A stretch of DNA of 64,000 nt from Diacronema lutheri (Eukaryota > Haptophyta > Pavlovophyceae > Pavlovales > Pavlovaceae), in NCBI GenBank assembly GCA_019448385.1, contig JAGTXO010000001.1:2356001-2420000 (forward strand), written 5' to 3'. Of the stretch, positions 1 to 64,000 are shown piece by piece; position 1 is the stretch's first letter, and the number at the start of each line of letters is the position of its first letter. Under the pieces are notes generated by a model. That model saw only the letters and a program-made list of their open reading frames with translations. It did no database searches and had not been told where the DNA came from. The translations under genes and the position numbers were made by a program.

Positions 1-3000
1 CTCGGCCTCGCGTGGCATCCGGCCGTCCCGCGCGGCGCGCTCGCGCTACACGCGGGCGGCAGCCTCGTGCTCTGGAGCCTCGCGGACGGCGAACCGCGCC
101 GACTGTGGGTGTTCGTCGACTCGGCCGCGCCGGTGCGCTCTCTCCCCTCATTTGCGCCCTCCGATCCGACGACCGCCATCGTCGTGGCTGCCGGCGGATG
201 GGTCCTGCGGCTGAGCGGCGCCGCGGGCGCGGCGCCGCCGACGGTCAAGCCGAGCGACCGCTTTCGCGTGGTGGATCCCGCCGCGCCCGCCGCGACAAGC
301 GGCGACGGCTCAGCGCGCGGCGCCATCGTCGGGTGCACCTTCTGTGAGATGCTTGAGCACGCACCCATCGTCCTCCTCCTGACGCCGCGCGAGCTGCTCG
401 CCGTCGACCTTGCCGCGCGCGGCGCCGTCGGCTCGTGCGCGCTCGACAAGCGCGCGGCGCCGTTCGCGCAGCTCCTCGTCCCGCCGGCGGGCGCGCACGC
501 GCCTTCGCTCGTCCTTTGCCTCCACGTCGACGGCGCGCTCTCGGCATACTCGATGGCGATTTCCCGCGCGCCCGGGGCCGACGCCGACACCGACGCGCCG
601 TCGGCCGCCGCGCCGCCCGCCGCGCCGCCCGCCGCGCCGACGCGCGCGACGCTCGCGTCGCTCGTGCCTCGGCTGCCGACGGCGACGCTCGCGTTCCGCC
701 TGCTTGCGAGCGAGCGACTGTGCGCCCACTTGCGCGGCGCGGCGAGTAACGTCGACGTCGCTGCGCGGGCGCCGCTCGCGCTTAGCATCCGCGCGCTCAA
801 AGGCGACAGACTCGCCGCGCTGAGCGCCGACGGCTCGGTCACACTCTGGGCCATCGACGGGCTGCTGCGCGCGCACCGGGAGGCGAGCGCGCGCGCGGCG
901 GGCGGTGTAACAGGCAGGCGCGCCGCTGCGGACGCGACCGCCACCAGCGATGGCCCGAGCAGCGACGCGCCGCCCGATGCGACCTGCATGGCGGTAGGAG
1001 CCGCGCAGAGCGCGGCTCCGCCCGCCGCGCCGCGGCCGCCGCCACACGGCGCGCCGCGCGAGCGCGAGCGCGGACGCTCGGCGTCGCTGCGCGCGCCGCC
1101 GCCATCGTTGCTGTGGCAGGCCGGACTTTTCCACCAGCTCGGCGCGCTTCCGACTTGCCTCGCGGCCGGGCCCGCGGCAAGCGCGGCGTGTTTCCCCCTC
1201 GAGGCGCGCGGCGGCGCGGCGGGCGGCGCGGTGGACGGCGCGGCGGGCGGCGGCCTGCTCGCGGTCGGCACGGCGCGCGGCACGGTCTGCGTCTTCAGCT
1301 TGGCGCGCGCGGTGCTGCTCGCCGAGCTCGGCGTGCACAAGGCGCCCGTGCGCGGCGTGCGCTGGGTCGGCGTTTCGTCGCTCGTATCATTCGCCCACGC
1401 CGCGCCCGCGCCCGAGCCGGGCTCGACGCCCGCGCCCGCACCCGCGCCGACGCTCGCGGCCGCCGCCGCTGCTACGGCCGCTGCCGCCTTGGAGGTCTGT
1501 CTGGTCGACCTTGCGTCGGGCGAGGTGCGCGCGCTGCCCGTGCGCGGCGCGCTCGGTTCCGACGGCACGCCCGCGCAGCTGTACGCCGTGCGACCATCGC
1601 CAAGCGGCGCGTGCATCGCGCTCCTTTTCAAAAACGCGCCGCTCCAATTGTGGCACGTGGGCGTGCCGGCCGCGGACGCGCGGCCGCGACGGCCGACGCG
1701 CGTGCCACCGCTGCCGCCGCTGCCGCCACTGCCGCCGCTGCCGCCACTGCCTGCCTCGCCCGGCGAGGATGCGCCGCCAGCGTTGGATGACCACGCGCAT
1801 GATGCGGGCGCGCGACACGCCGGCGCGCCGGCGCGACATATGCCGACGGCGCCACCGACGCCTCCGCCGCCCGCGTGGACGCGCACGCCGCCGCGCGAGC
1901 TCCACCTCGCCCTCGGCGCCTTCCCCATCGCGTCGACGCTCGAGTGGGAATGGCCGGCCGCGGCCGCGGCCGCGGCGACGTTGGCCGCGTGCGGTGGTGA
2001 GGGCGTGGCGCTCGGGCGTGCGGCGAGCATGGGCGAGGACGACGACGACGGCGGTGAGGGCGGCGAGTCATTCCTCGCGACGGCCGAAAGCGGCGAGCTC
2101 TGCCGCTTCGCAGTCGGCGCGCGCGCCAGCGCGGCGCGCGGCGCGGACGGAGCCAGCGGCGGCGAGGCGGTCAAGCTGCCCGCTGTCCGCGCACGCGCGC
2201 CCCCGCCTTGTCTCCAGCTCTGTGCGGGCATCGTGAGCGCGCTCGCCGCCGGCGGCGGCTGGGTGGTGTCTGGCGACACGGGCGGCGCGGTGCTCGCGTG
2301 CCACGTCGACGCCGGCGGTGCGAGCCGAGCATTTGACTACTCGCGCCGCGGGATCGTCAGGCGCATCCGGCTTGCGCCAACGGGCGTCGTGCTTCACCGC
2401 GTGAGCCGGCCGCTCGCGCTGCTCCTCTTCGCCGACGGTTCGCTCGCGATCATCGATTTGAAAGCAGGCGCCGAGTTTGCGCGTGCCGCGCCTACTGTCC
2501 GCGCGATCGAAGTTGACTGGACGGCCGATGGCCTGCCGCTCGCGTGCACCGAGGGCGGCGTTCGGATCTGCGACGTGACGCTCTCGACCTCAAACGCGCC
2601 CATCAGCGCGCGCCCCGAGCTCGGGCCGCGCGTGTGCGCGCCCGCGCTGCTGAGCTCGCGCGAGGAGGCCGCCGTCAAGTGCGCGCTGCTCCTCGGCCCG
2701 GACACCGCCGACGACGCCGGCGCCGACGGCGTCGACGGCGACGCGTTGCCGCTGCCGCCTCGCTGGCCCGTTGATCGTTCGCTTCTCGTTCGCGCGCTTG
2801 GCGCGGACGGCGTGCGCGAGGCGGAGCGCATGGTGGGCGACGATGCGCGCACGTGCGCCGCGCGCGCGCTGTCCGCGGCGCGCGCGCTCGCGCTCGGCTG
2901 GGAATGCACCTTTTGGGAGGCGGTCCTCGCGGCGATCAACGCGAACGCGACCACGCGGCGCGACGCCGCGCGCGCCGCGCTGCTCGACGAAACGGCGCTT

Positions 3001-4428
3001 TTCGCCGGCGCGGCGCCGGCGGCTCGTGACGCAGCGCGCGCGGCAGCACACGCGCACGCGCGGCTTGGCGACGTGCCGCTTGGCGCAGCGGCGCTCTTCG
3101 GCGCCGCAGCCGCCGCGACCGCCGCGAGCGCGACGGCGGACGCGTGCGCGCTCTCGCGCGCCGAGGCCGAGGCGGACGTGCTCCTCGCCGTGGCGCTGGT
3201 CGCCGTCGGCGCGGCAGCCGCGGGCGCGCGCAGGTCGAGCGACACGTTGCATGTGTCGCAATTGGACCGCAGCGCGCTCGGGGCGCTGGCGGCCGCGGCG
3301 ACGCGCGGTGCGGACGCGCTCGAGCTCGCGCGCGCGCCCGAGCCCGCGCTCGAGCGTGCGCTTACTTTGCTCTGTGTGACGGGGCAGGCGGAGCTTGCGT
3401 GCGCGCGCATGCAGGCGCGCGGTCGGTGGTCTGAAGCCACGGCGCTCGCGCGCGCGACGCTCGACGAGGACGCGTGCGCGCGCACGCTCTCACGCTACGC
3501 ACAGCGCATGGGCGCGCGTGACGAGGGTGTGGCGAGTGCGGTGGGCGCGTGCGCGCGACCGCAGCCGCTTCGCGCGATCGTGCTGCGTGTGCTCGCGTGC
3601 GCCGATTTTCATTTGCCGCCGGGCGAGCTCGCCACGGTTGATGGCGCAGCCACCACCTCGGACGCCGCCGGTTCGCAGCGCGCGCGCGCGACGGCAGAGC
3701 GGCTCGCGTGTGTGCAGGAGGCGCTCGTTGCTGAGGGCCTTTACGATCTGGCTGCTCAATTCGCACTCGTTGCCGCGCCGCCCGCCGAGCGCGCGGCACC
3801 TCTGCTTGAGGCGGCGGCGTGGGCGCACCTGCTCGGCCTCCCAGCGGCAAGCCGCGGCTTTGCACTGCGCGCGTCGCGCGCGTCCGGCGGCTCGATCGGC
3901 GAGGGTGAGGCGCTGCTGTTGGTGAAGCAAGTCGCCCTCATGCAGCACGAGCGTAGTCTACGGCTCGGCGTTGCCGAGGAGGAGGCGACGGCAGCAGCCG
4001 CCGCTGGCAGCGGCGTCGGCGGCGGCGGCGGTACGATGGCTGCCGAAGGTCCGAACGGCACGTGCGGGGCCGGAGGCGCGTCGCAACCGGTCGCAGCCGG
4101 CGCGGCCGGCGCAGCGCCAGCGGCGGGCGCACGCGCGCTCGCAAAGGGGCGCGAGCTTGTCGACTCGGTGTTCGATGGCCGTCTGCCGATCTCTTCGCCA
4201 ACGCTCTCCGCCATGGCACAACGCATGGGTAGGCGGGCCCTGGGCGGCGATGGGAGCGGCGTGGCGGCAGGCGCGGACGGCGCGGAGGAGGGCAGAGTGG
4301 CCGCTGCTGCCGGCGCGGCCGCGTCGAGTTCGGGCGGAGCCAAGCTCTTCTCCAAGCTCGGAGGCTTTGGTCGCGCGCTGCAGGAGCAGCTGCCGGGCGG
4401 CGGCTCGCAGCCGCCGCCGTCTCGCTGA
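1..4428 (+). CDS. WDR11: WDR11-like WD-repeat protein (5' partial)
   Basis: The frame is open to the left edge, so the N-terminus lies outside; about 1475 residues are present, ending in TGA. WD40-type segments fill the first two thirds, and an alpha-helical region follows. I recognise WDR11 from several stretches that line up with the human protein as I recall it: VRGVRWVGVSSLVSFA, a following DLASGEVRAL, LQLWHV, GIVRRIRLAP, and a later GRWSEATALARATLDEDAC matching the helical part. WDR11 works with FAM91A1 at the trans-Golgi in capture of endosome-derived vesicles and is linked to ciliary function. Proline-, alanine- and glycine-rich insertions between the blades make it longer than the animal form (about 1220 residues). 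It converges on the carrier gene, 83 bp away. Identification is firm; function is from the family. Confidence 0.82.
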   Translation, partial: LGLAWHPAVPRGALALHAGGSLVLWSLADGEPRRLWVFVDSAAPVRSLPSFAPSDPTTAIVVAAGGWVLRLSGAAGAAPPTVKPSDRFRVVDPAAPAATSGDGSARGAIVGCTFCEMLEHAPIVLLLTPRELLAVDLAARGAVGSCALDKRAAPFAQLLVPPAGAHAPSLVLCLHVDGALSAYSMAISRAPGADADTDAPSAAAPPAAPPAAPTRATLASLVPRLPTATLAFRLLASERLCAHLRGAASNVDVAARAPLALSIRALKGDRLAALSADGSVTLWAIDGLLRAHREASARAAGGVTGRRAAADATATSDGPSSDAPPDATCMAVGAAQSAAPPAAPRPPPHGAPRERERGRSASLRAPPPSLLWQAGLFHQLGALPTCLAAGPAASAACFPLEARGGAAGGAVDGAAGGGLLAVGTARGTVCVFSLARAVLLAELGVHKAPVRGVRWVGVSSLVSFAHAAPAPEPGSTPAPAPAPTLAAAAAATAAAALEVCLVDLASGEVRALPVRGALGSDGTPAQLYAVRPSPSGACIALLFKNAPLQLWHVGVPAADARPRRPTRVPPLPPLPPLPPLPPLPASPGEDAPPALDDHAHDAGARHAGAPARHMPTAPPTPPPPAWTRTPPRELHLALGAFPIASTLEWEWPAAAAAAATLAACGGEGVALGRAASMGEDDDDGGEGGESFLATAESGELCRFAVGARASAARGADGASGGEAVKLPAVRARAPPPCLQLCAGIVSALAAGGGWVVSGDTGGAVLACHVDAGGASRAFDYSRRGIVRRIRLAPTGVVLHRVSRPLALLLFADGSLAIIDLKAGAEFARAAPTVRAIEVDWTADGLPLACTEGGVRICDVTLSTSNAPISARPELGPRVCAPALLSSREEAAVKCALLLGPDTADDAGADGVDGDALPLPPRWPVDRSLLVRALGADGVREAERMVGDDARTCAARALSAARALALGWECTFWEAVLAAINANATTRRDAARAALLDETALFAGAAPAARDAARAAAHAHARLGDVPLGAAALFGAAAAATAASATADACALSRAEAEADVLLAVALVAVGAAAAGARRSSDTLHVSQLDRSALGALAAAATRGADALELARAPEPALERALTLLCVTGQAELACARMQARGRWSEATALARATLDEDACARTLSRYAQRMGARDEGVASAVGACARPQPLRAIVLRVLACADFHLPPGELATVDGAATTSDAAGSQRARATAERLACVQEALVAEGLYDLAAQFALVAAPPAERAAPLLEAAAWAHLLGLPAASRGFALRASRASGGSIGEGEALLLVKQVALMQHERSLRLGVAEEEATAAAAAGSGVGGGGGTMAAEGPNGTCGAGGASQPVAAGAAGAAPAAGARALAKGRELVDSVFDGRLPISSPTLSAMAQRMGRRALGGDGSGVAAGADGAEEGRVAAAAGAAASSSGGAKLFSKLGGFGRALQEQLPGGGSQPPPSR

Positions 4429-4511
4429 GTGCACCGTAAAGTCTTCACTTGTGTACAGATTGAAAACAGGGTGGGGATGGGGACATGCCCGGGGCACGCA
4501 AGTGGGGAGGC

Positions 4512-5417
4512 TCAACGCGCTCTCACAGCGAGCATGTCACACGCGAGCTCGAATGTCGCCAGGCCCACAGCGCCGCCGAGTCCCATCCGCAGGCTCTTCG
4601 CCACGAACCCCTTCCACAGCGCGCGCACGCCCTCCTCACGTGCGATGGTGACGAGGCGTGAGACCACGCCGCCACTAATCCCCGCCCCTCGCCCGGGCGC
4701 GCCACCAATGGTCGCTCGCGGTACGGACAGCTCGGCCTGCATGCGGCTCTTCACGACGTCGAACGGGCAGTTGAAGCAAGTGGCAAAAATGCCCGCGACA
4801 AAGCCGCACGCCGCGGCGTGCAGCCGCCCCGACGCGCTTCGGTTTGCGTCAACGCTCGGCGTGAGCAGGCGAAACGCCGCGAAGTACACGGCGTTCCAGA
4901 TCGAGTTGCGCGCGACGGTGACGTATAGACCGGTAGCAAGCGAAGCGACGCCCTCCGACGCGACCATCTCGCGCACGCAGTGCAACGCGTGCTTGTATAA
5001 CCCGGTGTGCCGCTTGCTCTGCAGCCGCACCTTGACGACCTGGAACGGCGTCATCACGACCGCCTCGGGCACCCCAGAAATCGCGCCCGCGAGGAAGGAC
5101 GTGGCGCAATCGTCGAGGCCACCTCGAGCGCGCGCGATGAGCCGACGCGCCGACGCGTACGCGGCGAACATGACGCTCGATTTGGGTACGCCGCACAGCA
5201 GCTCTGGCACGAGCCCGCGGTAGAGCAGCACCACGCCACCCTCGGCGACCACCTCGTTCAGGTGCGCGAAGATGCCGACCGAGCGGCCCGAGCTCAGCTG
5301 AGCACGCGTCTTCAGCATGTCCAACGGCTGCACCGCGCACACCTCCACCGCGCCCGCGAGGCCGCCCGCGAAGAAGAGTGTGGGCGCTCCCTCCACTGAA
5401 CGTTCCCTCGCGCCCAT
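4512..5417 (-). CDS. Mitochondrial carrier, oxodicarboxylate (SLC25A21) type
   Basis: 301 residues with the tripartite SLC25 layout. Each third carries the carrier signature: PLDMLKTR, PFQVVKVRLQ and PFDVVKSRMQ, each followed by a second membrane segment. The segments GLVPELLCGVPKSSVMF and KSLRMGLGGAVGL resemble the 2-oxoadipate/2-oxoglutarate carrier group (SLC25A21, yeast ODC1/2), which exchanges C5-C7 oxodicarboxylates across the inner mitochondrial membrane for lysine and tryptophan breakdown. The substrate is inferred from similarity only. Length is normal and no intron is needed. The start codon lies 70 bp from that of the divergent thioredoxin-fold gene, suggesting a shared promoter region. 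Confidence 0.8.
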   Translation of the reverse strand: MGARERSVEGAPTLFFAGGLAGAVEVCAVQPLDMLKTRAQLSSGRSVGIFAHLNEVVAEGGVVLLYRGLVPELLCGVPKSSVMFAAYASARRLIARARGGLDDCATSFLAGAISGVPEAVVMTPFQVVKVRLQSKRHTGLYKHALHCVREMVASEGVASLATGLYVTVARNSIWNAVYFAAFRLLTPSVDANRSASGRLHAAACGFVAGIFATCFNCPFDVVKSRMQAELSVPRATIGGAPGRGAGISGGVVSRLVTIAREEGVRALWKGFVAKSLRMGLGGAVGLATFELACDMLAVRAR

Positions 5418-5487
5418 CGCGCGCCGCTTTGAAAATTGGGCAGCCCTCGCGCCATCGTGTGCTCGCCTCGGCCGTGCTGGACCGAGG

Positions 5488-6117
5488 ATGACTCGCGCGA
5501 CCGTGCTGCTCGCAGCGGCGGCGCTCGCGGTGGCGTGCGCCGCGGTTGCTGACTACGACAGCGCCGCGCGGGATCTCTCGGGCGAGCGGGAGACCAAGGT
5601 GCACGCGCTCAACGAAGAGAATTTTGAGCGGCTGACGCAGGCGGCCACGGGCGCGACGACGGGGCCATGGCTCGTCGCCTTTTGTAACGCCGTGGACTAC
5701 GAGTGCAGGCGGCTCAAGCGCCTGATGCCAAAAGTTGCGACCACTCTGGTTGAGGAGTCGGAAGAGCGCGGCCGCATCCCGGCGAACGTCGCGCTCGTGG
5801 ACGTCGAGGAGAGCCCGTGGCTCGCCAAGCGCTTTGGTCTCTCGCACGTTCCGGCCGTGCTCTTCTTCCAGCTCGGCGTCATGTACTACTACCAGTCTAG
5901 TTCGTACACGGCCGAGAAGCTCGTCAACTTTGCCCAGTCGGGCTACCGCTCCGCCGGGCACTCGCACGTGCCGCCGGAGCCACACGTCGCGGACTCGCAC
6001 GAGCGCACGTTCCTCATCGCGTGCGCGGTCGTCGCCCTCATGAGCGGCATCTTGTACGTGGTCGACCTCCTCCTGCAGCGCTCCCGCTCCGCGAAGCGAA
6101 AGCTCAAGGCGCGATGA
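5488..6117 (+). CDS. Membrane-anchored thioredoxin-fold protein lacking the CXXC motif
   Basis: 209 residues from ATG 5488, chosen because it opens on a clear signal peptide (MTRATVLLAAAALAVACAAV). A thioredoxin-like domain follows: WLVAFCNAVDYEC sits where PDI-family proteins have the WCGHC active site, then a VDVEESPWLAKRFGLSHVPA stretch with the cis-proline and FFQLGVMYYY. A single membrane helix (FLIACAVVALMSGILYVVDL) precedes a basic tail ending SAKRKLKAR, which resembles an ER-retention tail. The two cysteines are separated by six residues, so ordinary CXXC chemistry is unlikely. I infer an ER membrane protein of the TMX type that binds clients rather than oxidising them. It is divergently arranged with the carrier gene. 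Confidence 0.65.
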   Translation: MTRATVLLAAAALAVACAAVADYDSAARDLSGERETKVHALNEENFERLTQAATGATTGPWLVAFCNAVDYECRRLKRLMPKVATTLVEESEERGRIPANVALVDVEESPWLAKRFGLSHVPAVLFFQLGVMYYYQSSSYTAEKLVNFAQSGYRSAGHSHVPPEPHVADSHERTFLIACAVVALMSGILYVVDLLLQRSRSAKRKLKAR

Positions 6118-6294
6118 GCTGTGCGCGCGCTCTCGCACGCCAGCGATTCGCATCTGCGGCCAGAGTCCAGACTCCAGACTGAGGCCGAAGACCGTTGCCG
6201 CCTGGCTCGGTGCGTCACGTGCGAAGTTGCGAAATTGTGCCTAGATCTGCGCGCTGGAAGGCAACATGATCGCCCTGCGCGCGAAGATGCGAAC

Positions 6295-6954
6295 TCAGCC
6301 TTTCTTCGGCCGCTTCCGTCCCCGCCCTGCAAGCGCTTCGATCACTGCGTTCGCCACGTCCCACTCCTCGTCGAAAAAGTCGAAGGCGAGGAGGAGCTGC
6401 AGCACTTCGGCTGGCTGAAGCCCGAGCTTCATGTCGCGCCCGAGCCGCTGAAGCCGCGCGTCCGAGACGAGTACCCGCTTGCTGTCAGTGCCATCGGGGC
6501 ATGGGTAGCTCTGCCGCGCTTTCACTCGGAGCACGATCAGCTTGAGCGCCGGCCCATGGCTGTGGCTCACCGCGACGAAGAATGTCACCGCCCACGCCGA
6601 GCGCCGCTTGTCGCTGGCGCACGTGTAATGGAAGTGCAGCGTGATAGGCGCGCGCAGCCCGTGCAGGTCCACGAGCGTGCGCATGTACACGCGCCCCTCG
6701 CCATCCGCTTCGTGCTCGTGTACGCGCACGCGCACCATGTCGCGTAGGCGCCGCCCGCGCGCCGTGAGCTCGCCTGCGCGCGCGATCCCGAGCTCGTAGT
6801 CATCGCGCATCATGCTCGCCAGCATGACGTACTCGGCGCGCAGCAGGCCGGCCTCGAGCTCCACCGCGCGGCACACGTCGATCTCAGAGCCCGCATCGCC
6901 TAGCCGCACGACGAGTTCGCGCACGCCCTCGCGCGCGAGGTCGCGTAACGCCAT
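6295..6954 (-). CDS. Hypothetical protein
   Basis: 219 residues, not recognised. It is rich in charged residues with balanced acidic and basic content, unlike shadow frames of this GC-rich DNA. An N-terminal part with several predicted helices precedes a beta-rich stretch (GRVYMRTLVDLHGLRAPITL, then AVTFFVAVSHSHGPALKLIV). The C-terminus ends in a basic cluster, GRGRKRPKKG, that could be a nuclear signal. No signal peptide or membrane helix is evident. Its start codon lies 30 bp from that of the divergent CCCH zinc-finger gene, so the two probably share a promoter. Confidence 0.6.
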   Translation of the reverse strand: MALRDLAREGVRELVVRLGDAGSEIDVCRAVELEAGLLRAEYVMLASMMRDDYELGIARAGELTARGRRLRDMVRVRVHEHEADGEGRVYMRTLVDLHGLRAPITLHFHYTCASDKRRSAWAVTFFVAVSHSHGPALKLIVLRVKARQSYPCPDGTDSKRVLVSDARLQRLGRDMKLGLQPAEVLQLLLAFDFFDEEWDVANAVIEALAGRGRKRPKKG

Positions 6955-6984
6955 CCCACGTGTGCCGTCCTTCCAAACGGGCGT

Positions 6985-7992
6985 ATGGTGGAGTCGGGCA
7001 GCCGGCGGGTGGTGAACTCAAAGCCGCCGTGCCGCTTCTTCCAGGAGGGCCGATGCGCGAACCCGGCGTGCACATTCCGACACGTGCCCCACACGGACAC
7101 GGATCCCGCGAGCGGCCGGCCAACGTGCGGCGCCTCGGCGGGCACACACGCCGGCTCGCGGCGCGTCGTCCGCGGGGCACCGCTGGTCGCCGGCTCAGTC
7201 GAGGGGCTTCTCGGTGGGGGCGAGGCGGACCGGGCAGCTGGGCAGCCTGCAGAGACGGGCCGAGCAGCTGCTGCCGACGCCAAGCCCGCACGGGCTCGAG
7301 CATCCATCGCGCCGATCGTCGCGCTCGCCGGGCTCGACGTCGCGTCGGCGGCGATGGCCCAAATTGCGGGTCGGCAGGTGCTGCAGCCGCGCGCGTCGGC
7401 GCGCGGTGGTGCGGCGGCTGGCGCGCGTGCAGACCTTGACGCGAGCGATCCCACCGCCACCGCCGCGCCCTGCCGCTTCTTCTGCCGTACCGGCTCGTGC
7501 GAGCGCGGCGACGGATGCAAGTATGCGCACGATGCTGACCGGGTTGCGCTCTGCCGCGCCTTCCTCGCGGGCAAGTGCGCGGCGCGCGAGGGCGCGGCGC
7601 GCGGGCGCGTGGCGGGGGAAGGGGTGTGCCTGCTCTCACACGATGCGACTCCCGAGCGCACGCCCGCCTGCTCGTTTTTCCTGCGTGGCATGTGCGCTGA
7701 CCCGAGCTGTCTGTACGCGCACGTCGCTGTCAGCCGCAGCGCGCCGCCGTGCGCGGACTTTGCGCACGGCTACTGCGCGCGTGGGCTGCGCTGCACCGAT
7801 CAGCACCTCCTCGCGTGCGAGGACTGGGCGTCGAGCGGCACGTGCGCGCGCGGCGACGAGTGCCCGCTCAGACGGACGCACCGATTGCCCGACGCGGGCG
7901 CAAGGAAGCGCGCGCGCGTCGCGCCAGGGCCGCGGCCCCAGGCGTGCGAGCCGCCATCGGCTCTGGGCGGCGAGGCGGGCGTGCACCCCTGA
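6985..7992 (+). CDS. CCCH zinc-finger protein, ZC3H3-like
   Basis: 335 residues. An isolated CCCH finger (PCRFFQEGRCANPACTFRH) near the N-terminus is followed by a linker of about 120 residues and then five closely spaced CCCH fingers, starting PCRFFCRTGSCERGDGCKYAH and continuing through SFFLRGMCADPSCLYAH, DFAHGYCARGLRCTDQH and a last degenerate finger ending in H. The order and spacing match the five-finger block of ZC3H3/SMICL, which acts in polyadenylation and nuclear mRNA export with the CPSF-linked machinery. The second finger of the block has an enlarged C-C loop (AAREGAARGRVAGEGVC). A basic segment, RKRARVAPGPRPQ, lies near the C-terminus. RNA binding is confident; the orthology is likely but not proven. 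Confidence 0.75.
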   Translation: MVESGSRRVVNSKPPCRFFQEGRCANPACTFRHVPHTDTDPASGRPTCGASAGTHAGSRRVVRGAPLVAGSVEGLLGGGEADRAAGQPAETGRAAAADAKPARARASIAPIVALAGLDVASAAMAQIAGRQVLQPRASARGGAAAGARADLDASDPTATAAPCRFFCRTGSCERGDGCKYAHDADRVALCRAFLAGKCAAREGAARGRVAGEGVCLLSHDATPERTPACSFFLRGMCADPSCLYAHVAVSRSAPPCADFAHGYCARGLRCTDQHLLACEDWASSGTCARGDECPLRRTHRLPDAGARKRARVAPGPRPQACEPPSALGGEAGVHP

Positions 7993-8441
7993 GCATGGCT
8001 CTGAGGTCTCTGCCTCCGAGCCTGACACAAACGTCTGAGTCTGGCGGCTTTTCGTCTTTCGAACTTACTCCAAGATGCACGACAGCACGAGCATCACGCG
8101 CAGCGCGGCACTGACACTGAAAGAGCACGTGAATGCATCCCACGCGCCCATTCCACGTGGCCCCCAGGCAACACTCGCCGCTGTGCACAATGCACGAGCG
8201 ACGCTGTCGCACCCTTGCTAGACCCCACCGCCATGCAAGAGGATGCGAGGGCAGCGCGGCGCGTGCATTAGCCTGCCACGCCCTGCGCTCGTCGGCGCTG
8301 CAGCGCGCCACGCGCCGGCGCATGCGACAAGCGCGCCCCCCGATCGCTGCTTACCACGCGTCCGCCCGCGCGGAAGGCAGTCCTGCGCTCGGCTCTGTGC
8401 GCGGCCGGCAGGGGCTACGCGGCACCAGGCCAGCTCGTGCC
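7993..8441. other. Intergenic stretch between convergent genes
   Basis: This holds the 3' flanks of the CCCH gene (plus strand) and of QCR9 (minus strand). I see no reading frame with protein-like composition, no RNA gene and no repeat of note. Confidence 0.5.
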
Positions 8442-8672
8442 TCACTCGTCGGCGGGGATCGTGTACTTGAAGTCCTTCCACAGCTTGCCCTTGTTGTGGA
8501 TCAACCACGCCGATTCCGTGACCTTGTCAAACGCGATGCCGCCGACGACCGCGAGCGCAAAGATGGTGCCGACGTACGACGAGTTCCTCTTCATGAAGAG
8601 GTTGTACATCGTCTTGCTCATCTCCGACTCCTTGGTCAGCCGACCCTGCTTCCACGACGCGGAGGCCGGCAT
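8442..8672 (-). CDS. QCR9: Cytochrome bc1 complex subunit 9 (QCR9/UQCR10)
   Basis: A small protein of 76 residues from the first ATG, or 59 from a second ATG at 8621. The core MSKTMYNLFMKRNSSYVGTI, followed by a hydrophobic helix and then HNKGKLWKD, matches the QCR9 family, in which FKRN, VGTIFA and HNKGKLWKD are conserved. QCR9 is a single-pass subunit of ubiquinol-cytochrome c oxidoreductase in the inner mitochondrial membrane, next to the Rieske protein. The second ATG gives the usual family length (about 60 residues). It lies downstream of the protease on the same strand, 121 bp away. Confidence 0.88.
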   Translation of the reverse strand: MPASASWKQGRLTKESEMSKTMYNLFMKRNSSYVGTIFALAVVGGIAFDKVTESAWLIHNKGKLWKDFKYTIPADE

Positions 8673-8793
8673 GGTGGCGATGCTTCACCTGCAGGCTGCT
8701 TGCTCCCTGGCGCCGGGCCGCGATAGATTCCGACAAAGCCTCTCGGATTTGGGCCCGGGAGTGTCGGGAGACTTCCTTCGGGACTGCTACAGC

Positions 8794-9878
8794 CTACAGG
8801 CCCGCCGGCGGGGGGAGGTTCAGGTCTGCGGCGCCCTTGCGCAAAAAATCGGCGAACGCCGCGGGCGAGACGAAGAGTCCGTTCGAACCCGTGCACGGCA
8901 GCGAGTTGCTGCTCAAGACGCCGACCACGCCGCGCCTCGCGTCGGCGCCGCGGCCGCCGGCGACGATTGCCGCCGCGCCCGAGTCGCCCGAGCACGTGCC
9001 CGCCTGCTTGTCGAGAACCATCGTGAGGAACGTGGCCGAGGACACCGGCGAAATCGCCTGCAATCGCAGTCGGCCAAGCACGCCCGCCGAGTACCGCGTT
9101 TCGTCGTCGACCGAGTCCCCAAACCCGAGCACGTCCAGCTGTGGGAATTCATCGGTCGCAACGGCGCCGGCCGCGCGGCCGGGCGGTGGCGCGATGGGCT
9201 GCACGGTCCATGCGCTTGGCGCCGGCGCGGCCAGACGTATGAGCATCAGATCGTTGTTCTGCTGCCGGCCGTACTGCGACGCGAGCACAAACCGCTCGAC
9301 GGGCACAGAGAGCGCGTGCGGGTCAAGCAGAGAGTCGCCAAAGACGACCTGGCGCGGGCGATGGCGGATCGGGTGGGCACGTCGAGCCAATCGCGTGGGT
9401 GCGCACGGCCGCAATCGCGTGGGTGCGCACGGCTGAGCGTTTGAGAATGCGTCGCACGGGCGGATCGCGGCCGCGGGTGTGCGCGCGCCTTCGTCAGCTT
9501 GCCGCCGAGCCCCTCCGTCAAGTCGAGGCAGTGCGAGGCGGACAGGACGAGTTGCGGGCCGACGAGGACGCCCGTGCACGCCGCGGGCAAGTCCTTGATG
9601 CAGACCTCGCAATCCGCCATCGAGATGAACAGACCGACCACGCCGAGCGCCGCCGCGTCCGCGCCCGTCGCCTTGGCGCCGCGGATGAGCGCGCGAGCCG
9701 GCTGCGCCGCTGGCCCAAGCGCTGCGCCGAGCGCGGCCGCGCCCGCACCCGAGGCGAGCGCGCGACGGCCGAGCGCACGGCCGCGCGCTGGCCCCGCAGC
9801 TGACGCAAGCGCCGAAGTAACGAGCAGCCAAACGATCGGTGCGGCACACGACGAGACAGGGCGAGGCGGCGCCGCCAT
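8794..9878 (-). CDS. Trypsin-like serine protease (two exons)
   Basis: Exons 9878-9489 and 9348-8794 join in phase 0 into 314 residues. The catalytic triad is visible: His in SASHCLD, Asp in NNDLMLIRL, Ser in TCSGDSGAA. The last lacks the usual GDSGGP but keeps the nucleophile. The N-terminus has a signal peptide (to about residue 28), then a twin-arginine-like segment (GRRALASGAG, hydrophobic stretch, AQPARA), which would suit transit to a plastid lumen; that is inference. The intron starts GC (AAG then GCGCGC) and ends GCCAG; no GT donor with the right phase is nearby. The stop is TAG. The start codon faces the F-box/kelch gene closely. Confidence 0.75.
9349..9488 (-). other. GC-AG intron with tandem repeat
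   Basis: A 140-nt intron of the serine protease gene. The donor is GC and the acceptor CCAG, and both flanking codons are in phase 0. It contains about 22-bp direct repeats built around GCGTGGGTGCGCACGG. Confidence 0.6.
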
Positions 9879-9934
9879 CGCTTCCGAGGGGCGAATCCAG
9901 CATGCCCGAATCTCTCGTCGAGGCGGTCAATTAG

Positions 9935-11599
9935 CCGACGCGCCTGCTCGATCTGCCTCCCGACCTGCTCTCCCGCGTGGCGCACGGCCTCCTCCCAGGG
10001 GCAAATCGTGCACACGGAGCGCAGGTGTGGCGCGCGGCGAGCGCGTTCGGCGCGTCGTGCGTCGCGGCCCACGCCGCGCTCGGCGGCGCGCTGTGCGCGG
10101 CGTTCCCTGCGCTCGCCGAGCTCGCGCCGCAACCAGAGCGCGGCCGAGTCTGCTGGCTCGAGCTGATGGCCACGCTGCGCGCGCCCGCGCCGTGCGCTCG
10201 GTGGACAGCGCTTTCGCCGCTCCGCGCGAAGCGGCCAGCGGTGCGCGGGCTCGAGCCCATGCAGAGCGCGCCGCGCGTGTCGGGCGGCACGCTGTGCGCG
10301 ATGGGGTCATCACGGCTCGTGCTCTTTGGTGGGCGCTCGAGCGAGTCGGGGCTCACGCTTGGCGCCACGCGCCTCGTTACCGTCACGTGGCCTGCGCACG
10401 CTGGCGGCAGGGGCGCGCGGCCGGTCGCTCGCTGGGACGAGGTCATCGCAGAGCCGTTGCATCGTCCGGGCGCGCGCTGCTACCACGTGGCAGTGCGCTG
10501 GGCGGCGGCGGAGCGACGCGGTGGCGAGGCGCGAATGCTCGTCTTCGGCGGCGCGGGCGATGGCGCCGATGCGCTGCACGGCGACACGTGGTGCCTCGCG
10601 CTGCCTGCACCGGCGGCGGCCGGGTCGTCGAGCGCGCACGCGCGGTGGGAGCGCGTCGCGTGCACGGGCGACGCGCCCGCGCCGCGCTCGTCGCACGTGT
10701 GCGCGGTGTGGCCGGCGGGCGGCGGCGTGCCCGTGCTGCACGGCGGCCTCGGCAACGATGGCGTCATGTCCGACGTGTGGACCCTCGACGCGCGCGACAA
10801 GCGATGGGGGCGGATGCATGCAGTTGGCGCGCCGGCCGCGCGCGCACACCATGCCGGTGCCATCGTCGGCGACACGCTGCTCGTCTTCAGCGGGCAGGAC
10901 GAGCGGCTCCTCACGGTCGACTCGGTCTGCGTGCTGCACCTCCCGACCGCCACGTGGAGCGCGCCAGCCCTGCTGCCCGCACCGGCACCTGCGGGTCGAA
11001 TCGACGCGGCTGGCGGGATTCTCGCGCTCGGCTGCGCGGCGCCTTTTGGTCTCGTCGTCTTTGGCGGCGTCGGTGCCTCGTTCGAGTTTGAGCCGACGAC
11101 GCCGTGGCTTGTGCGCGCCGACGGCGACGCACGCGGCGCCCTCTCAGCCGCGCCACTCTCAGCCGCGCCGACGGCGGCGCGCGCGGCCGGCGCGCCGCGC
11201 GCGCGCGCGTGCGCGGCGCTCGCTTCCGACGCGCTGCGCGTCTACGCGTTCGGCGGGTTCGACGGGCAGCAGGACCTGGACGAGCTGTGGTGCCTAAGCT
11301 TTGTGCCGCCCAGCTTTGCGACCGCCGGCGCGTCGGTTGACACGGCGGCGTCGCGCGCGCGAGAGGCGCGCACGGACGAGGAGATGGGTGCGAGCGACGT
11401 GTTTCGCCGCCGGCGCGCCGCGCAAGTCAAGGAGCTGCAGGGGCTGCGCGGCGCGAGCGGCGAGTCGTACATGCCCGTGCACCTGCGCGTCTGGCACGCC
11501 GGAGCCTTCGAGGCTCTGGCCGACGGCGAGCACGCGCAGGCGGAGGCACACGCCGCGTGCACGGCCGCAGCCGTGGCTACCGCATGCACGCTACGCTGA
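9935..11599 (+). CDS. F-box/kelch-repeat protein (start unresolved)
   Basis: The frame from 9935 opens with an F-box-like segment (LLDLPPDLLSRVAHGLL, then a WRAASAF helix). Kelch repeats follow, with LVLFGGRS, MLVFGGAGD, PVLHGGLGND, LLVFSGQDE, LVVFGGVG and VYAFGGFDG marking the blades. Such proteins are usually substrate receptors of SCF ubiquitin ligases, with the propeller binding the target. No ATG precedes the F-box after the in-frame TAG at 9932-9934; an ATG at 9902 in the same frame is cut off by that TAG, so the true start is unclear (upstream exon, non-AUG start or changed codon). The C-terminal 100 residues after the propeller are unassigned and may splice onto the frame from 11691. 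Confidence 0.65.
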   Translation, partial: PTRLLDLPPDLLSRVAHGLLPGANRAHGAQVWRAASAFGASCVAAHAALGGALCAAFPALAELAPQPERGRVCWLELMATLRAPAPCARWTALSPLRAKRPAVRGLEPMQSAPRVSGGTLCAMGSSRLVLFGGRSSESGLTLGATRLVTVTWPAHAGGRGARPVARWDEVIAEPLHRPGARCYHVAVRWAAAERRGGEARMLVFGGAGDGADALHGDTWCLALPAPAAAGSSSAHARWERVACTGDAPAPRSSHVCAVWPAGGGVPVLHGGLGNDGVMSDVWTLDARDKRWGRMHAVGAPAARAHHAGAIVGDTLLVFSGQDERLLTVDSVCVLHLPTATWSAPALLPAPAPAGRIDAAGGILALGCAAPFGLVVFGGVGASFEFEPTTPWLVRADGDARGALSAAPLSAAPTAARAAGAPRARACAALASDALRVYAFGGFDGQQDLDELWCLSFVPPSFATAGASVDTAASRAREARTDEEMGASDVFRRRRAAQVKELQGLRGASGESYMPVHLRVWHAGAFEALADGEHAQAEAHAACTAAAVATACTLR

Positions 11600-11690
11600 C
11601 CCCCACGGCGGCGCGTCCGATGGGCGGCGCGGCCGCTTGCGCGGCTGCTCGGCCGCGACCGACGCGCCCCTTGACCGGCTACTCGCCGAG

Positions 11691-12380
11691 GCGTTCGCCA
11701 TGTATTCGCCCTTTGCGTCCGCCGCGCCCGGCGACGCATTCGCGCGCGCCAATCTCGTGCGGCTCCGCCTGCGGCGCGCGCCCGATCGGCCTGAGCACGG
11801 CGTCGTGCTACAGGCGGGCGGGCGCTCCGCCCGCCGCGTCATCCTCGGCTGGCTCAATGGCGGCGTCCTGCTCGCGCTGCAGGCCTCGCGCATCGACCGC
11901 CTCGGCGCGGCGCTTCAGCTCGCGCCCGCGCGCACGCATGGGGCGCGCGAGGCGATGCGTCGGCAGCTCGAGGGTGCGATCCGCGCGCTCGAGCTGCCGC
12001 GCGCGGCCGGGGTATTTGCCGGCGCGACCGACGCGGCGCGCGTCGCGTGGGTCGGCGTTGGCGACAGCGTCGGCGGCGCGCTCAACGGCGTCGGGGACGC
12101 GCTGCGCGTCGCAGACGCGCTCGAGCGCGTCGATCGCGCGGCGGAGCACGCGGCGAGCTCGCTCAAGGGCGCGGCGAGCGCGTCGCTCAAGGAGGTGGAC
12201 CACGCCATCGTCTCGCTGGGTGCAGCGGCTCCGCAGCTGGCTCGACGCCTGACAGCGCCCGCGCCACGCCCGTCGGCGCGTGCAGCACGTCGAGCGCAAG
12301 CGCGCCAAGGCCGCCCACGCCGCGACCGCCACGCGTCACGTCGCCGAGCGACGAGCCGAACCCTCGGAGCGCGCGCCTGA
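11691..12380 (+). CDS. Unidentified reading frame, possibly last exon of the kelch gene
   Basis: About 229 residues with protein-like composition up to about residue 180: AFAMYSPFASAAPGDAF, then an alternating charged and hydrophobic part (RRVILGWLNGGVLLALQA) and long amphipathic helices with regularly spaced small residues. An ATG lies at 11700. It could be its own gene or the end of the kelch gene: a GC donor after GAGCACGCGCAG and an acceptor CCGAG before 11691 would join in phase 0. Neither reading is proven. The last 40 residues are arginine-rich and may not be coding. Confidence 0.35.
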   Translation, partial: AFAMYSPFASAAPGDAFARANLVRLRLRRAPDRPEHGVVLQAGGRSARRVILGWLNGGVLLALQASRIDRLGAALQLAPARTHGAREAMRRQLEGAIRALELPRAAGVFAGATDAARVAWVGVGDSVGGALNGVGDALRVADALERVDRAAEHAASSLKGAASASLKEVDHAIVSLGAAAPQLARRLTAPAPRPSARAARRAQARQGRPRRDRHASRRRATSRTLGARA

Positions 12381-12761
12381 CCCACGGCAGAGAGTTTGGC
12401 GGCCGCGGCAAAGGGCTCGGCGGCTGCGGCCGCGTCGCGCTCGGCTTCCGTCAAGCAGCCTCGCGAGCGGTGGGCCTTTATTTTGTTGTGCCTCGCACAT
12501 TCGGGTTCAAGCTGTCAGTTGTCAGTCACTGATTCAGATGGCACTCACGGTTCGACTGCCCACCCGCCGCGCGCGCTGCGCGGCATACGACCACGTCGCA
12601 CGCTGTGAATCACCCGCAGCCTCAACTGCCCACCCGCCGTGTGCTCAGACCATCCCTCTCGCCCCGGCGCGGTCCCGCAGCCGCGCAGCCGCGCCTACGC
12701 GGCGCGCCCGTGCGCGGGCGAACGCCATTGGGCGTTGACGCCACTCCGCACGCCTCGCTCC
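12381..12761. other. Intergenic stretch between convergent genes
   Basis: 3' flanks of the kelch-side frame and of the PX-SRCR gene. The pentadecamer ACTGCCCACCCGCCG occurs twice (about 12556 and 12628). No gene is seen. Confidence 0.4.
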
Positions 12762-15324
12762 TCAGATCATCTGGAAGGTCGCCGGCTGCCCGGCGCCGAC
12801 GTGCACCGGCAGCCCGGTGCGCTCTGCGCGCCACGGCCGCGCGCCACCAGCGGCGAGCGCGACGAGCGCGACGAGCGCGAAGACGCCCACGCTGGCGAGC
12901 GTGGGCGCGCGCACGCCGCTCGCTTCCGGGTGCGCATGCGCCGGCTGCGCTCGCAGCAATTGCGGCGCGGCGGAGCAGCTGCGCGCCTGCGGCGCGCCGT
13001 CTCCGCCAACGCACTCGAGCCCCTGGCTTGCGTCGGCGTCGCACACGGCTTTGGACTTTGCGTTGAACGCGTGCTGCTTGCAGTCAAGAAGGGTGGCTTC
13101 CTTCCCGCCACACTGCACGTACTCGACGGGCAGCGCGGGCGCGCGCGACTTGTGCGCGGCAAAGACGCCCTGCGCGCGGACCGCCGCGTGGCGCGTGACG
13201 ACCGTGTTACGACCGCGTGACGAGTGGCGTCGCTCGCGCCCGTGCGCGGCGCGCGCGCGGGCTGGGGTGGCGCAGGCATGTACGCGCGGCCCGCGGAACG
13301 CATGGCGGTTGGAACGGCTGAAACGGTTGAAACGGCTCGCGCAGCTCCACAGCTCGCCACGTTCGCGCATGGCGCGAGGACGGCGGGTGGAAGGGCCGAG
13401 GCGGCAAGGCGCGCGCAAGCTGGGCGCGCCGCGCGTGTGCGCCGTGCAGCTGCGCACTGCGAGCGCACGCCCACGGATCCGACTGCACCCAACCGGACCT
13501 GACCGGACCTGACCGGACCGGACCGGACCGGACCGCCCCCCTCCCAAGCAGCGCCACACCCACGTCGCGCCGCGCGCTCCAACACCGCCGCCACGCGAAC
13601 CGGCCCGGGCGCGCGCGGCGCGCGCGCGGCGGCGCGCGCGCATACCGCCGCCTCCTCGAAGCCAAGCTGCTTGCACGCAACGTTTGCCGCCTTTCCGGAC
13701 GTTACCGAGCCAGCGCAGAGCGAGCTCCAATGCCCGTCCACGTATGCGAGCAGGCTGCCCCTGGGAAATGATGAGAGGGTAAGCATCCCCTCGGACGCGG
13801 AGCACGGCGGCGCGCCCGTGCCCGCGCCCACGACCGCACCTGCGCCCACGCCCACGCCCACGTTTTCGCCAGCGCCGAGCGCACCGCCCGGGCCGCTCGT
13901 GCCATGGCCGCCGTTGACGGCAGCGGGCGAGCGGTTGTTGGCAACGCCGAGCGCGACGAGGGAGCCAATGATTGCGATCGGCACGACGGCAAGCAGCATC
14001 ACGAGCGCACTGCGCGCGGACGCACCGTCGGCGGTTCGCGCCGCATCGCGCGGTGCGTGCATGCATGCGGTTGGTTCGTTGGTCGCGGGCAATGCAAGCC
14101 GTGCCGTCGGGTGGGGGCAGGGTGGGGGCAGGGTGGGGATAGGGCGGGGGTAGGGTGGGGGTAGGGTGGGGGTAGGGTGGGGGTAGGGTGGGGGTAGGGT
14201 GGGGGTAGGGTGGGGGTAGGGTGGGGGTAGGGTGGGGGTAGGGTGGGGGTAGGGTGGGGGTAGGGTGGGGGTAGGGTGGGGGTAGGGTGGGGGTAGGGTG
14301 GGGATAGGGTGAGGATAGGGTGGGGATAGGGTGGGGGTAGGGGGGGGGGGGGTAGGGTGGGGATAGGGTGGGGATAGGGTGGGGATATGGTGGGGGTAGG
14401 GTGGGGGTAGGGTGGGGGTAGGGTGGGGATAGAGGGGAAGGCAGAGGGCGGCGCGCGACGCGCGGCACACGGCGCGCGGTGCTGCGCCGCGCCAGTGCGG
14501 TGAGCGCGCCTTGGGCCACTCAGGCGCGCCGCGCAACGCAGCGCGCACGGCGTGTGGAACATGGTCTGCTTCAAGGGTCGCTCGCCGGGGCACTTGCGCT
14601 GCTTGCCGCATGCAGCACTCTTGATCTCGAGGTACACGCGCCCATCAGCCGAGTGCGGGTCGATGTTGAAGTTGACCGTCGGCTTGAATTTGGCCGGCGG
14701 CGCCACAACCGGCTTGGCCACCACGGCGCCGAGTGGCGCGTGCGCCGGCGCGGCGGCGGCCGCGGCGGGCGGCAGTGCGGGCGCGGCCAGCGCAGCAGGC
14801 ACGGCGAGGGCGGCAGGCGCAGCGGGTGCGCCTGGCGGAGGTGGAGCGGCGGGCACGGCCGTAGCAACCACTGGCGCGGCGGCCTTGGCCGCGGCCGTCT
14901 TGGCCGCCAAATTCGCCGCGAGCACCGACGCCGAAGCCAACGTGCCGGGCGGCGCGGCGAGCGCGGGCTTGGCCTCCGCCGGCGTGGCCGGCGCGGTCAG
15001 GTTCAGGAACTCGTTGAGCGGCGCGCGCTCGCTGGGCGGCAGCTTGTCGGCAACGAAGCGCAGGTAGCTTTGCAGCGTGGCCACGCGCTCGTTGATTGCG
15101 CTCTCGGTCGAGAGGCCAAAGATCGACTTGGGCGCGGGGAAGCGCATGCCGGCGAGCGCGGGGATCCGCTCATGCAGCACGAGGAAGTCGTTGTAGCGGT
15201 GCTTGCTCTCCACGGCCACGCCGCCCGCCTCGTGCACGATCGTGTACTCCCGGTACTCCCTCTGCCCCGGCGGCTTCACCACGTCTGATGCAGCGATGCG
15301 GATCGTCGCCGTGGCCTCCGACAT
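12762..15324 (-). CDS. PX domain - membrane helix - SRCR domain protein (three exons)
   Basis: Exons 15324-14549, 14009-13646 and 13169-12762 give 515 residues. Residues 1-120 form a PX domain: KHRYNDFLVLHERIPAL, MRFPAPKSIFG, then LQSYLRFVADKLPPSERAPL, typical of phosphoinositide binders. An alanine/proline-rich linker follows. Exon 2 starts in a membrane helix (LVMLLAVVPIAIIGSLVALG), then GMLTLSSFPRGSLLAYVDGH with cysteines and CKQLGF, the first half of an SRCR fold. Exon 3 completes it (VQCGGKEATLLDCKQH, GLEC) and ends with another hydrophobic segment. The first intron has donor GTGCGC and acceptor GCGCAG with matching phase 2; the second is GTATGC to GCGCAG, phase 0. Each domain is clear; that PX and SRCR halves form one protein rests on the phase match. 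The alternative is two genes, the SRCR one starting at ATG 14062. Confidence 0.6.
13170..13645 (-). other. Intron with GACCG repeats
   Basis: A 476-nt intron that splits the SRCR domain between QLGFEEAA and GVFAAHK. It contains a run of GGACC-type pentamers (plus-strand 13494-13540) and a short AACGGTTGAAACGG repeat near 13310. Confidence 0.55.
14104..14432 (+). repeat. G-rich 11-bp minisatellite inside an intron
   Basis: About 29 tandem copies of TAGGGTGGGGG on the plus strand, with single-base variants (TAGGGTGGGGA, one expanded G run near 14340). It fills most of the 539-nt first intron (14010-14548) of the PX-SRCR gene. On the coding (minus) strand the repeat has no stop codon in any frame, so it can masquerade as a proline-rich coding region. 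Runs of three to five G could form quadruplexes. Confidence 0.9.
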
Positions 15325-15466
15325 CTTGGCCCTTTCGCAGTCCCGCTTTTCGGCGGTGTAACTTCCGCTTCGCGCGAGTGACGTCTCGCGTTTCACTTTC
15401 ACTTTCACAGAGAGTCGCGCCGACGGCCGAGCGGCTTGCGCGCGTCGCGCTCATGAGCGCGCGGCG

Positions 15467-15519
15467 TCAACTCTTCGGCTTCTTGTCGTCCTTCCCTTTT
15501 GTCCATTGCGCCCGCAGCG
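15467..15519 (-). CDS. Possible last exon of a small unidentified gene
   Basis: A poly-pyrimidine run (a stretch of C at about 15555-15567) and a TGCAG acceptor precede a frame encoding ALRAQWTKGKDDKKPKS then TGA. The lysine-rich end is unlike the surrounding shadow frames. The upstream exon would have to lie between here and 15740; a segment reading GILPALDDDTPIGTGTA around 15580-15630 is a candidate but no start codon fits. Treat as a weak call. Confidence 0.25.
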
Positions 15520-15712
15520 CCTGCACGCGCAAAGGCCGAAGCAAGTCACGGTGTGGGGGGGGGGGGACGCCGTCCCGGTGCCGATGGGCGTGTCGTCGTC
15601 GAGCGCGGGCAGGATGCCGGGCGAGAGCAACGCAGCTCATCCGCAGCCCTCTGCCAGTCGGCGCCACGCTGCTGGCCGCCGGCCCGCCCGGGCGCGGTGG
15701 CCGCGGAGCACG

Positions 15713-15744
15713 CGTAACGCCCGAAATAGCGTAACGCCCGAAAT
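15713..15744 (+). promoter_or_regulatory. Duplicated 16-mer just upstream of the PsbP-like start codon
   Basis: CGTAACGCCCGAAATA occurs twice in tandem, the second copy running into ATG 15745 (last base changed to T). It lies in the 5' leader or core promoter of the PsbP-like gene. Whether it is functional is unknown. Confidence 0.4.
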
Positions 15745-16596
15745 ATGGCCGCCCTTTTTGCCGTCGTGAGCGCTCACGTGGCCGTCGTGAGCGCGGCCGC
15801 GAACGGCGTCACGCGCCGGCAGTTCTCGCTCAGCCCGTTCATCGGCTCGACGACGCTGTCGCCGCTCGCGCTCGCGCTCGCACCGTCGCCCTCGCGCGGA
15901 GACGGCGGCGGCGCGGGCGCGGCTGCCGTCGCGGCCGCGCCCGACGGGCAGTGGCGCTTCACGCCCGGCGCCGACTTCGCGTCCTCGCCGCCGCTCGTGC
16001 GCACGCACGCCGACGAGGTGACGTACAAGTACGCCGGTCCGCGCGCCTCCGACTGGAAATACTTCAAGGCAGGCCTGACCGTCGATCCGGTGCGCCTCGC
16101 GTCGCTCGCGGCGTTTGACACGCCCGAGGGCGTAGGCCGGCGCATCGTGCAGGCTGAGATGGCCAAGGGCGGGATCCTCGAGGTGAGCCTCGAGGAAGCG
16201 GTGGATGAGCCTCCCTTCTACCAGCTGCGCTATGTCGTCGACTCGGCGGAGCGCGGCAATACTCCAGTCTCTCGAGGTGCGCTCGCTCGTCGCCGGCGGC
16301 TGACTCCGTGTTCCGACTTCCCACCCCGCGCCGTCATCCAATCGCATCGGCGCGCGCGCCCGGCCCGGCAAACGACTGTGTGCCGACGGTGCGCGACACG
16401 CGCCGCACGAGCGACGAAACAGAAGCCTGGGGCAGCCCAAAAGTGGTTGTTGAGCATGGAGGCATGTGCGGCGACGCCATCGACTGCTCCGCCGTCGCGC
16501 TCGCACGACAGCGTGACACGTGGCTGGCCGCACCCCCACCGCCCTGTACCTCGTCGAGGACCTCGTAAATCGATTCGCGGAGCTGCGCCCAGATGA
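15745..16596 (+). CDS. PsbP-domain thylakoid lumen protein (C-terminus uncertain)
   Basis: The protein begins with a signal-peptide-like MAALFAVVSAHVAVVSAA, then TRRQFSLSPF and a hydrophobic stretch, a twin-arginine type lumen signal. From about residue 70 it reads as a PsbP fold: DWKYFKAGLTVDPVRLASLA, FDTPEGVGRRIVQAEM, EPPFYQLRYVVDSAE. PsbP-family proteins support oxygen evolution or photosystem assembly in the lumen. Homology stops near 16262; the last 50 or so residues of a normal PsbP domain (the strand after YxxExxVES) are missing. The frame continues to a stop at 16596 with arginine-rich sequence that does not look like PsbP and overlaps the end of the opposing gene. A GTGCGC donor occurs at 16281, but I find no convincing next exon. 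It may be truncated or have a diverged end. Confidence 0.6.
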   Translation: MAALFAVVSAHVAVVSAAANGVTRRQFSLSPFIGSTTLSPLALALAPSPSRGDGGGAGAAAVAAAPDGQWRFTPGADFASSPPLVRTHADEVTYKYAGPRASDWKYFKAGLTVDPVRLASLAAFDTPEGVGRRIVQAEMAKGGILEVSLEEAVDEPPFYQLRYVVDSAERGNTPVSRGALARRRRLTPCSDFPPRAVIQSHRRARPARQTTVCRRCATRAARATKQKPGAAQKWLLSMEACAATPSTAPPSRSHDSVTRGWPHPHRPVPRRGPRKSIRGAAPR

Positions 16597-19500
16597 GCTC
16601 GAGATCGGGCGGCTTGGTGTGCTCGTCCTTGCGCAGCATGTTGATCGAAGCCTTGATCGCCTCGACCTTGACCGTCTGCTCGTTGGGCAGGCTGAGCAAC
16701 TCGCCCTTGATGCGGTGCAAGTCCGTGCGTGTGCGCGCCCAGTCGTCGCTTCGCGCGTCGATCGACTCAACCAGCCGGCGGACGACGTCAATGAGGTCCG
16801 ACTCGAGCCCGCGTGCAAGCTGCTGCTCCTCGACGAGCCCCTTGCTCGTGCTCGCGTCGTCCAGCCCAAAGTGGTCGGCCCAGACGATCGCGACGCTCTC
16901 GAGCACGGCCGCCCTTTTAAACGCGCGCTTGGGCATGACGGCGTGCGCGCGCGCCTTGTACCGCTCGCAGTCATCTTTCGAGTCATTGGCCGAGCGGACG
17001 AAGAGCAGCGCGTTGCGCACTTGCTCTCGCGAGAGCTGCGCCTTCACCTGCTCGAGCGCCTTGGAGCCCGAGATCGTCTTCAGCGAGCGACACTCGCTCT
17101 GATTAATCATGAGCGGCGCGAAGGGGCGGCGCGCGCATTGGAAGGCGCGCAACAGGGCGCGCACATTGGGAGGCGCGCAAGAGGGCGCGCGCATTGGGAG
17201 GCGCGCAAAAGGGCGCGCGCGCGACGAGCGCGGTGTGCGGATGCGATGCGGCGCGGGCGCAGCCATCGCGCGCGCGGGCGCGCGCGCGCGGCGCGCGCAC
17301 GAGCTCGAGGTTCTCGTCGGCGATCACGACGACCTTGCGCTCGCCCGCGTCTCGGACGATTTGAAGCAGCCGCTCACCAAATGTGAGCATCGATTCGTCA
17401 GAGTCGCCGAGGACAATAACGTTCGCGGGCTCGACGCCGATCACGCTGAAAATCTTCCGCAGCATCGCGCGCTGCACCTGCGAGTCATCAATCCCGATCC
17501 CGATCGTGCCGGGCGGGACGGCAAAACGCAGCGCCTGGTCGGCGGTTACGTGCAGGTGCGTCGGGCACGAGAAGCGGAACGTGGTCTCGGCGTGCGCGAA
17601 CTCAATGGAGCACGAGCCGCGCAGCGCCTCGCAACATTTCTTCATCACCCACGCACCATCGCCCGCCGAGGTGCTCGTCACCGAGCCCGAGCCAAACGCG
17701 CAGCTCAACACGCCGCCATCGTCCGCACCCACGCTCGCAGCATGCAGCCGCGTGCCCTTGGTGAAGACGAGCGACGGGTCGGCGAGCGCAACGAGCCGCG
17801 CGTGGTCAATCCCGGCCTCATTCACCACCGAGAGCGTCAGACTGCCGTCCGCATACCGCGCAGCCGTGCGGATCGGCGCGCCCTTCTTCCCGTACTTGCA
17901 CGCATTGCTGATCGCCTGGCGGCGCGGGCGCGCGCGGTCGGCGGTCGGCGACACGGACGCACGCGGTATACGGGTTGGCGGCGCGGGCGCGCTCGCTCGG
18001 CAGTGGGCGGGGCGCGCGCGCAGGGGAGGGGCAATCCCTGCCTCGCGGCGCGGCGTGGCGGGGAGGAGCAATGCCTGCATCGTGGCGCGGCGTGGCGGCG
18101 CCGCACGTTCCGGTAGATGTGGTAGACGAGGCGCGGGTCGATGCTGAGGGCGGGAAGCGGGTCCGGGTCCGTCACGATCACAAAACGATCGGCGCGGTCG
18201 ACGTCGAGGCACGAGTGGAGCAGGTCGACGAGCGCGACGGCCTCGGGCTGCGCGTCGTACACACCGTGCACGAGCTCGCGCGCCATCGCCTCGGCGAGCA
18301 CCGTATTGAGCGTGCGCTCAAGCTTCGAGGCCATGTCCGCAAGCCCACGGAGCGTGAGGCGCGGCAGCGTCACGTCGGTCGTGCCGGCCGCCTCGTTGGC
18401 CGCGCGCTCGTGGAGCTCGCGCAGCGTCTCGCAATCGGCCATGGCGGCAAGCACGCCATTCTTCACCTCGTGCCGCGTGAACCGATTGGCCTCCTCCATC
18501 TTCTGCCGCGAGACCTGCTGAGCGATCGCCTCCTTGGCGGCCTTCTCGACGAGCAGCGCCGTCTCCGCCTCGTGCAGCGCGACGCGGTCGGTGCAGTCGC
18601 TCACGACGATGACAAGGACGGTCTCGCCGGGCGCGAGCGTCATATTGACCTGCAGATGCAGCGATGGCGCATCGCCACAGCGCAGCACCCGCCACGCGAA
18701 GCTCGACGTTGCGTGCGAGAGCGCGTCACGCCACGCCAGGTTGACGACGCGGTCGATCGCACCCTCCTCCGTGCCGCTGATGATCTCCTTCTGGTTGGCG
18801 GGCGTGGCGCTGGCGTGGGCGGCAACGGGCCACGAGTCATCGGGCATGAGCTCATGCGCGCGCCACGTGAGCCACGGCAGCCCCGCGGCGCCGAGCAGCT
18901 GGACGAGGCTGGGCGACGCGAGCGTCTGCACGCGGCGCGACGCCTTCTGGCCGTCGACGAGCGTCATGCGCGAGATGATGAGTGTGTCGGGCGAGGCGGA
19001 CCAGATGACGGACATGGACTCGCGCACCCACAGCGAGAGCTGCCGCTCGTACTGGTCCGTCGCAGAGAAATGCGCGTACTTGATCTTGTGCGCGTAGAGC
19101 ATCTTTGCAGCAACGTCGAGCATGCAGTCGCCGATGAACGGCCACGATGGGTGGTTCCACGCCGCGGGATGCCACACGGCGGCGAACCAGCTGAGGCAGT
19201 AGTGCACGACAAACCTGCGCGCGCGCCGCCGCCTCGCTCAGTCGGCCGCCGGCCGCGGCGCGCGCGCGTGCGCGCGGAGCCGCGCGCGCGTGCGCGCGGA
19301 GACGCGCCGACGCGCGAAGCGGTGCGCGAGCACGCGCACGCACCATGTCCACATGACCGCGCACGACTTGATGAGGTCCCGTCCGATGCGCATGCGGAGC
19401 ACGCGCTCCATCTCATCTGCCGAGCGCGCGTCGGGCAGCCTGCGGCACGCCATCACCTTGTCGTGCATGCGCGCCATAATTGGCAAGTATGTGGCGAACG

Positions 19501-20122
19501 AGAAGGCCACGACCGCCAGCCACACCCACACGTTGGCGCAGAACGGCAGGATCAGCCCGCACACGGTGCTGAGCCCCATGAGGAGCGCGATCCAGACGGG
19601 CGTGCGCATACCCTGCGCGTCCACCGCTTCAATGCAGAACGTCATCACGAACGCGAGCGCCGTCCACTAGGCCCAACGCGCGAGATGCTGGCGCACACCG
19701 ATGATTGGGTCGATCACGATCGGCATCGGGACCGTCGCAAGAATCAGGTTGGACGTCGCAGCGATGACGTGGACGGACATGATGACGAGGGAGATGTTGC
19801 GTTCGGCGGGCGTGCGATGCGTGTGCATACTCATCTCGATGGCTTTGAGCGCGACGGACGACCACAGCACCGCCGCCGCCGCGCCGGCCGCGACGGCCTC
19901 CTCGGGCTTGAGCGCGGTCACATGGTCGGAGGCGTACCAAAAGGAAAGTGCAAGCAGCAGTGCATAGCAGAGCGGCGCGCCGAGCGTGAGGCGTACGGTG
20001 ACCTGATTGTTGTCAAAGAGGTTCACCGAGCGCGCGGCAAAATCCGGAAACGACTCCGTCGCCGTGCGCCTCACGCCCGGTCGAGGTTCATCGCGCCCGG
20101 GTGAGGCGCTACCCATCGTCAT
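16334..20122 (-). CDS. Rhodopsin - histidine kinase - receiver - HPt fusion (four exons, one in-frame TAG)
   Basis: Exons 20122-19344, 19214-18107, 17915-17301 and 17098-16334 join with matching phases (2, 0, 0) into 1088 codons including stop. Residues 1-310 contain eight hydrophobic helices. The last, IGDCMLDVAAKMLYAHKI, carries the rhodopsin Asp-x-x-x-Lys motif, with Lys297 as the retinal-binding residue. An extra helix before the seven is typical of enzyme rhodopsins. A PAS-like sensor region follows, then the kinase H-box NRFTRHEVKNG (His508), N-box AISNACKYG, and an ATPase domain. A receiver follows (GIDDSQVQRAMLRKIF acidic pair, phospho-acceptor Asp829 in VVVIADENLE, Lys in VMPKRAFKR), then an HPt domain with DLHRIKGELLSL (His962). 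I infer a photoreceptor whose light state sets flow through an internal phosphorelay. An in-frame TAG (19667-19669, codon 152) interrupts helix 4. Confidence 0.75.
17099..17300 (-). repeat. Intron with about 27-bp tandem repeat
   Basis: The third intron of the rhodopsin-kinase gene splits the receiver domain (ADENLEL / SECRSLK). Plus-strand 17120-17215 carries about four diverged copies of a unit built on GCGCATTGGGAGGCGCGC plus AAGAGGGC. The acceptor is ATTAATCAG. Confidence 0.6.
17916..18106 (-). other. Intron with two 37-bp direct repeats
   Basis: The second intron of the rhodopsin-kinase gene (191 nt, donor GTGCGG, acceptor GCCAG, phase 0), placed just before the kinase N-box. The segment at about 18022-18094 (plus strand) is a 37-bp unit repeated twice with a few mismatches. 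Confidence 0.6.
19667..19669 (-). other. In-frame TAG at the presumed Schiff-base counterion position
   Basis: Coding-strand context is HLARWA, TAG, WTALAFVMTF. Microbial rhodopsins have Arg-Tyr-x-Asp/Glu-Trp/Tyr at the start of this helix, so the stop falls where the counterion should be. The frame is the same on both sides (no intron needed). GAG to TAG is a single change. Possible readings: sequencing error, recent inactivation, stop read-through or editing. A 30-nt GTGCGC...CCTAG mini-intron is formally possible but far shorter than any other intron here. Confidence 0.7.
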
Positions 20123-20630
20123 CCAGGGTCTAAAAGTTGGGGAAGGATCGATATGTACCAGGCAGCACGTTTCGGCGTTTTACACTTTCCGACGGGTCAA
20201 CAGATGGGGTCAGGAAGTGCGCAGCGAGGCGCCAGGCGGAGCAGGCCCAAAGGCCCACTCGCGCCTAGCCACCGCGCGCCGCCGCCCGCGCGCCGCCGCA
20301 CCGGTGGCCGCCGTCAATCACACCACCGGCCGACGCGCACGCGCACGCCGAGGCCCGAAGATCGTCGGCGACGACCGCCACCCCCGAGCCGCCGCCTGCC
20401 ACGTCGCCAAGCCGCCCGCCGCCGCTGCAGAGCGCGACGCCCGCCGCCAGCGAGCCGCCGCCCTCCCCGCCGCGTCGCAGCCCCCTGCCGCCGCCGCGAA
20501 GCGTACCGCCACCCGCCGCCAGCGTGGCAAGCGCCGCGATTTACCCACCTATGGTATGGTATGTCATCCCGCAGCCCCAATCCAGGCGGAAGTTTCTCAG
20601 AGATGAAGCGCCCAATGCTCATTCAGTCAG
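20123..20630. other. Upstream region of the rhodopsin-kinase gene
   Basis: 508 bp holding the promoter and leader of the rhodopsin-kinase gene and the 3' flank of the sulfur transporter (both minus strand). There is a CGCCGCC-rich low-complexity section at 20270-20520, with nothing else recognisable. Confidence 0.4.
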
Positions 20631-21818
20631 TCACGTGCGCCCCGCGCCGAGCAGCGCCGCGCTCGCGGCGACACGCGAACCGCCGACGCACAAGCCATGC
20701 GCGCGTTCCGCCAGATCTGGGTCGGCGCCGGACGCCGCGGCGAGCGCGGGCGCGACGGCGACGACGGCGTGCGCTGGCGCCACGTCGTAGCACGCCTGCG
20801 CCGCCTCGGTCGCCGCTTGCGCGCCGAGCAGCGCGGCGACAAACGCGACGGCGACAGGCTTGCCCGCGCCAAGGATGACAATGGCCGGCCCCGGGCAGAC
20901 GCCGGCGAGCCCCCAGCCGAGGCCAAAGGTTGCCGAGCCGACAAGCAGCGATGGCGTGACGTCGCGCGCGGTGGGCAGCTCGAAGGCGCGCGCAAGCAGC
21001 GGGCGTGACCGGCGCAGGATCAGGCCAAAGGTGCACACGTTGACGGCGAGCGCGCCGCCGAGCACGCACGCCAGGGTCGGGTCCCACCCGGCGCGGCTGA
21101 ATGGATCGAGGAAGCCGAGCACGCGCGACGGCCTCGCCATGCCGCTCACGCTCAGGCCGACGGCGAAGAGCGCGCCCAGCCCCGCGCTGAGCGCTGCGTC
21201 GACGTGCTCGCGCGGCGCGAGCTCGTCCTTGCCGTTCGCCGCGGGCGTGCGGCCGCCGATGAGGACGGCGAGCGCCATTGCGGCCGCCGCCGCGACGGCG
21301 CCCGAGAGAGCGGCGGACGGCGGCGCGGGCGTAGTGAGCGCGGGACGGAGGCCGAGCGCGCCGATCGTGCTCGCCGTGATCACGCCCACCGCCATGAAGG
21401 TGCACACCGCGACGAGTGATCGGCGGGAGAAGCGCGGAAGCCCGCACACGCCGTGCCCCGACGTGCAGCCCGAGCCGAGCTTGGTGCCCGCGCCGACGAG
21501 CGCGCCGGCGACGAACGCGGCGAGCGGCGAAGGGTCTTGCGCGTCCGCCGCAAAAGCCTCGGGCAACAGCCGCGCGACGAGCGCCGACGCGACGCCCATG
21601 CCCGCGAGGAAGGCGACGCGCCAGTGGCGCTTCTCGGGCGCGAGGAACGGGCTTGAGAGCGCGGCGCAGATGCCCGAGATGCCGGTGATGCGGCCGCGGA
21701 GTAACAGATGCGCCGACGCGGCGAGTGCTAAACAGGCGCCGCCGAGCAGCCCGAGGAGCGCGGAGAGCGTCGTCGATTGCGGTGTGATGTGGAGCGGCGC
21801 GATGTGGACGTCGCGCAT
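20631..21818 (-). CDS. YeeE/YedE-family sulfur (thiosulfate-type) transporter
   Basis: 395 residues from ATG 21818, with about nine or ten hydrophobic helices. Both halves of the inverted-repeat fold show the family hallmarks: GAGTKLGSGCTSGHGVCGL in the first half, VLGFLDPFSRAGWDPTL in the middle and GLGWGLAGVCPGPA in the second. The cysteines in GSGCTSGHG and AGVCPGPA are the residues thought to relay thiosulfate or sulfide through the membrane in bacterial YeeE (TsuA). The cellular membrane cannot be told from sequence. The frame is open upstream of the ATG, so an extra N-terminal exon or leader is possible. It lies head-to-tail with the rhodopsin-kinase gene. Confidence 0.8.
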   Translation of the reverse strand: MRDVHIAPLHITPQSTTLSALLGLLGGACLALAASAHLLLRGRITGISGICAALSSPFLAPEKRHWRVAFLAGMGVASALVARLLPEAFAADAQDPSPLAAFVAGALVGAGTKLGSGCTSGHGVCGLPRFSRRSLVAVCTFMAVGVITASTIGALGLRPALTTPAPPSAALSGAVAAAAAMALAVLIGGRTPAANGKDELAPREHVDAALSAGLGALFAVGLSVSGMARPSRVLGFLDPFSRAGWDPTLACVLGGALAVNVCTFGLILRRSRPLLARAFELPTARDVTPSLLVGSATFGLGWGLAGVCPGPAIVILGAGKPVAVAFVAALLGAQAATEAAQACYDVAPAHAVVAVAPALAAASGADPDLAERAHGLCVGGSRVAASAALLGAGRT

Positions 21819-22327
21819 CCCGTCCACGCTCGAGCTCACGATCAGCGAAGTTTCCGTGCCGTCGCGCGGCTCCAGTGATGCAAGTTGAGGCGAGGGCCGT
21901 GCGACGTCACAGTCACGAACACTGCGAGTCTGCGAGTGTGCGGCGTCCGAACACGGACACACCTGTGGGCCTGGGCCAGTGGGCCTGCGCCTGGGCCCAG
22001 GCCCGCCAGGCCCAAGCACCCACGCCCGCCAGCCCGCAGCTGGGCCGCAGGCCACCGTGACGGCGTGAGCCGCAAGTCCGTCACCGTGGCGGCGGCCGTG
22101 GGCACCGACGCGGACGCTCGAGGCGCACATGGCGCCGCGCCACGCGCCGGCGGCGCAAGTGAAGCCGACGTCCGGACAGGGCGACACCGGGAAACGCCCC
22201 GCTGAGGACGCGCGAGTGGAGCCTCCCAGGCGCGCGCAGTTTTTGGCCGCTGGCAGGTGGCAGCGCAGGCCGACGCTGCGAGCGCGCGGCACGACCGCAC
22301 GCGAGTTGTGCTCGAGCGATCGGCGTG
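21819..22327. other. Intergenic stretch
   Basis: 509 bp between two minus-strand genes. A GGGCCTGGGCC-type low-complexity patch lies at 21965-22060. No gene was recognised. Confidence 0.4.
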
Positions 22328-22966
22328 TCAGGCGCAGCGCAGCGTACCGTCCGACAGCTTGGCGGCCACAAGCGAGCACACCTTGCCCAGGCTGAGCTCG
22401 CCGGCGTACATGTCGTTCGTGAGGCAATTCTTTTTGCCGTACGTGCATGCGAACGCCAGGTTCTCGACGAGCACGCGGTACTCGTCGGCGAGCGCGGCAG
22501 CAGGGGCGGAGAGCAGGCCCGGACCGAACGCGCCCTTCGCCGCGGCCTCCACCTCCGCGGCGCTCGGCGGCGCGCCCTCGCGCAGCGTCGAGGGCAGCGC
22601 GCCGTGCGCGAGCGCGCCGCCCGAGCGCGCAAAGCCCGCAGCGAGGAGCATCACGCAGAGCGTAGTGGTGCCAAAGCCAAAGACAAAGAGGGAGAGGGCG
22701 CAAAGCACTTCGACCACGAGCGCGAGCGAGTGTGCCATGCGGATCGAGCGGTGCGCCTTTGCGAGCGCAGAGGGCGCGGTCGGCGCGGCGCGCGGAGCGG
22801 TGCGGTGCGCGGCAGGGTGCTTTCCCTGCGGCGGCGGCTTGGCCGCGGCGGGACTGGCTGTCGTCGAGCGCGGGCGAGCCGGCGTCGCGGCGCTCGACGG
22901 CGGCGCCCCGCTGCTCCGCATCCTCGCCTCCCGCTCCGCCGCCAACGCTTTGAGGTCGAGGCTCAT
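22328..22966 (-). CDS. Hypothetical membrane protein
   Basis: 212 residues from ATG 22966 (MSLDLKALAAEREARMRSSG). A basic, proline/alanine-rich N-terminal third is followed by a long hydrophobic stretch (LALVVEVLCALSLFVFGFGT and on), enough for one or two membrane helices. A soluble C-terminal part contains DEYRVLVENLAFACTYGKKN and three cysteines (one in FACTYGKKNC). I do not recognise the family. The reading is supported by normal residue balance in the C-terminal half. Confidence 0.55.
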   Translation of the reverse strand: MSLDLKALAAEREARMRSSGAPPSSAATPARPRSTTASPAAAKPPPQGKHPAAHRTAPRAAPTAPSALAKAHRSIRMAHSLALVVEVLCALSLFVFGFGTTTLCVMLLAAGFARSGGALAHGALPSTLREGAPPSAAEVEAAAKGAFGPGLLSAPAAALADEYRVLVENLAFACTYGKKNCLTNDMYAGELSLGKVCSLVAAKLSDGTLRCA

Positions 22967-23423
22967 GGTCCCCACACTACTCTTTCTTGCGCGCCTTCTT
23001 TGATCTTTCCCAGAGCAGCCATCATGGCTCGAGGGCCCGGCGTCGTGCTCCGCGCCAAGCTTGCCGCGCTGCACGCGCGCGGCGCCGGCTGCCCGTGCTG
23101 CACGCCGCGCCCGCTCATCCCTGGGCGCACGCCGCCGGTCGACGCCAATGACGACGGCACCTGACCTATGCACGAGCTGGCCGCCAATGGCACCTGACCT
23201 ATGCGTGGAGTCGCCGACGCGCCATCGGCGGCCGACGACGATACTACCCGGCGAGCGCAGCGTGCGCGCTCGTGGCGCGCCGAGAGATCGGCGCGCGGGT
23301 GCATCGAGACGCGTCCATTCAAGGCAAAGATGCCGGTGCGCACGTCACGCCAGGCGTATCGTGGCTGGCTGGCGCTTTGGGTCCAACTAGTGGCGACGCG
23401 GGCGCGGCGCTCGCCAGAATGTG
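22967..23423. other. Intergenic stretch
   Basis: 457 bp between the hypothetical gene's start and the anoctamin last exons. GGCACCTGACCTATG occurs twice at 23156-23210. No gene was recognised. Confidence 0.4.
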
Positions 23424-23495
23424 TCATGCGACAAGCGCCGATGACTTGTCCTCCTTCGACGACGGTGACCGCATGGGGTCCACCTTTGACATGTC
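23424..23495 (-). CDS. Alternative last exon of the anoctamin (copy 2)
   Basis: After an ATTCAG acceptor it encodes DMSKVDPMRSPSSKEDKSSA-LVA and TGA, in phase 0 like copy 1. Surrounding non-coding bases are also duplicated between the two copies, so this is a tandem duplication of the terminal exon region about 125 bp apart. It would give a less acidic tail than copy 1. It may be used alternatively or be a relic. Confidence 0.5.
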   Translation of the reverse strand, partial: DMSKVDPMRSPSSKEDKSSALVA

Positions 23496-23544
23496 CTGAA
23501 TAAGCCCTGCGGCGAGGGCCGCCGTGCCCAACTGAGGGCCAGTG

Positions 23545-26246
23545 TCATGCAACAAGCGCCGACGACTCGTCCAATGCCATGCGGTCACTGTCGTCGTCGT
23601 CGTCGGAAGAGGACATGTCCTGAATCTGGGCGGCAAGCCCTGCGGCGAGTCGCGGCGCGGGCGCGCGCACGGTGAGTCATGCGCGGCCGGCGCTGGCGAA
23701 TGCGCCGCGCGGGGCCGGCGTTGGCGTATGCGCCGTGTGCGCGCGCACTCTTGTTCCGCTCGTTCTCGCTTCGCTCCGATTCGGTGCGATGGCGGAGGCT
23801 CTGACGCGTGCGCGCGCGCTCGACCCAGCGCGGCACATCGTCGATGCCGATGGCGATGCCGAGCTTGAGCGCGAAGAGGAGGTGCTCAACGAAGACGACG
23901 ATCAGTAGCACGTTCGTGAGCGAGAAGGTGTTGCCGAGCGCGTCGCGCGTAACCGACGACGAGAAGAAGAGGATGAGCATGTTGGTAACGACGGAGAAAA
24001 CGGTGAGAAACTCGAGCACGTTCAGCCACGAGCCAATGCCCGTCGCGCCGCGGTAGCGCGGCCTGCGCATCTTGAGCGTCTTGAGCGCGTCCGTCTTCCT
24101 CTCGACCATGTTGTTAAGCTGCACGAAGAAGGGCGCGATCGGAAAGCCGACGGCAAACATGACGACGTAGCCAAACTGCACGCTCAGCTCGAGCATCTGC
24201 ACAGCGCGATGCGAAGCGCCGCGGCGCGCGACGGCGCGCGGAGGCGATCGGCAAGGGCAGCGCGGCGCGGCGCGGCGCGGCGCGGCGCGGCGCGGCGCGG
24301 CGCGGCGCGGCGCGGCGCGGCACGCGAGAACGCGTGACGTGGCAACCGGCGTGGGCGGCGCGGCACGGCGCGCACACCTCGTCAAACGTGCCCGGGTAGA
24401 CCGACTTGAGCAGCTCCGCCTCGACCAGCTCGAGCGGCGTGGGCGCATCGCTCGCGGCCGCGTGCACGAGCTGCTGCTTCGCGACACCGTCCTCGGGCGC
24501 CGCCACCATCGGCTGCGCGGCGGCCGCAGCCGCGGCCTTGGCCTGTGCGGCCTTGCGCGCCTTGTACTTGTCGAGAGCGAGGGGCACGAGCGTGAGCAGG
24601 TTGCGCGAGATCTCGGAGAAGACGACGGCGACGAGCAGATAGTCAGAGAGCGCGCGAAGGCAGTCGTTGTTCGGGCACGAGTCCTTGACGCCGAGGCCAA
24701 AGAGCTCGAGGCGCGCGCCCTGCGCGAACGCGATGTAGAAGGGCGTCGCGTTCTTGTTGATGAAGCGGAAGAGGAAGGTCTTGTACACGAGCGCGCCAAA
24801 CCACTGCGAGTCCGTCCGGTACATCTCCCAGTCGTTGAGCGTGAGCGCGAGCCGCGACCACGCCGTGTCCGTGAGCGCGATGAAGGCAACGTTGATTGCC
24901 GAGCCGAGGTAATTGCCCCACTGCGGGTAGGACCTGACGAGCACGATCTTGTAGGCGAGCGTGAAGAGCGCGCCGACGGCAACCGCGGCAATCACCGAGA
25001 GCGTCAGCGCGAGGGATAGCAGTACGCGACGGTAGTGCACGCCGGGCGGGAAGACAAGCGTCATGACCACGTCGTCGTCGGGCGTGTCGTCGTCGCCGGG
25101 GGCGCGCGAGCCGGCCTCGGCGTCAGGCGCGTCCTTGACGACCGGCGCCTCCCTCGGGCTGACCAGAGTGGAGAGGCGGCGCACGATTGACAAGCGCGTG
25201 GACTCGTTGTTGAGCGGGACGAAGCCGACACCGTGTCGGAAGACGCCGATTTGTGGGCGTGTGCGCTTGTCCGCGAGGTACTCGGGGCGCGAAGGCTCGT
25301 TCTCCTCGGACGAGGTGACGCCCCACTGCCATGCAAGCACCGATTGCCGCCGCTTCCACGTCTCGATCATCACCGTCGACCAGATGCAGATCGCGATCGC
25401 GTAGATGGGCACGAGGAGGTTGTCCGTCTGCCAGTACGACGTCTGCGCAGTCAAGTACATCTGGTAGGCGAAGGTCGCGACGGAGAAGATGGAGAGCGGC
25501 CGGAGGAACTTGATGTACTCGTCGAAGAAGGCGAAGTAAAAGCCGATGCGCTCTCCAAAGTACTCGCGCACGGCGTGCACCGGCGCGGGCGACAAGTATT
25601 TGTGCACCCACGCCGCGCTCAGCGCCTCGGCCTCGAGCGCGTTCGGCATGAAGGTCCAGTCCGAGATCACGCCGTCGGCGCACATCGTGTCGATGTCGAG
25701 GCCGGCGCCGCCGTTCACGAGCGACGCCTCAAGCTTGGCGAAGATGCACCGCTGCCGCTCGAGCGACGTGAAGAAGCTCGCGCCGGGCGAGCTCTCGAAT
25801 AGGTGCGCCTCGTCCTCGTTGTAGATGTCGTACCCGACGACATCTGACTCGGCGTCCTTGTACGCCGGCTTGAGCTTCTTGTTGATCCGCAGCCGCGCGG
25901 CCTCCTGCGAGATCACGTCCTCCGGCGCGAAGACGAAGACAAAGTAGGCCACATGCCGCCCCTTGTCGTCGACCGTCTTGGACTGCCGGCGGAGCGCCTT
26001 GAGCCCGGAGAAGCGGATCGCGTTCACAAGGTCCTTGCGCTTCTTGTGCAGCGCGCCCATCTCCTCGCGCTCCTCGTCGCTCGTCGCGTCCTCCACGTAC
26101 ACGTGCTCGAACTTGAGCACAAAGTCGATCGCGCCCATCCCGTCGATCGAGTCCTCCTGGTGCCGGTCCGCGACCGCGCCCGGCGGAGCGTCGGTCGCGA
26201 AGACGAGCGACGACCCTGCTGGCGGCTTGGCGCGGGCTGCGGACAT
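23545..26246 (-). CDS. Anoctamin/TMEM16 family membrane protein (three exons)
   Basis: Exons 26246-24378, 24196-23825 and 23619-23545 give about 771 residues. The cytosolic N-terminal domain runs to about residue 240. The membrane part includes FYFAFFDEYIKFLRPLSIF, NDWEMYRTDSQW, FRFINKNATPFYIAF and, across the first splice, YPGTFDE / MLELSVQFGYVVMFAVGFPI, then PFFVQLNNMVERKTDALK. These match the TMEM16 core; the glutamate of LELSVQFGYV and the Glu/Asp of NNMVERKTDA sit where the calcium ligands lie. Family members are calcium-activated chloride channels or lipid scramblases; which one is not decided here. Exon 1 to 2 is GTGTGC to GTGCAG, phase 0. The last exon encodes the acidic tail DMSSSDDDDDSDRMALDESS. 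The second donor (GTCGAG) is the least certain point. Confidence 0.82.
24197..24377 (-). repeat. Intron with GGCGC pentamer array
   Basis: A 181-nt anoctamin intron. Plus-strand 24262-24322 carries about a dozen perfect tandem copies of GGCGC. Splice sites are GAG|GTGTGC and GTGCAG|ATG. Confidence 0.75.
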
Positions 26247-26439
26247 GGCGGCTGGCGGCGCTCCGAGCCCGGTCTCACGCGCCTCGCGCCCTCGGTCTCG
26301 CGCGCCTCGCCCTCGGTCTCGTGCAAACGCTCTACTGTACAGTACGCGTTTGGCCCCCCCCCCCGTAGAGACATTTCCGTGAAATGGCTTACAACGCTCC
26401 GACGGCGGCGGTCGCACGCGAGCCTCCGATCGCTCCGGC

Positions 26440-29400
26440 TCACGCGTTCGGCTGCGTGAGGATGCACGCCGAGCGCAACACCCACCGCTGCGCCGGCTCG
26501 TCGGAGCGCAGGTCGACGTCAAAGATATAATTCGCTGCGCCGCGCCGCGGGCTCTTGAAACACGGGCACGCAAACGCGGTGACGCCTGCAGCCGGGGTCG
26601 ACGCGTCGGCCGGCTCGGCGCGCGCGGTCGGCGTCTCGGCGCGCTCGACGCTCTCGCGCGCACCGCCCTCGCGCGGCGCGGGCGCGCCGTGCGCCGCGCC
26701 GCCGACCGGTGCGCCCGCCGCCGCGCCCGCCGCAGCGACCGACGCGGAGACGTGCACGATCGGCAGCGACGCGCTGAGCGCGCGCGGCTGCGGCTCGGCG
26801 AGGCGGCCATGCTGCCGATCCCACCGGCAGCCGTCAAGGATGAGGCCGTGGATGAAGATGCCCTCGTCGAGTGGCTTGCGCGCCTGCGCGTCGTCGCGGT
26901 CAAAGGCCATCACCTTGGTCACGATGGCTGCCGAGTCAAGTGTCCACCCATCTTTAGCGCGCCTTCTCACCACCTCCTGCACCGCGGCCGCGAGGAAGGC
27001 CTGCGGGTTGCCGAGCGCGCCGAGCGAGTATGAGGTTGGCCGGTGCCCACGAGCGACGGCGGCGAGTTGCTCCGTACGCTGCTGCAGCGAGAGCAGCCAC
27101 GGGCCCAGGCTCGAACCGCCGACATGCCGCGCGGCCGCCGCCCACTCGGCGGGCACTTGCGCTGCGCGGCGCGGCGTGCGGCACGCGGCGGCAGGCGGCA
27201 AGGGCGCGCGTCAGCGCGCACGGCGCGCGGCGCGCGTCGACGCACAGCGTGCGCACGGCGCACACACCGAGCGCGAGCGCGCCGAGCAACTCGGCGCTCG
27301 CGCTGCTGAGCTCGGCGCCGCTGTCGAGCGCCATGTGCGCCGTGCGCACGGACGACCGCATCTGCCAGAGCAGCGCGTCGAGAGACTCAATCTCGAGCAC
27401 GAGCGCGACGTTGAGCGGGCGCGCGCCGCCGAGCGCGCGAAGTGTGTTCAGCCGCTCGGGCGCAGAGAAGAGCGTCGTCGGCTGCCGCGCGAGCACCTCG
27501 CTCACCGCGCCGAGCGCGGCGAGCTGGTCTGCGACGCCGCTCGCAGCCGCGTTGGCCGCGCCGACGTGGCCGGCCGGACCGACGCCCGGCGCGCCGGCGG
27601 CTGAGGCGGCTGCGGCGTGGATCGACGCGAGTGCGTCTGCGCGCCGCGCGCAGGGTGGGCGCGGCACAAGCGCGGTGAGGGCGCGGTAGAAGGGCGGTAT
27701 GGGCGTGGCGCGCGGCGCCGGCCACGGCACGCGGCGCGCGGCACGCGGCGCGCGGCACGCGGCGCGCGGCGCGCGGCACGCGGCGCGCGGCACGCGGCGC
27801 GCGGCACTTGGCGCTTGGCGCGCGCACCGAGCGCGTCAGCCGCCACCTGCGCGCGCAACACGCCCTCGGCGTGCGCGCCGAGGCCGAGCGCGGCCGGGTC
27901 GTCGACGGCGGGCAGCGCGTCGATGGCAGCGTGAATTGCGGGCAGCTCGGTGCTGGCGGGCAGTGGGTAGGCGCGCGCGAAGGCAAAGTCCGGCTGCGCG
28001 AGTGCCGCGTGCAACCAGTGCCCTCCGACGGCCGCGACAATGCGCGCGTCGTGCGGGTCCATTGCGTGGCTGCCATGGTGGACCTCAAGCGCCACGTAGC
28101 GCAGCGCGTGCCAGCTGACGGGCGCGAGCCCGCCGCGCTTCGCCGCGCGCGCCGCGTCGGCCGCGAGCGCCGAGCGCGCAAACTCGAGCGCGGCGCGCAG
28201 GTCGGCATGCGTCCAGGCGTAGGGGGCCGAGAAGCCAAGGGTGCCGTACGCCCGACGCTCGCGCAGCGCGGCGTGGGCAAAGCAGAGCGCGAGCACGACG
28301 GGCCGCCATTGTGCGTGTGGCACAGCGTCAAGCGTCTCCTCCGTCACACACGCCGCGACCGCCGAGCGCAACCCGGCGCGCAGCCCGGCGGGCGGCTCGG
28401 CCACGAGCTTCACGGAGCTCTCCAACAAGCGGCGCGGCACGGCCGCGACCGGCTCGAGCGCGATCCACAGGCGGAAGCGGCGGCGCGCGCGCGCGCGCGC
28501 CGCCGCCGCGTCCGCCGCCGCGCCGTCGGGCAGCTCGACCAGCTCATCGCCGCTGAGAAGGGTGCCGCGCGCGTTGACGCGCGGGCGTGCGGGCGCGCGA
28601 TCGCCGGCCGTTACATACTTGGTGCGCACGCCGTTCGCCGAAGCGGCGCGCGCGCCAGCGGGCGGGCGCGCGGCGAGCGCAGAGGGCGGGCGCGTGAGGG
28701 CCGACGCGAGCGCCGGCGGCGACGGCGCGCGCGCCGTGAGCGCCGCCGACGTCGGGCGGCGCGCAAGTTCGGTCGTGCCCTCGTTGTCGCCGTCGGCGTT
28801 CGCGTCGGCGTCGACGTCGGCCACGCCGTTGGCCACGCCGTGGGCCACGCCAGCGGCGCTCACGGCGCGCGGCAGGTCGTCGCGCGCGTCGTCGCTCGCG
28901 AACGCATCGGCGGCCGCGTCGGCGGCGACCATCGCGTCGAGCTCACGCAGCCACGCGGGCGCAAGGTGCGCGGCCGTGATGAGCAGCCAGTGGCCGTGCT
29001 CGCGGCACTCAGCGATGGCGGCGCGCGCGCGCGCGCCGAGCTCCTCGCGCATGCCGAGCGTGACGAGCTCAACGGCGGCGAGCTTGGACGCGCCGCGCAC
29101 CGCCGCCACCGAGTCGAACCCGCCCACCTCGAGAATGAGAATCGGCGCGCCGCGCCCTGCGTCCGCCTCAACCGCCGCCCACTCGCGCGCGGTGTCGAGC
29201 GCGTGCGCCGCGCCGTTGGCCGCACCGCCGAGCGCGCCGCCGTCGCCAAGCCCGAGCGCGAGCCCGCGGCCCGCGAGCACCGCTGCGCCGAACGGCAACG
29301 AGCCCGCCGGCGGCGGCTCGGCGTGCCGCTTGCCGAGCACGGCGGCGGCGAACGCGCTCGCGGCCGCAATGAAACGGTCGGGGCGAAAGGCGCGCACGAG

Positions 29401-32400
29401 CAGCAGCCGCGCCATGGGCGTCGCGCGCTCGCCAAGCTCGGGCGGCAACATCGCCTCGGGCGCCGCAGCGTCGATCCACGCTCGCCACTCCGCCTCGCGC
29501 CGCACGACGGCCGCGGGCACGTCGGCGAGCTGCGGTTCGGCGGCGGCGGCCGTGACGACGCATTGCCACTGCGTCTCCGACAACCACGCGAACGGCGTGC
29601 GAGGCGCGGGTGCGTCGCCCTTGCCGGCGGCGCCGGCCTGCGCGCCTTCCGCGCCGCCGACGCCCGCGCCGCCACCCAAAGCGGCGCCCGCCGTTCCGCT
29701 CTTGCGCGCGGCGCGCGACCTGCGGGTATCTGCGACCGCGCGAGCGTTGGCCGCCGCTGCCGCAGCGTCGGCGCCGAGCATGAGCGCGCGGACGGCGCGC
29801 AGCGAGACGGTGTTCGAGATGAGCGCGACGCGCAGCGCGAGCAGGATTGGCCACAGCCGCCGGTGCGCGCCGAAGACCGCGCGGCACGCGCTCACGGACG
29901 CCGCGAAGGTCAGCGTCTCGACGAGGTTGGCGACGCGGCGCGACGGCGTCGCGGCGCGCTCGGCGGCGACGATCGAGCGGTCGAGGAGGGCGAGGAACGA
30001 GCGCATGTCAAAGGAGTAGACCGTCGGCATCAGCGAGGCCATCTCCACGCCGCTCTGGTAGAGCGCGGCGCCGCGCGCGGCGAGTGGCACGTAGTCCTGC
30101 CGCGCGGCCTCAATCCGCTCGGCCGCGGCCGCCGCGTCGCGCTCGCGCTCGCGCGCGCTCGCGGTGAGGGTCTTCGTGGCGTCGAGCGCGTCGAGCACGG
30201 CCTCGTCGGCCAGGAGCGACGTCGAGTTCGACGCGAGCAGCTCGAGCACGCGCGCCTCACCTTCGCGCAGCTCGGCGCGCAGCTCGAGCTGGTGCGCGAG
30301 CAGCTCGGTGCGTTCGGCCTCGAGCTCGGGCCGCTCCGCGCGAATGATCCGCGCGAGGAAGTGCTCGACGAGCGCGGCGGCGGTGAGGGAGAAGTCGACG
30401 ACGCACACCTCCGCGTGCAGCTCGGCGGAGAGCTCGGGCGCGGCGAGCGGGCACAGGATGTAGAGCCGGAAGGCATCGCTCCATTGCAACTCGACCGCGC
30501 CAACGCAGATCGCACGCGCTCGCCCGTCCGCGCCGCGCGTGAGCACGTCTTTGGCGAGGAGCGAGCGGAGGAGCGGATCGAGACGCTCGGGCGCGCCGTC
30601 GAGCACGAGCGGCGTGCCGCTCGGCACGCACGCCTCGAGCGCGCGCAGCAGCCGGCGGCGCGCGAGCGCGGCGCCCGGCGCGTTCGGCGCGTGCGCGTTA
30701 AGCACGCATGCGCGCGCGCCCTCGGTTGCGAGGATCCATGCGCGCGCCTGGCCCTGCGGATCGATGCAAAACGGCCAGCGGTGCGTCGCCGTGACGATCG
30801 CGCCGTTCTGCACCGAGAGCGCGTCGGTTGGCAGCCCGCGCATCGCCCAGCGCGCGCGCTCGTCGTCGGTGGCGAGCAGCGCGACGATCCCGTCCATGCC
30901 GAGCGTGTCCGCGACGGGCAGCGTCGACGGGCCCGACGCGTTGGCGGCGAGGCGGTGTGTGAGCGTGTTCGCGCGCAGCTGCGTGTCCGCGTACGGGCCG
31001 AGGTACGTGACGAGCGCGGCGGCGAGCGCGGCGTGCGCGGTGAGCTGCACGAGCGCGTCGGCCGACCGCTCCGCATCGCGCGTCCAGCGCGTGCGATCGG
31101 CGTCGAGCTGTGCGAGGAGGCGCGAGGCGAGGTGGAGGCGGCGCGCGGTGGTGCGCGCGTCGTCGTCCAGCACGACGCGCTGCACCATCGCGCCGTCAAA
31201 TTGCGCCTGCCGCGTCTCCACCTCGCGCTGCGCGTCGCCGAGCACGCCGTCGGCGCGCGCAAGCCGCGCGCGCGCGCGCGAGAGCGCCTCGTCCGCGAGC
31301 TCGAGCTGCGTGAGCATGGGCTCCACCTCGCGCTGCGCCTCGCCGTACGCTGCCATCGCGCGCACCCACTCGCAAATCCCGCCCACGTTGCCCGACGTGC
31401 GCACCGCGTTCGCGGCGGTGATGTCCGGTGCGATCAAGTACGGGTACAGCAGCTCGAGCGTCTCCTCGCTGACGAGCGCCTTGTTGTAAGCGAGCAGCTC
31501 GTCGAGAAAGCGCGCCTCGGAGAGCATCGCGAGCGTGCAGCGCCACGAGTCAAGCGGCACGAGCGTCGGCGGGCGCGGCGCGTGGATTTCAAAAAGCGGC
31601 TCGAGGGGCCGTCGTCGGAGGATGAGAACGCAATCGAAGAGGCGACGCAGAAGCTCGGGTGGCGAGCGCATCGTCTTGAGCGCCGAGATGTCGCGCGGCG
31701 AGATCTGCGCGATCGCGCGCTCGGCCTGCTCGAGCACCGGCGTCCTCTTCGCCAGCTCGGCGCGCACCGCGCCGCGCCGCGCCTCCGCGCGCGTCGTCTC
31801 CTCAGCGCACGCGGCGCGCTCGACGAGGACCTCGCGTCGCTTGCGCTCGGCGAGCGTCGTCGCGCGCACAATGTCGTTGAGCAGCGCGCTCGTCTTCTCG
31901 TGCTGCAGCGCGCTCGCCTTCTCCTTCTCGTCGAGCTCCGCGTGGATCACGTCCGCGTCCTCCGACGCGCCCTGCAGCTTGAGCAGGCCGGCGGCGAGCG
32001 CGCGCCGCGCGCTGAGCAGGGCAGTCGAGTGCCGTGCGTACAGCTCGGCGAAGTGCTCAACAAAGGCGAGGAACGTCTTCAGCGACGTGTGCGCGCGCGC
32101 CCGGCGCGCGCCGGCGCGGCGCTGCTCTGCCGCGAGCCGGCTCATCATTTGGTGCGCCGCGGCGAGGTGCGAGACGAGGCCCTCGCGCGCCTGCTGCTCG
32201 GCCGCCTCCGCCGCCTCGGCCAGCTCGTCGTCAAGGTCGTCCGCGCGCGCGCCGCGCTCGCGCAGGCCGTCGGCGCCGCCGCCGCCGCCCAACGCCGCGG
32301 CGCTCGGCGCGGCGAAGCTGCGCAGCGCGCCCACAGACAGGCTCGCCGCGCCCATCGGCGCGCCCACGCCCGTACCCACGCCAGCGCCAACTCGCGCGCC

Positions 32401-32923
32401 GAAGTCGCCATCGACGCCATCAACGCCGTCGAGCTGCGCGCGCGCGAGCACCGCCGCGGAGGCTCCGCTCAACGCGAAGCCGTCGAGGAGCCTGGATGCA
32501 ACGTCGACGAGCGCCACCTCGGGCCATGGCAAGAACCACTCCACGTGCGCCTCGCCCAGCAGCGCGGGGTGCGCCGCCGCGCGCGCGAAGAGCGTGCCGT
32601 CCGCGGGCGACGCGCCCACGACGACGTGCACGCGCGCGCGCGCGCGCTCGACGAACCACGCCCACAGGCGCTCGTCGCTCGGCTGCGCGCCCTCGTTCAC
32701 CGTAACGGCCGCGTCCTGCTCGGCGAGGTACTCGGCGCGCTCCGTCGCCATCGCGGCCGCCGCGGCCTTTGATGCGCCGGCCGGCCCGGCCTCGCCCGCG
32801 GCCGCGCCGCCAAACAGACCCGTGGGCAGGAGGGACGCGAGCGGGCCGGCTGCGGCCGCTGGCTTGCCGCCGCCACCAGCGCCAGCTGACGCGCCGCCCA
32901 AATTGACGCCGCCACCGCCGCCA

Positions 32924-32955
<32 letters not shown>

Positions 32956-35900
32956 GCCACCGCCTCGACCACCCACGGCGGAGGGGTCCGGGCGCAACCA
33001 TGCGCCAAAGTCAGTTACACGCTTCTGGCGCGCGACCTGCTCCTCCACGAACGGCGCCTTGCACGCGCGCACGATCTGCGCAACCTCCTCCGCGGAGAAC
33101 AGCCCGCCGCCCACCGCGCACGAGGAGACGCCAAGCTGTGCGGCGCTCGCAGCGCCGGCCGCGCCCGCGCCGGCCGCGCCTGCGCCGGCCGCGCCTGCGC
33201 CACTGCCACCACCGCCAGCGGTCACCGCGCCGGCCGCCGCGCCACGCGCCGCCGGCGCGGGTGCATGCGAGAGGAGGAGCGCGTCCGCGAGCATCTCGCC
33301 CGTCGTGAGGAAGGAGTGCACCTGCTCGAGCCAGCACGCGTCGCCAATCTCATCATTTAAGAGCACGAGCGCGTGACTTGACCCGTTCAGCCCCGCCGAG
33401 CGCAGGGCGCGCCGCATCTCGTCGAGCAGAGGGGCGAGCGGCAGCGCGGGCTGGGCGCGGCCTGCACCGGCGCTCACGCCTGCGCCTGCGCCACCGCCCT
33501 CGCCACCGCCCTTGCCACCGCCGCCGCCGCCGCCGCCGCCGTCACTTTCAAAGTCCGGGGGCGCGCGCAGCCGGACAAGCTCGCACTCGGCGACGAAGAC
33601 GGCAAGGCGCGCGATCGACCGCTTGCCCGAGCCGCCCAGCCCGACGAGCAGCGCGTGGCCGCGCGGCGCGCGGAGTGCGCGCACGACGCGCGCGAGTTGC
33701 CGCAGCACGTCCTCGACGAAGATGAGCCGCAGGTCGGAGAAGCCAGGGTCGGCGCGCGAGCCGAGCGACGCGTTGAAACGCGTCTCGCACGCGCGCGCCA
33801 CCTCGCCCAGCTCGTCCACGTCGCGCGTCGGCTTGTAGGCTTGCCTCTGCACGCGCTTGGCCGCGTGCCTTCCCGCCTGCACCGCCCAGCCCGAATCGTC
33901 GCCGCCGCCCGACGACGTCACGCCCGCCTCGCTCGACGCGAGGTGCGACCAGAACCACGGCTCGTCGCCCAAGACCGCGTCGGCGGTGGAGAGCGATGCG
34001 ACCGCGCCAAGCGATGTTCGGATGTCGCCGACGACCGCGTCGCGGTCGGCCTCATCGGAACAACGCGCGCCGAGCACGCCTGCCGCTTCGTGCGCCCACA
34101 GCCCGAGTGCCTGGCTCTCGTTGATCACGACGCCTTCGATGCGCGCGCAGAAGAGCGCGTGGAAAAGGCGGCAGATCTCGCGCATCGAGCAGGTGTAGTG
34201 CGGGTTGTCGGCGGTCGGCCGCAGCCGCTCCGCGACGCGCGCGCACACGTCGAGCGTGAGGTCGACGAGCATCGGCGCGAGCGCCTCCACGTCTGGCTCG
34301 ACGATTTGAACGCTCACGACCGTTCCGTCGAGGAAGAATTCAAACACCGGTACGAAAGCCGTCGAGAGCGCTCCAACGGACGCCGGCACGACCGCGACCG
34401 GCGTGAGGTGGCGCAGCGCGCGCGGCTCGACGAGCGGCTCGAGCCGCGACGCGGCCCACGCCGCGGTCGCCGCTGCCGTCTGCGCCGCCGCCGTCCCCGC
34501 CTGGAAGCCCGCCGGACTCACCGGACTCGCCAGGCCGGCGCGCTCGGCGTGCGCGAGCGCGGGCGCGGTCGCGAGGAGGCGCACGCCATGCACGGGCCAG
34601 CGCTCGGCCGCGTTCTCGAGAGAGAAGAGCGCCCTGCTGTCGAGCAGCTGGCGCGCGAGCTCGGAGCACGGCGCCGTCCCATACTTGTCGCGCGGCGCCG
34701 CGGAGAGGTCGTCAAGCACAAGCAGGAACGACGCGCGGCCGCGACGCGCGCCGTACGAACGTCCCTTCTTCCGATCGAGCTGGCGCTCGAGCGCGCGCTG
34801 CAGCGTGGCGGGCGCGCTGCCGCCGCACAGCGGAAAGTAGCCCCACGCTGCCTCCATCTCCTCCAGCCCGCGCGCGTGCGCGAGCGCGAGCGCCGTCTTC
34901 CCGACGCCCGCGCCGCCGACGAGCACGGGCGAGCGGCCTGCCTCGGCGAGGAGCTGCAGGACCGCCATCGTGCGCACCGTCTCGGCTGTCGGCACGAGCA
35001 TCGTCGGGAATGCGTCGGCAAGCTCAGGCGGTGCGAGGCCGTTTGGCGGCCTCCACTCCGGCGTGAGTCCGGACCACGCCTGCCACTCGCCAGTGACGCT
35101 CAGCGCATAGTCAAAGACAGTCAGTCGCGCAGCGCCCAGCGAAGACAGCGCGTCGGCGCCGGCTGCGGGCAGCACGCCCGCGCGCATGTTCGCTCGGAGG
35201 AATGCGTCAAACTTGGCGCGGTCGCGCGCGTCGAGCACGCCGCCGATCGACATGACGAGCGCGCACGCAAAGTAGCGCTCGATCACGCCGTCGTCCGCGT
35301 CGTCGTCCGCGTCGAGCCGCGCGAGCTGAGCGCCGACGAGTGAAACGACCGCGCTCGCGGCCGCGGGCGCGCGCAGTGGGATCAACGGCACGCACTCGGC
35401 GTTGACGAAATCGAGTGCGCGCTCGAAGAGCGCGTGCAGCAGCGCGAGCGCCTTGTGCTGCACGCGCGCCGACGGGACGAGCGCGGCGAGCTGGCAGTTG
35501 GCAGCGGTGCGCCAGCCAAGCTCGCTCCCGGCCAAGACGAGGATTGCGACGCGCGACACGGTGGCGGGCGACGCGTGCGCCAAGCTTGTCGTTTCGAAGC
35601 CGAGTGTGACGTGCGGCCTGCGCATCCGGATCCGCTCGGCGGAAGGCAGCGTGAGCAGCATGTTGTCGTCCATCACCGAGTTGATATTTTCGACCCACTC
35701 GGCTTGGACAGGGCCGTCGAGCACGAGCCACGTGTGCCTGCGCGTGTCGCTGTTCGCGCGCCGCCACGCGGCGGAGAAGGCACCGTCCGTCCACTCGCCG
35801 GAGCGCGGGTCAACTACGCCGTGCAGGTGCACGAGCGACATGGTGCGCGGATAGAGCCGCACCACATCGTGCGGCACGCCCCAGCCCGCAGGCATCGGCT

Positions 35901-38900
35901 CGGCGCCAGCTGCCTGGGCCGAGCCGATGATCGGCTCGGCGCCGGCTGCCGGAGCTGACACGCTGCACGCCCGCGCCGAGCCGGAGTGCGTCGGCGTTGG
36001 CGATGCGCTCGCGCGTGCGGACAATGGCGACTCGAGCGCGTGCGGCTCGGCCGGCGCACCAAGCAGCGCGGTTGAGCCGTACTTGCGCGCGCGCGCCGCG
36101 GCGGGCGACGAGGAGATGGGCGTGGGCGGGGGCGCCAAGGCGGCCGGCGTGCCGTTGCCGCTGCCGGGCGCGCGGGCGGCGGGCGGTGCGCCCGCGAGGT
36201 GCGGCTGCGCGTGGGACGCGGCAAAGCTCGCCCCCTTGCTGCCCCGTCGCGCGCCGTGCGCGACGGGCGGCGCGTCGCCGTGCGCGTCGCCGTCGGAGAG
36301 CGCGCGAACGAGCAGATCCAGCATGGCGGTCTTGCCCGCGCCCGCAGGCCCGAGCAGCGCGACGGCGTGGCGCGTGGCCGCGCACTCGACGAGCTGCGCG
36401 GCCTTGGCGAACCAGCCCTCCGCCGGCAGCAGCTTGAGCGCGGATGCCGCCGCGTCGAGCGCGCCTTGCAGCCGCGCGCGCGCGCCGGTAGGCGCAACGC
36501 CCCGCTCTGACGCGCGGCGCGCGGCGCGCTCGTCCTGCGATCCAATGTGTGGGCCGTACGGGCCGGCGAACGCGCTCGAGGCGCCTGGCGGGATGGGCGG
36601 TGGCGTGCCCGTGCCCACGCCCGTGCCCGCCGGTGCGGCCGTCACCAGCGTGACCGTCGCCGCGCCGAAGACGTCCTCGAGGAGCGAATTGAAAAGAGGC
36701 GCGTCCGCTTCCGTCAGCCGCGGCAGGGTCTGCGCGCACGCCTCGCTCACGAGCAGCTCCGTCTCGAGGCCGGCACGCGCGGGCTGCGCGCGCGCGCTCG
36801 CGCGCGCGGCGCGCATCCGCTCCGCTGCCGCGCGCAGCAGTGCCATAGTCGCGCGCAGCCCCCAGTCATAGTGCGGCTGGTGTGAGAGCTGGCGCGCGCT
36901 CAGTGTGAAAAGCGCGTCCACTTTGCGTCCGAGCTGCGCCGCGTTCGCGCACCCGCACGCGACGAGCCGGACGCGCGCGATCTCGGCGCGCTCGGGCACG
37001 ACCATCGCTGTCACGCGCAGCAGCGCGTTGATCGACGATGGGAGCGCGTGCCGGCCGCCGGCCGCGCCGGCCACGCCGGCCACGCCGGCCACGCCGGCGG
37101 TGTGCGGGTTCAGCGTGATGAACAAACCAATGCCCGGCTCAAGCGACGAAATCGAGCCGTCCGCAAACGTGAAGCGCGGCACGCCTGCGCCGTCCAATGC
37201 CTCCGACGGCGTGCGAACCAACGACGGCGCGGCCGCGCTCGTGCGCGAGACGGTGAGCGCCGCGAGCACAGACGCGATCTGCTCGGCAATGGCGGAGAGC
37301 TGCGTGACGGAGATGCGGTTGAACTCGTCAAAGCAGCCCCAGCAGCCAGACTGCGCGAGGCCCTTGAGCTGCGAGGCCATGAGTGGCGCACGCGTCCCCT
37401 CCGAGCAGTTCCACGTGCGAACCCACCGGCCGACGGCAGAGCCGAGACACTTGATGCTCTCGGTCTTGCCCGTGCCCGCTGGCCCGATCGCCGCGCCGGC
37501 GAGGCAGAGGCGCAGCGCCTGCGTGAGCCCGACGAAACAGCGCTCGGTCAACGGCGTGACGACGAGCGGCGCGCGCGCGCCGACGAACTCGTTGCCGTAC
37601 GCCATCCGCCAGTCGAGAATGCCAACCGTTGGGTCCTGGACCTCGGGCTGCCGCTCATACGTCAAAGTGCACGCCCACACAAAGTCAGAGGCCTCGCGCC
37701 CAGCCGAGCGGAGCGTGCGCACAACTTCGTCAAGCACGTCGCGCTGCCGCACCGCGAGCACGATCTGCCCCTCCACCTTGCGGCGCACTGTGCTCGCAGG
37801 CGCGCGCGCGGGCGTGGCACCCGCGCCGCCATCGCCCGGCGCGCCGGCGTGGCTGTTAGCACTCGCGCTCTCGGCGAGGGGCCGCCCGGCGACAGCCACT
37901 GACCCCCCGTCCGCCGGCGTCTCGAGCGCGCCGCGCGCCGCGCCCGCCGCGCGCGCGACGAGCTCGTCGTCGTGGAGCACCGTCAGCTCGGCAAGGTCTG
38001 CAAGCCGAGCAGCGGTCTTCTTGGCCGCGCCGCCGAGCGCCGCGCGCTCGCCACCGCGCGCGCGCGCGAGCGCGTCCTCGGACTCATGCGACCATGCGAG
38101 CTGCAGGCAGACGTGCGCGACCTGGCTCACGTGCCGCAGCATAAAGCTGCCAAACGCCATCGCCTCCATGTCGATCGAGCCCGCCTGCACGGCCGCCTGC
38201 ACGGCCACGCGGCTGCCATCGAGCAGCGCGCGTAGCCAGTCCTCCGAACGGTCGCCCGGCGCGACGACGATCGGCCGCTCAAGCTCGAGCGACTGGCCGT
38301 CGTCACCAACGACGTGCGTGATGCTCGCCGCGGCCGTCAGCGCCGCGCGCCGCGCGCCCGCCGCCACCGCCGCCGCCGTCGCCGCCGGCGACTCTTGTGC
38401 GCCCGCGGCCGGCGGCGTCGTCGCGGGCGCGCCGACGCCATCGTTCAGCCGACGCAGCGGCAGTGCAGCCGGCCGTGGCGCGCTCGCGCGCGGGCGCGGG
38501 CCAGGCGGCGGCGCGACGGCGCGCCCGACGCAGATCGCGCCGATCGAGTCGAAGAGCTGTGGTAGGTGACGCTCTACCGCCGCCGGGTCCGAGCCACGCG
38601 CGAGGACGTCGAGCAGCTCGGCGTTTGGCAAGAAGTGAAAGCGCGGGAACGCGTCGCGCTTGCGCTCGAGGTACGCAAGGAGCGCGCGCGTGCACATTTC
38701 AAACTGCGCGCGCAGGTGCGCGAGGAGCGCGCGCAGCCACTCCGTCGCCGTGCAGAACTCGACCACGTTGCGCGCCTTCGCCGCATCCGCCATCAGCCGC
38801 GCCCAGAGCTGGTCCGCGCGCGCGAAGCGGTGCGCGTCGCGTGGCAGCTGGCGCGTAGCGTCCCCCGATGCAAATATCGGCTCGAGATACAGCCAGCTGG

Positions 38901-41176
38901 TCTGCACCGCGCACCACAGCTCGAGCGCTTCCTCGACGACGGCGAGGCGCTCGAGCCACAACGCCACCTGCTCGCGGAACGGCGCGACGTGCCGAGTCTG
39001 CGCGGTCATGAGCGCGAGCGCCAACTGCGATTCGTCAACCGCCGCGACGAGCGCGTGCGTCTCCGTGGCGCGTAGCTTGAGCGCGCCGCGCGCGCGGTAC
39101 GGCCCGATGGGTAGCACGGCATCGCCCCACTCGGCCGCGAGCGCGTGCAGCCGCGCCTCGATCGCATGCTCGCGGCGCGCGTCCTCGCCCAGCTCGGCGA
39201 CCTGCTCGGCAATGTTCGAGAGACCCGCGTCGACGAGCTGCGCGACGGTAAGGTCGGCGGAACCAAGCGGCAGCTTGCGCTTGAGCAGCGACATGACGAG
39301 CGTCCAATGGCGCGAGCGCATCACGGCCGAGCTCAGCTGCTGTAGCGGCCAGCAGAGCCACCGCCAGCGCGCGATCAGCGCGCCGAGCGCGCCGAAGACA
39401 GCCAGCTCGCGCATCGCTTTGCCGAGCGCGCCCGCGCGGGCCTCAAAACCGTCGAGCGCGTGCCAGATGGCCAAGGCCTCGCCGAAGAGCGCGCGCGACG
39501 CATTGCCCGCCTCAGCGGCGCTGCGAGGCACGTCGCCCCCCTCGGCGACGCCCCTGCCCGCGCCGCTCCCGCCGCTGACCGCGAGCGCCGCCGGGTCGGC
39601 CGCGGCGGCCGCGACCGTGGCCCACGGCGTCGCAAGCCACTTCGCCTCCGCCGCGCGCGCGTCGTCGAAAAGGTCATAAACGGTGGCGAGCGAGAGCATC
39701 TCGGCGCGGATCTCAACGAGGTCGGGGTACACGCTCGGCTCGACGCCGAAGAGCCGCTGCGCGCTCGCGAGCCGCTCGGCATGGCTCGCTTTGATGTTTG
39801 CGATCGTTTGGAATGCGCGCAGCCGGCCGAGCGCGTCGACCGGTTCAAGCCCGGGCAGCGCGGGCCCGTGCAGGTCGAATTCGGCGCGGTCGGCGGCGGT
39901 CTCGCCCTGCAGCTTGCGCACGTCGAGCTGCACGACCTTATGGAACGCCGCCTGCTGCGCGCGCAGGGAATCGCGCACGTCGGCGGCTGTGCGTGTCGTC
40001 CGCCGCCACGTGCTGCGAAGCTGCGCGACGGCCGCGGCCTCGGACGCGGGCACGCGCGCGCCGTGCGCGGCGAGGACGGCGTACATGTCCTCCACGGGCT
40101 CGAACAGCTGGTCGATCGTCCCGTCCAGCGCGCGCACCCCCGCCAGGTCGGACATTCGCTGTCGGAGCGCGTCGAGGTCGTTCACTTCGCGCTGGAGCGC
40201 GCGTTCGCGCGACGCGAGCATTGCCGTGATGCCGCGCAGCGCGCCGAACGCTCGCGCATGGAGCTCGCGCGTGTACGCTGCTTTCCATGCCGCGAGCTCG
40301 GCGCGGAGCGACGCGCGCAACGGCGCCGTCTGCAAGTCAAGGGCGCCAACCTGCACGCTTGCCGGCAGCAGCGAGATCCGAAGCTCGTCTCGCGAAATCT
40401 CCTGCAGCTTGCCGTCCACTTGCGCAGTGGTCGGCGCGCCCGCGAGGAAGCGCACGTGCGCGTCGTGCTTCGCGCCGTCCCACAGCCAGCTGAGCTCGCC
40501 CAGGCCGCGCAAGAACTCGTCCACCTGCCGGCTCGACCGCCTGAGCGCGCCGGACAAGAGTATGAGCGAGACGGCCATCGTGCGATCTGCCGCGAGCTCG
40601 TCAAACATCGTCGTCGCGCGCGCCACGCGGCTGACGCTCACCTTGCGCGTGATGGCGAGCACCTTGCGGCAGATTGAATTGAGCGCGTTTTGCGCGTCGT
40701 CGAGCGATGGCGACAAGGCCACCGAGGGCACCGCCAGATGCACGCTCAGCGCAAAGAGCACGCGCGGCGCGCCCGCGCCGCCCGCCGCCGTCGCCGCCGT
40801 TGGTGGTGCGCCGCTTGCGCTCACCGCGAGCCGCTGCTTGAGCTCGCGCAGCGTCTGGCGGACGGCGGTGGAGACGGCGGCGTACAGCATCTGCGCGTAG
40901 TGCTGCTTCACGTCGCGCATCGCCGACGCGCGCGGCTTGAGCAACGACCTCTCGGCGGCGCTCGACGACGACGGGACGGTCGGATGCTGCAGCGCGGCAG
41001 GCGACGTGCTTGCGTAGCTCCACACGAGCTCGACCAGGTCGGAGACAGCGTCGTCGACGATGCCGGCCTGCTCGACGAGGAACGCGCCGCACTCGCTGAT
41101 GTGCGCCTCCTGCCGCGCAATGAACTTTTCGAGCGTCGGCGCGCCGCTGGCGCGCGCACCGCCGCGCCGGGCGCTC

Positions 41177-41211
<35 letters not shown>

Positions 41212-44080
41212 TCCGGTGGCACGCCCGCCGGCGGCGCGCTGGGTGCGCTCGTCGCGGCGTCGGCTGGCAGGCTTGAGGTCGAGTAGGCGTGTGAGCGCGA
41301 TCGACTTGAGCGCGCGCTCAATCCGGTTGTCGATCAGATCTCGTATCCGCGCAGTGAGCTCGTGTATTCGCGAAAGGCCGACTTGCACGGAGTGCACGAA
41401 CGCGTCGATGTTCATCGACGTCCACGTGATCGTCGCGAGGCCCGGTTGGAGGCGTTGCTCGAGATCTTCAAGGTGTGCGCGGATGAGCGGGCGCGCGACG
41501 GGCGAGATCCGGCTCGCGACAGAGTGGTACCCCTTGAGCATGTACGTGAGCTGGGCGTGGTATGCTTTGAGGCGAGGCCACTGGTAGAGGAGCGTCAGCG
41601 CGGGCTCTGGGACGTTCACGCCGCCGAGCCGCACGAGCGCGCGCGTCTCGGCGCAGAGGACGAGCACCTGCATGTCGAGGTTGACCGTGTAGATGCGCGT
41701 CTCCGGGTGGCGCACGAGGAGCGTCGCCGTCAGCCCGGCGCGCTGCGCCTCGATCGCGCGCGCCCAGCCGTCGACCCAGACCAATTCAAATTCGATCAGC
41801 GTGCGCGCGAGCCGGTTGTACAGCTTGATCACTTTCTTGGCCTCGCGCGTGCCCATCGTGAGATGCGCGCCCTGCTGCAAGATGGTCATCGGCCCCTCGA
41901 TCCGGTCGAGCAGGTGCCGTGCCCACGCGATCGCGCCCGCGACCGGCGGCATGTGCCGCGGGACGGGCGGCGCCTGGCGGTGCGCCTCGTACGCGGCCTG
42001 CACCGCCTCAAGATCCGCCTCGTACCGGTGGAAGATGGAGAGGAACCTGGTCTCGAGGTCGTCGCGCAGTGAGGAGCGCTGCGCGACCGCGGCGAAGCGG
42101 CCGAGCATCTTGATCGCCGCGTCCGTCGACGTCGCGCGCTCGAAGGACGCGTTCACCGCGGACAAGAGCGCCGCGTCGGTCTCGAGCAGCTGCGCGGTGA
42201 ACGTGGCGAAATCGCGTTCAAAGCCGTAATGCGAGTGGTCGAGCAGGCGGTATTGCGCGCGCTGGAAGGGCGCGATCAGCGCGCGAAACTGCGTGAGCAC
42301 CGGCGCCAGGCCGTCAATCCGGTGCGCCTCGAGCTGCCGGAACTGCGCGGCGCGGCGGCACGGCGATGCGGCGGCGCGCGGCGTGGCGGCGCGCGGCGCG
42401 CCGGCGTCGCGGAGTCTCGCTCAGCCCGGCGCGGCACGGCGCCGCGGGCGGCGCGCGGCGCGCGCATCTGCGCGCCCGCCGCGCCGCGCGCCCGCCGCGT
42501 CGCGCGCCCGCCGCGTCGCGCGCCCGCCGCGCCGTGCGCGGCCGCGCCGCGCGCACGTGCTCGATCGTGCCGAAGAGCTCGATGGCCTTGCCCACGCGCC
42601 GGCAGAAGCTGTCAAACTTCGAGAAGACGATGGTCGAGTTGAGGTCGAGCGTCTTGTTCTTCTGCCCGCCCGCGACGGCGGCCTTCTCGCGTGACTTGTA
42701 CGCCTCCTGGAACGCCGCGTTCAGGTCAAGGCACTCGCGCAGCTTGGCCGCGACGCTCGCGGGCGGCTGCGCCCACAGCCCGTCCGCGCCCTCGACGTAG
42801 GCGCAGCACGAGTCGAGCATTCGATTGGAACAGCGCATCAAAAGACTCGACACTCGCTCGGGCGGCGCGTAGTGGCGCGAGACGGAGTGGAGGCCCTTGA
42901 TCGCGGCGAGCAGGCCAGGTAGCGACGCCGCCATCTCGGCGGGCGAGCGGTTGAGCAGCAGCTGCGCTTGCTTCTCCACAGGCGCGAGGAACTTGACCGT
43001 CTCCCGCGTCTCGTTCAGCATGTCGCTCACCGACACGTCGAGCGGCTTCCACCGGCGGAGAACCTTCGACTTCGCGAGGTTGAGCACGGCAAGTACCGTC
43101 TTACACTCGCGTCCGCGCGCCTGCTCGAGCACCGACGTGAGCATGCCCAGCCGCAAGCGCCACTGGTCGAAATCACCATCTGGCCCCGAGCGGTCGTCCG
43201 CTGCCGCGACGACTGCGGCAGGTGCGCCCGAGGCGCCGCCGCTGCCGGCGGCAAGGCTGCTCGTCGCGGCGGCCGAGTGGATGGTGTGCTCGTCGCTCAC
43301 CATCCGCTCGAGCATATGCTCCACCGACACGCACCAGCCTTCGACCAAGTCCTCGTAGGCATCGACGATGGACGCATCGTTCGCGGCGCGCTGGAAGGCC
43401 GGCACCTTGTTCTCGACCTCCATCGATGGGTCGGGCCGGCGCAGGTGGACGCCGACCGCCTCCGACTTGATCACGTCCGAGAGCAGCTCGCCAAACATCC
43501 GCACGTTGTCGAGAAATTCGGAGGTCCCGTCTGCGCCAAGCCGGCCGGCCCAGCCGGACGCGCTCTGCGCCGCCGGCTTTTGCGCAGCGTCGCGCACGAA
43601 CGAGACGAGCGCGCCGTCGTCGGCGGCCGCCTCGCCAAGCGCCTCACTGGCAAGCAACGGTAGGTACAGCTCGCGCACGAGCGCGCTCATCACCTCGAGC
43701 GGCACGCCGCCAAACACGCCACTCGTGAAGCCGTCGTCGGACGTGATCGGCACGGCCGGCGCGGGCAGGAAGAACGCGACCGCACCGGTGACTGGCTCGG
43801 CGTCGTCCTCGTACATGAACACGAGCTTGCGCGGACGAAGGCGCGCGTTCGCGAAGCCGTCGTCACCGCCCTTGCTCGCCGCGCCCGCGCGCTCGACCGC
43901 CTCGAGCTTAGGCTCGCGGCACGCGACGAGCAGCGCAGGCGCGCCCTCCTCCCCGCTCGCGAACGCGTCGAATGGCTCGGTATCGCGGTCGAGAAGATTG
44001 TCGGCGAGCGGCTGCTGCACGTGGTGGTACTGCGCGAGCAGCCGCGCGACGCGGCGGCGCGCGTCCGCCACCGTCGACAT
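26440..44080 (-). CDS. Axonemal dynein heavy chain, outer-arm (DNAH5/8, gamma) type
   Basis: Exons 44080-42557, 42342-27828, 27636-27268 and 27161-26440 (phases 0, 1, 1) give about 5709 residues. The N-terminal tail holds the DHC_N1 region; QAPPVPRHMPPVAGAIAWAR is diagnostic. P-loops of AAA1-AAA4 are at about 37462-37485 (GPAGTGKT), 36330-36353 (GPAGAGKT), 34893-34918 (GGAGVGKT) and 33622-33645 (GLGGSGKR). AAA1 Walker B is WGCFDEFNR. A coiled-coil stalk with the microtubule-binding tip lies near 31100-32000. The C-terminal domain ends EGIFIHGLILDGCRWD, CPCFKSPRRG and RWVLRSACIL, the pattern of outer-arm chains. It drives ciliary beating by ATP-dependent sliding. Glycine/alanine-rich insertions make it about 1000 residues longer than usual. 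The assignment to DNAH5/8 within the family is moderate. Confidence 0.9.
27637..27827 (-). repeat. Dynein intron with GCGCGGCACGCG repeats
   Basis: A 191-nt phase-1 intron (GTGCGC to GCGCAG). Plus-strand 27720-27810 is an irregular array of GCGCGCGGCACGCG units. Removal restores AADAL-D-ALASI in frame. Confidence 0.7.
42343..42556 (-). repeat. Dynein intron with 18-bp repeats
   Basis: A 214-nt phase-0 intron (GTGCGC to GCGCAG) between LFGTIEH and FRQLEAH. Plus-strand 42475-42535 carries about three copies of GCGCGCCCGCCGCGTC. Confidence 0.7.
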
Positions 44081-44132
44081 CCACGATGCGAAAACCGAGT
44101 TTGGCCGTTCACTCCGCCATCATTGCACTCCG

Positions 44133-44164
44133 TTCAACGATGGCGCTGTTCAACGATGGCGCTG
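44133..44164 (+). repeat. Tandem 16-mer upstream of the dynein start
   Basis: GTTCAACGATGGCGCT occurs twice in tandem in the leader or promoter of the dynein gene (its ATG is at 44080, minus strand). Function unknown. Confidence 0.4.
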
Positions 44165-44253
44165 CTCATTACCCATACTCACATTGCGTCGAACAAGAAC
44201 TAGAGCGGCACCAGCGAACGTGAGATGAGGCGCGTGCTGCTGCCGCTGCTCGC

Positions 44254-44529
44254 ATGGTTGTCGTCCTCGCCACGGTGCTGCGCGTCAACATTTCCATCCT
44301 GCACGTGCCGTCCGCCGCCACCGCGAGCGGGGAGCGTCCGCCCCGCGCCGCCCCGGCCAACGCGCGCATCGTGCACGAGGCGGACGAGCTCCGGCCGCTG
44401 TGGGTCGCGCGCACTGGGATCGATCCCAACGGCGTGCAGACGCGCGGTAGGAGGGGAGACGTTCGCGCAGGCATCGACGTTGCGCGTCAGCCCCCGTCGT
44501 TTGCGGCATTGCAGGTTGTGACACAGTAA
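44254..44529 (+). CDS. Small hypothetical protein
   Basis: 91 residues, MVVVLATVLRVNISILHVPS at the N-terminus (hydrophobic), then a soluble part with NARIVHEADELRPLWVARTG and a QVVTQ end. It is preceded in frame by a stop at 44221. Its composition is more protein-like than neighbouring frames, but no family is recognised and it sits in a 518-bp gap between the dynein and the next gene, so it could be part of a leader. Confidence 0.3.
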   Translation: MVVVLATVLRVNISILHVPSAATASGERPPRAAPANARIVHEADELRPLWVARTGIDPNGVQTRGRRGDVRAGIDVARQPPSFAALQVVTQ

Positions 44530-44598
44530 CAATACTAACGGCGCTTACGTCAGGACAGCGGGGTCAGCACCAGCTGCGGGGGAATCGAGTAGCCACCA

Positions 44599-45852
44599 AT
44601 GTCGTCGATTAACAATGAGCTTTATCGGCCCTCGCGCGACATGCTTTCCGATCCAGGACTCCAATTATTCTTATTTATTGTTTTCGTGATGGCGATCGTC
44701 GCGCTCGTGCATTTGCTCACAATCGCCACCAGCGGCAACGCAACGGTCGGAGCAGGCAACGCGATGACGCTTGAGGACCACGCCGCGCTTGAGCAGAACG
44801 CAGCGCTTTACGGCGGTGCTTCCGTCGTGGCGACCACCGCGACCGCGAACGGCACGCGTTTCGTACCCGCGGACGCCACGCCCGTCGCTGTCGCCGACGC
44901 GATCGACGCGCTCGCGCACATGAGCTCCGCCCCGCCCTATCCGGTGGTAATTGCTTCGCTTCTTTCAAACTCTATCGTCACGATCCTAGTCTTTGGCCCG
45001 CCACGCTCCGTGCAGGAGAGCCGCTCCGCGCTCAAGGAGCGCGTGCGCCAGGCGACCCAGCTCACGTTTCTGCTGCTCGCGATCGCATGTACGGCGCGCG
45101 ACGTGCTCGGCGTCTGGCGTGTCGCCCGCGACATGCGTTACGGCTGGTGGACGCGGCTACACGGCGCGCTCGTGTTGTGGCTCATCTCGCCCAACGTTGC
45201 CAAGGCCTTTTCGATGTACTCGGTATATGCGCTTCACGCGAACACGATCAAGTGGGCGCAGATGCACGGCGTGCCCGGCTCGGAGCGGCTGAGGCCGGAT
45301 GATACCGTCGGCTTCTTTGCCATGAAACTCATCTCGTTCACCGTGACCTTGTACATGTACGCCGCGGTCGCGAGCGTCGCGTGGAGTGCGCCAACGCTGC
45401 TCGCCTACGTGTACGTGCTGCTCCCGACGCTGCTCACAATTGTGGTCGGAGGAACGTGGGCGCTTGCGCCCGCCGTCAGGCGCGCCGCCAGCGCGCTTCA
45501 CGCTCGCGGTCGCCACGTGGCCCTCGAGGCGACGCAGCCGCTTTCGCTCGACGCGCAGGCAGCCGCGCTCATGGCAGTCGAGTCGCCCAAATCCTTCGAC
45601 TACGAATCGCAGCACGAGGCGTTCGTGCAGACGGGCGCGACGCTCAGCGGCTGGGTGCACTTCCTCCTCACCCCACTCTACGCGCCCATTGTTGCGGCCA
45701 TCGTGACGACGAACGCGCGACTCGTATGCGGGCACGGCTACTGGCGCAGCCTCGAGGACACGTTTGCCCAACGGCACTTTGATGCGTGGCTCGCAAGAAT
45801 GACGGCGAGCGCGCAGGGCGCGCTTTTCGACTGCGTCTGGCTCATGCTCTGA
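44599..45852 (+). CDS. Hypothetical multi-pass membrane protein
   Basis: 417 residues, not recognised. About seven hydrophobic segments: LFLFIVFVMAIVALVHLL, VVIASLLSNSIVTILVFG, TFLLLAIACTARDVLGVW, a segment near LVLWLISPNVAKAFSMYSVY, FFAMKLISFTVTLYMYAAV, a TLLAYVYVLLPTLLTIVV segment and a last one near FLLTPLYAPIVAAIV. Between the first two lies an alanine-rich lumenal or extracellular loop with NGT and NAT glycosylation-type sites. No signal peptide, no known transporter motif. The AT-richer leader just before the ATG is unusual here. Confidence 0.65.
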   Translation: MSSINNELYRPSRDMLSDPGLQLFLFIVFVMAIVALVHLLTIATSGNATVGAGNAMTLEDHAALEQNAALYGGASVVATTATANGTRFVPADATPVAVADAIDALAHMSSAPPYPVVIASLLSNSIVTILVFGPPRSVQESRSALKERVRQATQLTFLLLAIACTARDVLGVWRVARDMRYGWWTRLHGALVLWLISPNVAKAFSMYSVYALHANTIKWAQMHGVPGSERLRPDDTVGFFAMKLISFTVTLYMYAAVASVAWSAPTLLAYVYVLLPTLLTIVVGGTWALAPAVRRAASALHARGRHVALEATQPLSLDAQAAALMAVESPKSFDYESQHEAFVQTGATLSGWVHFLLTPLYAPIVAAIVTTNARLVCGHGYWRSLEDTFAQRHFDAWLARMTASAQGALFDCVWLML

Positions 45853-45927
45853 AGAGGATGCGAGATCGGAGAAGGCACGCCGGGGGATTGCAGGTCATCC
45901 AAGGGATGCCTGTGCAACGATCCGCTC

Positions 45928-46277
45928 TTAGAACCCGGCGTACTGGTTGGGCAGCTGCGTGACGCCGCCAGCGTTGGGTCGGCGCCGTAGCCGGCCACCG
46001 ACCACGCGTCCCACCAATACGAAGGCCACCACAGCGGCGAGCATGACGATGGTCCACAGCATGCCGTCCGCCATGCCCTGCGATCGGCCTCGCGCCGGCG
46101 TGAGTTTGCGTGCGCGCGGAATGGCGCGGCGACGGGAGGGCTCGGCATGTGCCACGCGCGCGCGCGCGGCCGGCTCACCTGCCCAAAGCCCTGCTCATAC
46201 AATGTTGGCCGGTCCGTCGCCTGCGCCGCGCACACGCCGTTGCAGTACGCCGTGCAGTCTACGGAGGTCGCCGCCAT
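45928..46277 (-). CDS. Small single-pass membrane protein (two exons)
   Basis: Exons 46277-46179 and 46077-45928 join in phase 0 into 82 residues. The first exon encodes a cysteine-containing N-terminus (SVDCTAYCNGVCAAQ); the second encodes GMADGMLWTIVMLAAVVAFV, one membrane helix, followed by a basic GGRLRRRPN and the end QLPNQYAGF. The splice sites are good (CAG|GTGAGC and CGCAG|GGC; intron 101 nt). The family is not recognised. It is head to head with BLOC1S2, with a transposon now between them; its start is only 11 bp from the target-site duplication. Confidence 0.6.
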
Positions 46278-46288
46278 GATTATGCACA

Positions 46289-46297
46289 AAGTAACAA
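46289..46297 (+). repeat. Target-site duplication, left
   Basis: AAGTAACAA, identical to the right copy at 46900-46908. A 9-bp duplication is typical of Mutator-like elements. Confidence 0.88.
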
Positions 46298-46899
46298 GGG
46301 AGTTCCGTACTTTTCGACGTTTCAAACTTTGCCTCCGTACTTTTAGACAAATCGTCGAAAAGTACGGAGGCGCCGTCGAAAAGTACGGAGGCGCCGTCGA
46401 AAAGTGCGGAGGCGCCGTACTTTTCGACGTGTTATTCCGTACTTTTCGACGCGCAGCTGAACTCACTTCGCTCTCTGCTGCTCGAGCTCCGGGCAGCTCC
46501 TCTTGTTGTGCCCGGGCCTCCCGCACTGCTTGCAGCAGTTCTGCTTCCGCTGGTTCACTTCGCCATGCGGCTGCTGCTGCGCGCCCATGCTTGTCTTGCG
46601 GCGCTTTTTGGGAACGTCTTCAGACGAATCATCGTAGTCCTCCCAGTCCTCCTCGCCGCCGGCCGGAGGGGGCGCCGGCGCCGGCGAGCCGGCCACAGCA
46701 AAGCAGTGGCCGCATAGGTAGTCGCCGTCGCCCTCGCCGTTGCAGACCTTATCGCAGAAGATGGCCGCGTGGATAGTTTTGGGTCCAGCGTCGAAAAGTA
46801 CGGAGTCCGGGCGGAGTCCGGGCGAAAGTTTGCAAACATTTTGGAAGTGTCTAAAAGTACGGAGGCAAAGTTTGAAACGTCGAAAAGTACGGAACTCCC
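46298..46899. mobile_element. Mutator-like (MULE) non-autonomous DNA transposon
   Basis: A 602-bp element bounded by perfect terminal inverted repeats of about 51 bp (46298-46348 and 46849-46899; both begin GGGAGTTCCGTACTTTTCGA reading inward) and a perfect 9-bp target duplication. GTCGAAAAGTACGGAGGCGCC-like subterminal copies at 46364-46430 may be transposase-binding sites. The interior carries a minus-strand fragment with a zinc knuckle but no DDE transposase, so it needs help in trans. Identical ends and identical target copies point to a recent insertion. It separates the start codons of BLOC1S2 and the small membrane protein. Confidence 0.85.
46463..46774 (-). pseudogene. Transposase C-terminal fragment with zinc knuckle
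   Basis: A frame inside the transposon ends NCCKQCGRPGHNKRSC, a CCHC knuckle, then PELEQQRAK and a stop. Upstream are a cysteine pair region (FCDKVCNGEG, LCGHC), an acidic DWEDYDDSSED and a basic KKRRK. Such knuckles are common at the end of MULE transposases. The catalytic part is absent and no start codon of its own is evident before an internal Met. Confidence 0.5.
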
Positions 46900-46908
46900 A
46901 AGTAACAA
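46900..46908 (+). repeat. Target-site duplication, right
   Basis: AAGTAACAA; its last base is the A of the BLOC1S2 start codon. Confidence 0.88.
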
Positions 46909-47234
46909 TGGAGGACGGGGTCCGCGAGACCGTCGGCACCCTATCGGATCGGCTGGTCGACTACCTGTCGAGCGAGGCGGCGGTGAGCGCCGAAAGCTCG
47001 CGCTGCCTGCGCGACATGAACCTGATTGCGGCACAGCGTTACCGCGCGGCGGCCGACGGCGTGGCGGAGCTCAACGCATCGACCGAAGCGATCTCAGCGC
47101 GGCACGCTGCCGTGCACCCGCTCTTGCTGCAGGTCGGTGACATCGAGGCGCACGTCGCCGAGCTCGAGCGCGTCGTCACACAGCTGAATGAGTACACGAA
47201 GCGGCTTGAGCATCGCTATCGCGCGCTCGCGTGA
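46908..47234 (+). CDS. BLOC1S2: BLOC-1 complex subunit 2
   Basis: 108 residues, mostly one long helix. The end, VHPLLLQVGDIEAHVAELER then NEYTKRLEHRYRAL, aligns with the conserved C-terminal coiled coil of BLOC1S2 (LQPYLDQI, VAALE, LDAYSKKLEAKYK in animals, as I recall them). BLOC1S2 is shared by BLOC-1 and BORC, which act in endosome-lysosome sorting and lysosome positioning. Length fits the core of the family. The start codon sits directly on the transposon's right target duplication, so its native leader has been displaced by the element. Confidence 0.8.
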   Translation: MEDGVRETVGTLSDRLVDYLSSEAAVSAESSRCLRDMNLIAAQRYRAAADGVAELNASTEAISARHAAVHPLLLQVGDIEAHVAELERVVTQLNEYTKRLEHRYRALA

Positions 47235-47603
47235 TTCCATGCAGTACGCGGACTTGACGCACGCTCAAGAGTGGCGCAGCGCCCGGGCGGCCGGTTGCAG
47301 CCACGCGGTGGCGCGATTCGGCCAGCTCGAGGACACACCCCGCGCCACCGGGCTCGAAACGGGCTCGGTCGAGTCGCAGCAGCGCGCAGGCAGCCGCCGC
47401 TGCCGCATGCCCCGGCACCCGCACGTGCATGCCCGCTGAAATGGCCCACACGCGTGGCGGCGCAGCTCGGCCGCGGTGCCGCAGCACACGCAGGACTGCA
47501 CAAGCTGCAGGGCAAGTGGCGTTGGAGGATCTGCGTGACTCAACAGTGCCGTCGCGACTCAACAGTGCATCTGCATCAGCGTGACAAAAAATCAACAGTG
47601 CCG
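47235..47603. other. Intergenic stretch with inverted repeat at the FANCL end
   Basis: 3' flanks of BLOC1S2 and FANCL. A perfect 15-bp inverted repeat (47567-47581 and 47608-47622) straddles the FANCL stop codon; the right arm encodes the last FANCL residues HLHQR. ACTCAACAGTGC occurs twice nearby. It may form a hairpin in the 3' end of FANCL mRNA. Confidence 0.5.
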
Positions 47604-48722
47604 TCATCGCTGATGCAGATGCGTCGCGATCGGCTTGGAGCAGTAGGGGCACGAGCCGAAGACGCTGTCGAACGACTGTTGGCAGTTGGGTAGCGCCTGC
47701 AGCCACTCGAGCAGGCACGAATGGTGAAACACCTGGCTGCATCCGTCGCACGCGCATTGAGGAATCACGCCCTCGAGCCGGTACGTGTAACAGATGCCGC
47801 ACTCGATGGAAAACTCCTCGGCCGCCGCCGCGCTCGGCCGAGGAAACTGTATCTCGAGCACCTCCTGCAGGTTCTCGCGGACGGTCCGTCGCGCGTTCCA
47901 CAGGCCCAGCCGCTCGTTGAGCCGCGCGCGCAGCGGCGCGACGACCACTTCGGCGCCAAAGAAGGCAATTTCAGGTAGCGCGTCTGGACTGTGCGGGTTG
48001 AGCCGGAGCTGGAGCGAGCTGTGCCGCCCAAAGGCGATGCGGCGCGAGCACTGGTCGCGCGTCGGCGCCTGCGGCTCAAGCACCGCCGTGTGTGCGTCGA
48101 TGTCGTCGAGAAGGTCCCATGTGCGCTGGTGGCGCCCGAGCTCGGCCGAGAGCTGCTCGACGAGCGTAGCGAGCCGGAAGCGGCTCGCGCCGGCCGCTGC
48201 GGGCCAAACGATGTCAAAGTCGAGGGGAAGGGCGAAGCGCGCCTCGGGTGCCGATGCCGGGTAGTCATGCGGCAGCCGCACCCAGCACTCGTGCACGCGA
48301 CCCGCGGCGTCGGTGAGCGCGAGCTGCAGCGCATCGAGCGATTCGCTCACGTCGGCGAGCAGCTGCCAGCCGATAGCGTCGAGCTCGCCGAGGAGGTGCG
48401 CGTAATACGCCTGCGACGGCAGATTGGCCGCCAGCTCCGCCGCAGGCAGCTGCTCCACCACCTCCGCCAGCTCGATGATAAACTCGGACACATCGCGGCT
48501 CTGCGCAAGCCGCTGCGCCACGACCACCTCGCTGCCGCGCAGCAGCTCGGCGAGCTCAGCGCCCACGTCCACGCGGCAGGCGGGAGAGCAGATTGGGCCG
48601 ATAATTTGAATCGGGTAGTCCCTGCCTCGCGCGCGCACGTACCCCAGGCTAGCGCCGTCGGGCGGCACGCCGTGCAGCAGCACATGGCCGCCCGACCCCA
48701 TTGGAGCGCGCGAAGTACTCAT
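47604..48722 (-). CDS. FANCL: E3 ubiquitin ligase FANCL
   Basis: 372 residues, close to the animal length (375). The C-terminal PHD/RING-type domain is distinctive: ECGICYTYRLEGVIPQCACD, then FHHSCLLEWLQALP and QSFDSVFGSCPYCSKPI, matching FANCL almost motif by motif. The N-terminal part corresponds to the ELF and double-RWD regions. FANCL monoubiquitinates FANCD2/FANCI with the E2 UBE2T in DNA interstrand-crosslink repair. No intron is needed. A 13-bp duplicated sequence (AGTACTCATAAGC) spans the region just upstream of the start codon. Confidence 0.92.
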   Translation of the reverse strand: MSTSRAPMGSGGHVLLHGVPPDGASLGYVRARGRDYPIQIIGPICSPACRVDVGAELAELLRGSEVVVAQRLAQSRDVSEFIIELAEVVEQLPAAELAANLPSQAYYAHLLGELDAIGWQLLADVSESLDALQLALTDAAGRVHECWVRLPHDYPASAPEARFALPLDFDIVWPAAAGASRFRLATLVEQLSAELGRHQRTWDLLDDIDAHTAVLEPQAPTRDQCSRRIAFGRHSSLQLRLNPHSPDALPEIAFFGAEVVVAPLRARLNERLGLWNARRTVRENLQEVLEIQFPRPSAAAAEEFSIECGICYTYRLEGVIPQCACDGCSQVFHHSCLLEWLQALPNCQQSFDSVFGSCPYCSKPIATHLHQR

Positions 48723-48775
48723 AAGCAGTACTCATAAGCAGCGAACCAATACTTCCTTCCAATATTTTTAAGATT

Positions 48776-49981
48776 TCATCTCGCCAAAAAGGTGGGCACT
48801 TGCTCCACGCCGCGCTCGATGCACACGTGGCAGCTCGCCTCGTCCACCCAACGCGCGCCCTCATCCGTCAGGCCCTTGCGCACGCGCGTTGGGCTGCGGC
48901 TCCGCGACGTCTCGCGATACCACGGCCGCGCGCCCGTCCTCCCAAACGCCGGAGACGCACCCAGCGTCGAGCTCGGGCCCGGCGCGTACCTGCGCGCGAT
49001 GGCGCTGCCATGCTCCCAGCGCTCGCGTAGCGTGCCGCGCGCACGCGAGCGCGCGCGCGAGCGCGCGCGCGGGCGTGCGCCGCGCACGCCGCGCTCGCCG
49101 CTCGCACCGCTGCGGGCCCGTCTCGGCAGCGAGGCGGGCCGGTACGGCGCGCCGCGCGCGGGGCTGCGCGATGCGTCGTCTGCGGAGCCAGCACCGTCCT
49201 CGTTGCCGCTGTCGCCGCCGCGGCCGCGGCCGTGGCCGACGCTTGGGACGCGCACGATGCGCGCGCCGCGGCCGCGCGCGACGGCGGCGTCGCGGGGCGA
49301 CCTGACGGCAGTCTGCGCGCGGCTGCTCACGCTGCGCGCAATCGAGTGCATCGCATGGACCCTTCTGGGCACGGCCGAGCGACCGGCGGCGAAGCGGCCG
49401 CGCGCCGGCCGTAAAGCGTCGTGCGAGCTCGCAGCAGCAGCGAGCGAGCGCACGCCGGGCGCACGCCGGGCCGGGCGGCCACGCGGCGAGGCGAGCACGT
49501 CAAAGTCGTCGTCGTAAGTGGCGCTGTGTCGCGTGGAGGTCATGTGCTGCCTGCTTCCGAGCGCACTCGACGTGTGGCTCCGTGCGTCGCTGCGCCTGTC
49601 GTCGACGAGCTCATCGTCTGCTGGCCACAGCCGTTCGGCCCAAGACGCCGATCCCGCCGCCGATGCGGCGGCGCCACGCGCGCGCTCGCTCGGCATGGAG
49701 GATGAAGGAAACGTGAGGCAGATGGGAGGCGCGTCGTCCGCGTCCGCCTTTGCCAGCGCCGCGCGCACGCTCGAGTATGGCTGCGCGCCGCTCGCGTCGC
49801 TCCCGGCCGCACCAGCCGCCGAAATCTCGCCCGCGGGCGACGGCGACATGGACGGCGCGCCGGCACGGCGGAGATCATCGCCGAGCAGGAAGAGCCGGCA
49901 AAGGCGCGCTTTGCTCTGGGGATTGAGCGTCGAGTGCACGATGCGCCCGTATCGTGTCGGGCTGCTCCCCGGGCCGGCCAT
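48776..49981 (-). CDS. Hypothetical disordered Arg/Ser-rich protein
   Basis: 401 residues from ATG 49981. Largely low complexity and predicted disordered, with acidic patches (ALAKADADDAPPICLTFPSS, YDDDFDVLASPRGR) among basic ones. The end has RYAPGPSSTLGASPAFGRTG, ETSRSRSPTRVRK and WVDEASCHVCIERGVEQV. No family recognised. The steady open frame over 1.2 kb with stop codons excluded could partly reflect GC bias, so coding is probable, not certain. Divergent from CDC20, with 107 bp between start codons. Confidence 0.5.
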   Translation of the reverse strand: MAGPGSSPTRYGRIVHSTLNPQSKARLCRLFLLGDDLRRAGAPSMSPSPAGEISAAGAAGSDASGAQPYSSVRAALAKADADDAPPICLTFPSSSMPSERARGAAASAAGSASWAERLWPADDELVDDRRSDARSHTSSALGSRQHMTSTRHSATYDDDFDVLASPRGRPARRAPGVRSLAAAASSHDALRPARGRFAAGRSAVPRRVHAMHSIARSVSSRAQTAVRSPRDAAVARGRGARIVRVPSVGHGRGRGGDSGNEDGAGSADDASRSPARGAPYRPASLPRRARSGASGERGVRGARPRARSRARSRARGTLRERWEHGSAIARRYAPGPSSTLGASPAFGRTGARPWYRETSRSRSPTRVRKGLTDEGARWVDEASCHVCIERGVEQVPTFLAR

Positions 49982-50088
49982 CGCAGCCCTTCCGGAGCCG
50001 TTTCAGCGCTGTGGGTGAAACGCCCCCACGCGCCCGCCATTCGGCCTTTCGAACGACCCCTCGCCTACCACACAGCCTCTCACTCTCA

Positions 50089-51540
50089 ATGACGGACACG
50101 GCCTGCAGCAACCGGCGCGTACGCGACGCATGCGAGCTCGACGACCTCCTCCGCCTCGACACGACTCCCAAACGATGCCACTCTGCCGCCCCGCGGACGA
50201 CACCCTCGTCGCGCGGCGGCGCGCTCCGGCCCTCCAAGATTGACGCCGACAAGCCGGCGGCGTGCGGCGACCGCTTCATCCCCAACCGCGGCGCGTTCAA
50301 CATGGCGGTGAGCCAATTCGAGATCGCGCGGCGCGGCGACACCGAGAACGCCATCTACGACTACAACGCTTCGCCCGCAAAGGAGGAGTACAAGCGCGAG
50401 CTCGCGTCGACGCTCTACCAGGGCGGCGCGCTCTCGAACAAGGTGCTCGCCTTCAAGTCCAAGGCGCCCAAGCCGGCGGAGGGGCACCAGAACTCTTTGC
50501 GCGTTCTCTACTCACAGAACAAGGACGCAATGAACGTGCCCCGCCGATTCGCGCGCAACATCCCGCAGGCGCCCGAGCGAATCCTCGACGCGCCCGACCT
50601 CATCGACGATTACTACCTTAACCTCCTCGAGTGGAACTCGGCGAACGTCGTCGCGATCGCGCTCGGCGACGCCGTGTACCTGTGGAACGCGGCGGACGGC
50701 TCGATCACGCAGCTCATGCAGACCGCCGGCGACGGCTCGCACGTCACGTCGGTCTCGTGGATCCAGGACGGCAACCACCTCGCCATTGGCACGTCCCGCA
50801 ACACGACGCAATTGTGGGACACGGACAAGCAGAAGAAGGTTCGCGAGATGGACGGGCACCAGGCACGCGTTGGCGCGCTCGCGTGGAATGCGCACGTCCT
50901 CTCCTCCGGCGGCCGCGACGGCATGATCGTCCAGCACGACGTGCGCGTGCAGAGGCACCTTTCCGCGACCCTTGCCGGACATACGCAGGAGGTGTGCGGC
51001 CTCAAGTGGTCGCCGCACGGCACGCAGCTCGCGTCCGGCGCGAACGACAACCTGCTCAACCTGTGGGATGACCGGATGACGCTCGCACCCACCTTCTCGC
51101 TCACCAACCACACGGCGGCCGTCAAGGCGCTTGCGTGGGCGCCGTGGCAGAAGAACCTGCTCGCGTCCGGAGGGGGCACCGCCGACCGCATGATCCGCTT
51201 CTGGAACACGTCGACGGGCACGTGCCTCAACGCGGTCGACACACACTCGCAGGTGTGCTCGCTGCAGTGGTCGAAGCACGACAAGGAGTTGGTCTCGAGC
51301 CACGGCTTCTCGCACAACCAGCTGATCCTGTGGAAGTACCCGTCGATGGTCAAAATGGCCGAGCTCACGGGGCACACGGCGCGCGTGCTGCACCTTGCGC
51401 AGAGCCCGGACGGCACGACGATCGCGTCGGCGGGCGCGGACGAGACGCTGCGCTTCTGGAAGATCCTGAGCGGCGGCGACCACCGGAAGGAGACCTCGAG
51501 CTCAACCGACGGCCTGATGAAGATGAAGAGCATCCGATGA
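50089..51540 (+). CDS. CDC20: APC/C co-activator CDC20
   Basis: 483 residues from ATG 50089, without introns. The N-terminus has the C-box DRFIPNR that binds the anaphase-promoting complex. Seven WD40 blades follow from about residue 175 (TQLWDTDKQKKVREM, LNLWDDRM, MIRFWNTSTG, LILWKYPSM, LRFWKIL). The protein ends in an Ile-Arg tail (KSIR), the second APC/C contact. The blade ITQLMQTAGDGSHVTSVSW and the motif order favour CDC20 over CDH1. It recruits cyclin B and securin for degradation at anaphase. Confidence 0.92.
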   Translation: MTDTACSNRRVRDACELDDLLRLDTTPKRCHSAAPRTTPSSRGGALRPSKIDADKPAACGDRFIPNRGAFNMAVSQFEIARRGDTENAIYDYNASPAKEEYKRELASTLYQGGALSNKVLAFKSKAPKPAEGHQNSLRVLYSQNKDAMNVPRRFARNIPQAPERILDAPDLIDDYYLNLLEWNSANVVAIALGDAVYLWNAADGSITQLMQTAGDGSHVTSVSWIQDGNHLAIGTSRNTTQLWDTDKQKKVREMDGHQARVGALAWNAHVLSSGGRDGMIVQHDVRVQRHLSATLAGHTQEVCGLKWSPHGTQLASGANDNLLNLWDDRMTLAPTFSLTNHTAAVKALAWAPWQKNLLASGGGTADRMIRFWNTSTGTCLNAVDTHSQVCSLQWSKHDKELVSSHGFSHNQLILWKYPSMVKMAELTGHTARVLHLAQSPDGTTIASAGADETLRFWKILSGGDHRKETSSSTDGLMKMKSIR

Positions 51541-52123
51541 TGGGCTCACTGACAACCCCCCCTCTCCTCTCCCCCCCTCCCCTTCCTTTTTCCCCCTTCC
51601 CTCCACCTTCCCCCTTTCCTCTGCGCCCACCACCCCCACCCATCCCGCTGCATGCACATCCGCGACCCACCGTCCCAGCGACGCGCGCGCGCCCGCCTGT
51701 CCTGCCTGCCTGCTTGCCTGCCTGCCTGCCTGCCGCGCTCGGGCCACAATCTATTTGCCCACGGCCGCTGCTGCAGACGCCGCGCGCGCACGATCCGGCA
51801 TGGTCCGGTGCATTGCAGCGCGCGAGCACATGGCGCACGGCCGCAGGAGCCCTTTCCTGTTGCGCCCGAGCACGTCCAGGCAAACAGCTCGCTACCCCGG
51901 TGCTTATCAGCACCTTGCTCTTCAACTCTCCTTTGATTGTCCGCGCATGCCGCCATCCGTAGCCAGTGTGACAGTGGGCAAGTCTGCACACTCGCGGGTC
52001 GCTGGCTCGCTGCCCCCCCCCCCCCCCCCCCCTCCCCCCTTTCACACTCACAATTACTGTTATCAGCAGTAGTACGATTTGCAACCCGCCTCTTGCCCCG
52101 CCCCCCCCCCCCTCCCCCCTCCC
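51541..52123. other. Intergenic stretch with C-runs and TGCC repeats
   Basis: Space between the convergent CDC20 and RsmB genes. It contains pyrimidine-rich runs (51557-51650, 52010-52040, 52095-52125) and a TGCC tetramer array at 51698-51732. No gene was recognised. Confidence 0.5.
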
Positions 52124-53635
52124 CTACCTCGTCCGACGCAGGCGACAAACGAAAAAGCCGTCCGCGCCGCCGAGCTCTGCGCACATGGACGGCAGCACAC
52201 GCAGCTCGCCATGCGCGTTGATTGCCTCACGCAGCTCGGCTGGCACCTCCGTCGCGCTCAGCGGCAGCCGCTCGAGCACCGGAGCCACGCCTCCGGCCGC
52301 GCCTCCGGCCGCGCGCGCCTCCTCCTGCTCGACGAGGAGTTTCGTCACCTGAGCCTCGCCCTCCGCACGAAGCAGCGAGCAAGTGGCGTAGACGACGACG
52401 CCACCCGGCCGTACCAGCGCCGCCGCCGCGGCCAGCAGCTCGCGCTGCGAGCGCACGAGGCGGCGCATCTCAACGTCCTTGCGCTCGTGTAGGACGCACG
52501 ATGGATGCCGCCGGATAAGGCCGCTGCCCGAGCATGGCGCGTCGACGAGAACCGCGTCGAAGCGCGCGCCAGCCGATGCCTGCGCGAGCGCCCACGCCGC
52601 GCCGTCGCCCTTCACCACCGCCTCGACCTCGCCCGCCGCTGCTCGCGCGCACCGTGCGAGGTTCTGCTCGAGGAGCGCGAGGCGCGTCGCAGACCGGTCA
52701 ACGGCGCTCACGCGCGCGCCGCGCGCGAGGAGCTGAAGCGTCTTGCCGCCGGGCGCGGCGCAGAGGTCTGCGACGCGCGCGCCGCGCAGCTCGAGCGCCG
52801 CGCTCATCGCGCGCACCGCCATCGACGCGGCCACGTCCTGCACCCACCACTCGCCGTCCTGGAAGCCGGCCATGCTTTCGAGGTCGCCGCGCACGTCGAC
52901 GGGCAGCCGAACCGTGCCACCGCAGATGAGGGTGCCGTTCAGCCGGCGGGCCCACGCGCTCGCCTCGGCCGTCGCACCGTCACCCACGCGCAGCGTCAGG
53001 TCGAGCGGCGGCTCGACGAGCATCGCGGCCGCGACGGAGGCGATCTGCGCGTCGGTTGCGATCGGCCGCAGCTGCTCGACAAACCATCGCGGAACGACGG
53101 TGGTGAGGTCGGCGAGGCGGTCGGCGTGGGCGGCGCGCTGCTCCGAGACGGCGCGCAGCCGCTTGTTGATCAGCCCCTTGTACCCGCCGAGCCCCGCGCC
53201 GTCGGCGAGCGCGAGCGTCGTGCTCACCGCGGCGTACTCGGGAACTTCGAGGAGGAGGAGTTGCGCCGCGCCGAGCCTGAGGAGGTCGCGCAGCCGGCGC
53301 GAGGGCGGGAGCTCGCCGTGCGAATCGAGGATCACATCGAGCTGCGTGAGCCGCCGCACTGTCTGCGTCGCCAGCTTGCGCACGAACGCGCGCTTCTTAG
53401 GCGCCAGATTGTGCACGCCGTCCGCGCGGAGCACGTCGTCGAGCGCCGCGCCCTTCTGCACGGCGGCGAGCGTGTCGAGCGCGAGCGTGCGCGGGCGGTC
53501 GAACGAGCGCGCACGCGGCGGACGGGAAGCACGCGCGCTGCCAGCCGCGCCCGACGCCGCGCGCGACGGGCTCGCAGCGCCCGCGCCGGACGTGACCACG
53601 CACCACGAGGCGAAGAGCGCGACCACGGCGGCCAT
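52124..53635 (-). CDS. RsmB-type 16S rRNA cytosine-C5 methyltransferase, probably organellar
   Basis: 503 residues. The N-terminus (MAAVVALFASWCVVTSGAGA then an Ala/Ser/Arg-rich stretch) looks like a signal peptide plus transit peptide, suggesting plastid import. A NusB-like helical domain follows (LDTLAAVQKGAALDDVL). The methyltransferase domain shows DLCAAPGGKTLQLLA (AdoMet binding), DAPCSGSGLIRRHPSCVLH and YATCSLLRAEGE, with the two catalytic cysteines. DAPCSGSGLIRRHP is the RsmB pattern (m5C967 in E. coli). The stop is TAG. The start codon lies 26 bp from that of the divergent RAP gene, which also suggests organellar RNA work. Confidence 0.85.
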   Translation of the reverse strand: MAAVVALFASWCVVTSGAGAASPSRAASGAAGSARASRPPRARSFDRPRTLALDTLAAVQKGAALDDVLRADGVHNLAPKKRAFVRKLATQTVRRLTQLDVILDSHGELPPSRRLRDLLRLGAAQLLLLEVPEYAAVSTTLALADGAGLGGYKGLINKRLRAVSEQRAAHADRLADLTTVVPRWFVEQLRPIATDAQIASVAAAMLVEPPLDLTLRVGDGATAEASAWARRLNGTLICGGTVRLPVDVRGDLESMAGFQDGEWWVQDVAASMAVRAMSAALELRGARVADLCAAPGGKTLQLLARGARVSAVDRSATRLALLEQNLARCARAAAGEVEAVVKGDGAAWALAQASAGARFDAVLVDAPCSGSGLIRRHPSCVLHERKDVEMRRLVRSQRELLAAAAALVRPGGVVVYATCSLLRAEGEAQVTKLLVEQEEARAAGGAAGGVAPVLERLPLSATEVPAELREAINAHGELRVLPSMCAELGGADGFFVCRLRRTR

Positions 53636-53661
53636 CGCTCGTGGTCGCCAAGCCGCGGAGC

Positions 53662-56115
53662 ATGCGTGCCGCCCTCATAGCGCCATCTCGCGCGCCGAAC
53701 GCGTGCGCGCGCCTCGAGAGGCTGCGCGTCGGCGCATCGTGCGCGACGGCGGCCCGGCGCGTGGCGGGTGCCCGCGTCACCCTCAGCACTGCGGCGGCCG
53801 CTCCCGCGCCCGCGATAGATCTACGCCCACGGCGGCTCGCGCGCCCTCCCGCCGACTCGTCGAGCCGTGTAGCGCCGGGCGAGGCGCGAGTCGGCAGGGA
53901 AGGGTTTGAGGCGCTTCAACCGAGCGGCGGCGTGACGGAGGAGCTACTCGGCGCGCTCGTGCGCGCCGCAGTACCGCCGCTCGGCGACGGCGCAGATGCA
54001 TCGCGCCCGGCCCTTCGCCGTTGCGCCCAGCAGCTCACCGCGCGCGCCGCCCCGCGGCCGAGCCGGCGCGCTCGCGCGCGAGCGCTCGCGCTCGCCGAGC
54101 TCGTCTGCCTCTCCGCGCGGACGGGCCACGGCGTCGACGGCGCGCACAAGGTGGCGGTGCGTAGTGACGCCTTTGCTGCCGCTTCCCTGGCATGGCTGCC
54201 AGAGTCTGCGCTCGTCCGCCTCGCGTGGGCGAGTACGAGTTTGTCTAAGCACGAGCTGTGCGGCGACGTCGCCAGCACCCCGCGCGCCGAGCCGCGGCAG
54301 GTGGCACTCGCGCTTGCGAGCGCGGAGGGCGGCGCGCAGACCGGCGCGCAGGCCGGCGTGGAGGTCTGCGCAAAGGGCGGCACGCGCGGCGGCGCGGAGG
54401 TCTGCGCAAAGGGCGGCGGCGTGGAGGTCTGTGCGACGAACGCGCAGCTTTGCCCTGGGCGCGCGCCGCACGCCTCGCCCAACGCGGCGCAGCGCGCCTC
54501 GCCGCAGCGCGCGCAGCTCGTGGAGTCGCTCGCGCGCGAGCTGCTCGCACGCTCGGAGCGCCTGAACTTGCGCCAAACTGCGCGCGCAAGCTGGGCGATC
54601 GCAAAGGCGCATCAGGCGCTGCACGCGTCAGCCGACCCGCGCGCGGCGCACGGCGCGGCCGCCGCGCGCGAGGCGCTGCTCGGCCTGTGCGCGCGCGCGT
54701 CGCAGCTCGCGTGCGCGCCCGCTCGGCTCGCCGAACTGGACGGACGCGAGTTGGCAATTCTGGCCTGGGCCGGCGCGCGCGCGGCGAGCGGCCCGCGCGC
54801 GTCCACAGACGGCGCGCTCGCGTCGCGCGAGTTGCGCCATCGGCTGCTCGACCCGATCGCGCGCGAGGTGACGTGCCGGCCGCCGTCCGCTCTGCGCTTC
54901 GCCGACGGCGCGACGGTCGCGTGGGCGCTCGCGCGCGCGGAGGGGTGGGCGCTAGCGGGGGGCGTGCGCGTGCCGAGCGGCGAGGCGTGTCAAGCGCTGC
55001 GTGACAGCAGGCAGGCCGAGGCCGAATTGTTCGCCGCGCTCGCCGCGCGCTCTTCCGACGTGCGTCGCGGCGCGCTCCGCACCGGCGAGCTCTGTGCTCT
55101 CGTCTGGAGCCTCGCGACGGCGGGCCACGCGCCGCCTGCGCTGCTCGCCGAGTGCACGCGTGCGCTTGAGTGTCACGCGCACAGCTTGCCGTTACGCGAT
55201 CAGGTGCGCACGTTATGGGCGCTCGTGACGCTCGACACGGCGCCATCGCGCCTTGCGCTTGCGCTCGTCGGTGCGCTCAACGCTCTGCTGCCCAGCGGGC
55301 AGCAGGCATCGGCTACGTCCCTGCAGGCGTCGGCTACATCCCTGCGCCCATGCGGGCTCGACATCATGTCCGCCGCCGCCTCGGGCGCGCTGCCCGCGCG
55401 CGTGGAGCCAGCGCTTGGCGGCACGTGGCCTCGATCGTTGCAGCTGCACACCGACGCGGACTGGGCACCTGCACTCATCGCTGCCCTCGCCGGACACGGC
55501 GCGCGCGGCGCCGCGCGCGAGGGCGCGGGCGCGCGTGCGGCGGGCGCGCGCGCCGCTGCGCCGTTGTCGGCCATGCTGCACGCCGCGTGGCTCGGCCTCG
55601 AGCTCGAGCGCGGAGCGCGCGCGCACGCGACCTCGCCGCCGCGCCTCCGCGCCGAGTTCTCGCAGCTTTGGCTTGAGCACGTTGCGCCCGTGTCTCGCGG
55701 CATGACGTACCCGTCGGCGCTGCACGCACGCGTCGTCCGGGCGCTCTCGCGCGCTCGCGTCGGGCACGTGTGCGAGCTGCTCGTGCCGGAGGGCGGGTAC
55801 CACGTCGACATTGCGCTCACCGAGCGCCAGCGCACGGTGATCGACGTGCTCGGCCCCTCGCACTTTCGCTTTGGCACCGCGCTCAAATCGAGCTCCGTCG
55901 CGAAACACCGCCACTTGCGTGCGGCCGGGTGGAGCGTGCTGTGCGTGCCGTGGTGGCAGTGGCCCATGCCGGCGGCGGGCGCGCCGGAGAGCGCGCGCGA
56001 CGACCTCGAGCGGCGCTACGTGCGTGCGCTGCTCTCCGACGCCAGCCGCGCATCATCATGGCCGGCTGGCTGTGCCGCGGTCGGCGGTGAGTCTGAGGCA
56101 CGGCCGCCCGTATAA
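53662..56115 (+). CDS. RAP-domain protein, probably organellar RNA-binding
   Basis: About 817 residues from ATG 53662. A basic, serine-poor N-terminus could be a targeting peptide. The middle is built of leucine/alanine-rich helical repeats (for example TARASWAIAKAHQALHASAD, LVWSLATAGHAPPALLAECT), like the octotricopeptide or FASTK-type repeats. The C-terminal RAP domain is clear: GYHVDIALTERQRTVIDVLG, then a GPSHFRF segment, KHRHLRAAGWSVLCVPWWQW. In algae such proteins process or stabilise specific plastid or mitochondrial transcripts. The target cannot be predicted. It converges on the amine oxidase gene with 29 bp between. Confidence 0.75.
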   Translation: MRAALIAPSRAPNACARLERLRVGASCATAARRVAGARVTLSTAAAAPAPAIDLRPRRLARPPADSSSRVAPGEARVGREGFEALQPSGGVTEELLGALVRAAVPPLGDGADASRPALRRCAQQLTARAAPRPSRRARARALALAELVCLSARTGHGVDGAHKVAVRSDAFAAASLAWLPESALVRLAWASTSLSKHELCGDVASTPRAEPRQVALALASAEGGAQTGAQAGVEVCAKGGTRGGAEVCAKGGGVEVCATNAQLCPGRAPHASPNAAQRASPQRAQLVESLARELLARSERLNLRQTARASWAIAKAHQALHASADPRAAHGAAAAREALLGLCARASQLACAPARLAELDGRELAILAWAGARAASGPRASTDGALASRELRHRLLDPIAREVTCRPPSALRFADGATVAWALARAEGWALAGGVRVPSGEACQALRDSRQAEAELFAALAARSSDVRRGALRTGELCALVWSLATAGHAPPALLAECTRALECHAHSLPLRDQVRTLWALVTLDTAPSRLALALVGALNALLPSGQQASATSLQASATSLRPCGLDIMSAAASGALPARVEPALGGTWPRSLQLHTDADWAPALIAALAGHGARGAAREGAGARAAGARAAAPLSAMLHAAWLGLELERGARAHATSPPRLRAEFSQLWLEHVAPVSRGMTYPSALHARVVRALSRARVGHVCELLVPEGGYHVDIALTERQRTVIDVLGPSHFRFGTALKSSSVAKHRHLRAAGWSVLCVPWWQWPMPAAGAPESARDDLERRYVRALLSDASRASSWPAGCAAVGGESEARPPV

Positions 56116-56144
56116 AACGTCACGGTACAATGGGAAGTCATGCC

Positions 56145-59100
56145 TCATGAGAGCCCTGTGCGTTGCTTGCGGGGTGGTGTCTGCCCGACCGCCGGCGAAA
56201 CGGACGCCAGTCGTCCTCCGAAAGCGCCGCGCAGGTGCTCCACGAGCGACAGCGACCTGGGCGTAGACGCCACTGAGCCCGAGCCCGCGCCGTCGGAGCG
56301 GACGGACGGCGACGACGTGCCGGACGATGGGTTGTGCGAAGCATGCCGGCGCGCACTGTCCAGCTTGGAACAAAATGGCGAGCTGAACGGCTCGGGCGGA
56401 GGCGCTCGCGCGAGCGCTGCCACGATGGCCGACGCCGCTTCACAGCCTGACAGGTAAGCGCCGTGCGCCGAGCCAGGGTAGCGCGCGTGGAATGCCTCGC
56501 CCGCAAAGTGAATCGGGCCGACGGGCTCCTGCAGCCGCTTGTACCCGCCGCGCAGCGCGTTGGGCGGCACGACCTGTGCACGAATGCGCGTTTCGAACCG
56601 CGCCGACGCGTCGTGGCGCGAGGGCGGCGCGTGGACGTTCGCGTCAGTGAGCGTCAGCGACAGCGGGGCCGAGCGCAGCACACATGCTCCAACGCCCCAG
56701 TCAGAGAACTCGCAGCCCGGCCCGGCCACAGTCAGACAGTCGCGGCCCGAAGGTCAGTCGCGGTGCCGCAGACAGTCGCGGCATGCCGCAGGGCAGCAAC
56801 GCGCGGCGCGCGGCGCGCGCGGCTTGCGCGGCGCCACTTCACCGAGTACGCGCCCATGAAGAGCGGGTCCGTCGACCAGCGACATACTCGCACGTCGAGT
56901 GGAGGGGGAACCGCCTGCTCGCCGCCCCAGACGAGGGCGAAGAGGTGCGCGATCTCGTCGGCGATCTCGTCGTCGGGCAGCGATTCGACGCGCCGCGCCT
57001 CGTCGCCCGCCACCGTCACGCAGAGCACCTGCGCTCCGCCGGTGGACGGCTGGCGGCTCGCCGTGCCACCGCCACCGCCACCACCGCCGCCACCGCCACC
57101 GCCACCGAGCTGCGTGACGACGCCATAGAGTCCACGCCGAGGGTGCGCGATTAAAATGTGGCGCTGCTCCTCGGGCCAGAAGCGGTGCGGGAACGCGAGG
57201 AAGATGCGGCACTGCGCGCCCATCCCCACCTCGTGAAGTGCGGCGAGTTTCGAGAGCGGCAGCTCAGGTGAAAACTTGAGCGCGCCTGACTGTAGGACAC
57301 CCACTGAGACCGCCACGAGCACGAGCGCCGCGCCGCGCACCTGTCAGGGGGCGCGCGCGCGCGCGGCGAGCGCGGCGCGGGCGGCGAGCGCAGAGCGCAT
57401 GCTGAGAAGGCGAGAACGAGCTTCGGACGCCATCGTGTGCACTGCGCTGCCAGCCTGAGCGCTGCATCGGGCATGCCACGTTGGCGTGTGACGAAACCCG
57501 CGAGGCGGGCTCGGTGGGTCGACGCGTGCGGCGCGCGGCGAGACACCTTGCCATCATCCGTGGTGACGAGCACGCCGCCATGTGGAGACCGCTCAACCCG
57601 CGTGACGCGCGCGCGGAGCACGAGGCGTGTGTCGTCGTCGCCGAACGCGGACGCAGCGAGGTGCTGCGCGACCGCGTCGAAGCCGCGCGCGTCCGCAACG
57701 CAAAAGTGCGCGTCGCCAAAGTCCGCCTGGCCCCGCGCGCGGGTGCAAGGCGGCATGCACGCGCGCGTCGCGGCAAGGCGCGCACGTGTGGCGTGCGTGA
57801 GCGCTCGCACCGACGCGCCGCACAGAACACGCGGAAGTCGCGGCCACGAGAGTGCCGGTCGCGGCGCACCGGTCGCGGCGCGGGGACAACCGTTGCGCCG
57901 CGCCGCCGCGCGAGACACGCGGTGGTGGTCCCTCTGTGCCGCGCGAGACACATGGTGGTGGTCCCTCTGTGCCGCGCGAGACACATGGTGGTGGTCCCTC
58001 TGTGCCGCGCGAGACACATGGTGGTGGTCCCTCTGTGCCGCGCGAGACACATGGTGGTGGTCCCTCTGTGCCGCGCGAGACACATGGTGGTGGTCCCTCT
58101 GTGCCGCGCGAGACACACGGTGGTTGTCCCTCTGTGCCGCGCGAGACACATGGTGGTGGTCCCTCTGTGCCGCGCGAGACACATGGTGGTGGTCCCTCTG
58201 TGCCGCGCGAGACACATGGTGGTGGTCCCTCTGTGCCGCGCGAGACACACGGTGGTGGTCCCTCTGTGCCGCGCGAGACACACGGTGGTTGTCCCTCTGT
58301 GCCGCGCGAGACACATGGTTGTGGTCCCTCTGTGCCGCGCGAGACACACGGTGGTTGTCCCTCTGTGCCGCGCGAGACACATGGTTGTGGTCCCTCTGTG
58401 CCGCGCGAGACACATGGTGGTGGTCCCTCTGTGCCGCGCGAGACACATGGTGGTGGTCCCTCTGTGCCGCGCGAGACACATGGTGGTGGTCCCTCTGTGC
58501 CGCGCGAGACACATGGTGGTGGTCCCTCTGTGCCGCGCGAGACACATGGTGGTGGTCTGCGCTGAGCACGCTGTCGCGCGCGCACGCACGCGCGCACCAC
58601 TGTCGATTCCTCCGCGCACGTGTGACGCAGCGAGAGGCGGTCGGGGGCCTCGCCAAACTCGCAGTCCCAGCGCCAATGCTCGAGCGCCGCGTCGAGCTCG
58701 TCGTCCGCCTGCCAGCCGCACCACCGGAGCGCCGCTCGCACGGACATGTCACTGAGTGACGGTGTCACTGACGGCGTCACCGGCTCGGTGCGCGGCGCGT
58801 GAGCGCGCTCGTCGAGTACCGCTGCGGCGGCTGCGGCGGCCTCCGCGGCGCCACCACCGTCCGCATCTGCACCCACGCCGCTGCGCGCACCGCCCTCACC
58901 CGCGCCGGCCGCCAGGTCGAGCGCGAGGGCGCGCGCGCGGCCGATCGCCTCGTCGAGGTTGGCGAGGCGTTTGCTTACGCGGCCGGCGAGGTCGGCGGCG
59001 AGGTGGTTCTGCGCGCGAACGGCAATCGGCGCGTCGGGCTCGACAACGCCGTGTAGGCCAAGCTCGGCCACGTGCTCGAAGAGCGGGTTGTTTCGGCAGC

Positions 59101-59659
59101 CGCGCACCCACTGCGCGCCGGCTTCGACGGTCCGGCCGCAAAAGTCGACGGAGTGCACGCGCCCGCCGATGCGGTCGGCGCCCTCCAGAAGGAGGATGTC
59201 GTCGACGCCGAGCGCGCTCAGCTGCTGCGCGGCGGCCAGCCCGGCCAGACCGCCGCCGATGATGATGACCGACGGGTCGTTGTCGCGCACGCCGACGCCG
59301 AGGAAGGCGAGGAGCACGCGCATGCGCTCGCGGTCGTCAGGCGGCTCGGCGACGAGCTCGTGGAGGTACTGCTGCAGCCCGTTCGCGCGGTCGCGCAGCT
59401 TGTGCGGCGAGAGCGGCAGGTTGAGCGCGTGCTCAATGCCCTGCTTGGGCACGGGGAACTCGCGGCGCGAGCCGGCGGGCTGGAGGCGTGCGTGCAGCGC
59501 CGCGAAGTCGGCGTACCGACGGCGCGCCGTGTGCACGGCCTGCTGGCGGCGGTGCACCTTGCTGCGCACGGTCTCGATCGTGTACGCAAAGTAGCGCCGG
59601 CCCGAATCGTCCGTCCGCTCCTCGATCCCAACGATGCTCGCCGAAACGAGCGTCGCCAT
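56145..59659 (-). CDS. PX domain fused to a flavin amine oxidase (four exons)
   Basis: Exons 59659-58598, 57726-57547, 57340-56843 and 56708-56145, all phase 0, give 767 residues. Residues 1-120 are a PX domain (TARRRYADFAALHARLQ, EFPVPKQGIEHALNLPLSPH). The FAD-binding start follows: VIIIGGGLAGLAAAQQL, a GADRIGGRVHSV segment and VEAGAQWVRG. Exon 3 holds VLQSGALKFSPELPLSKLAA and a GMGAQCRIFLAFPHRFWP stretch. Exon 4 has PIHFAGEAFHARYPGSAHGA, the C-terminal flavin site, then a disordered tail. The family includes polyamine oxidases and LSD1; the substrate is not predicted. A membrane-targeting PX on this enzyme is unusual. The last acceptor (TGCGAG) is the weakest junction. Confidence 0.75.
57907..58562 (+). 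repeat. 33-bp minisatellite within an intron
   Basis: About 20 tandem copies of a 33-bp unit (GGTGGTGGTCCCTCTGTGCC plus GCGCGAGACACAT), nearly identical, in the 871-nt first intron (57727-58597) of the PX-amine oxidase gene. Because 33 is a multiple of three and the unit has no stop in several frames, both strands show long false open frames. Confidence 0.92.
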
Positions 59660-59751
59660 CCCGGCAGCCGGCCCGACAGCAGCAGGCCGCTGCCGCCGCC
59701 GATACCCAACGTCGTGCGCGCGCGCGCCGCGCGGAGAAAATTGGACGCAGG

Positions 59752-62416
59752 ATGCGCGGCCTCACGTTCGCGGGGCGCGTGCTGCTCGGCGGCTCGGCGC
59801 TCGCAGTAGGCGCGGCGCACGCGCTGAGCGGCAGTCGGCTCGCGCACGCACAGCCACCGGCCGCTGCCATGCGCATGTCCGCGGCCAACCCGCTGCTCGA
59901 CCGCTCCTTCTTCCCGCGGTTTGCAGACGTGCGCGCCGAGCACGTGGCGCCAGCGCTCGACGCCGCGCTCGCCGAGGCATCGGCCCGACTCGACAGCCTC
60001 GAGGCGGAGGTAGAGGTGGAGATCGCGGCGGGGCGCACGCCCTCCTACGCGCTCCTCGCCGACGGCATCGAGCTTTTGGAGGAGTGCTACGCCGGCCCGT
60101 GGCGGACGGTGTCGCACCTGAAGGCGACCAAGGATTGCGAAGCGCTGCGCGACGCGCACGCGGCCGCGCAGCCCAAGGTCGTCGAGTTTGATTCGCGGCT
60201 CGGGCAGTCGCGCGCGCTGTACCGCGGCTGGGAGCGCCTCCAGGCCGACGGCGCCGCGTGGGCTGCGCTCACGCCCGCGCAACAGCGCGTCGCAGAGCTT
60301 CAGATCCTTGGCGCGCAGTTGAAGGCGCGCGCCCGCGCGCGCCGCGCGAGCGCCGCGCGTGCGCGCCCGCCACGCTGAGCGCGCCCGCCGTCACGCCCGC
60401 TGCGCCCGCTGCGCCGACCGACCGTCGCAGGGCATCGCACTCGACGGCGAGCGCAAGGCGCGCTTCAACGAGATCGAGCAGGAGCTTGCAGCGCTCAGCA
60501 CGCGCTTCAGCAACAACCTGCTCGACTCGGTGAAGTCGTTCTCGCTCCGGCTGGACAAGGCCGAGCAGGTCGCGGGCCTGCCCCCGTCCGCGCGCGCCAT
60601 GCTCGCGACGAGCGCGCGCACCAAGGGCGACGCCGACGCGAGCGCCGAGAAGGGGCCGTGGCTTGTAACGCTCGACCAGCCGAGCCTCATGGCGGTCCTC
60701 CGCTTCGCCGAGGACCGCGCGCTGCGCGAGACGGTCTACCGCGCCTACATCACGCGCGCGTCCGAGCTCGCGAGCAACGTGCCACCCGCCGAGCGCGCCG
60801 CGCAGGACAACGGCCCGCTGATCGACCGCGTCCTTGCACTGCGCGCCGAGCGCGCAGCCCTCCTCGGCCGCGCATCGCACGCCGAAGTTTCAGTCGCGTC
60901 GAAGATGGCCACCGTCGACGGCGCGCGCGCGCTCCTCGAGCAGCTCCTCGAGCGCTCGCTCGGCGCGGCGCGCGCCGAGCACGTTGCGCTGTGCGATTTC
61001 GCCGGCGTCGAGCTCCGCCAGTGGGACATCGCGCTGCACGCCGAGAAGCTCAAGACGGCCAACTTCCAGTTCGACGAGGAGGCTGTCCGGCAGTACCTAC
61101 CCCTCGAGGCGGTGCTGAATGGCCTCTTTGCGCTCGTCGAGAGGCTCTTCGGCGTCGCGATCGCGCAGGTTGAGCCCGAGGCCGTCGGCGCGCAGGTGCT
61201 GCGCGCGCGCGCGCGCCGCTCGCGCACGGCACCGCGCGCGGCCCGGGTCTCGTCACGGCCGCGCGCGTGGTCATCGCACCGGCGCGCTCCCGCCGGCGGC
61301 GTGCGCGCGGCAGGTGTGGGACGCATCAGTGCGCTTGCTTGAGGTGAAGCGCGACGGCGAGCCGGCGGCGTATATCTTCGTCGACCCGTACGCGCGCGGC
61401 GGCGAGAAGCGTGGCGGCGCGTGGATGAGCCAGGTGCGGCAGCGCTCGCGCGCGCTCTCCGTCGACGGCGGGCGGACGCCGTGCCTGCCCGTTGCGCACA
61501 TCGTGACGAACCAGGCGCCGCCGACGGTCGACGCTGATGGGCGCGAGGTGCCATCGCTCATGAGCTTCACGGAGTGTCGGACGCTCTTTCACGAGACGGG
61601 GCACGCGCTGCAGCACGTGCTCACGCAGGTGGACGAGGGGCACGTGTCGGGCATCGCGGGCGTCGAATGGGACGCGGTCGAGCAGCCGTCGCAGTGGATG
61701 GAGAACTGGCTCGACCAGCCCGCCACGCTCCGCGGCCTCGCACGGCACTGGCGGACGGGCGAGCCGATCCCCGAGGCGCTCGTCGCCAAGATCAAGGCGT
61801 CCAACACCTTCCGCGCCGCGTCGGGCATGGTGCGCCAGCTCAAACTCGCGCTCACCGACCTCGAGCTCCACTCATCGTTCGTTCCCAACGCGCCCGGCGA
61901 GACACGCACAGTCTGGGACGTCGAGCGGCAGGTCGACGCCAAGGCGCGCGTGCTCGAGCCGCTGCCCGACGACCGCTTCCTCTGCTCGTTCCGGCACATC
62001 TTCGCCGGCGGTTACTCGGCGGGTTACTACTCGTGCGCGCACCGCAAGCCCCGCCGCGCCGCGCCGCGCTACGCCGCGGCGCGCGCCGCGCGCGGCGGCG
62101 CGCACACGGCGCGCACGCGCGCCGAGCCCCGCGCCGGTGCCATACCCGTCGTCGCAGGTACAAGTGGGCAGAGGTGCTCTCCGCCGACGGCTTTGGAGCC
62201 TTCGAGGAGGCGGGGCTCGACGACGACGAGGCGATCCGCACGCTCGGCCGGAAGTACGCGCAGACCGTTCTTGGGCTGGGTGGCAGCCGGTCGGCCGCCG
62301 AGGTCTTCGTCGCGTTCCGCGGGCGCGAGCCGCGCGTCGACGCACTCCTTCGGCACAACGGCCTGCTGGGAAGCGCCGCGGAGGACGCGCCGGCCTCGGT
62401 TGCAGTGGCCGCCTGA
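59752..62416 (+). CDS. M3-family oligopeptidase (OpdA/organellar oligopeptidase type), four exons
   Basis: Exons 59752-60324, 60431-61195, 61314-62032 and 62158-62416 (phases 0, 0, 2) give 771 residues. The zinc site is FHETGHALQHVL (HExxH) with the later glutamate in GVEWDAVEQPSQWMENW, the OpdA-type pattern. GGYSAGYYS / YKWAEVLSADGFGAFEEAG spans the last splice exactly. The N-terminus (MRGLTFAGRVLLGGSALAVG, then AMRMSAANPLLD) looks like a signal plus short transit peptide, so a plastid or mitochondrial role in degrading leftover targeting peptides is likely. The first intron starts GC (AAG|GCGCGC); the nearest GT donor breaks the phase. Divergent from the amine oxidase gene, with 92 bp between start codons. 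Confidence 0.88.
60325..60430 (+). other. GC-AG intron
   Basis: A 106-nt phase-0 intron of the oligopeptidase, donor GC, acceptor GTCGCAG, between GAQLK and GIALDGERKARF. The homology is continuous across it only when the GC donor is used. Confidence 0.65.
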
Positions 62417-62759
62417 GAGCAGCCCTAGGACCTACGGACGGCAGTCCTCGTCCCCGTGCTCGGCCTGACCCACAACCTGCCACAGATCGGATGCGGACAG
62501 ACCAAGCAAAAACAACCCATGCTTGCATGCACATGAGGGAACATGGTGCGTGCAGACAAGAGCTACGGTTTGCGAGACGTACTTGACAAGCACCGACGCC
62601 CGCTCGGCCAGCTTTCGAGTCCGCCGCTCTGCGAGCTGGGCTCACGCCCCGGCCTCGCATCGGCGACGGCTGAGATCGGCGCGGCGGGCGCCGCCGGCCT
62701 CGATGAGATGTGAGGCCTCAACGGAAGCAGCGCGATGCCAGCCGAGCTCGTGCGAGCAT
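62417..62759. other. Intergenic stretch
   Basis: 3' flanks of the oligopeptidase and the fasciclin gene (convergent). No gene was recognised. Confidence 0.4.
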
Positions 62760-63344
62760 TTACTCGCCCTTGTACGTGCCCGGGACAAGCACGGTGTCGA
62801 TCGCGTGGATGAGGCCGTTCGAGCACTCGACGTCGACCGGGTACACCTGGCCCTTCGACGCGCCCGACGAGCTGATGCCGACCATGGCGTAGTCGAGGAA
62901 GGTCTTGCGGAAGCGGCGGCCGTACTTGAGCGAGCTGCCCTGGACGGTCTTGAGGTCGCCCTGGATCGCGCTGAGGGGCACCTTGCCCTCGACGACGTGG
63001 TACTTGAGGATGTCGGCGGTCGCCTCACCCTTGAAGTCCGCGAACGCCGCGTCGGTCGGCGCGAAGACGGTGAACGTGCCACCCTTGAGCGTCTGCTCAA
63101 GGCCGGCCGCCTTCACGGCGGCGACAAACTTGCTGAAGTTGTCGTAGCCCTTGATGTCGGACTCCTCCTTGCCCATGGTGGCGCCGTCCGAGCCCCAGAA
63201 GATGACCGGGCCCTGGAGCGAGGCGGCCGTCTCCATGATGTCACCCGCCATCGAGATGGTGCTCTTCGCGCGCATCGACACGCGGCGCGTGGCCGTCATC
63301 GGGCCGGTCACGAGGGCCGACGCGACGGCGAGGCCCGCGAGCAT
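62760..63344 (-). CDS. Fasciclin-domain protein
   Basis: 194 residues from ATG 63344. The N-terminus has a signal-like MLAGLAVASALVTGPMTA followed by a basic TRRVSMRAKSTISM, which may be a targeting extension. One FAS1 domain fills the rest: YDNFSKFVAAVKAAGLEQTL, FTVFAPTDAAFADF (H1 region), ILKYHVVEGKV and NGLIHAIDTVLVPG (H2 region). FAS1 domains mediate adhesion at cell surfaces; in algae single-domain forms also occur in plastids. A GCATCGCAG acceptor-like sequence just upstream of the ATG suggests a leader intron or an extra first exon. The stop is TAA. Confidence 0.82.
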   Translation of the reverse strand: MLAGLAVASALVTGPMTATRRVSMRAKSTISMAGDIMETAASLQGPVIFWGSDGATMGKEESDIKGYDNFSKFVAAVKAAGLEQTLKGGTFTVFAPTDAAFADFKGEATADILKYHVVEGKVPLSAIQGDLKTVQGSSLKYGRRFRKTFLDYAMVGISSSGASKGQVYPVDVECSNGLIHAIDTVLVPGTYKGE

Positions 63345-64000
63345 GAAGACGGAACGGCACCTGCGATGCGAGCCGCCGGCGAGAGCGAGGAGACGGGGTG
63401 CGCGCGCGTGTCGCGCGGCGTGAGCGGCGTGCGCGGCTAGGCAACAGATGCAACCCCGGCGCGCGCGCGTGCGGGGTGGGAGGCCGGGCGGCGGCGCGCG
63501 CGCGGGCGGCGGGAGCGCTTCTCTTCCACACGGAGGCAAGCCCACCCTCGCCCCGGCGCACGCCCCAACGCGGCGCGCGCGCGCGCTGGGGGGCGCGCGC
63601 GTGGTGGGTGCGCGATCGCGACGTACAGCATCGTGTTTGCGCTAATTGCAAGACGCGAGACGCTTTTGCCGCGGGGGGGCTCCGGGGAAGGCGTTTCTCT
63701 CCCCACACCTTCGGGCGGAATGTGCGGTGCAGCCGCCGCTTTTCACTTTTCCTCTCCCGCGCACCGAATGTTTGAAAACCGCGGCGCGGAGGGCACCACA
63801 GGAGCCTGCTCAGGTTTGGCGAGTCGCCCGAACCGATGGACGGCACAGCACACCCCCTGCGCCGCGCGGCCGCTACGCTGAGCGCCTACCACCCGCGCAC
63901 CCGGCGGCGGCCGCCGCGGCCGCGCTGCGTCGTGCTTCGTCGTCTGCAGACTGCAGCCGAGAGCGGCGGAGGCCCTCGGGTTCAGACGGGCTTGATGGTG
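63345..64000. other. Upstream region of the fasciclin gene and window edge
   Basis: 656 bp with GCGCGC-rich low complexity (63450-63610). An ATG at 63836 on the plus strand opens a frame that runs off the edge (MDGTAHPLRRAAATL...), too short and arginine-rich to judge. No gene is supported. Confidence 0.4.

Follow-up and report, generated by a model that had tools for sequence, protein, structure and literature searches.

On the minus strand of the window, a 64-kb stretch of DNA, lies a gene for which the first-pass annotation had claimed a complete light-driven phosphorelay in one protein, which raises the question of what this locus can actually encode. Our favoured answer, held with modest confidence, is an HKR-like protein that has an extended linker and ends in an HPt, with its frame broken by one nonsense codon. 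The encoded protein is best read as a rhodopsin-like module, kinase, receiver and HPt, in that order.

Gene model and the in-frame TAG

The gene is real and spans 20122-16334 on the minus strand, with four exons separated by GT-AG introns (Table 1). The ATG is located at 20122 and the terminal TGA at 16336-16334 (codon 1089). Splice phases match across all three introns, which share the donor string GTGCG, and joining the exons restored coherent phases and motifs at every junction, confirming the four-exon structure proposed earlier. The HATPase_c match described below spans the join left by removal of intron 2 (after residue 629). The GC content is about 72%, and that of Diacronema lutheri is given as 73.25% (PMC8379373), in keeping with a plausible haptophyte origin. 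A 28-nt tandem repeat was observed within intron 3, at 17128-17220.

Table 1 Features of the rhodopsin-kinase-like locus, in window coordinates.
Feature	Coordinates	Strand	Basis
Exon 1: N-terminal extension and additional helix, then helices A-E through to the first half of F	19344-20122	-	gene model and predicted helices
In-frame TAG, codon 152, at bacteriorhodopsin (BR) Asp85 position	19667-19669	-	gene model; rhodopsin alignment
Helix C motif R149-W150-A151-stop-W153 (BR R82-Y83-A84-D85-W86)	19664-19678	-	rhodopsin alignment
Intron 1, 129 nt, GT-AG, within helix F	19215-19343	-	gene model
Exon 2: remainder of helix F, then helix G, PAS-like linker and DHp, into the ATPase domain	18107-19214	-	gene model
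Lys297 codon, putative retinal Schiff-base lysine, LDVAAK	19103-19105	-	gene model; rhodopsin alignment
His508 codon, putative kinase H-box, RHEVKN	18470-18472	-	gene model
Intron 2, 191 nt, GT-AG, within N-box	17916-18106	-	gene model
Exon 3: remaining HATPase_c and receiver to just beyond acceptor Asp	17301-17915	-	gene model; HATPase_c residues 619-747
Asp829 codon, putative receiver phospho-acceptor	17316-17318	-	gene model; motif reading
Intron 3, 202 nt, GT-AG	17099-17300	-	gene model
Exon 4: receiver end, HPt, C-terminal tail, TGA stop	16334-17098	-	gene model
HPt-like four-helix domain, residues 912-1022	16535-16867	-	AF2 model, mean pLDDT 66.7; Foldseek
His962 codon, putative HPt phospho-acceptor, HRIKG	16715-16717	-	gene model

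The assembled frame is broken by a TAG at codon 152, the only in-frame stop upstream of the terminal TGA. This codon had been overlooked and counted as a residue. As assembled, the protein cannot be called complete; provided the stop is counted in the same way, K297, H508, D829 and H962 are located exactly as claimed. The TAG stands in the context ARWA-TAG-W within helix C, at the Schiff-base counterion position. Because the adjacent RsmB/F gene seems to terminate in TAG (a further exon beyond is possible), TAG is probably a stop codon here. Among the 12 ORF ends listed, that of RsmB/F is the only TAG. The use of TAG as a sense codon throughout is not favoured, since RsmB/F appears to use it as a stop.

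A nonsense codon at the counterion position means that this copy yields no full protein, unless there is an assembly error, another allele free of the TAG, or a bypass. One substantial possibility, short of probable, is that the gene, with the architecture read here, has recently become a pseudogene or a null allele, in which TAG152 halts translation within helix C and no useful product results. Since this possibility is about what becomes of the TAG, with the architecture unchanged, its odds and those of the favoured reading overlap. That TAG appears to serve RsmB/F as its natural stop is consistent with such a loss, and a base error would be unlikely if the assembly is like that of D. lutheri, described as polished with ~150-fold Illumina reads (PMC8379373). 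However, no other stop interrupts the frame, none of the four catalytic residues or splice sites is damaged, and GC3 remains coding-like on both sides of the TAG (0.80 upstream of it, 0.84-0.91 in the downstream segments). It is also quite possible, conditional on the architecture, that the assembly is in error or leaves an allele unrepresented, and that an expressed gene without the stop exists. That a single stop interrupts an otherwise open frame, at a site whose side chain a functional rhodopsin requires (for the role of the site, PMC7693036 and family knowledge), would fit such a case, whereas no second copy of the gene was found within the 64-kb window.

Kinase and putative receiver and HPt regions

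Among the domain families sought, HATPase_c was matched, while rhodopsin, HisKA, receiver and HPt gave no family match. The kinase ATPase domain, with its N-box, is present: HATPase_c scored 26.4 bits in a fragment, just at Pfam's cut-off (E 1e-5), and 24.3 bits in the full protein, under the cut-off (residues 619-747). When the PDB was searched with a 617-residue query running from the DHp to the C-terminus, all eight matches (E <=10, best E 0.013) were histidine kinases or bacteriophytochromes, six of them chains of 258-259 residues that are apparently variants of one protein. Identification of a kinase from these sequence matches is solid. The alignments begin at query residues 39-83, and His508 is query residue 37, at least two residues earlier; Pfam searches returned no HisKA match, and it is the RHEVKN motif that points to the H-box. 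Of the claimed pair, kinase His508 and N-box, the ATPase half stood, and His508 is a motif-based candidate.

On either side of the kinase the database searches were silent. No PAS match was obtained in Pfam, NCBIfam or PDB searches for the linker, where a PAS-like region had been proposed earlier. Pfam, NCBIfam and PDB searches of the protein likewise gave no receiver match. Receiver residues occur in order (D772-D773, D829, S870, K891), and a receiver profile gave a weak 4.9 bits; of 3000 shuffles made, 2636 were scored and 7 reached this value. We infer the receiver mainly from these motifs and this weak profile signal.

The HPt was sought by sequence and by structure. A motif of the HxxKG type is present as HRIKG, and an HPt profile scored 2.4 bits, a value that 16 of the 2652 scored shuffles also attained; no HPt sequence match was returned by Pfam, NCBIfam or PDB searches. 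The region was then modelled by alignment-free AF2 (mean pLDDT 66.7), and a Foldseek search of 350,542 chains placed three entries at ranks 1-5 (probability 0.96-0.99, E 0.17-0.41), namely maize ZmHP2, the Arabidopsis AHP1-ARR1 complex and 4euk_B, which is titled just 'Crystal structure' and which we take to be an HPt. None of the 252 matches reached E 0.001, and from rank 6 on they include BRIL-fused receptors and cytochrome c'. The predicted model supports an HPt fold, and the terminal HPt with His962 is a candidate from motif and fold.

A divergent rhodopsin-like module

No rhodopsin match was found in Pfam, NCBIfam, phmmer or PDB sequence searches of the protein. A rhodopsin profile was compared with it in which, of 114 prokaryote relatives found, 80 were kept, and 77 were used together with five typed references (82 sequences). 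In its alignment, the motifs RYaDW and LDvxAK are paired with RWA-stop-W and LDVAAK, respectively, in a single full-length register. D293 and K297 correspond to BR D212 and K216, the Asp four residues ahead of the Lys in the last helix, which agrees with the Asp-x-x-x-Lys motif noted before. With columns chosen by conservation alone, 13 of the 30 most conserved were matched, against a maximum of 9 among 3000 local shuffles. The real count was reached by none of 3000 shuffles for the top 8, 10, 15, 20 or 30 columns, and by six of 3000 for the top 12. With the composition correction of HMMER switched off, the module scored 10.1 bits, reached by 7/1989 and 8/1970 scored local shuffles, and by 4/1924 whole shuffles; no control among 105, made up of overlapping windows from the other ORFs plus the reversed module, got that far (best 3.8 bits). 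By both tests, the sequence appears to resemble a rhodopsin-type module beyond chance. The best control came from the ORF at 44593-45849, for which Pfam gave nothing at E 0.001 and which was otherwise read by eye.

For a rhodopsin-type pocket, which the tests above support, the residues of helices C and F are mixed: R82, W86 and W182 are kept, Y83 is replaced by W and Y185 by F, and the D85 column is occupied by the TAG. All nine pocket positions fitted, against a best of 5 in 2000 shuffles, for positions and allowed residues picked once the alignment had been inspected. Tyr83, Thr89, Pro91 and Pro186, invariant in the 82-rhodopsin profile, are not kept; the fetch pattern held Tyr83, the Asp/Glu of column 85, Trp86, Thr89 and Pro91, so the conservation of these columns was wholly or partly imposed. 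Because two helix C residues (Thr and Pro) and the helix F Pro are missing and family models fail, the photoreceptor part, as judged from its sequence, is far more divergent than was implied before. ChR2, left out of the same 82-sequence profile, scored 100.3 bits.

It is worth weighing, as an unlikely alternative, that the membrane module is some other multi-helix sensor, not a retinal protein, in which the Arg/Trp and Asp/Lys motifs arose by chance. It is undetected by any family model, four residues invariant in the profile are lost, and with the composition correction on the profile signal vanishes, the module scoring lower than the shuffles do on average (-4.8 against a profile of 6 sequences; -5.9 against that of 82, equalled or exceeded by 2557 of 2957 scored shuffles). 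The comparison by hhalign with five rhodopsins found the Lys helix alone (probability 0.2). The AF2 model of exon 1 was uninformative (mean pLDDT 49.1, low), and no rhodopsin stood among the 50 Foldseek matches listed for it. Helices were predicted in it at 49-66, 73-101, 105-130, 141-170, 175-191, 198-227 and, split, 235-245/248-258; of the eight-helix claim, the exon-1 helices were thus predicted at low confidence, and the Lys helix, encoded by exon 2, lies outside the model. Against a non-retinal sensor, the conserved-column and profile tests beat shuffles and window controls, and the helix-C and helix-G motifs share one register.

Two ways of bypassing the stop were considered. An unusual 30-nt intron at 19696-19667 (-), starting with GTGCG and ending with TAG, would remove the stop in a multiple of three using the donor string of the other introns, but it is very improbable: it is far below their 129-202 nt, GTGCG is not rare (3.9 per kb in the window), and its removal would cost the Arg-Trp pair aligned to helix C. 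UAG readthrough, by which some ribosomes would make a light-driven His-Asp-His kinase and others a short fragment ending in helix C, with spectral tuning dependent on the residue inserted at the counterion codon, is the most remote reading of all.

Proposed relay and known systems

The favoured protein would start with a module of eight helices, one of them an extra helix at the N-terminus, that probably binds retinal (Lys297), followed by a long PAS-like linker, DHp/CA (His508), receiver (Asp829) and HPt (His962). Light would isomerise retinal on Lys297, and helix movement relayed via the linker would raise or lower His508 autophosphorylation. Phosphate would then pass from His508 to Asp829, His962 and a separate response regulator. 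Such a His-Asp-His relay on one chain, as proposed here, is found in bacterial tripartite (HK-RR-HPt) sensor kinases such as ArcB, which are not known as photoreceptors.

The HK-RR-HPt layout is known in bacteria, and a 2015 survey, which may not cover haptophytes, reports the HKRRHPt type as not found in eukaryotes (PMC4558063). Algal HKRs are described, in the accounts consulted, as HK-RR or HK-RR-cyclase forms, in line with the earlier remark that a terminal HPt is unusual among them. If an intact transcript exists, the locus would represent a eukaryotic photoreceptor with its own phosphotransfer domain, which could signal directly to a soluble response regulator, and would extend enzyme rhodopsins to an opsin too divergent for standard family models. 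If the stop is real, it would be a clear case of light-sensor loss.

No homologue was found among viral contigs, the scope of the search: three protein parts gave 4, 0 and 10 pattern matches and the rhodopsin alignment gave one, with none confirmed as a relative. As for described systems, green-algal HKRs and two-component cyclase opsins (Cop5/HKR1, Cr2c-Cyclop1/Cop6) are reported to carry on a single chain, as proposed here, an eight-helix opsin with a last-helix Lys followed by DHp, CA and receiver (PMC6284317, PMC8006352). The same domain order is read in our gene, but the assembled frame ends at codon 152, and the protein is therefore termed HKR-like and not filed as an HKR member. Provided it is expressed, it would be an unusual variant of the known algal rhodopsin kinases. 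In contrast to this green-algal group, its pocket is divergent, an internal stop is present, and no cyclase was seen, with a putative terminal HPt in its place. Rhod-HK of Ostreococcus tauri (Ot-HKR) likewise combines rhodopsin and kinase as a proposed phosphorelay input, but its HPT is reported as a protein of its own (PMC4343026, PMC12704426), whereas here the putative HPt is fused. In Cr2c-Cyclop1, the output is reported to be inhibited by light, as proposed via the kinase, and 54 residues separate Lys298 from His352 (PMC6284317), compared with 211 residues from Lys to kinase His here.

Gene model and the in-frame TAG

The minus-strand rhodopsin-kinase gene was rebuilt with four exons of matching splice phase, as the first-pass annotation had proposed, and Lys297 (putative retinal lysine), His508 (putative kinase histidine), Asp829 (putative receiver acceptor) and His962 (putative HPt acceptor) matched their annotated numbers exactly. 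The three introns (129, 191 and 202 nt) were all GT-AG with phases that join, and all three exon joins yielded sensible protein sequence, reading MWTW/FVVHY in helix F, IYRN/AISNACKYG at the kinase N-box and ADENLEL/SECRS past the receiver aspartate. Intron 3 contains a 28-nt tandem repeat, which fits non-coding DNA.

The description of the protein as complete did not hold for the sequence as assembled: codon 152, in helix C of the rhodopsin-like module, is a TAG (TAG152) that had been overlooked and numbered as a residue. It is the sole in-frame stop ahead of the TGA at codon 1089. TAG is probably decoded as stop, because the adjacent gene, which matched RsmB/F methyltransferase, appears to terminate with TAG. 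Codons one base away from TAG made up 198 of the 1100 counted in the gene (1087 sense codons, the TAG, the TGA and 11 beyond the TGA), so its location is not wildly improbable. In an alignment to 82 rhodopsins, TAG152 fell on Asp85 of bacteriorhodopsin, the counterion of the Schiff base, and this placement remains striking. Asp85 is described as the Schiff base proton acceptor in an excerpt of PMC7693036.

Coordinates of the gene and of other features in the window
Position	Strand	Feature
20122-16334	-	rhodopsin-kinase gene
20122-19344	-	exon 1
19669-19667	-	TAG152
20634-22976	-	ORF matching Sulf_transp and DUF6691, presumably YeeE/YedE type; adjoins 5' end of rhodopsin-kinase gene
27505-42420	-	4972-codon open frame, dynein heavy chain domains in order
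42317-44119		ORF also with DHC_N1, upstream of and overlapping the dynein frame
44593-45849	+	419-aa hydrophobic ORF; no Pfam match at E 0.001
14109-14432		GGGTGGGGGTA tandem repeat, 11-nt unit, 29.1 copies, within ORF beginning with PX domain
57905-58557		tandem repeat, 33-nt unit, 19.8 copies, 97% matches

Rhodopsin-like module, kinase and putative receiver

Provided the frame is intact, the rhodopsin-like module is likely a retinal protein. Pfam, NCBIfam and PDB sequence searches gave no rhodopsin match for it; for channelrhodopsin-2, used for comparison, PDB matches with E up to 10 comprised 152 distinct sequences. Against a profile made from 5 typed references and 77 prokaryote rhodopsins, the latter drawn from 80 retained loci, the module scored below the shuffle mean with the HMMER composition correction on. 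With the correction off it scored 10.1 bits, a value reached by 7/1989 and 8/1970 scored local shuffles, 4/1924 whole shuffles and 0/105 controls. These controls were windows, overlapping one another, from other ORFs, many of which may not be genes. It aligned in a single register over profile positions 20-224 of 243. Among columns ranked by conservation, where Tyr83, Trp86, Thr89 and Pro91 were imposed by the fetch pattern of the prokaryote rhodopsins, the module kept four of the top eight (Arg82, Trp86, Trp182, Lys216) and 13 of 30; each count was reached by 0/3000 shuffles, and the top-12 count by 6/3000. Thr89, Pro91 and Pro186 of rhodopsins are absent, and hhalign recovered the Lys helix alone. 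Exon 1 folded alone placed helices where expected; its predicted fold matches mean nothing, because pLDDT was 49.1.

The kinase was the strongest domain. HATPase_c matched the full protein at E 4.4e-5 (24.3 bits, under the curated cut-off of 26.4 bits) and a fragment at 26.4 bits. A 617-residue query matched eight PDB sequences, each a histidine kinase or a bacteriophytochrome, the best at E 0.013; six of the eight appear to be variants of a single protein. The alignments began just past His508. Weak NCBIfam matches were mostly histidine kinases too. For the receiver, D772-D773, D829, S870 and K891 are present in correct order with a weak profile signal, but Pfam and PDB searches found no further domain support. 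The PAS-like linker that had been annotated drew no match in database searches, including Pfam.

Putative fused HPt and proposed phosphorelay

The HPt region had no sequence match, including in Pfam, NCBIfam and PDB searches. A model of residues 912-1022 built without alignment (mean pLDDT 66.7) predicted helices at 5-37, 43-58, 66-83 and 89-108 of the fragment, with His962 in the second. Foldseek ranked two maize ZmHP2 chains, two Arabidopsis AHP1-ARR1 complex chains (whose lengths agree with AHP1) and 4euk_B (presumably an HPt) 1-5. Rice HPt followed at ranks 8 and 10, ZmHP2 again at rank 11 and an HPT domain from Shewanella at rank 15. This predicted structure supports, but does not prove, an HPt fold, since E-values were 0.17 or worse, 0/252 matches reached E 0.001 and unrelated helical proteins were interspersed from rank 6.

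Among the matches listed from open-licence PubMed Central literature, none described a rhodopsin kinase to which an HPt is fused. HPt and phosphotransfer are both absent from the main texts of PMC7693036 and the Guillardia paper PMC7714340, as is the word phosphotransfer from that of PMC12558739. Excerpts state that the HKRRHPt type was not found in eukaryotes (PMC4558063) and describe the HPt of eukaryotes as a shuttle protein in its own right (PMC6944256). These sources agree with the view that a terminal HPt is unusual and, provided that the transcript is intact, support regarding the protein as a new variant.

In Cr2c-Cyclop1, according to an excerpt of PMC6284317, mutants of K298, H352 and D1092 showed that kinase-to-receiver phosphate transfer sustains output in the dark and that light switches output off, proposedly via kinase inhibition. 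By analogy, we infer the whole route here: light on Lys297-retinal would alter His508 autophosphorylation and then Asp829, and His962, the novel element, would accept phosphate from Asp829 and pass it on to a distinct response regulator protein. In Ostreococcus the HPT step is assigned to a separate protein in excerpts of PMC4343026 and PMC12704426, whereas the HPt-like domain is fused here.

Other genes of the window

FANCL, CDC20, anoctamin and dynein heavy chain are encoded in the window, which is therefore eukaryotic. Its GC content is ~72%, which would fit the pavlovophyte Diacronema lutheri; an excerpt of PMC8379373 gives 73.25% for the genome of that species. The dynein heavy chain gene is giant, with introns few or in-frame. 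Its product matches an axonemal coiled-coil model weakly (E 0.0041), so the source organism is probably a flagellate.
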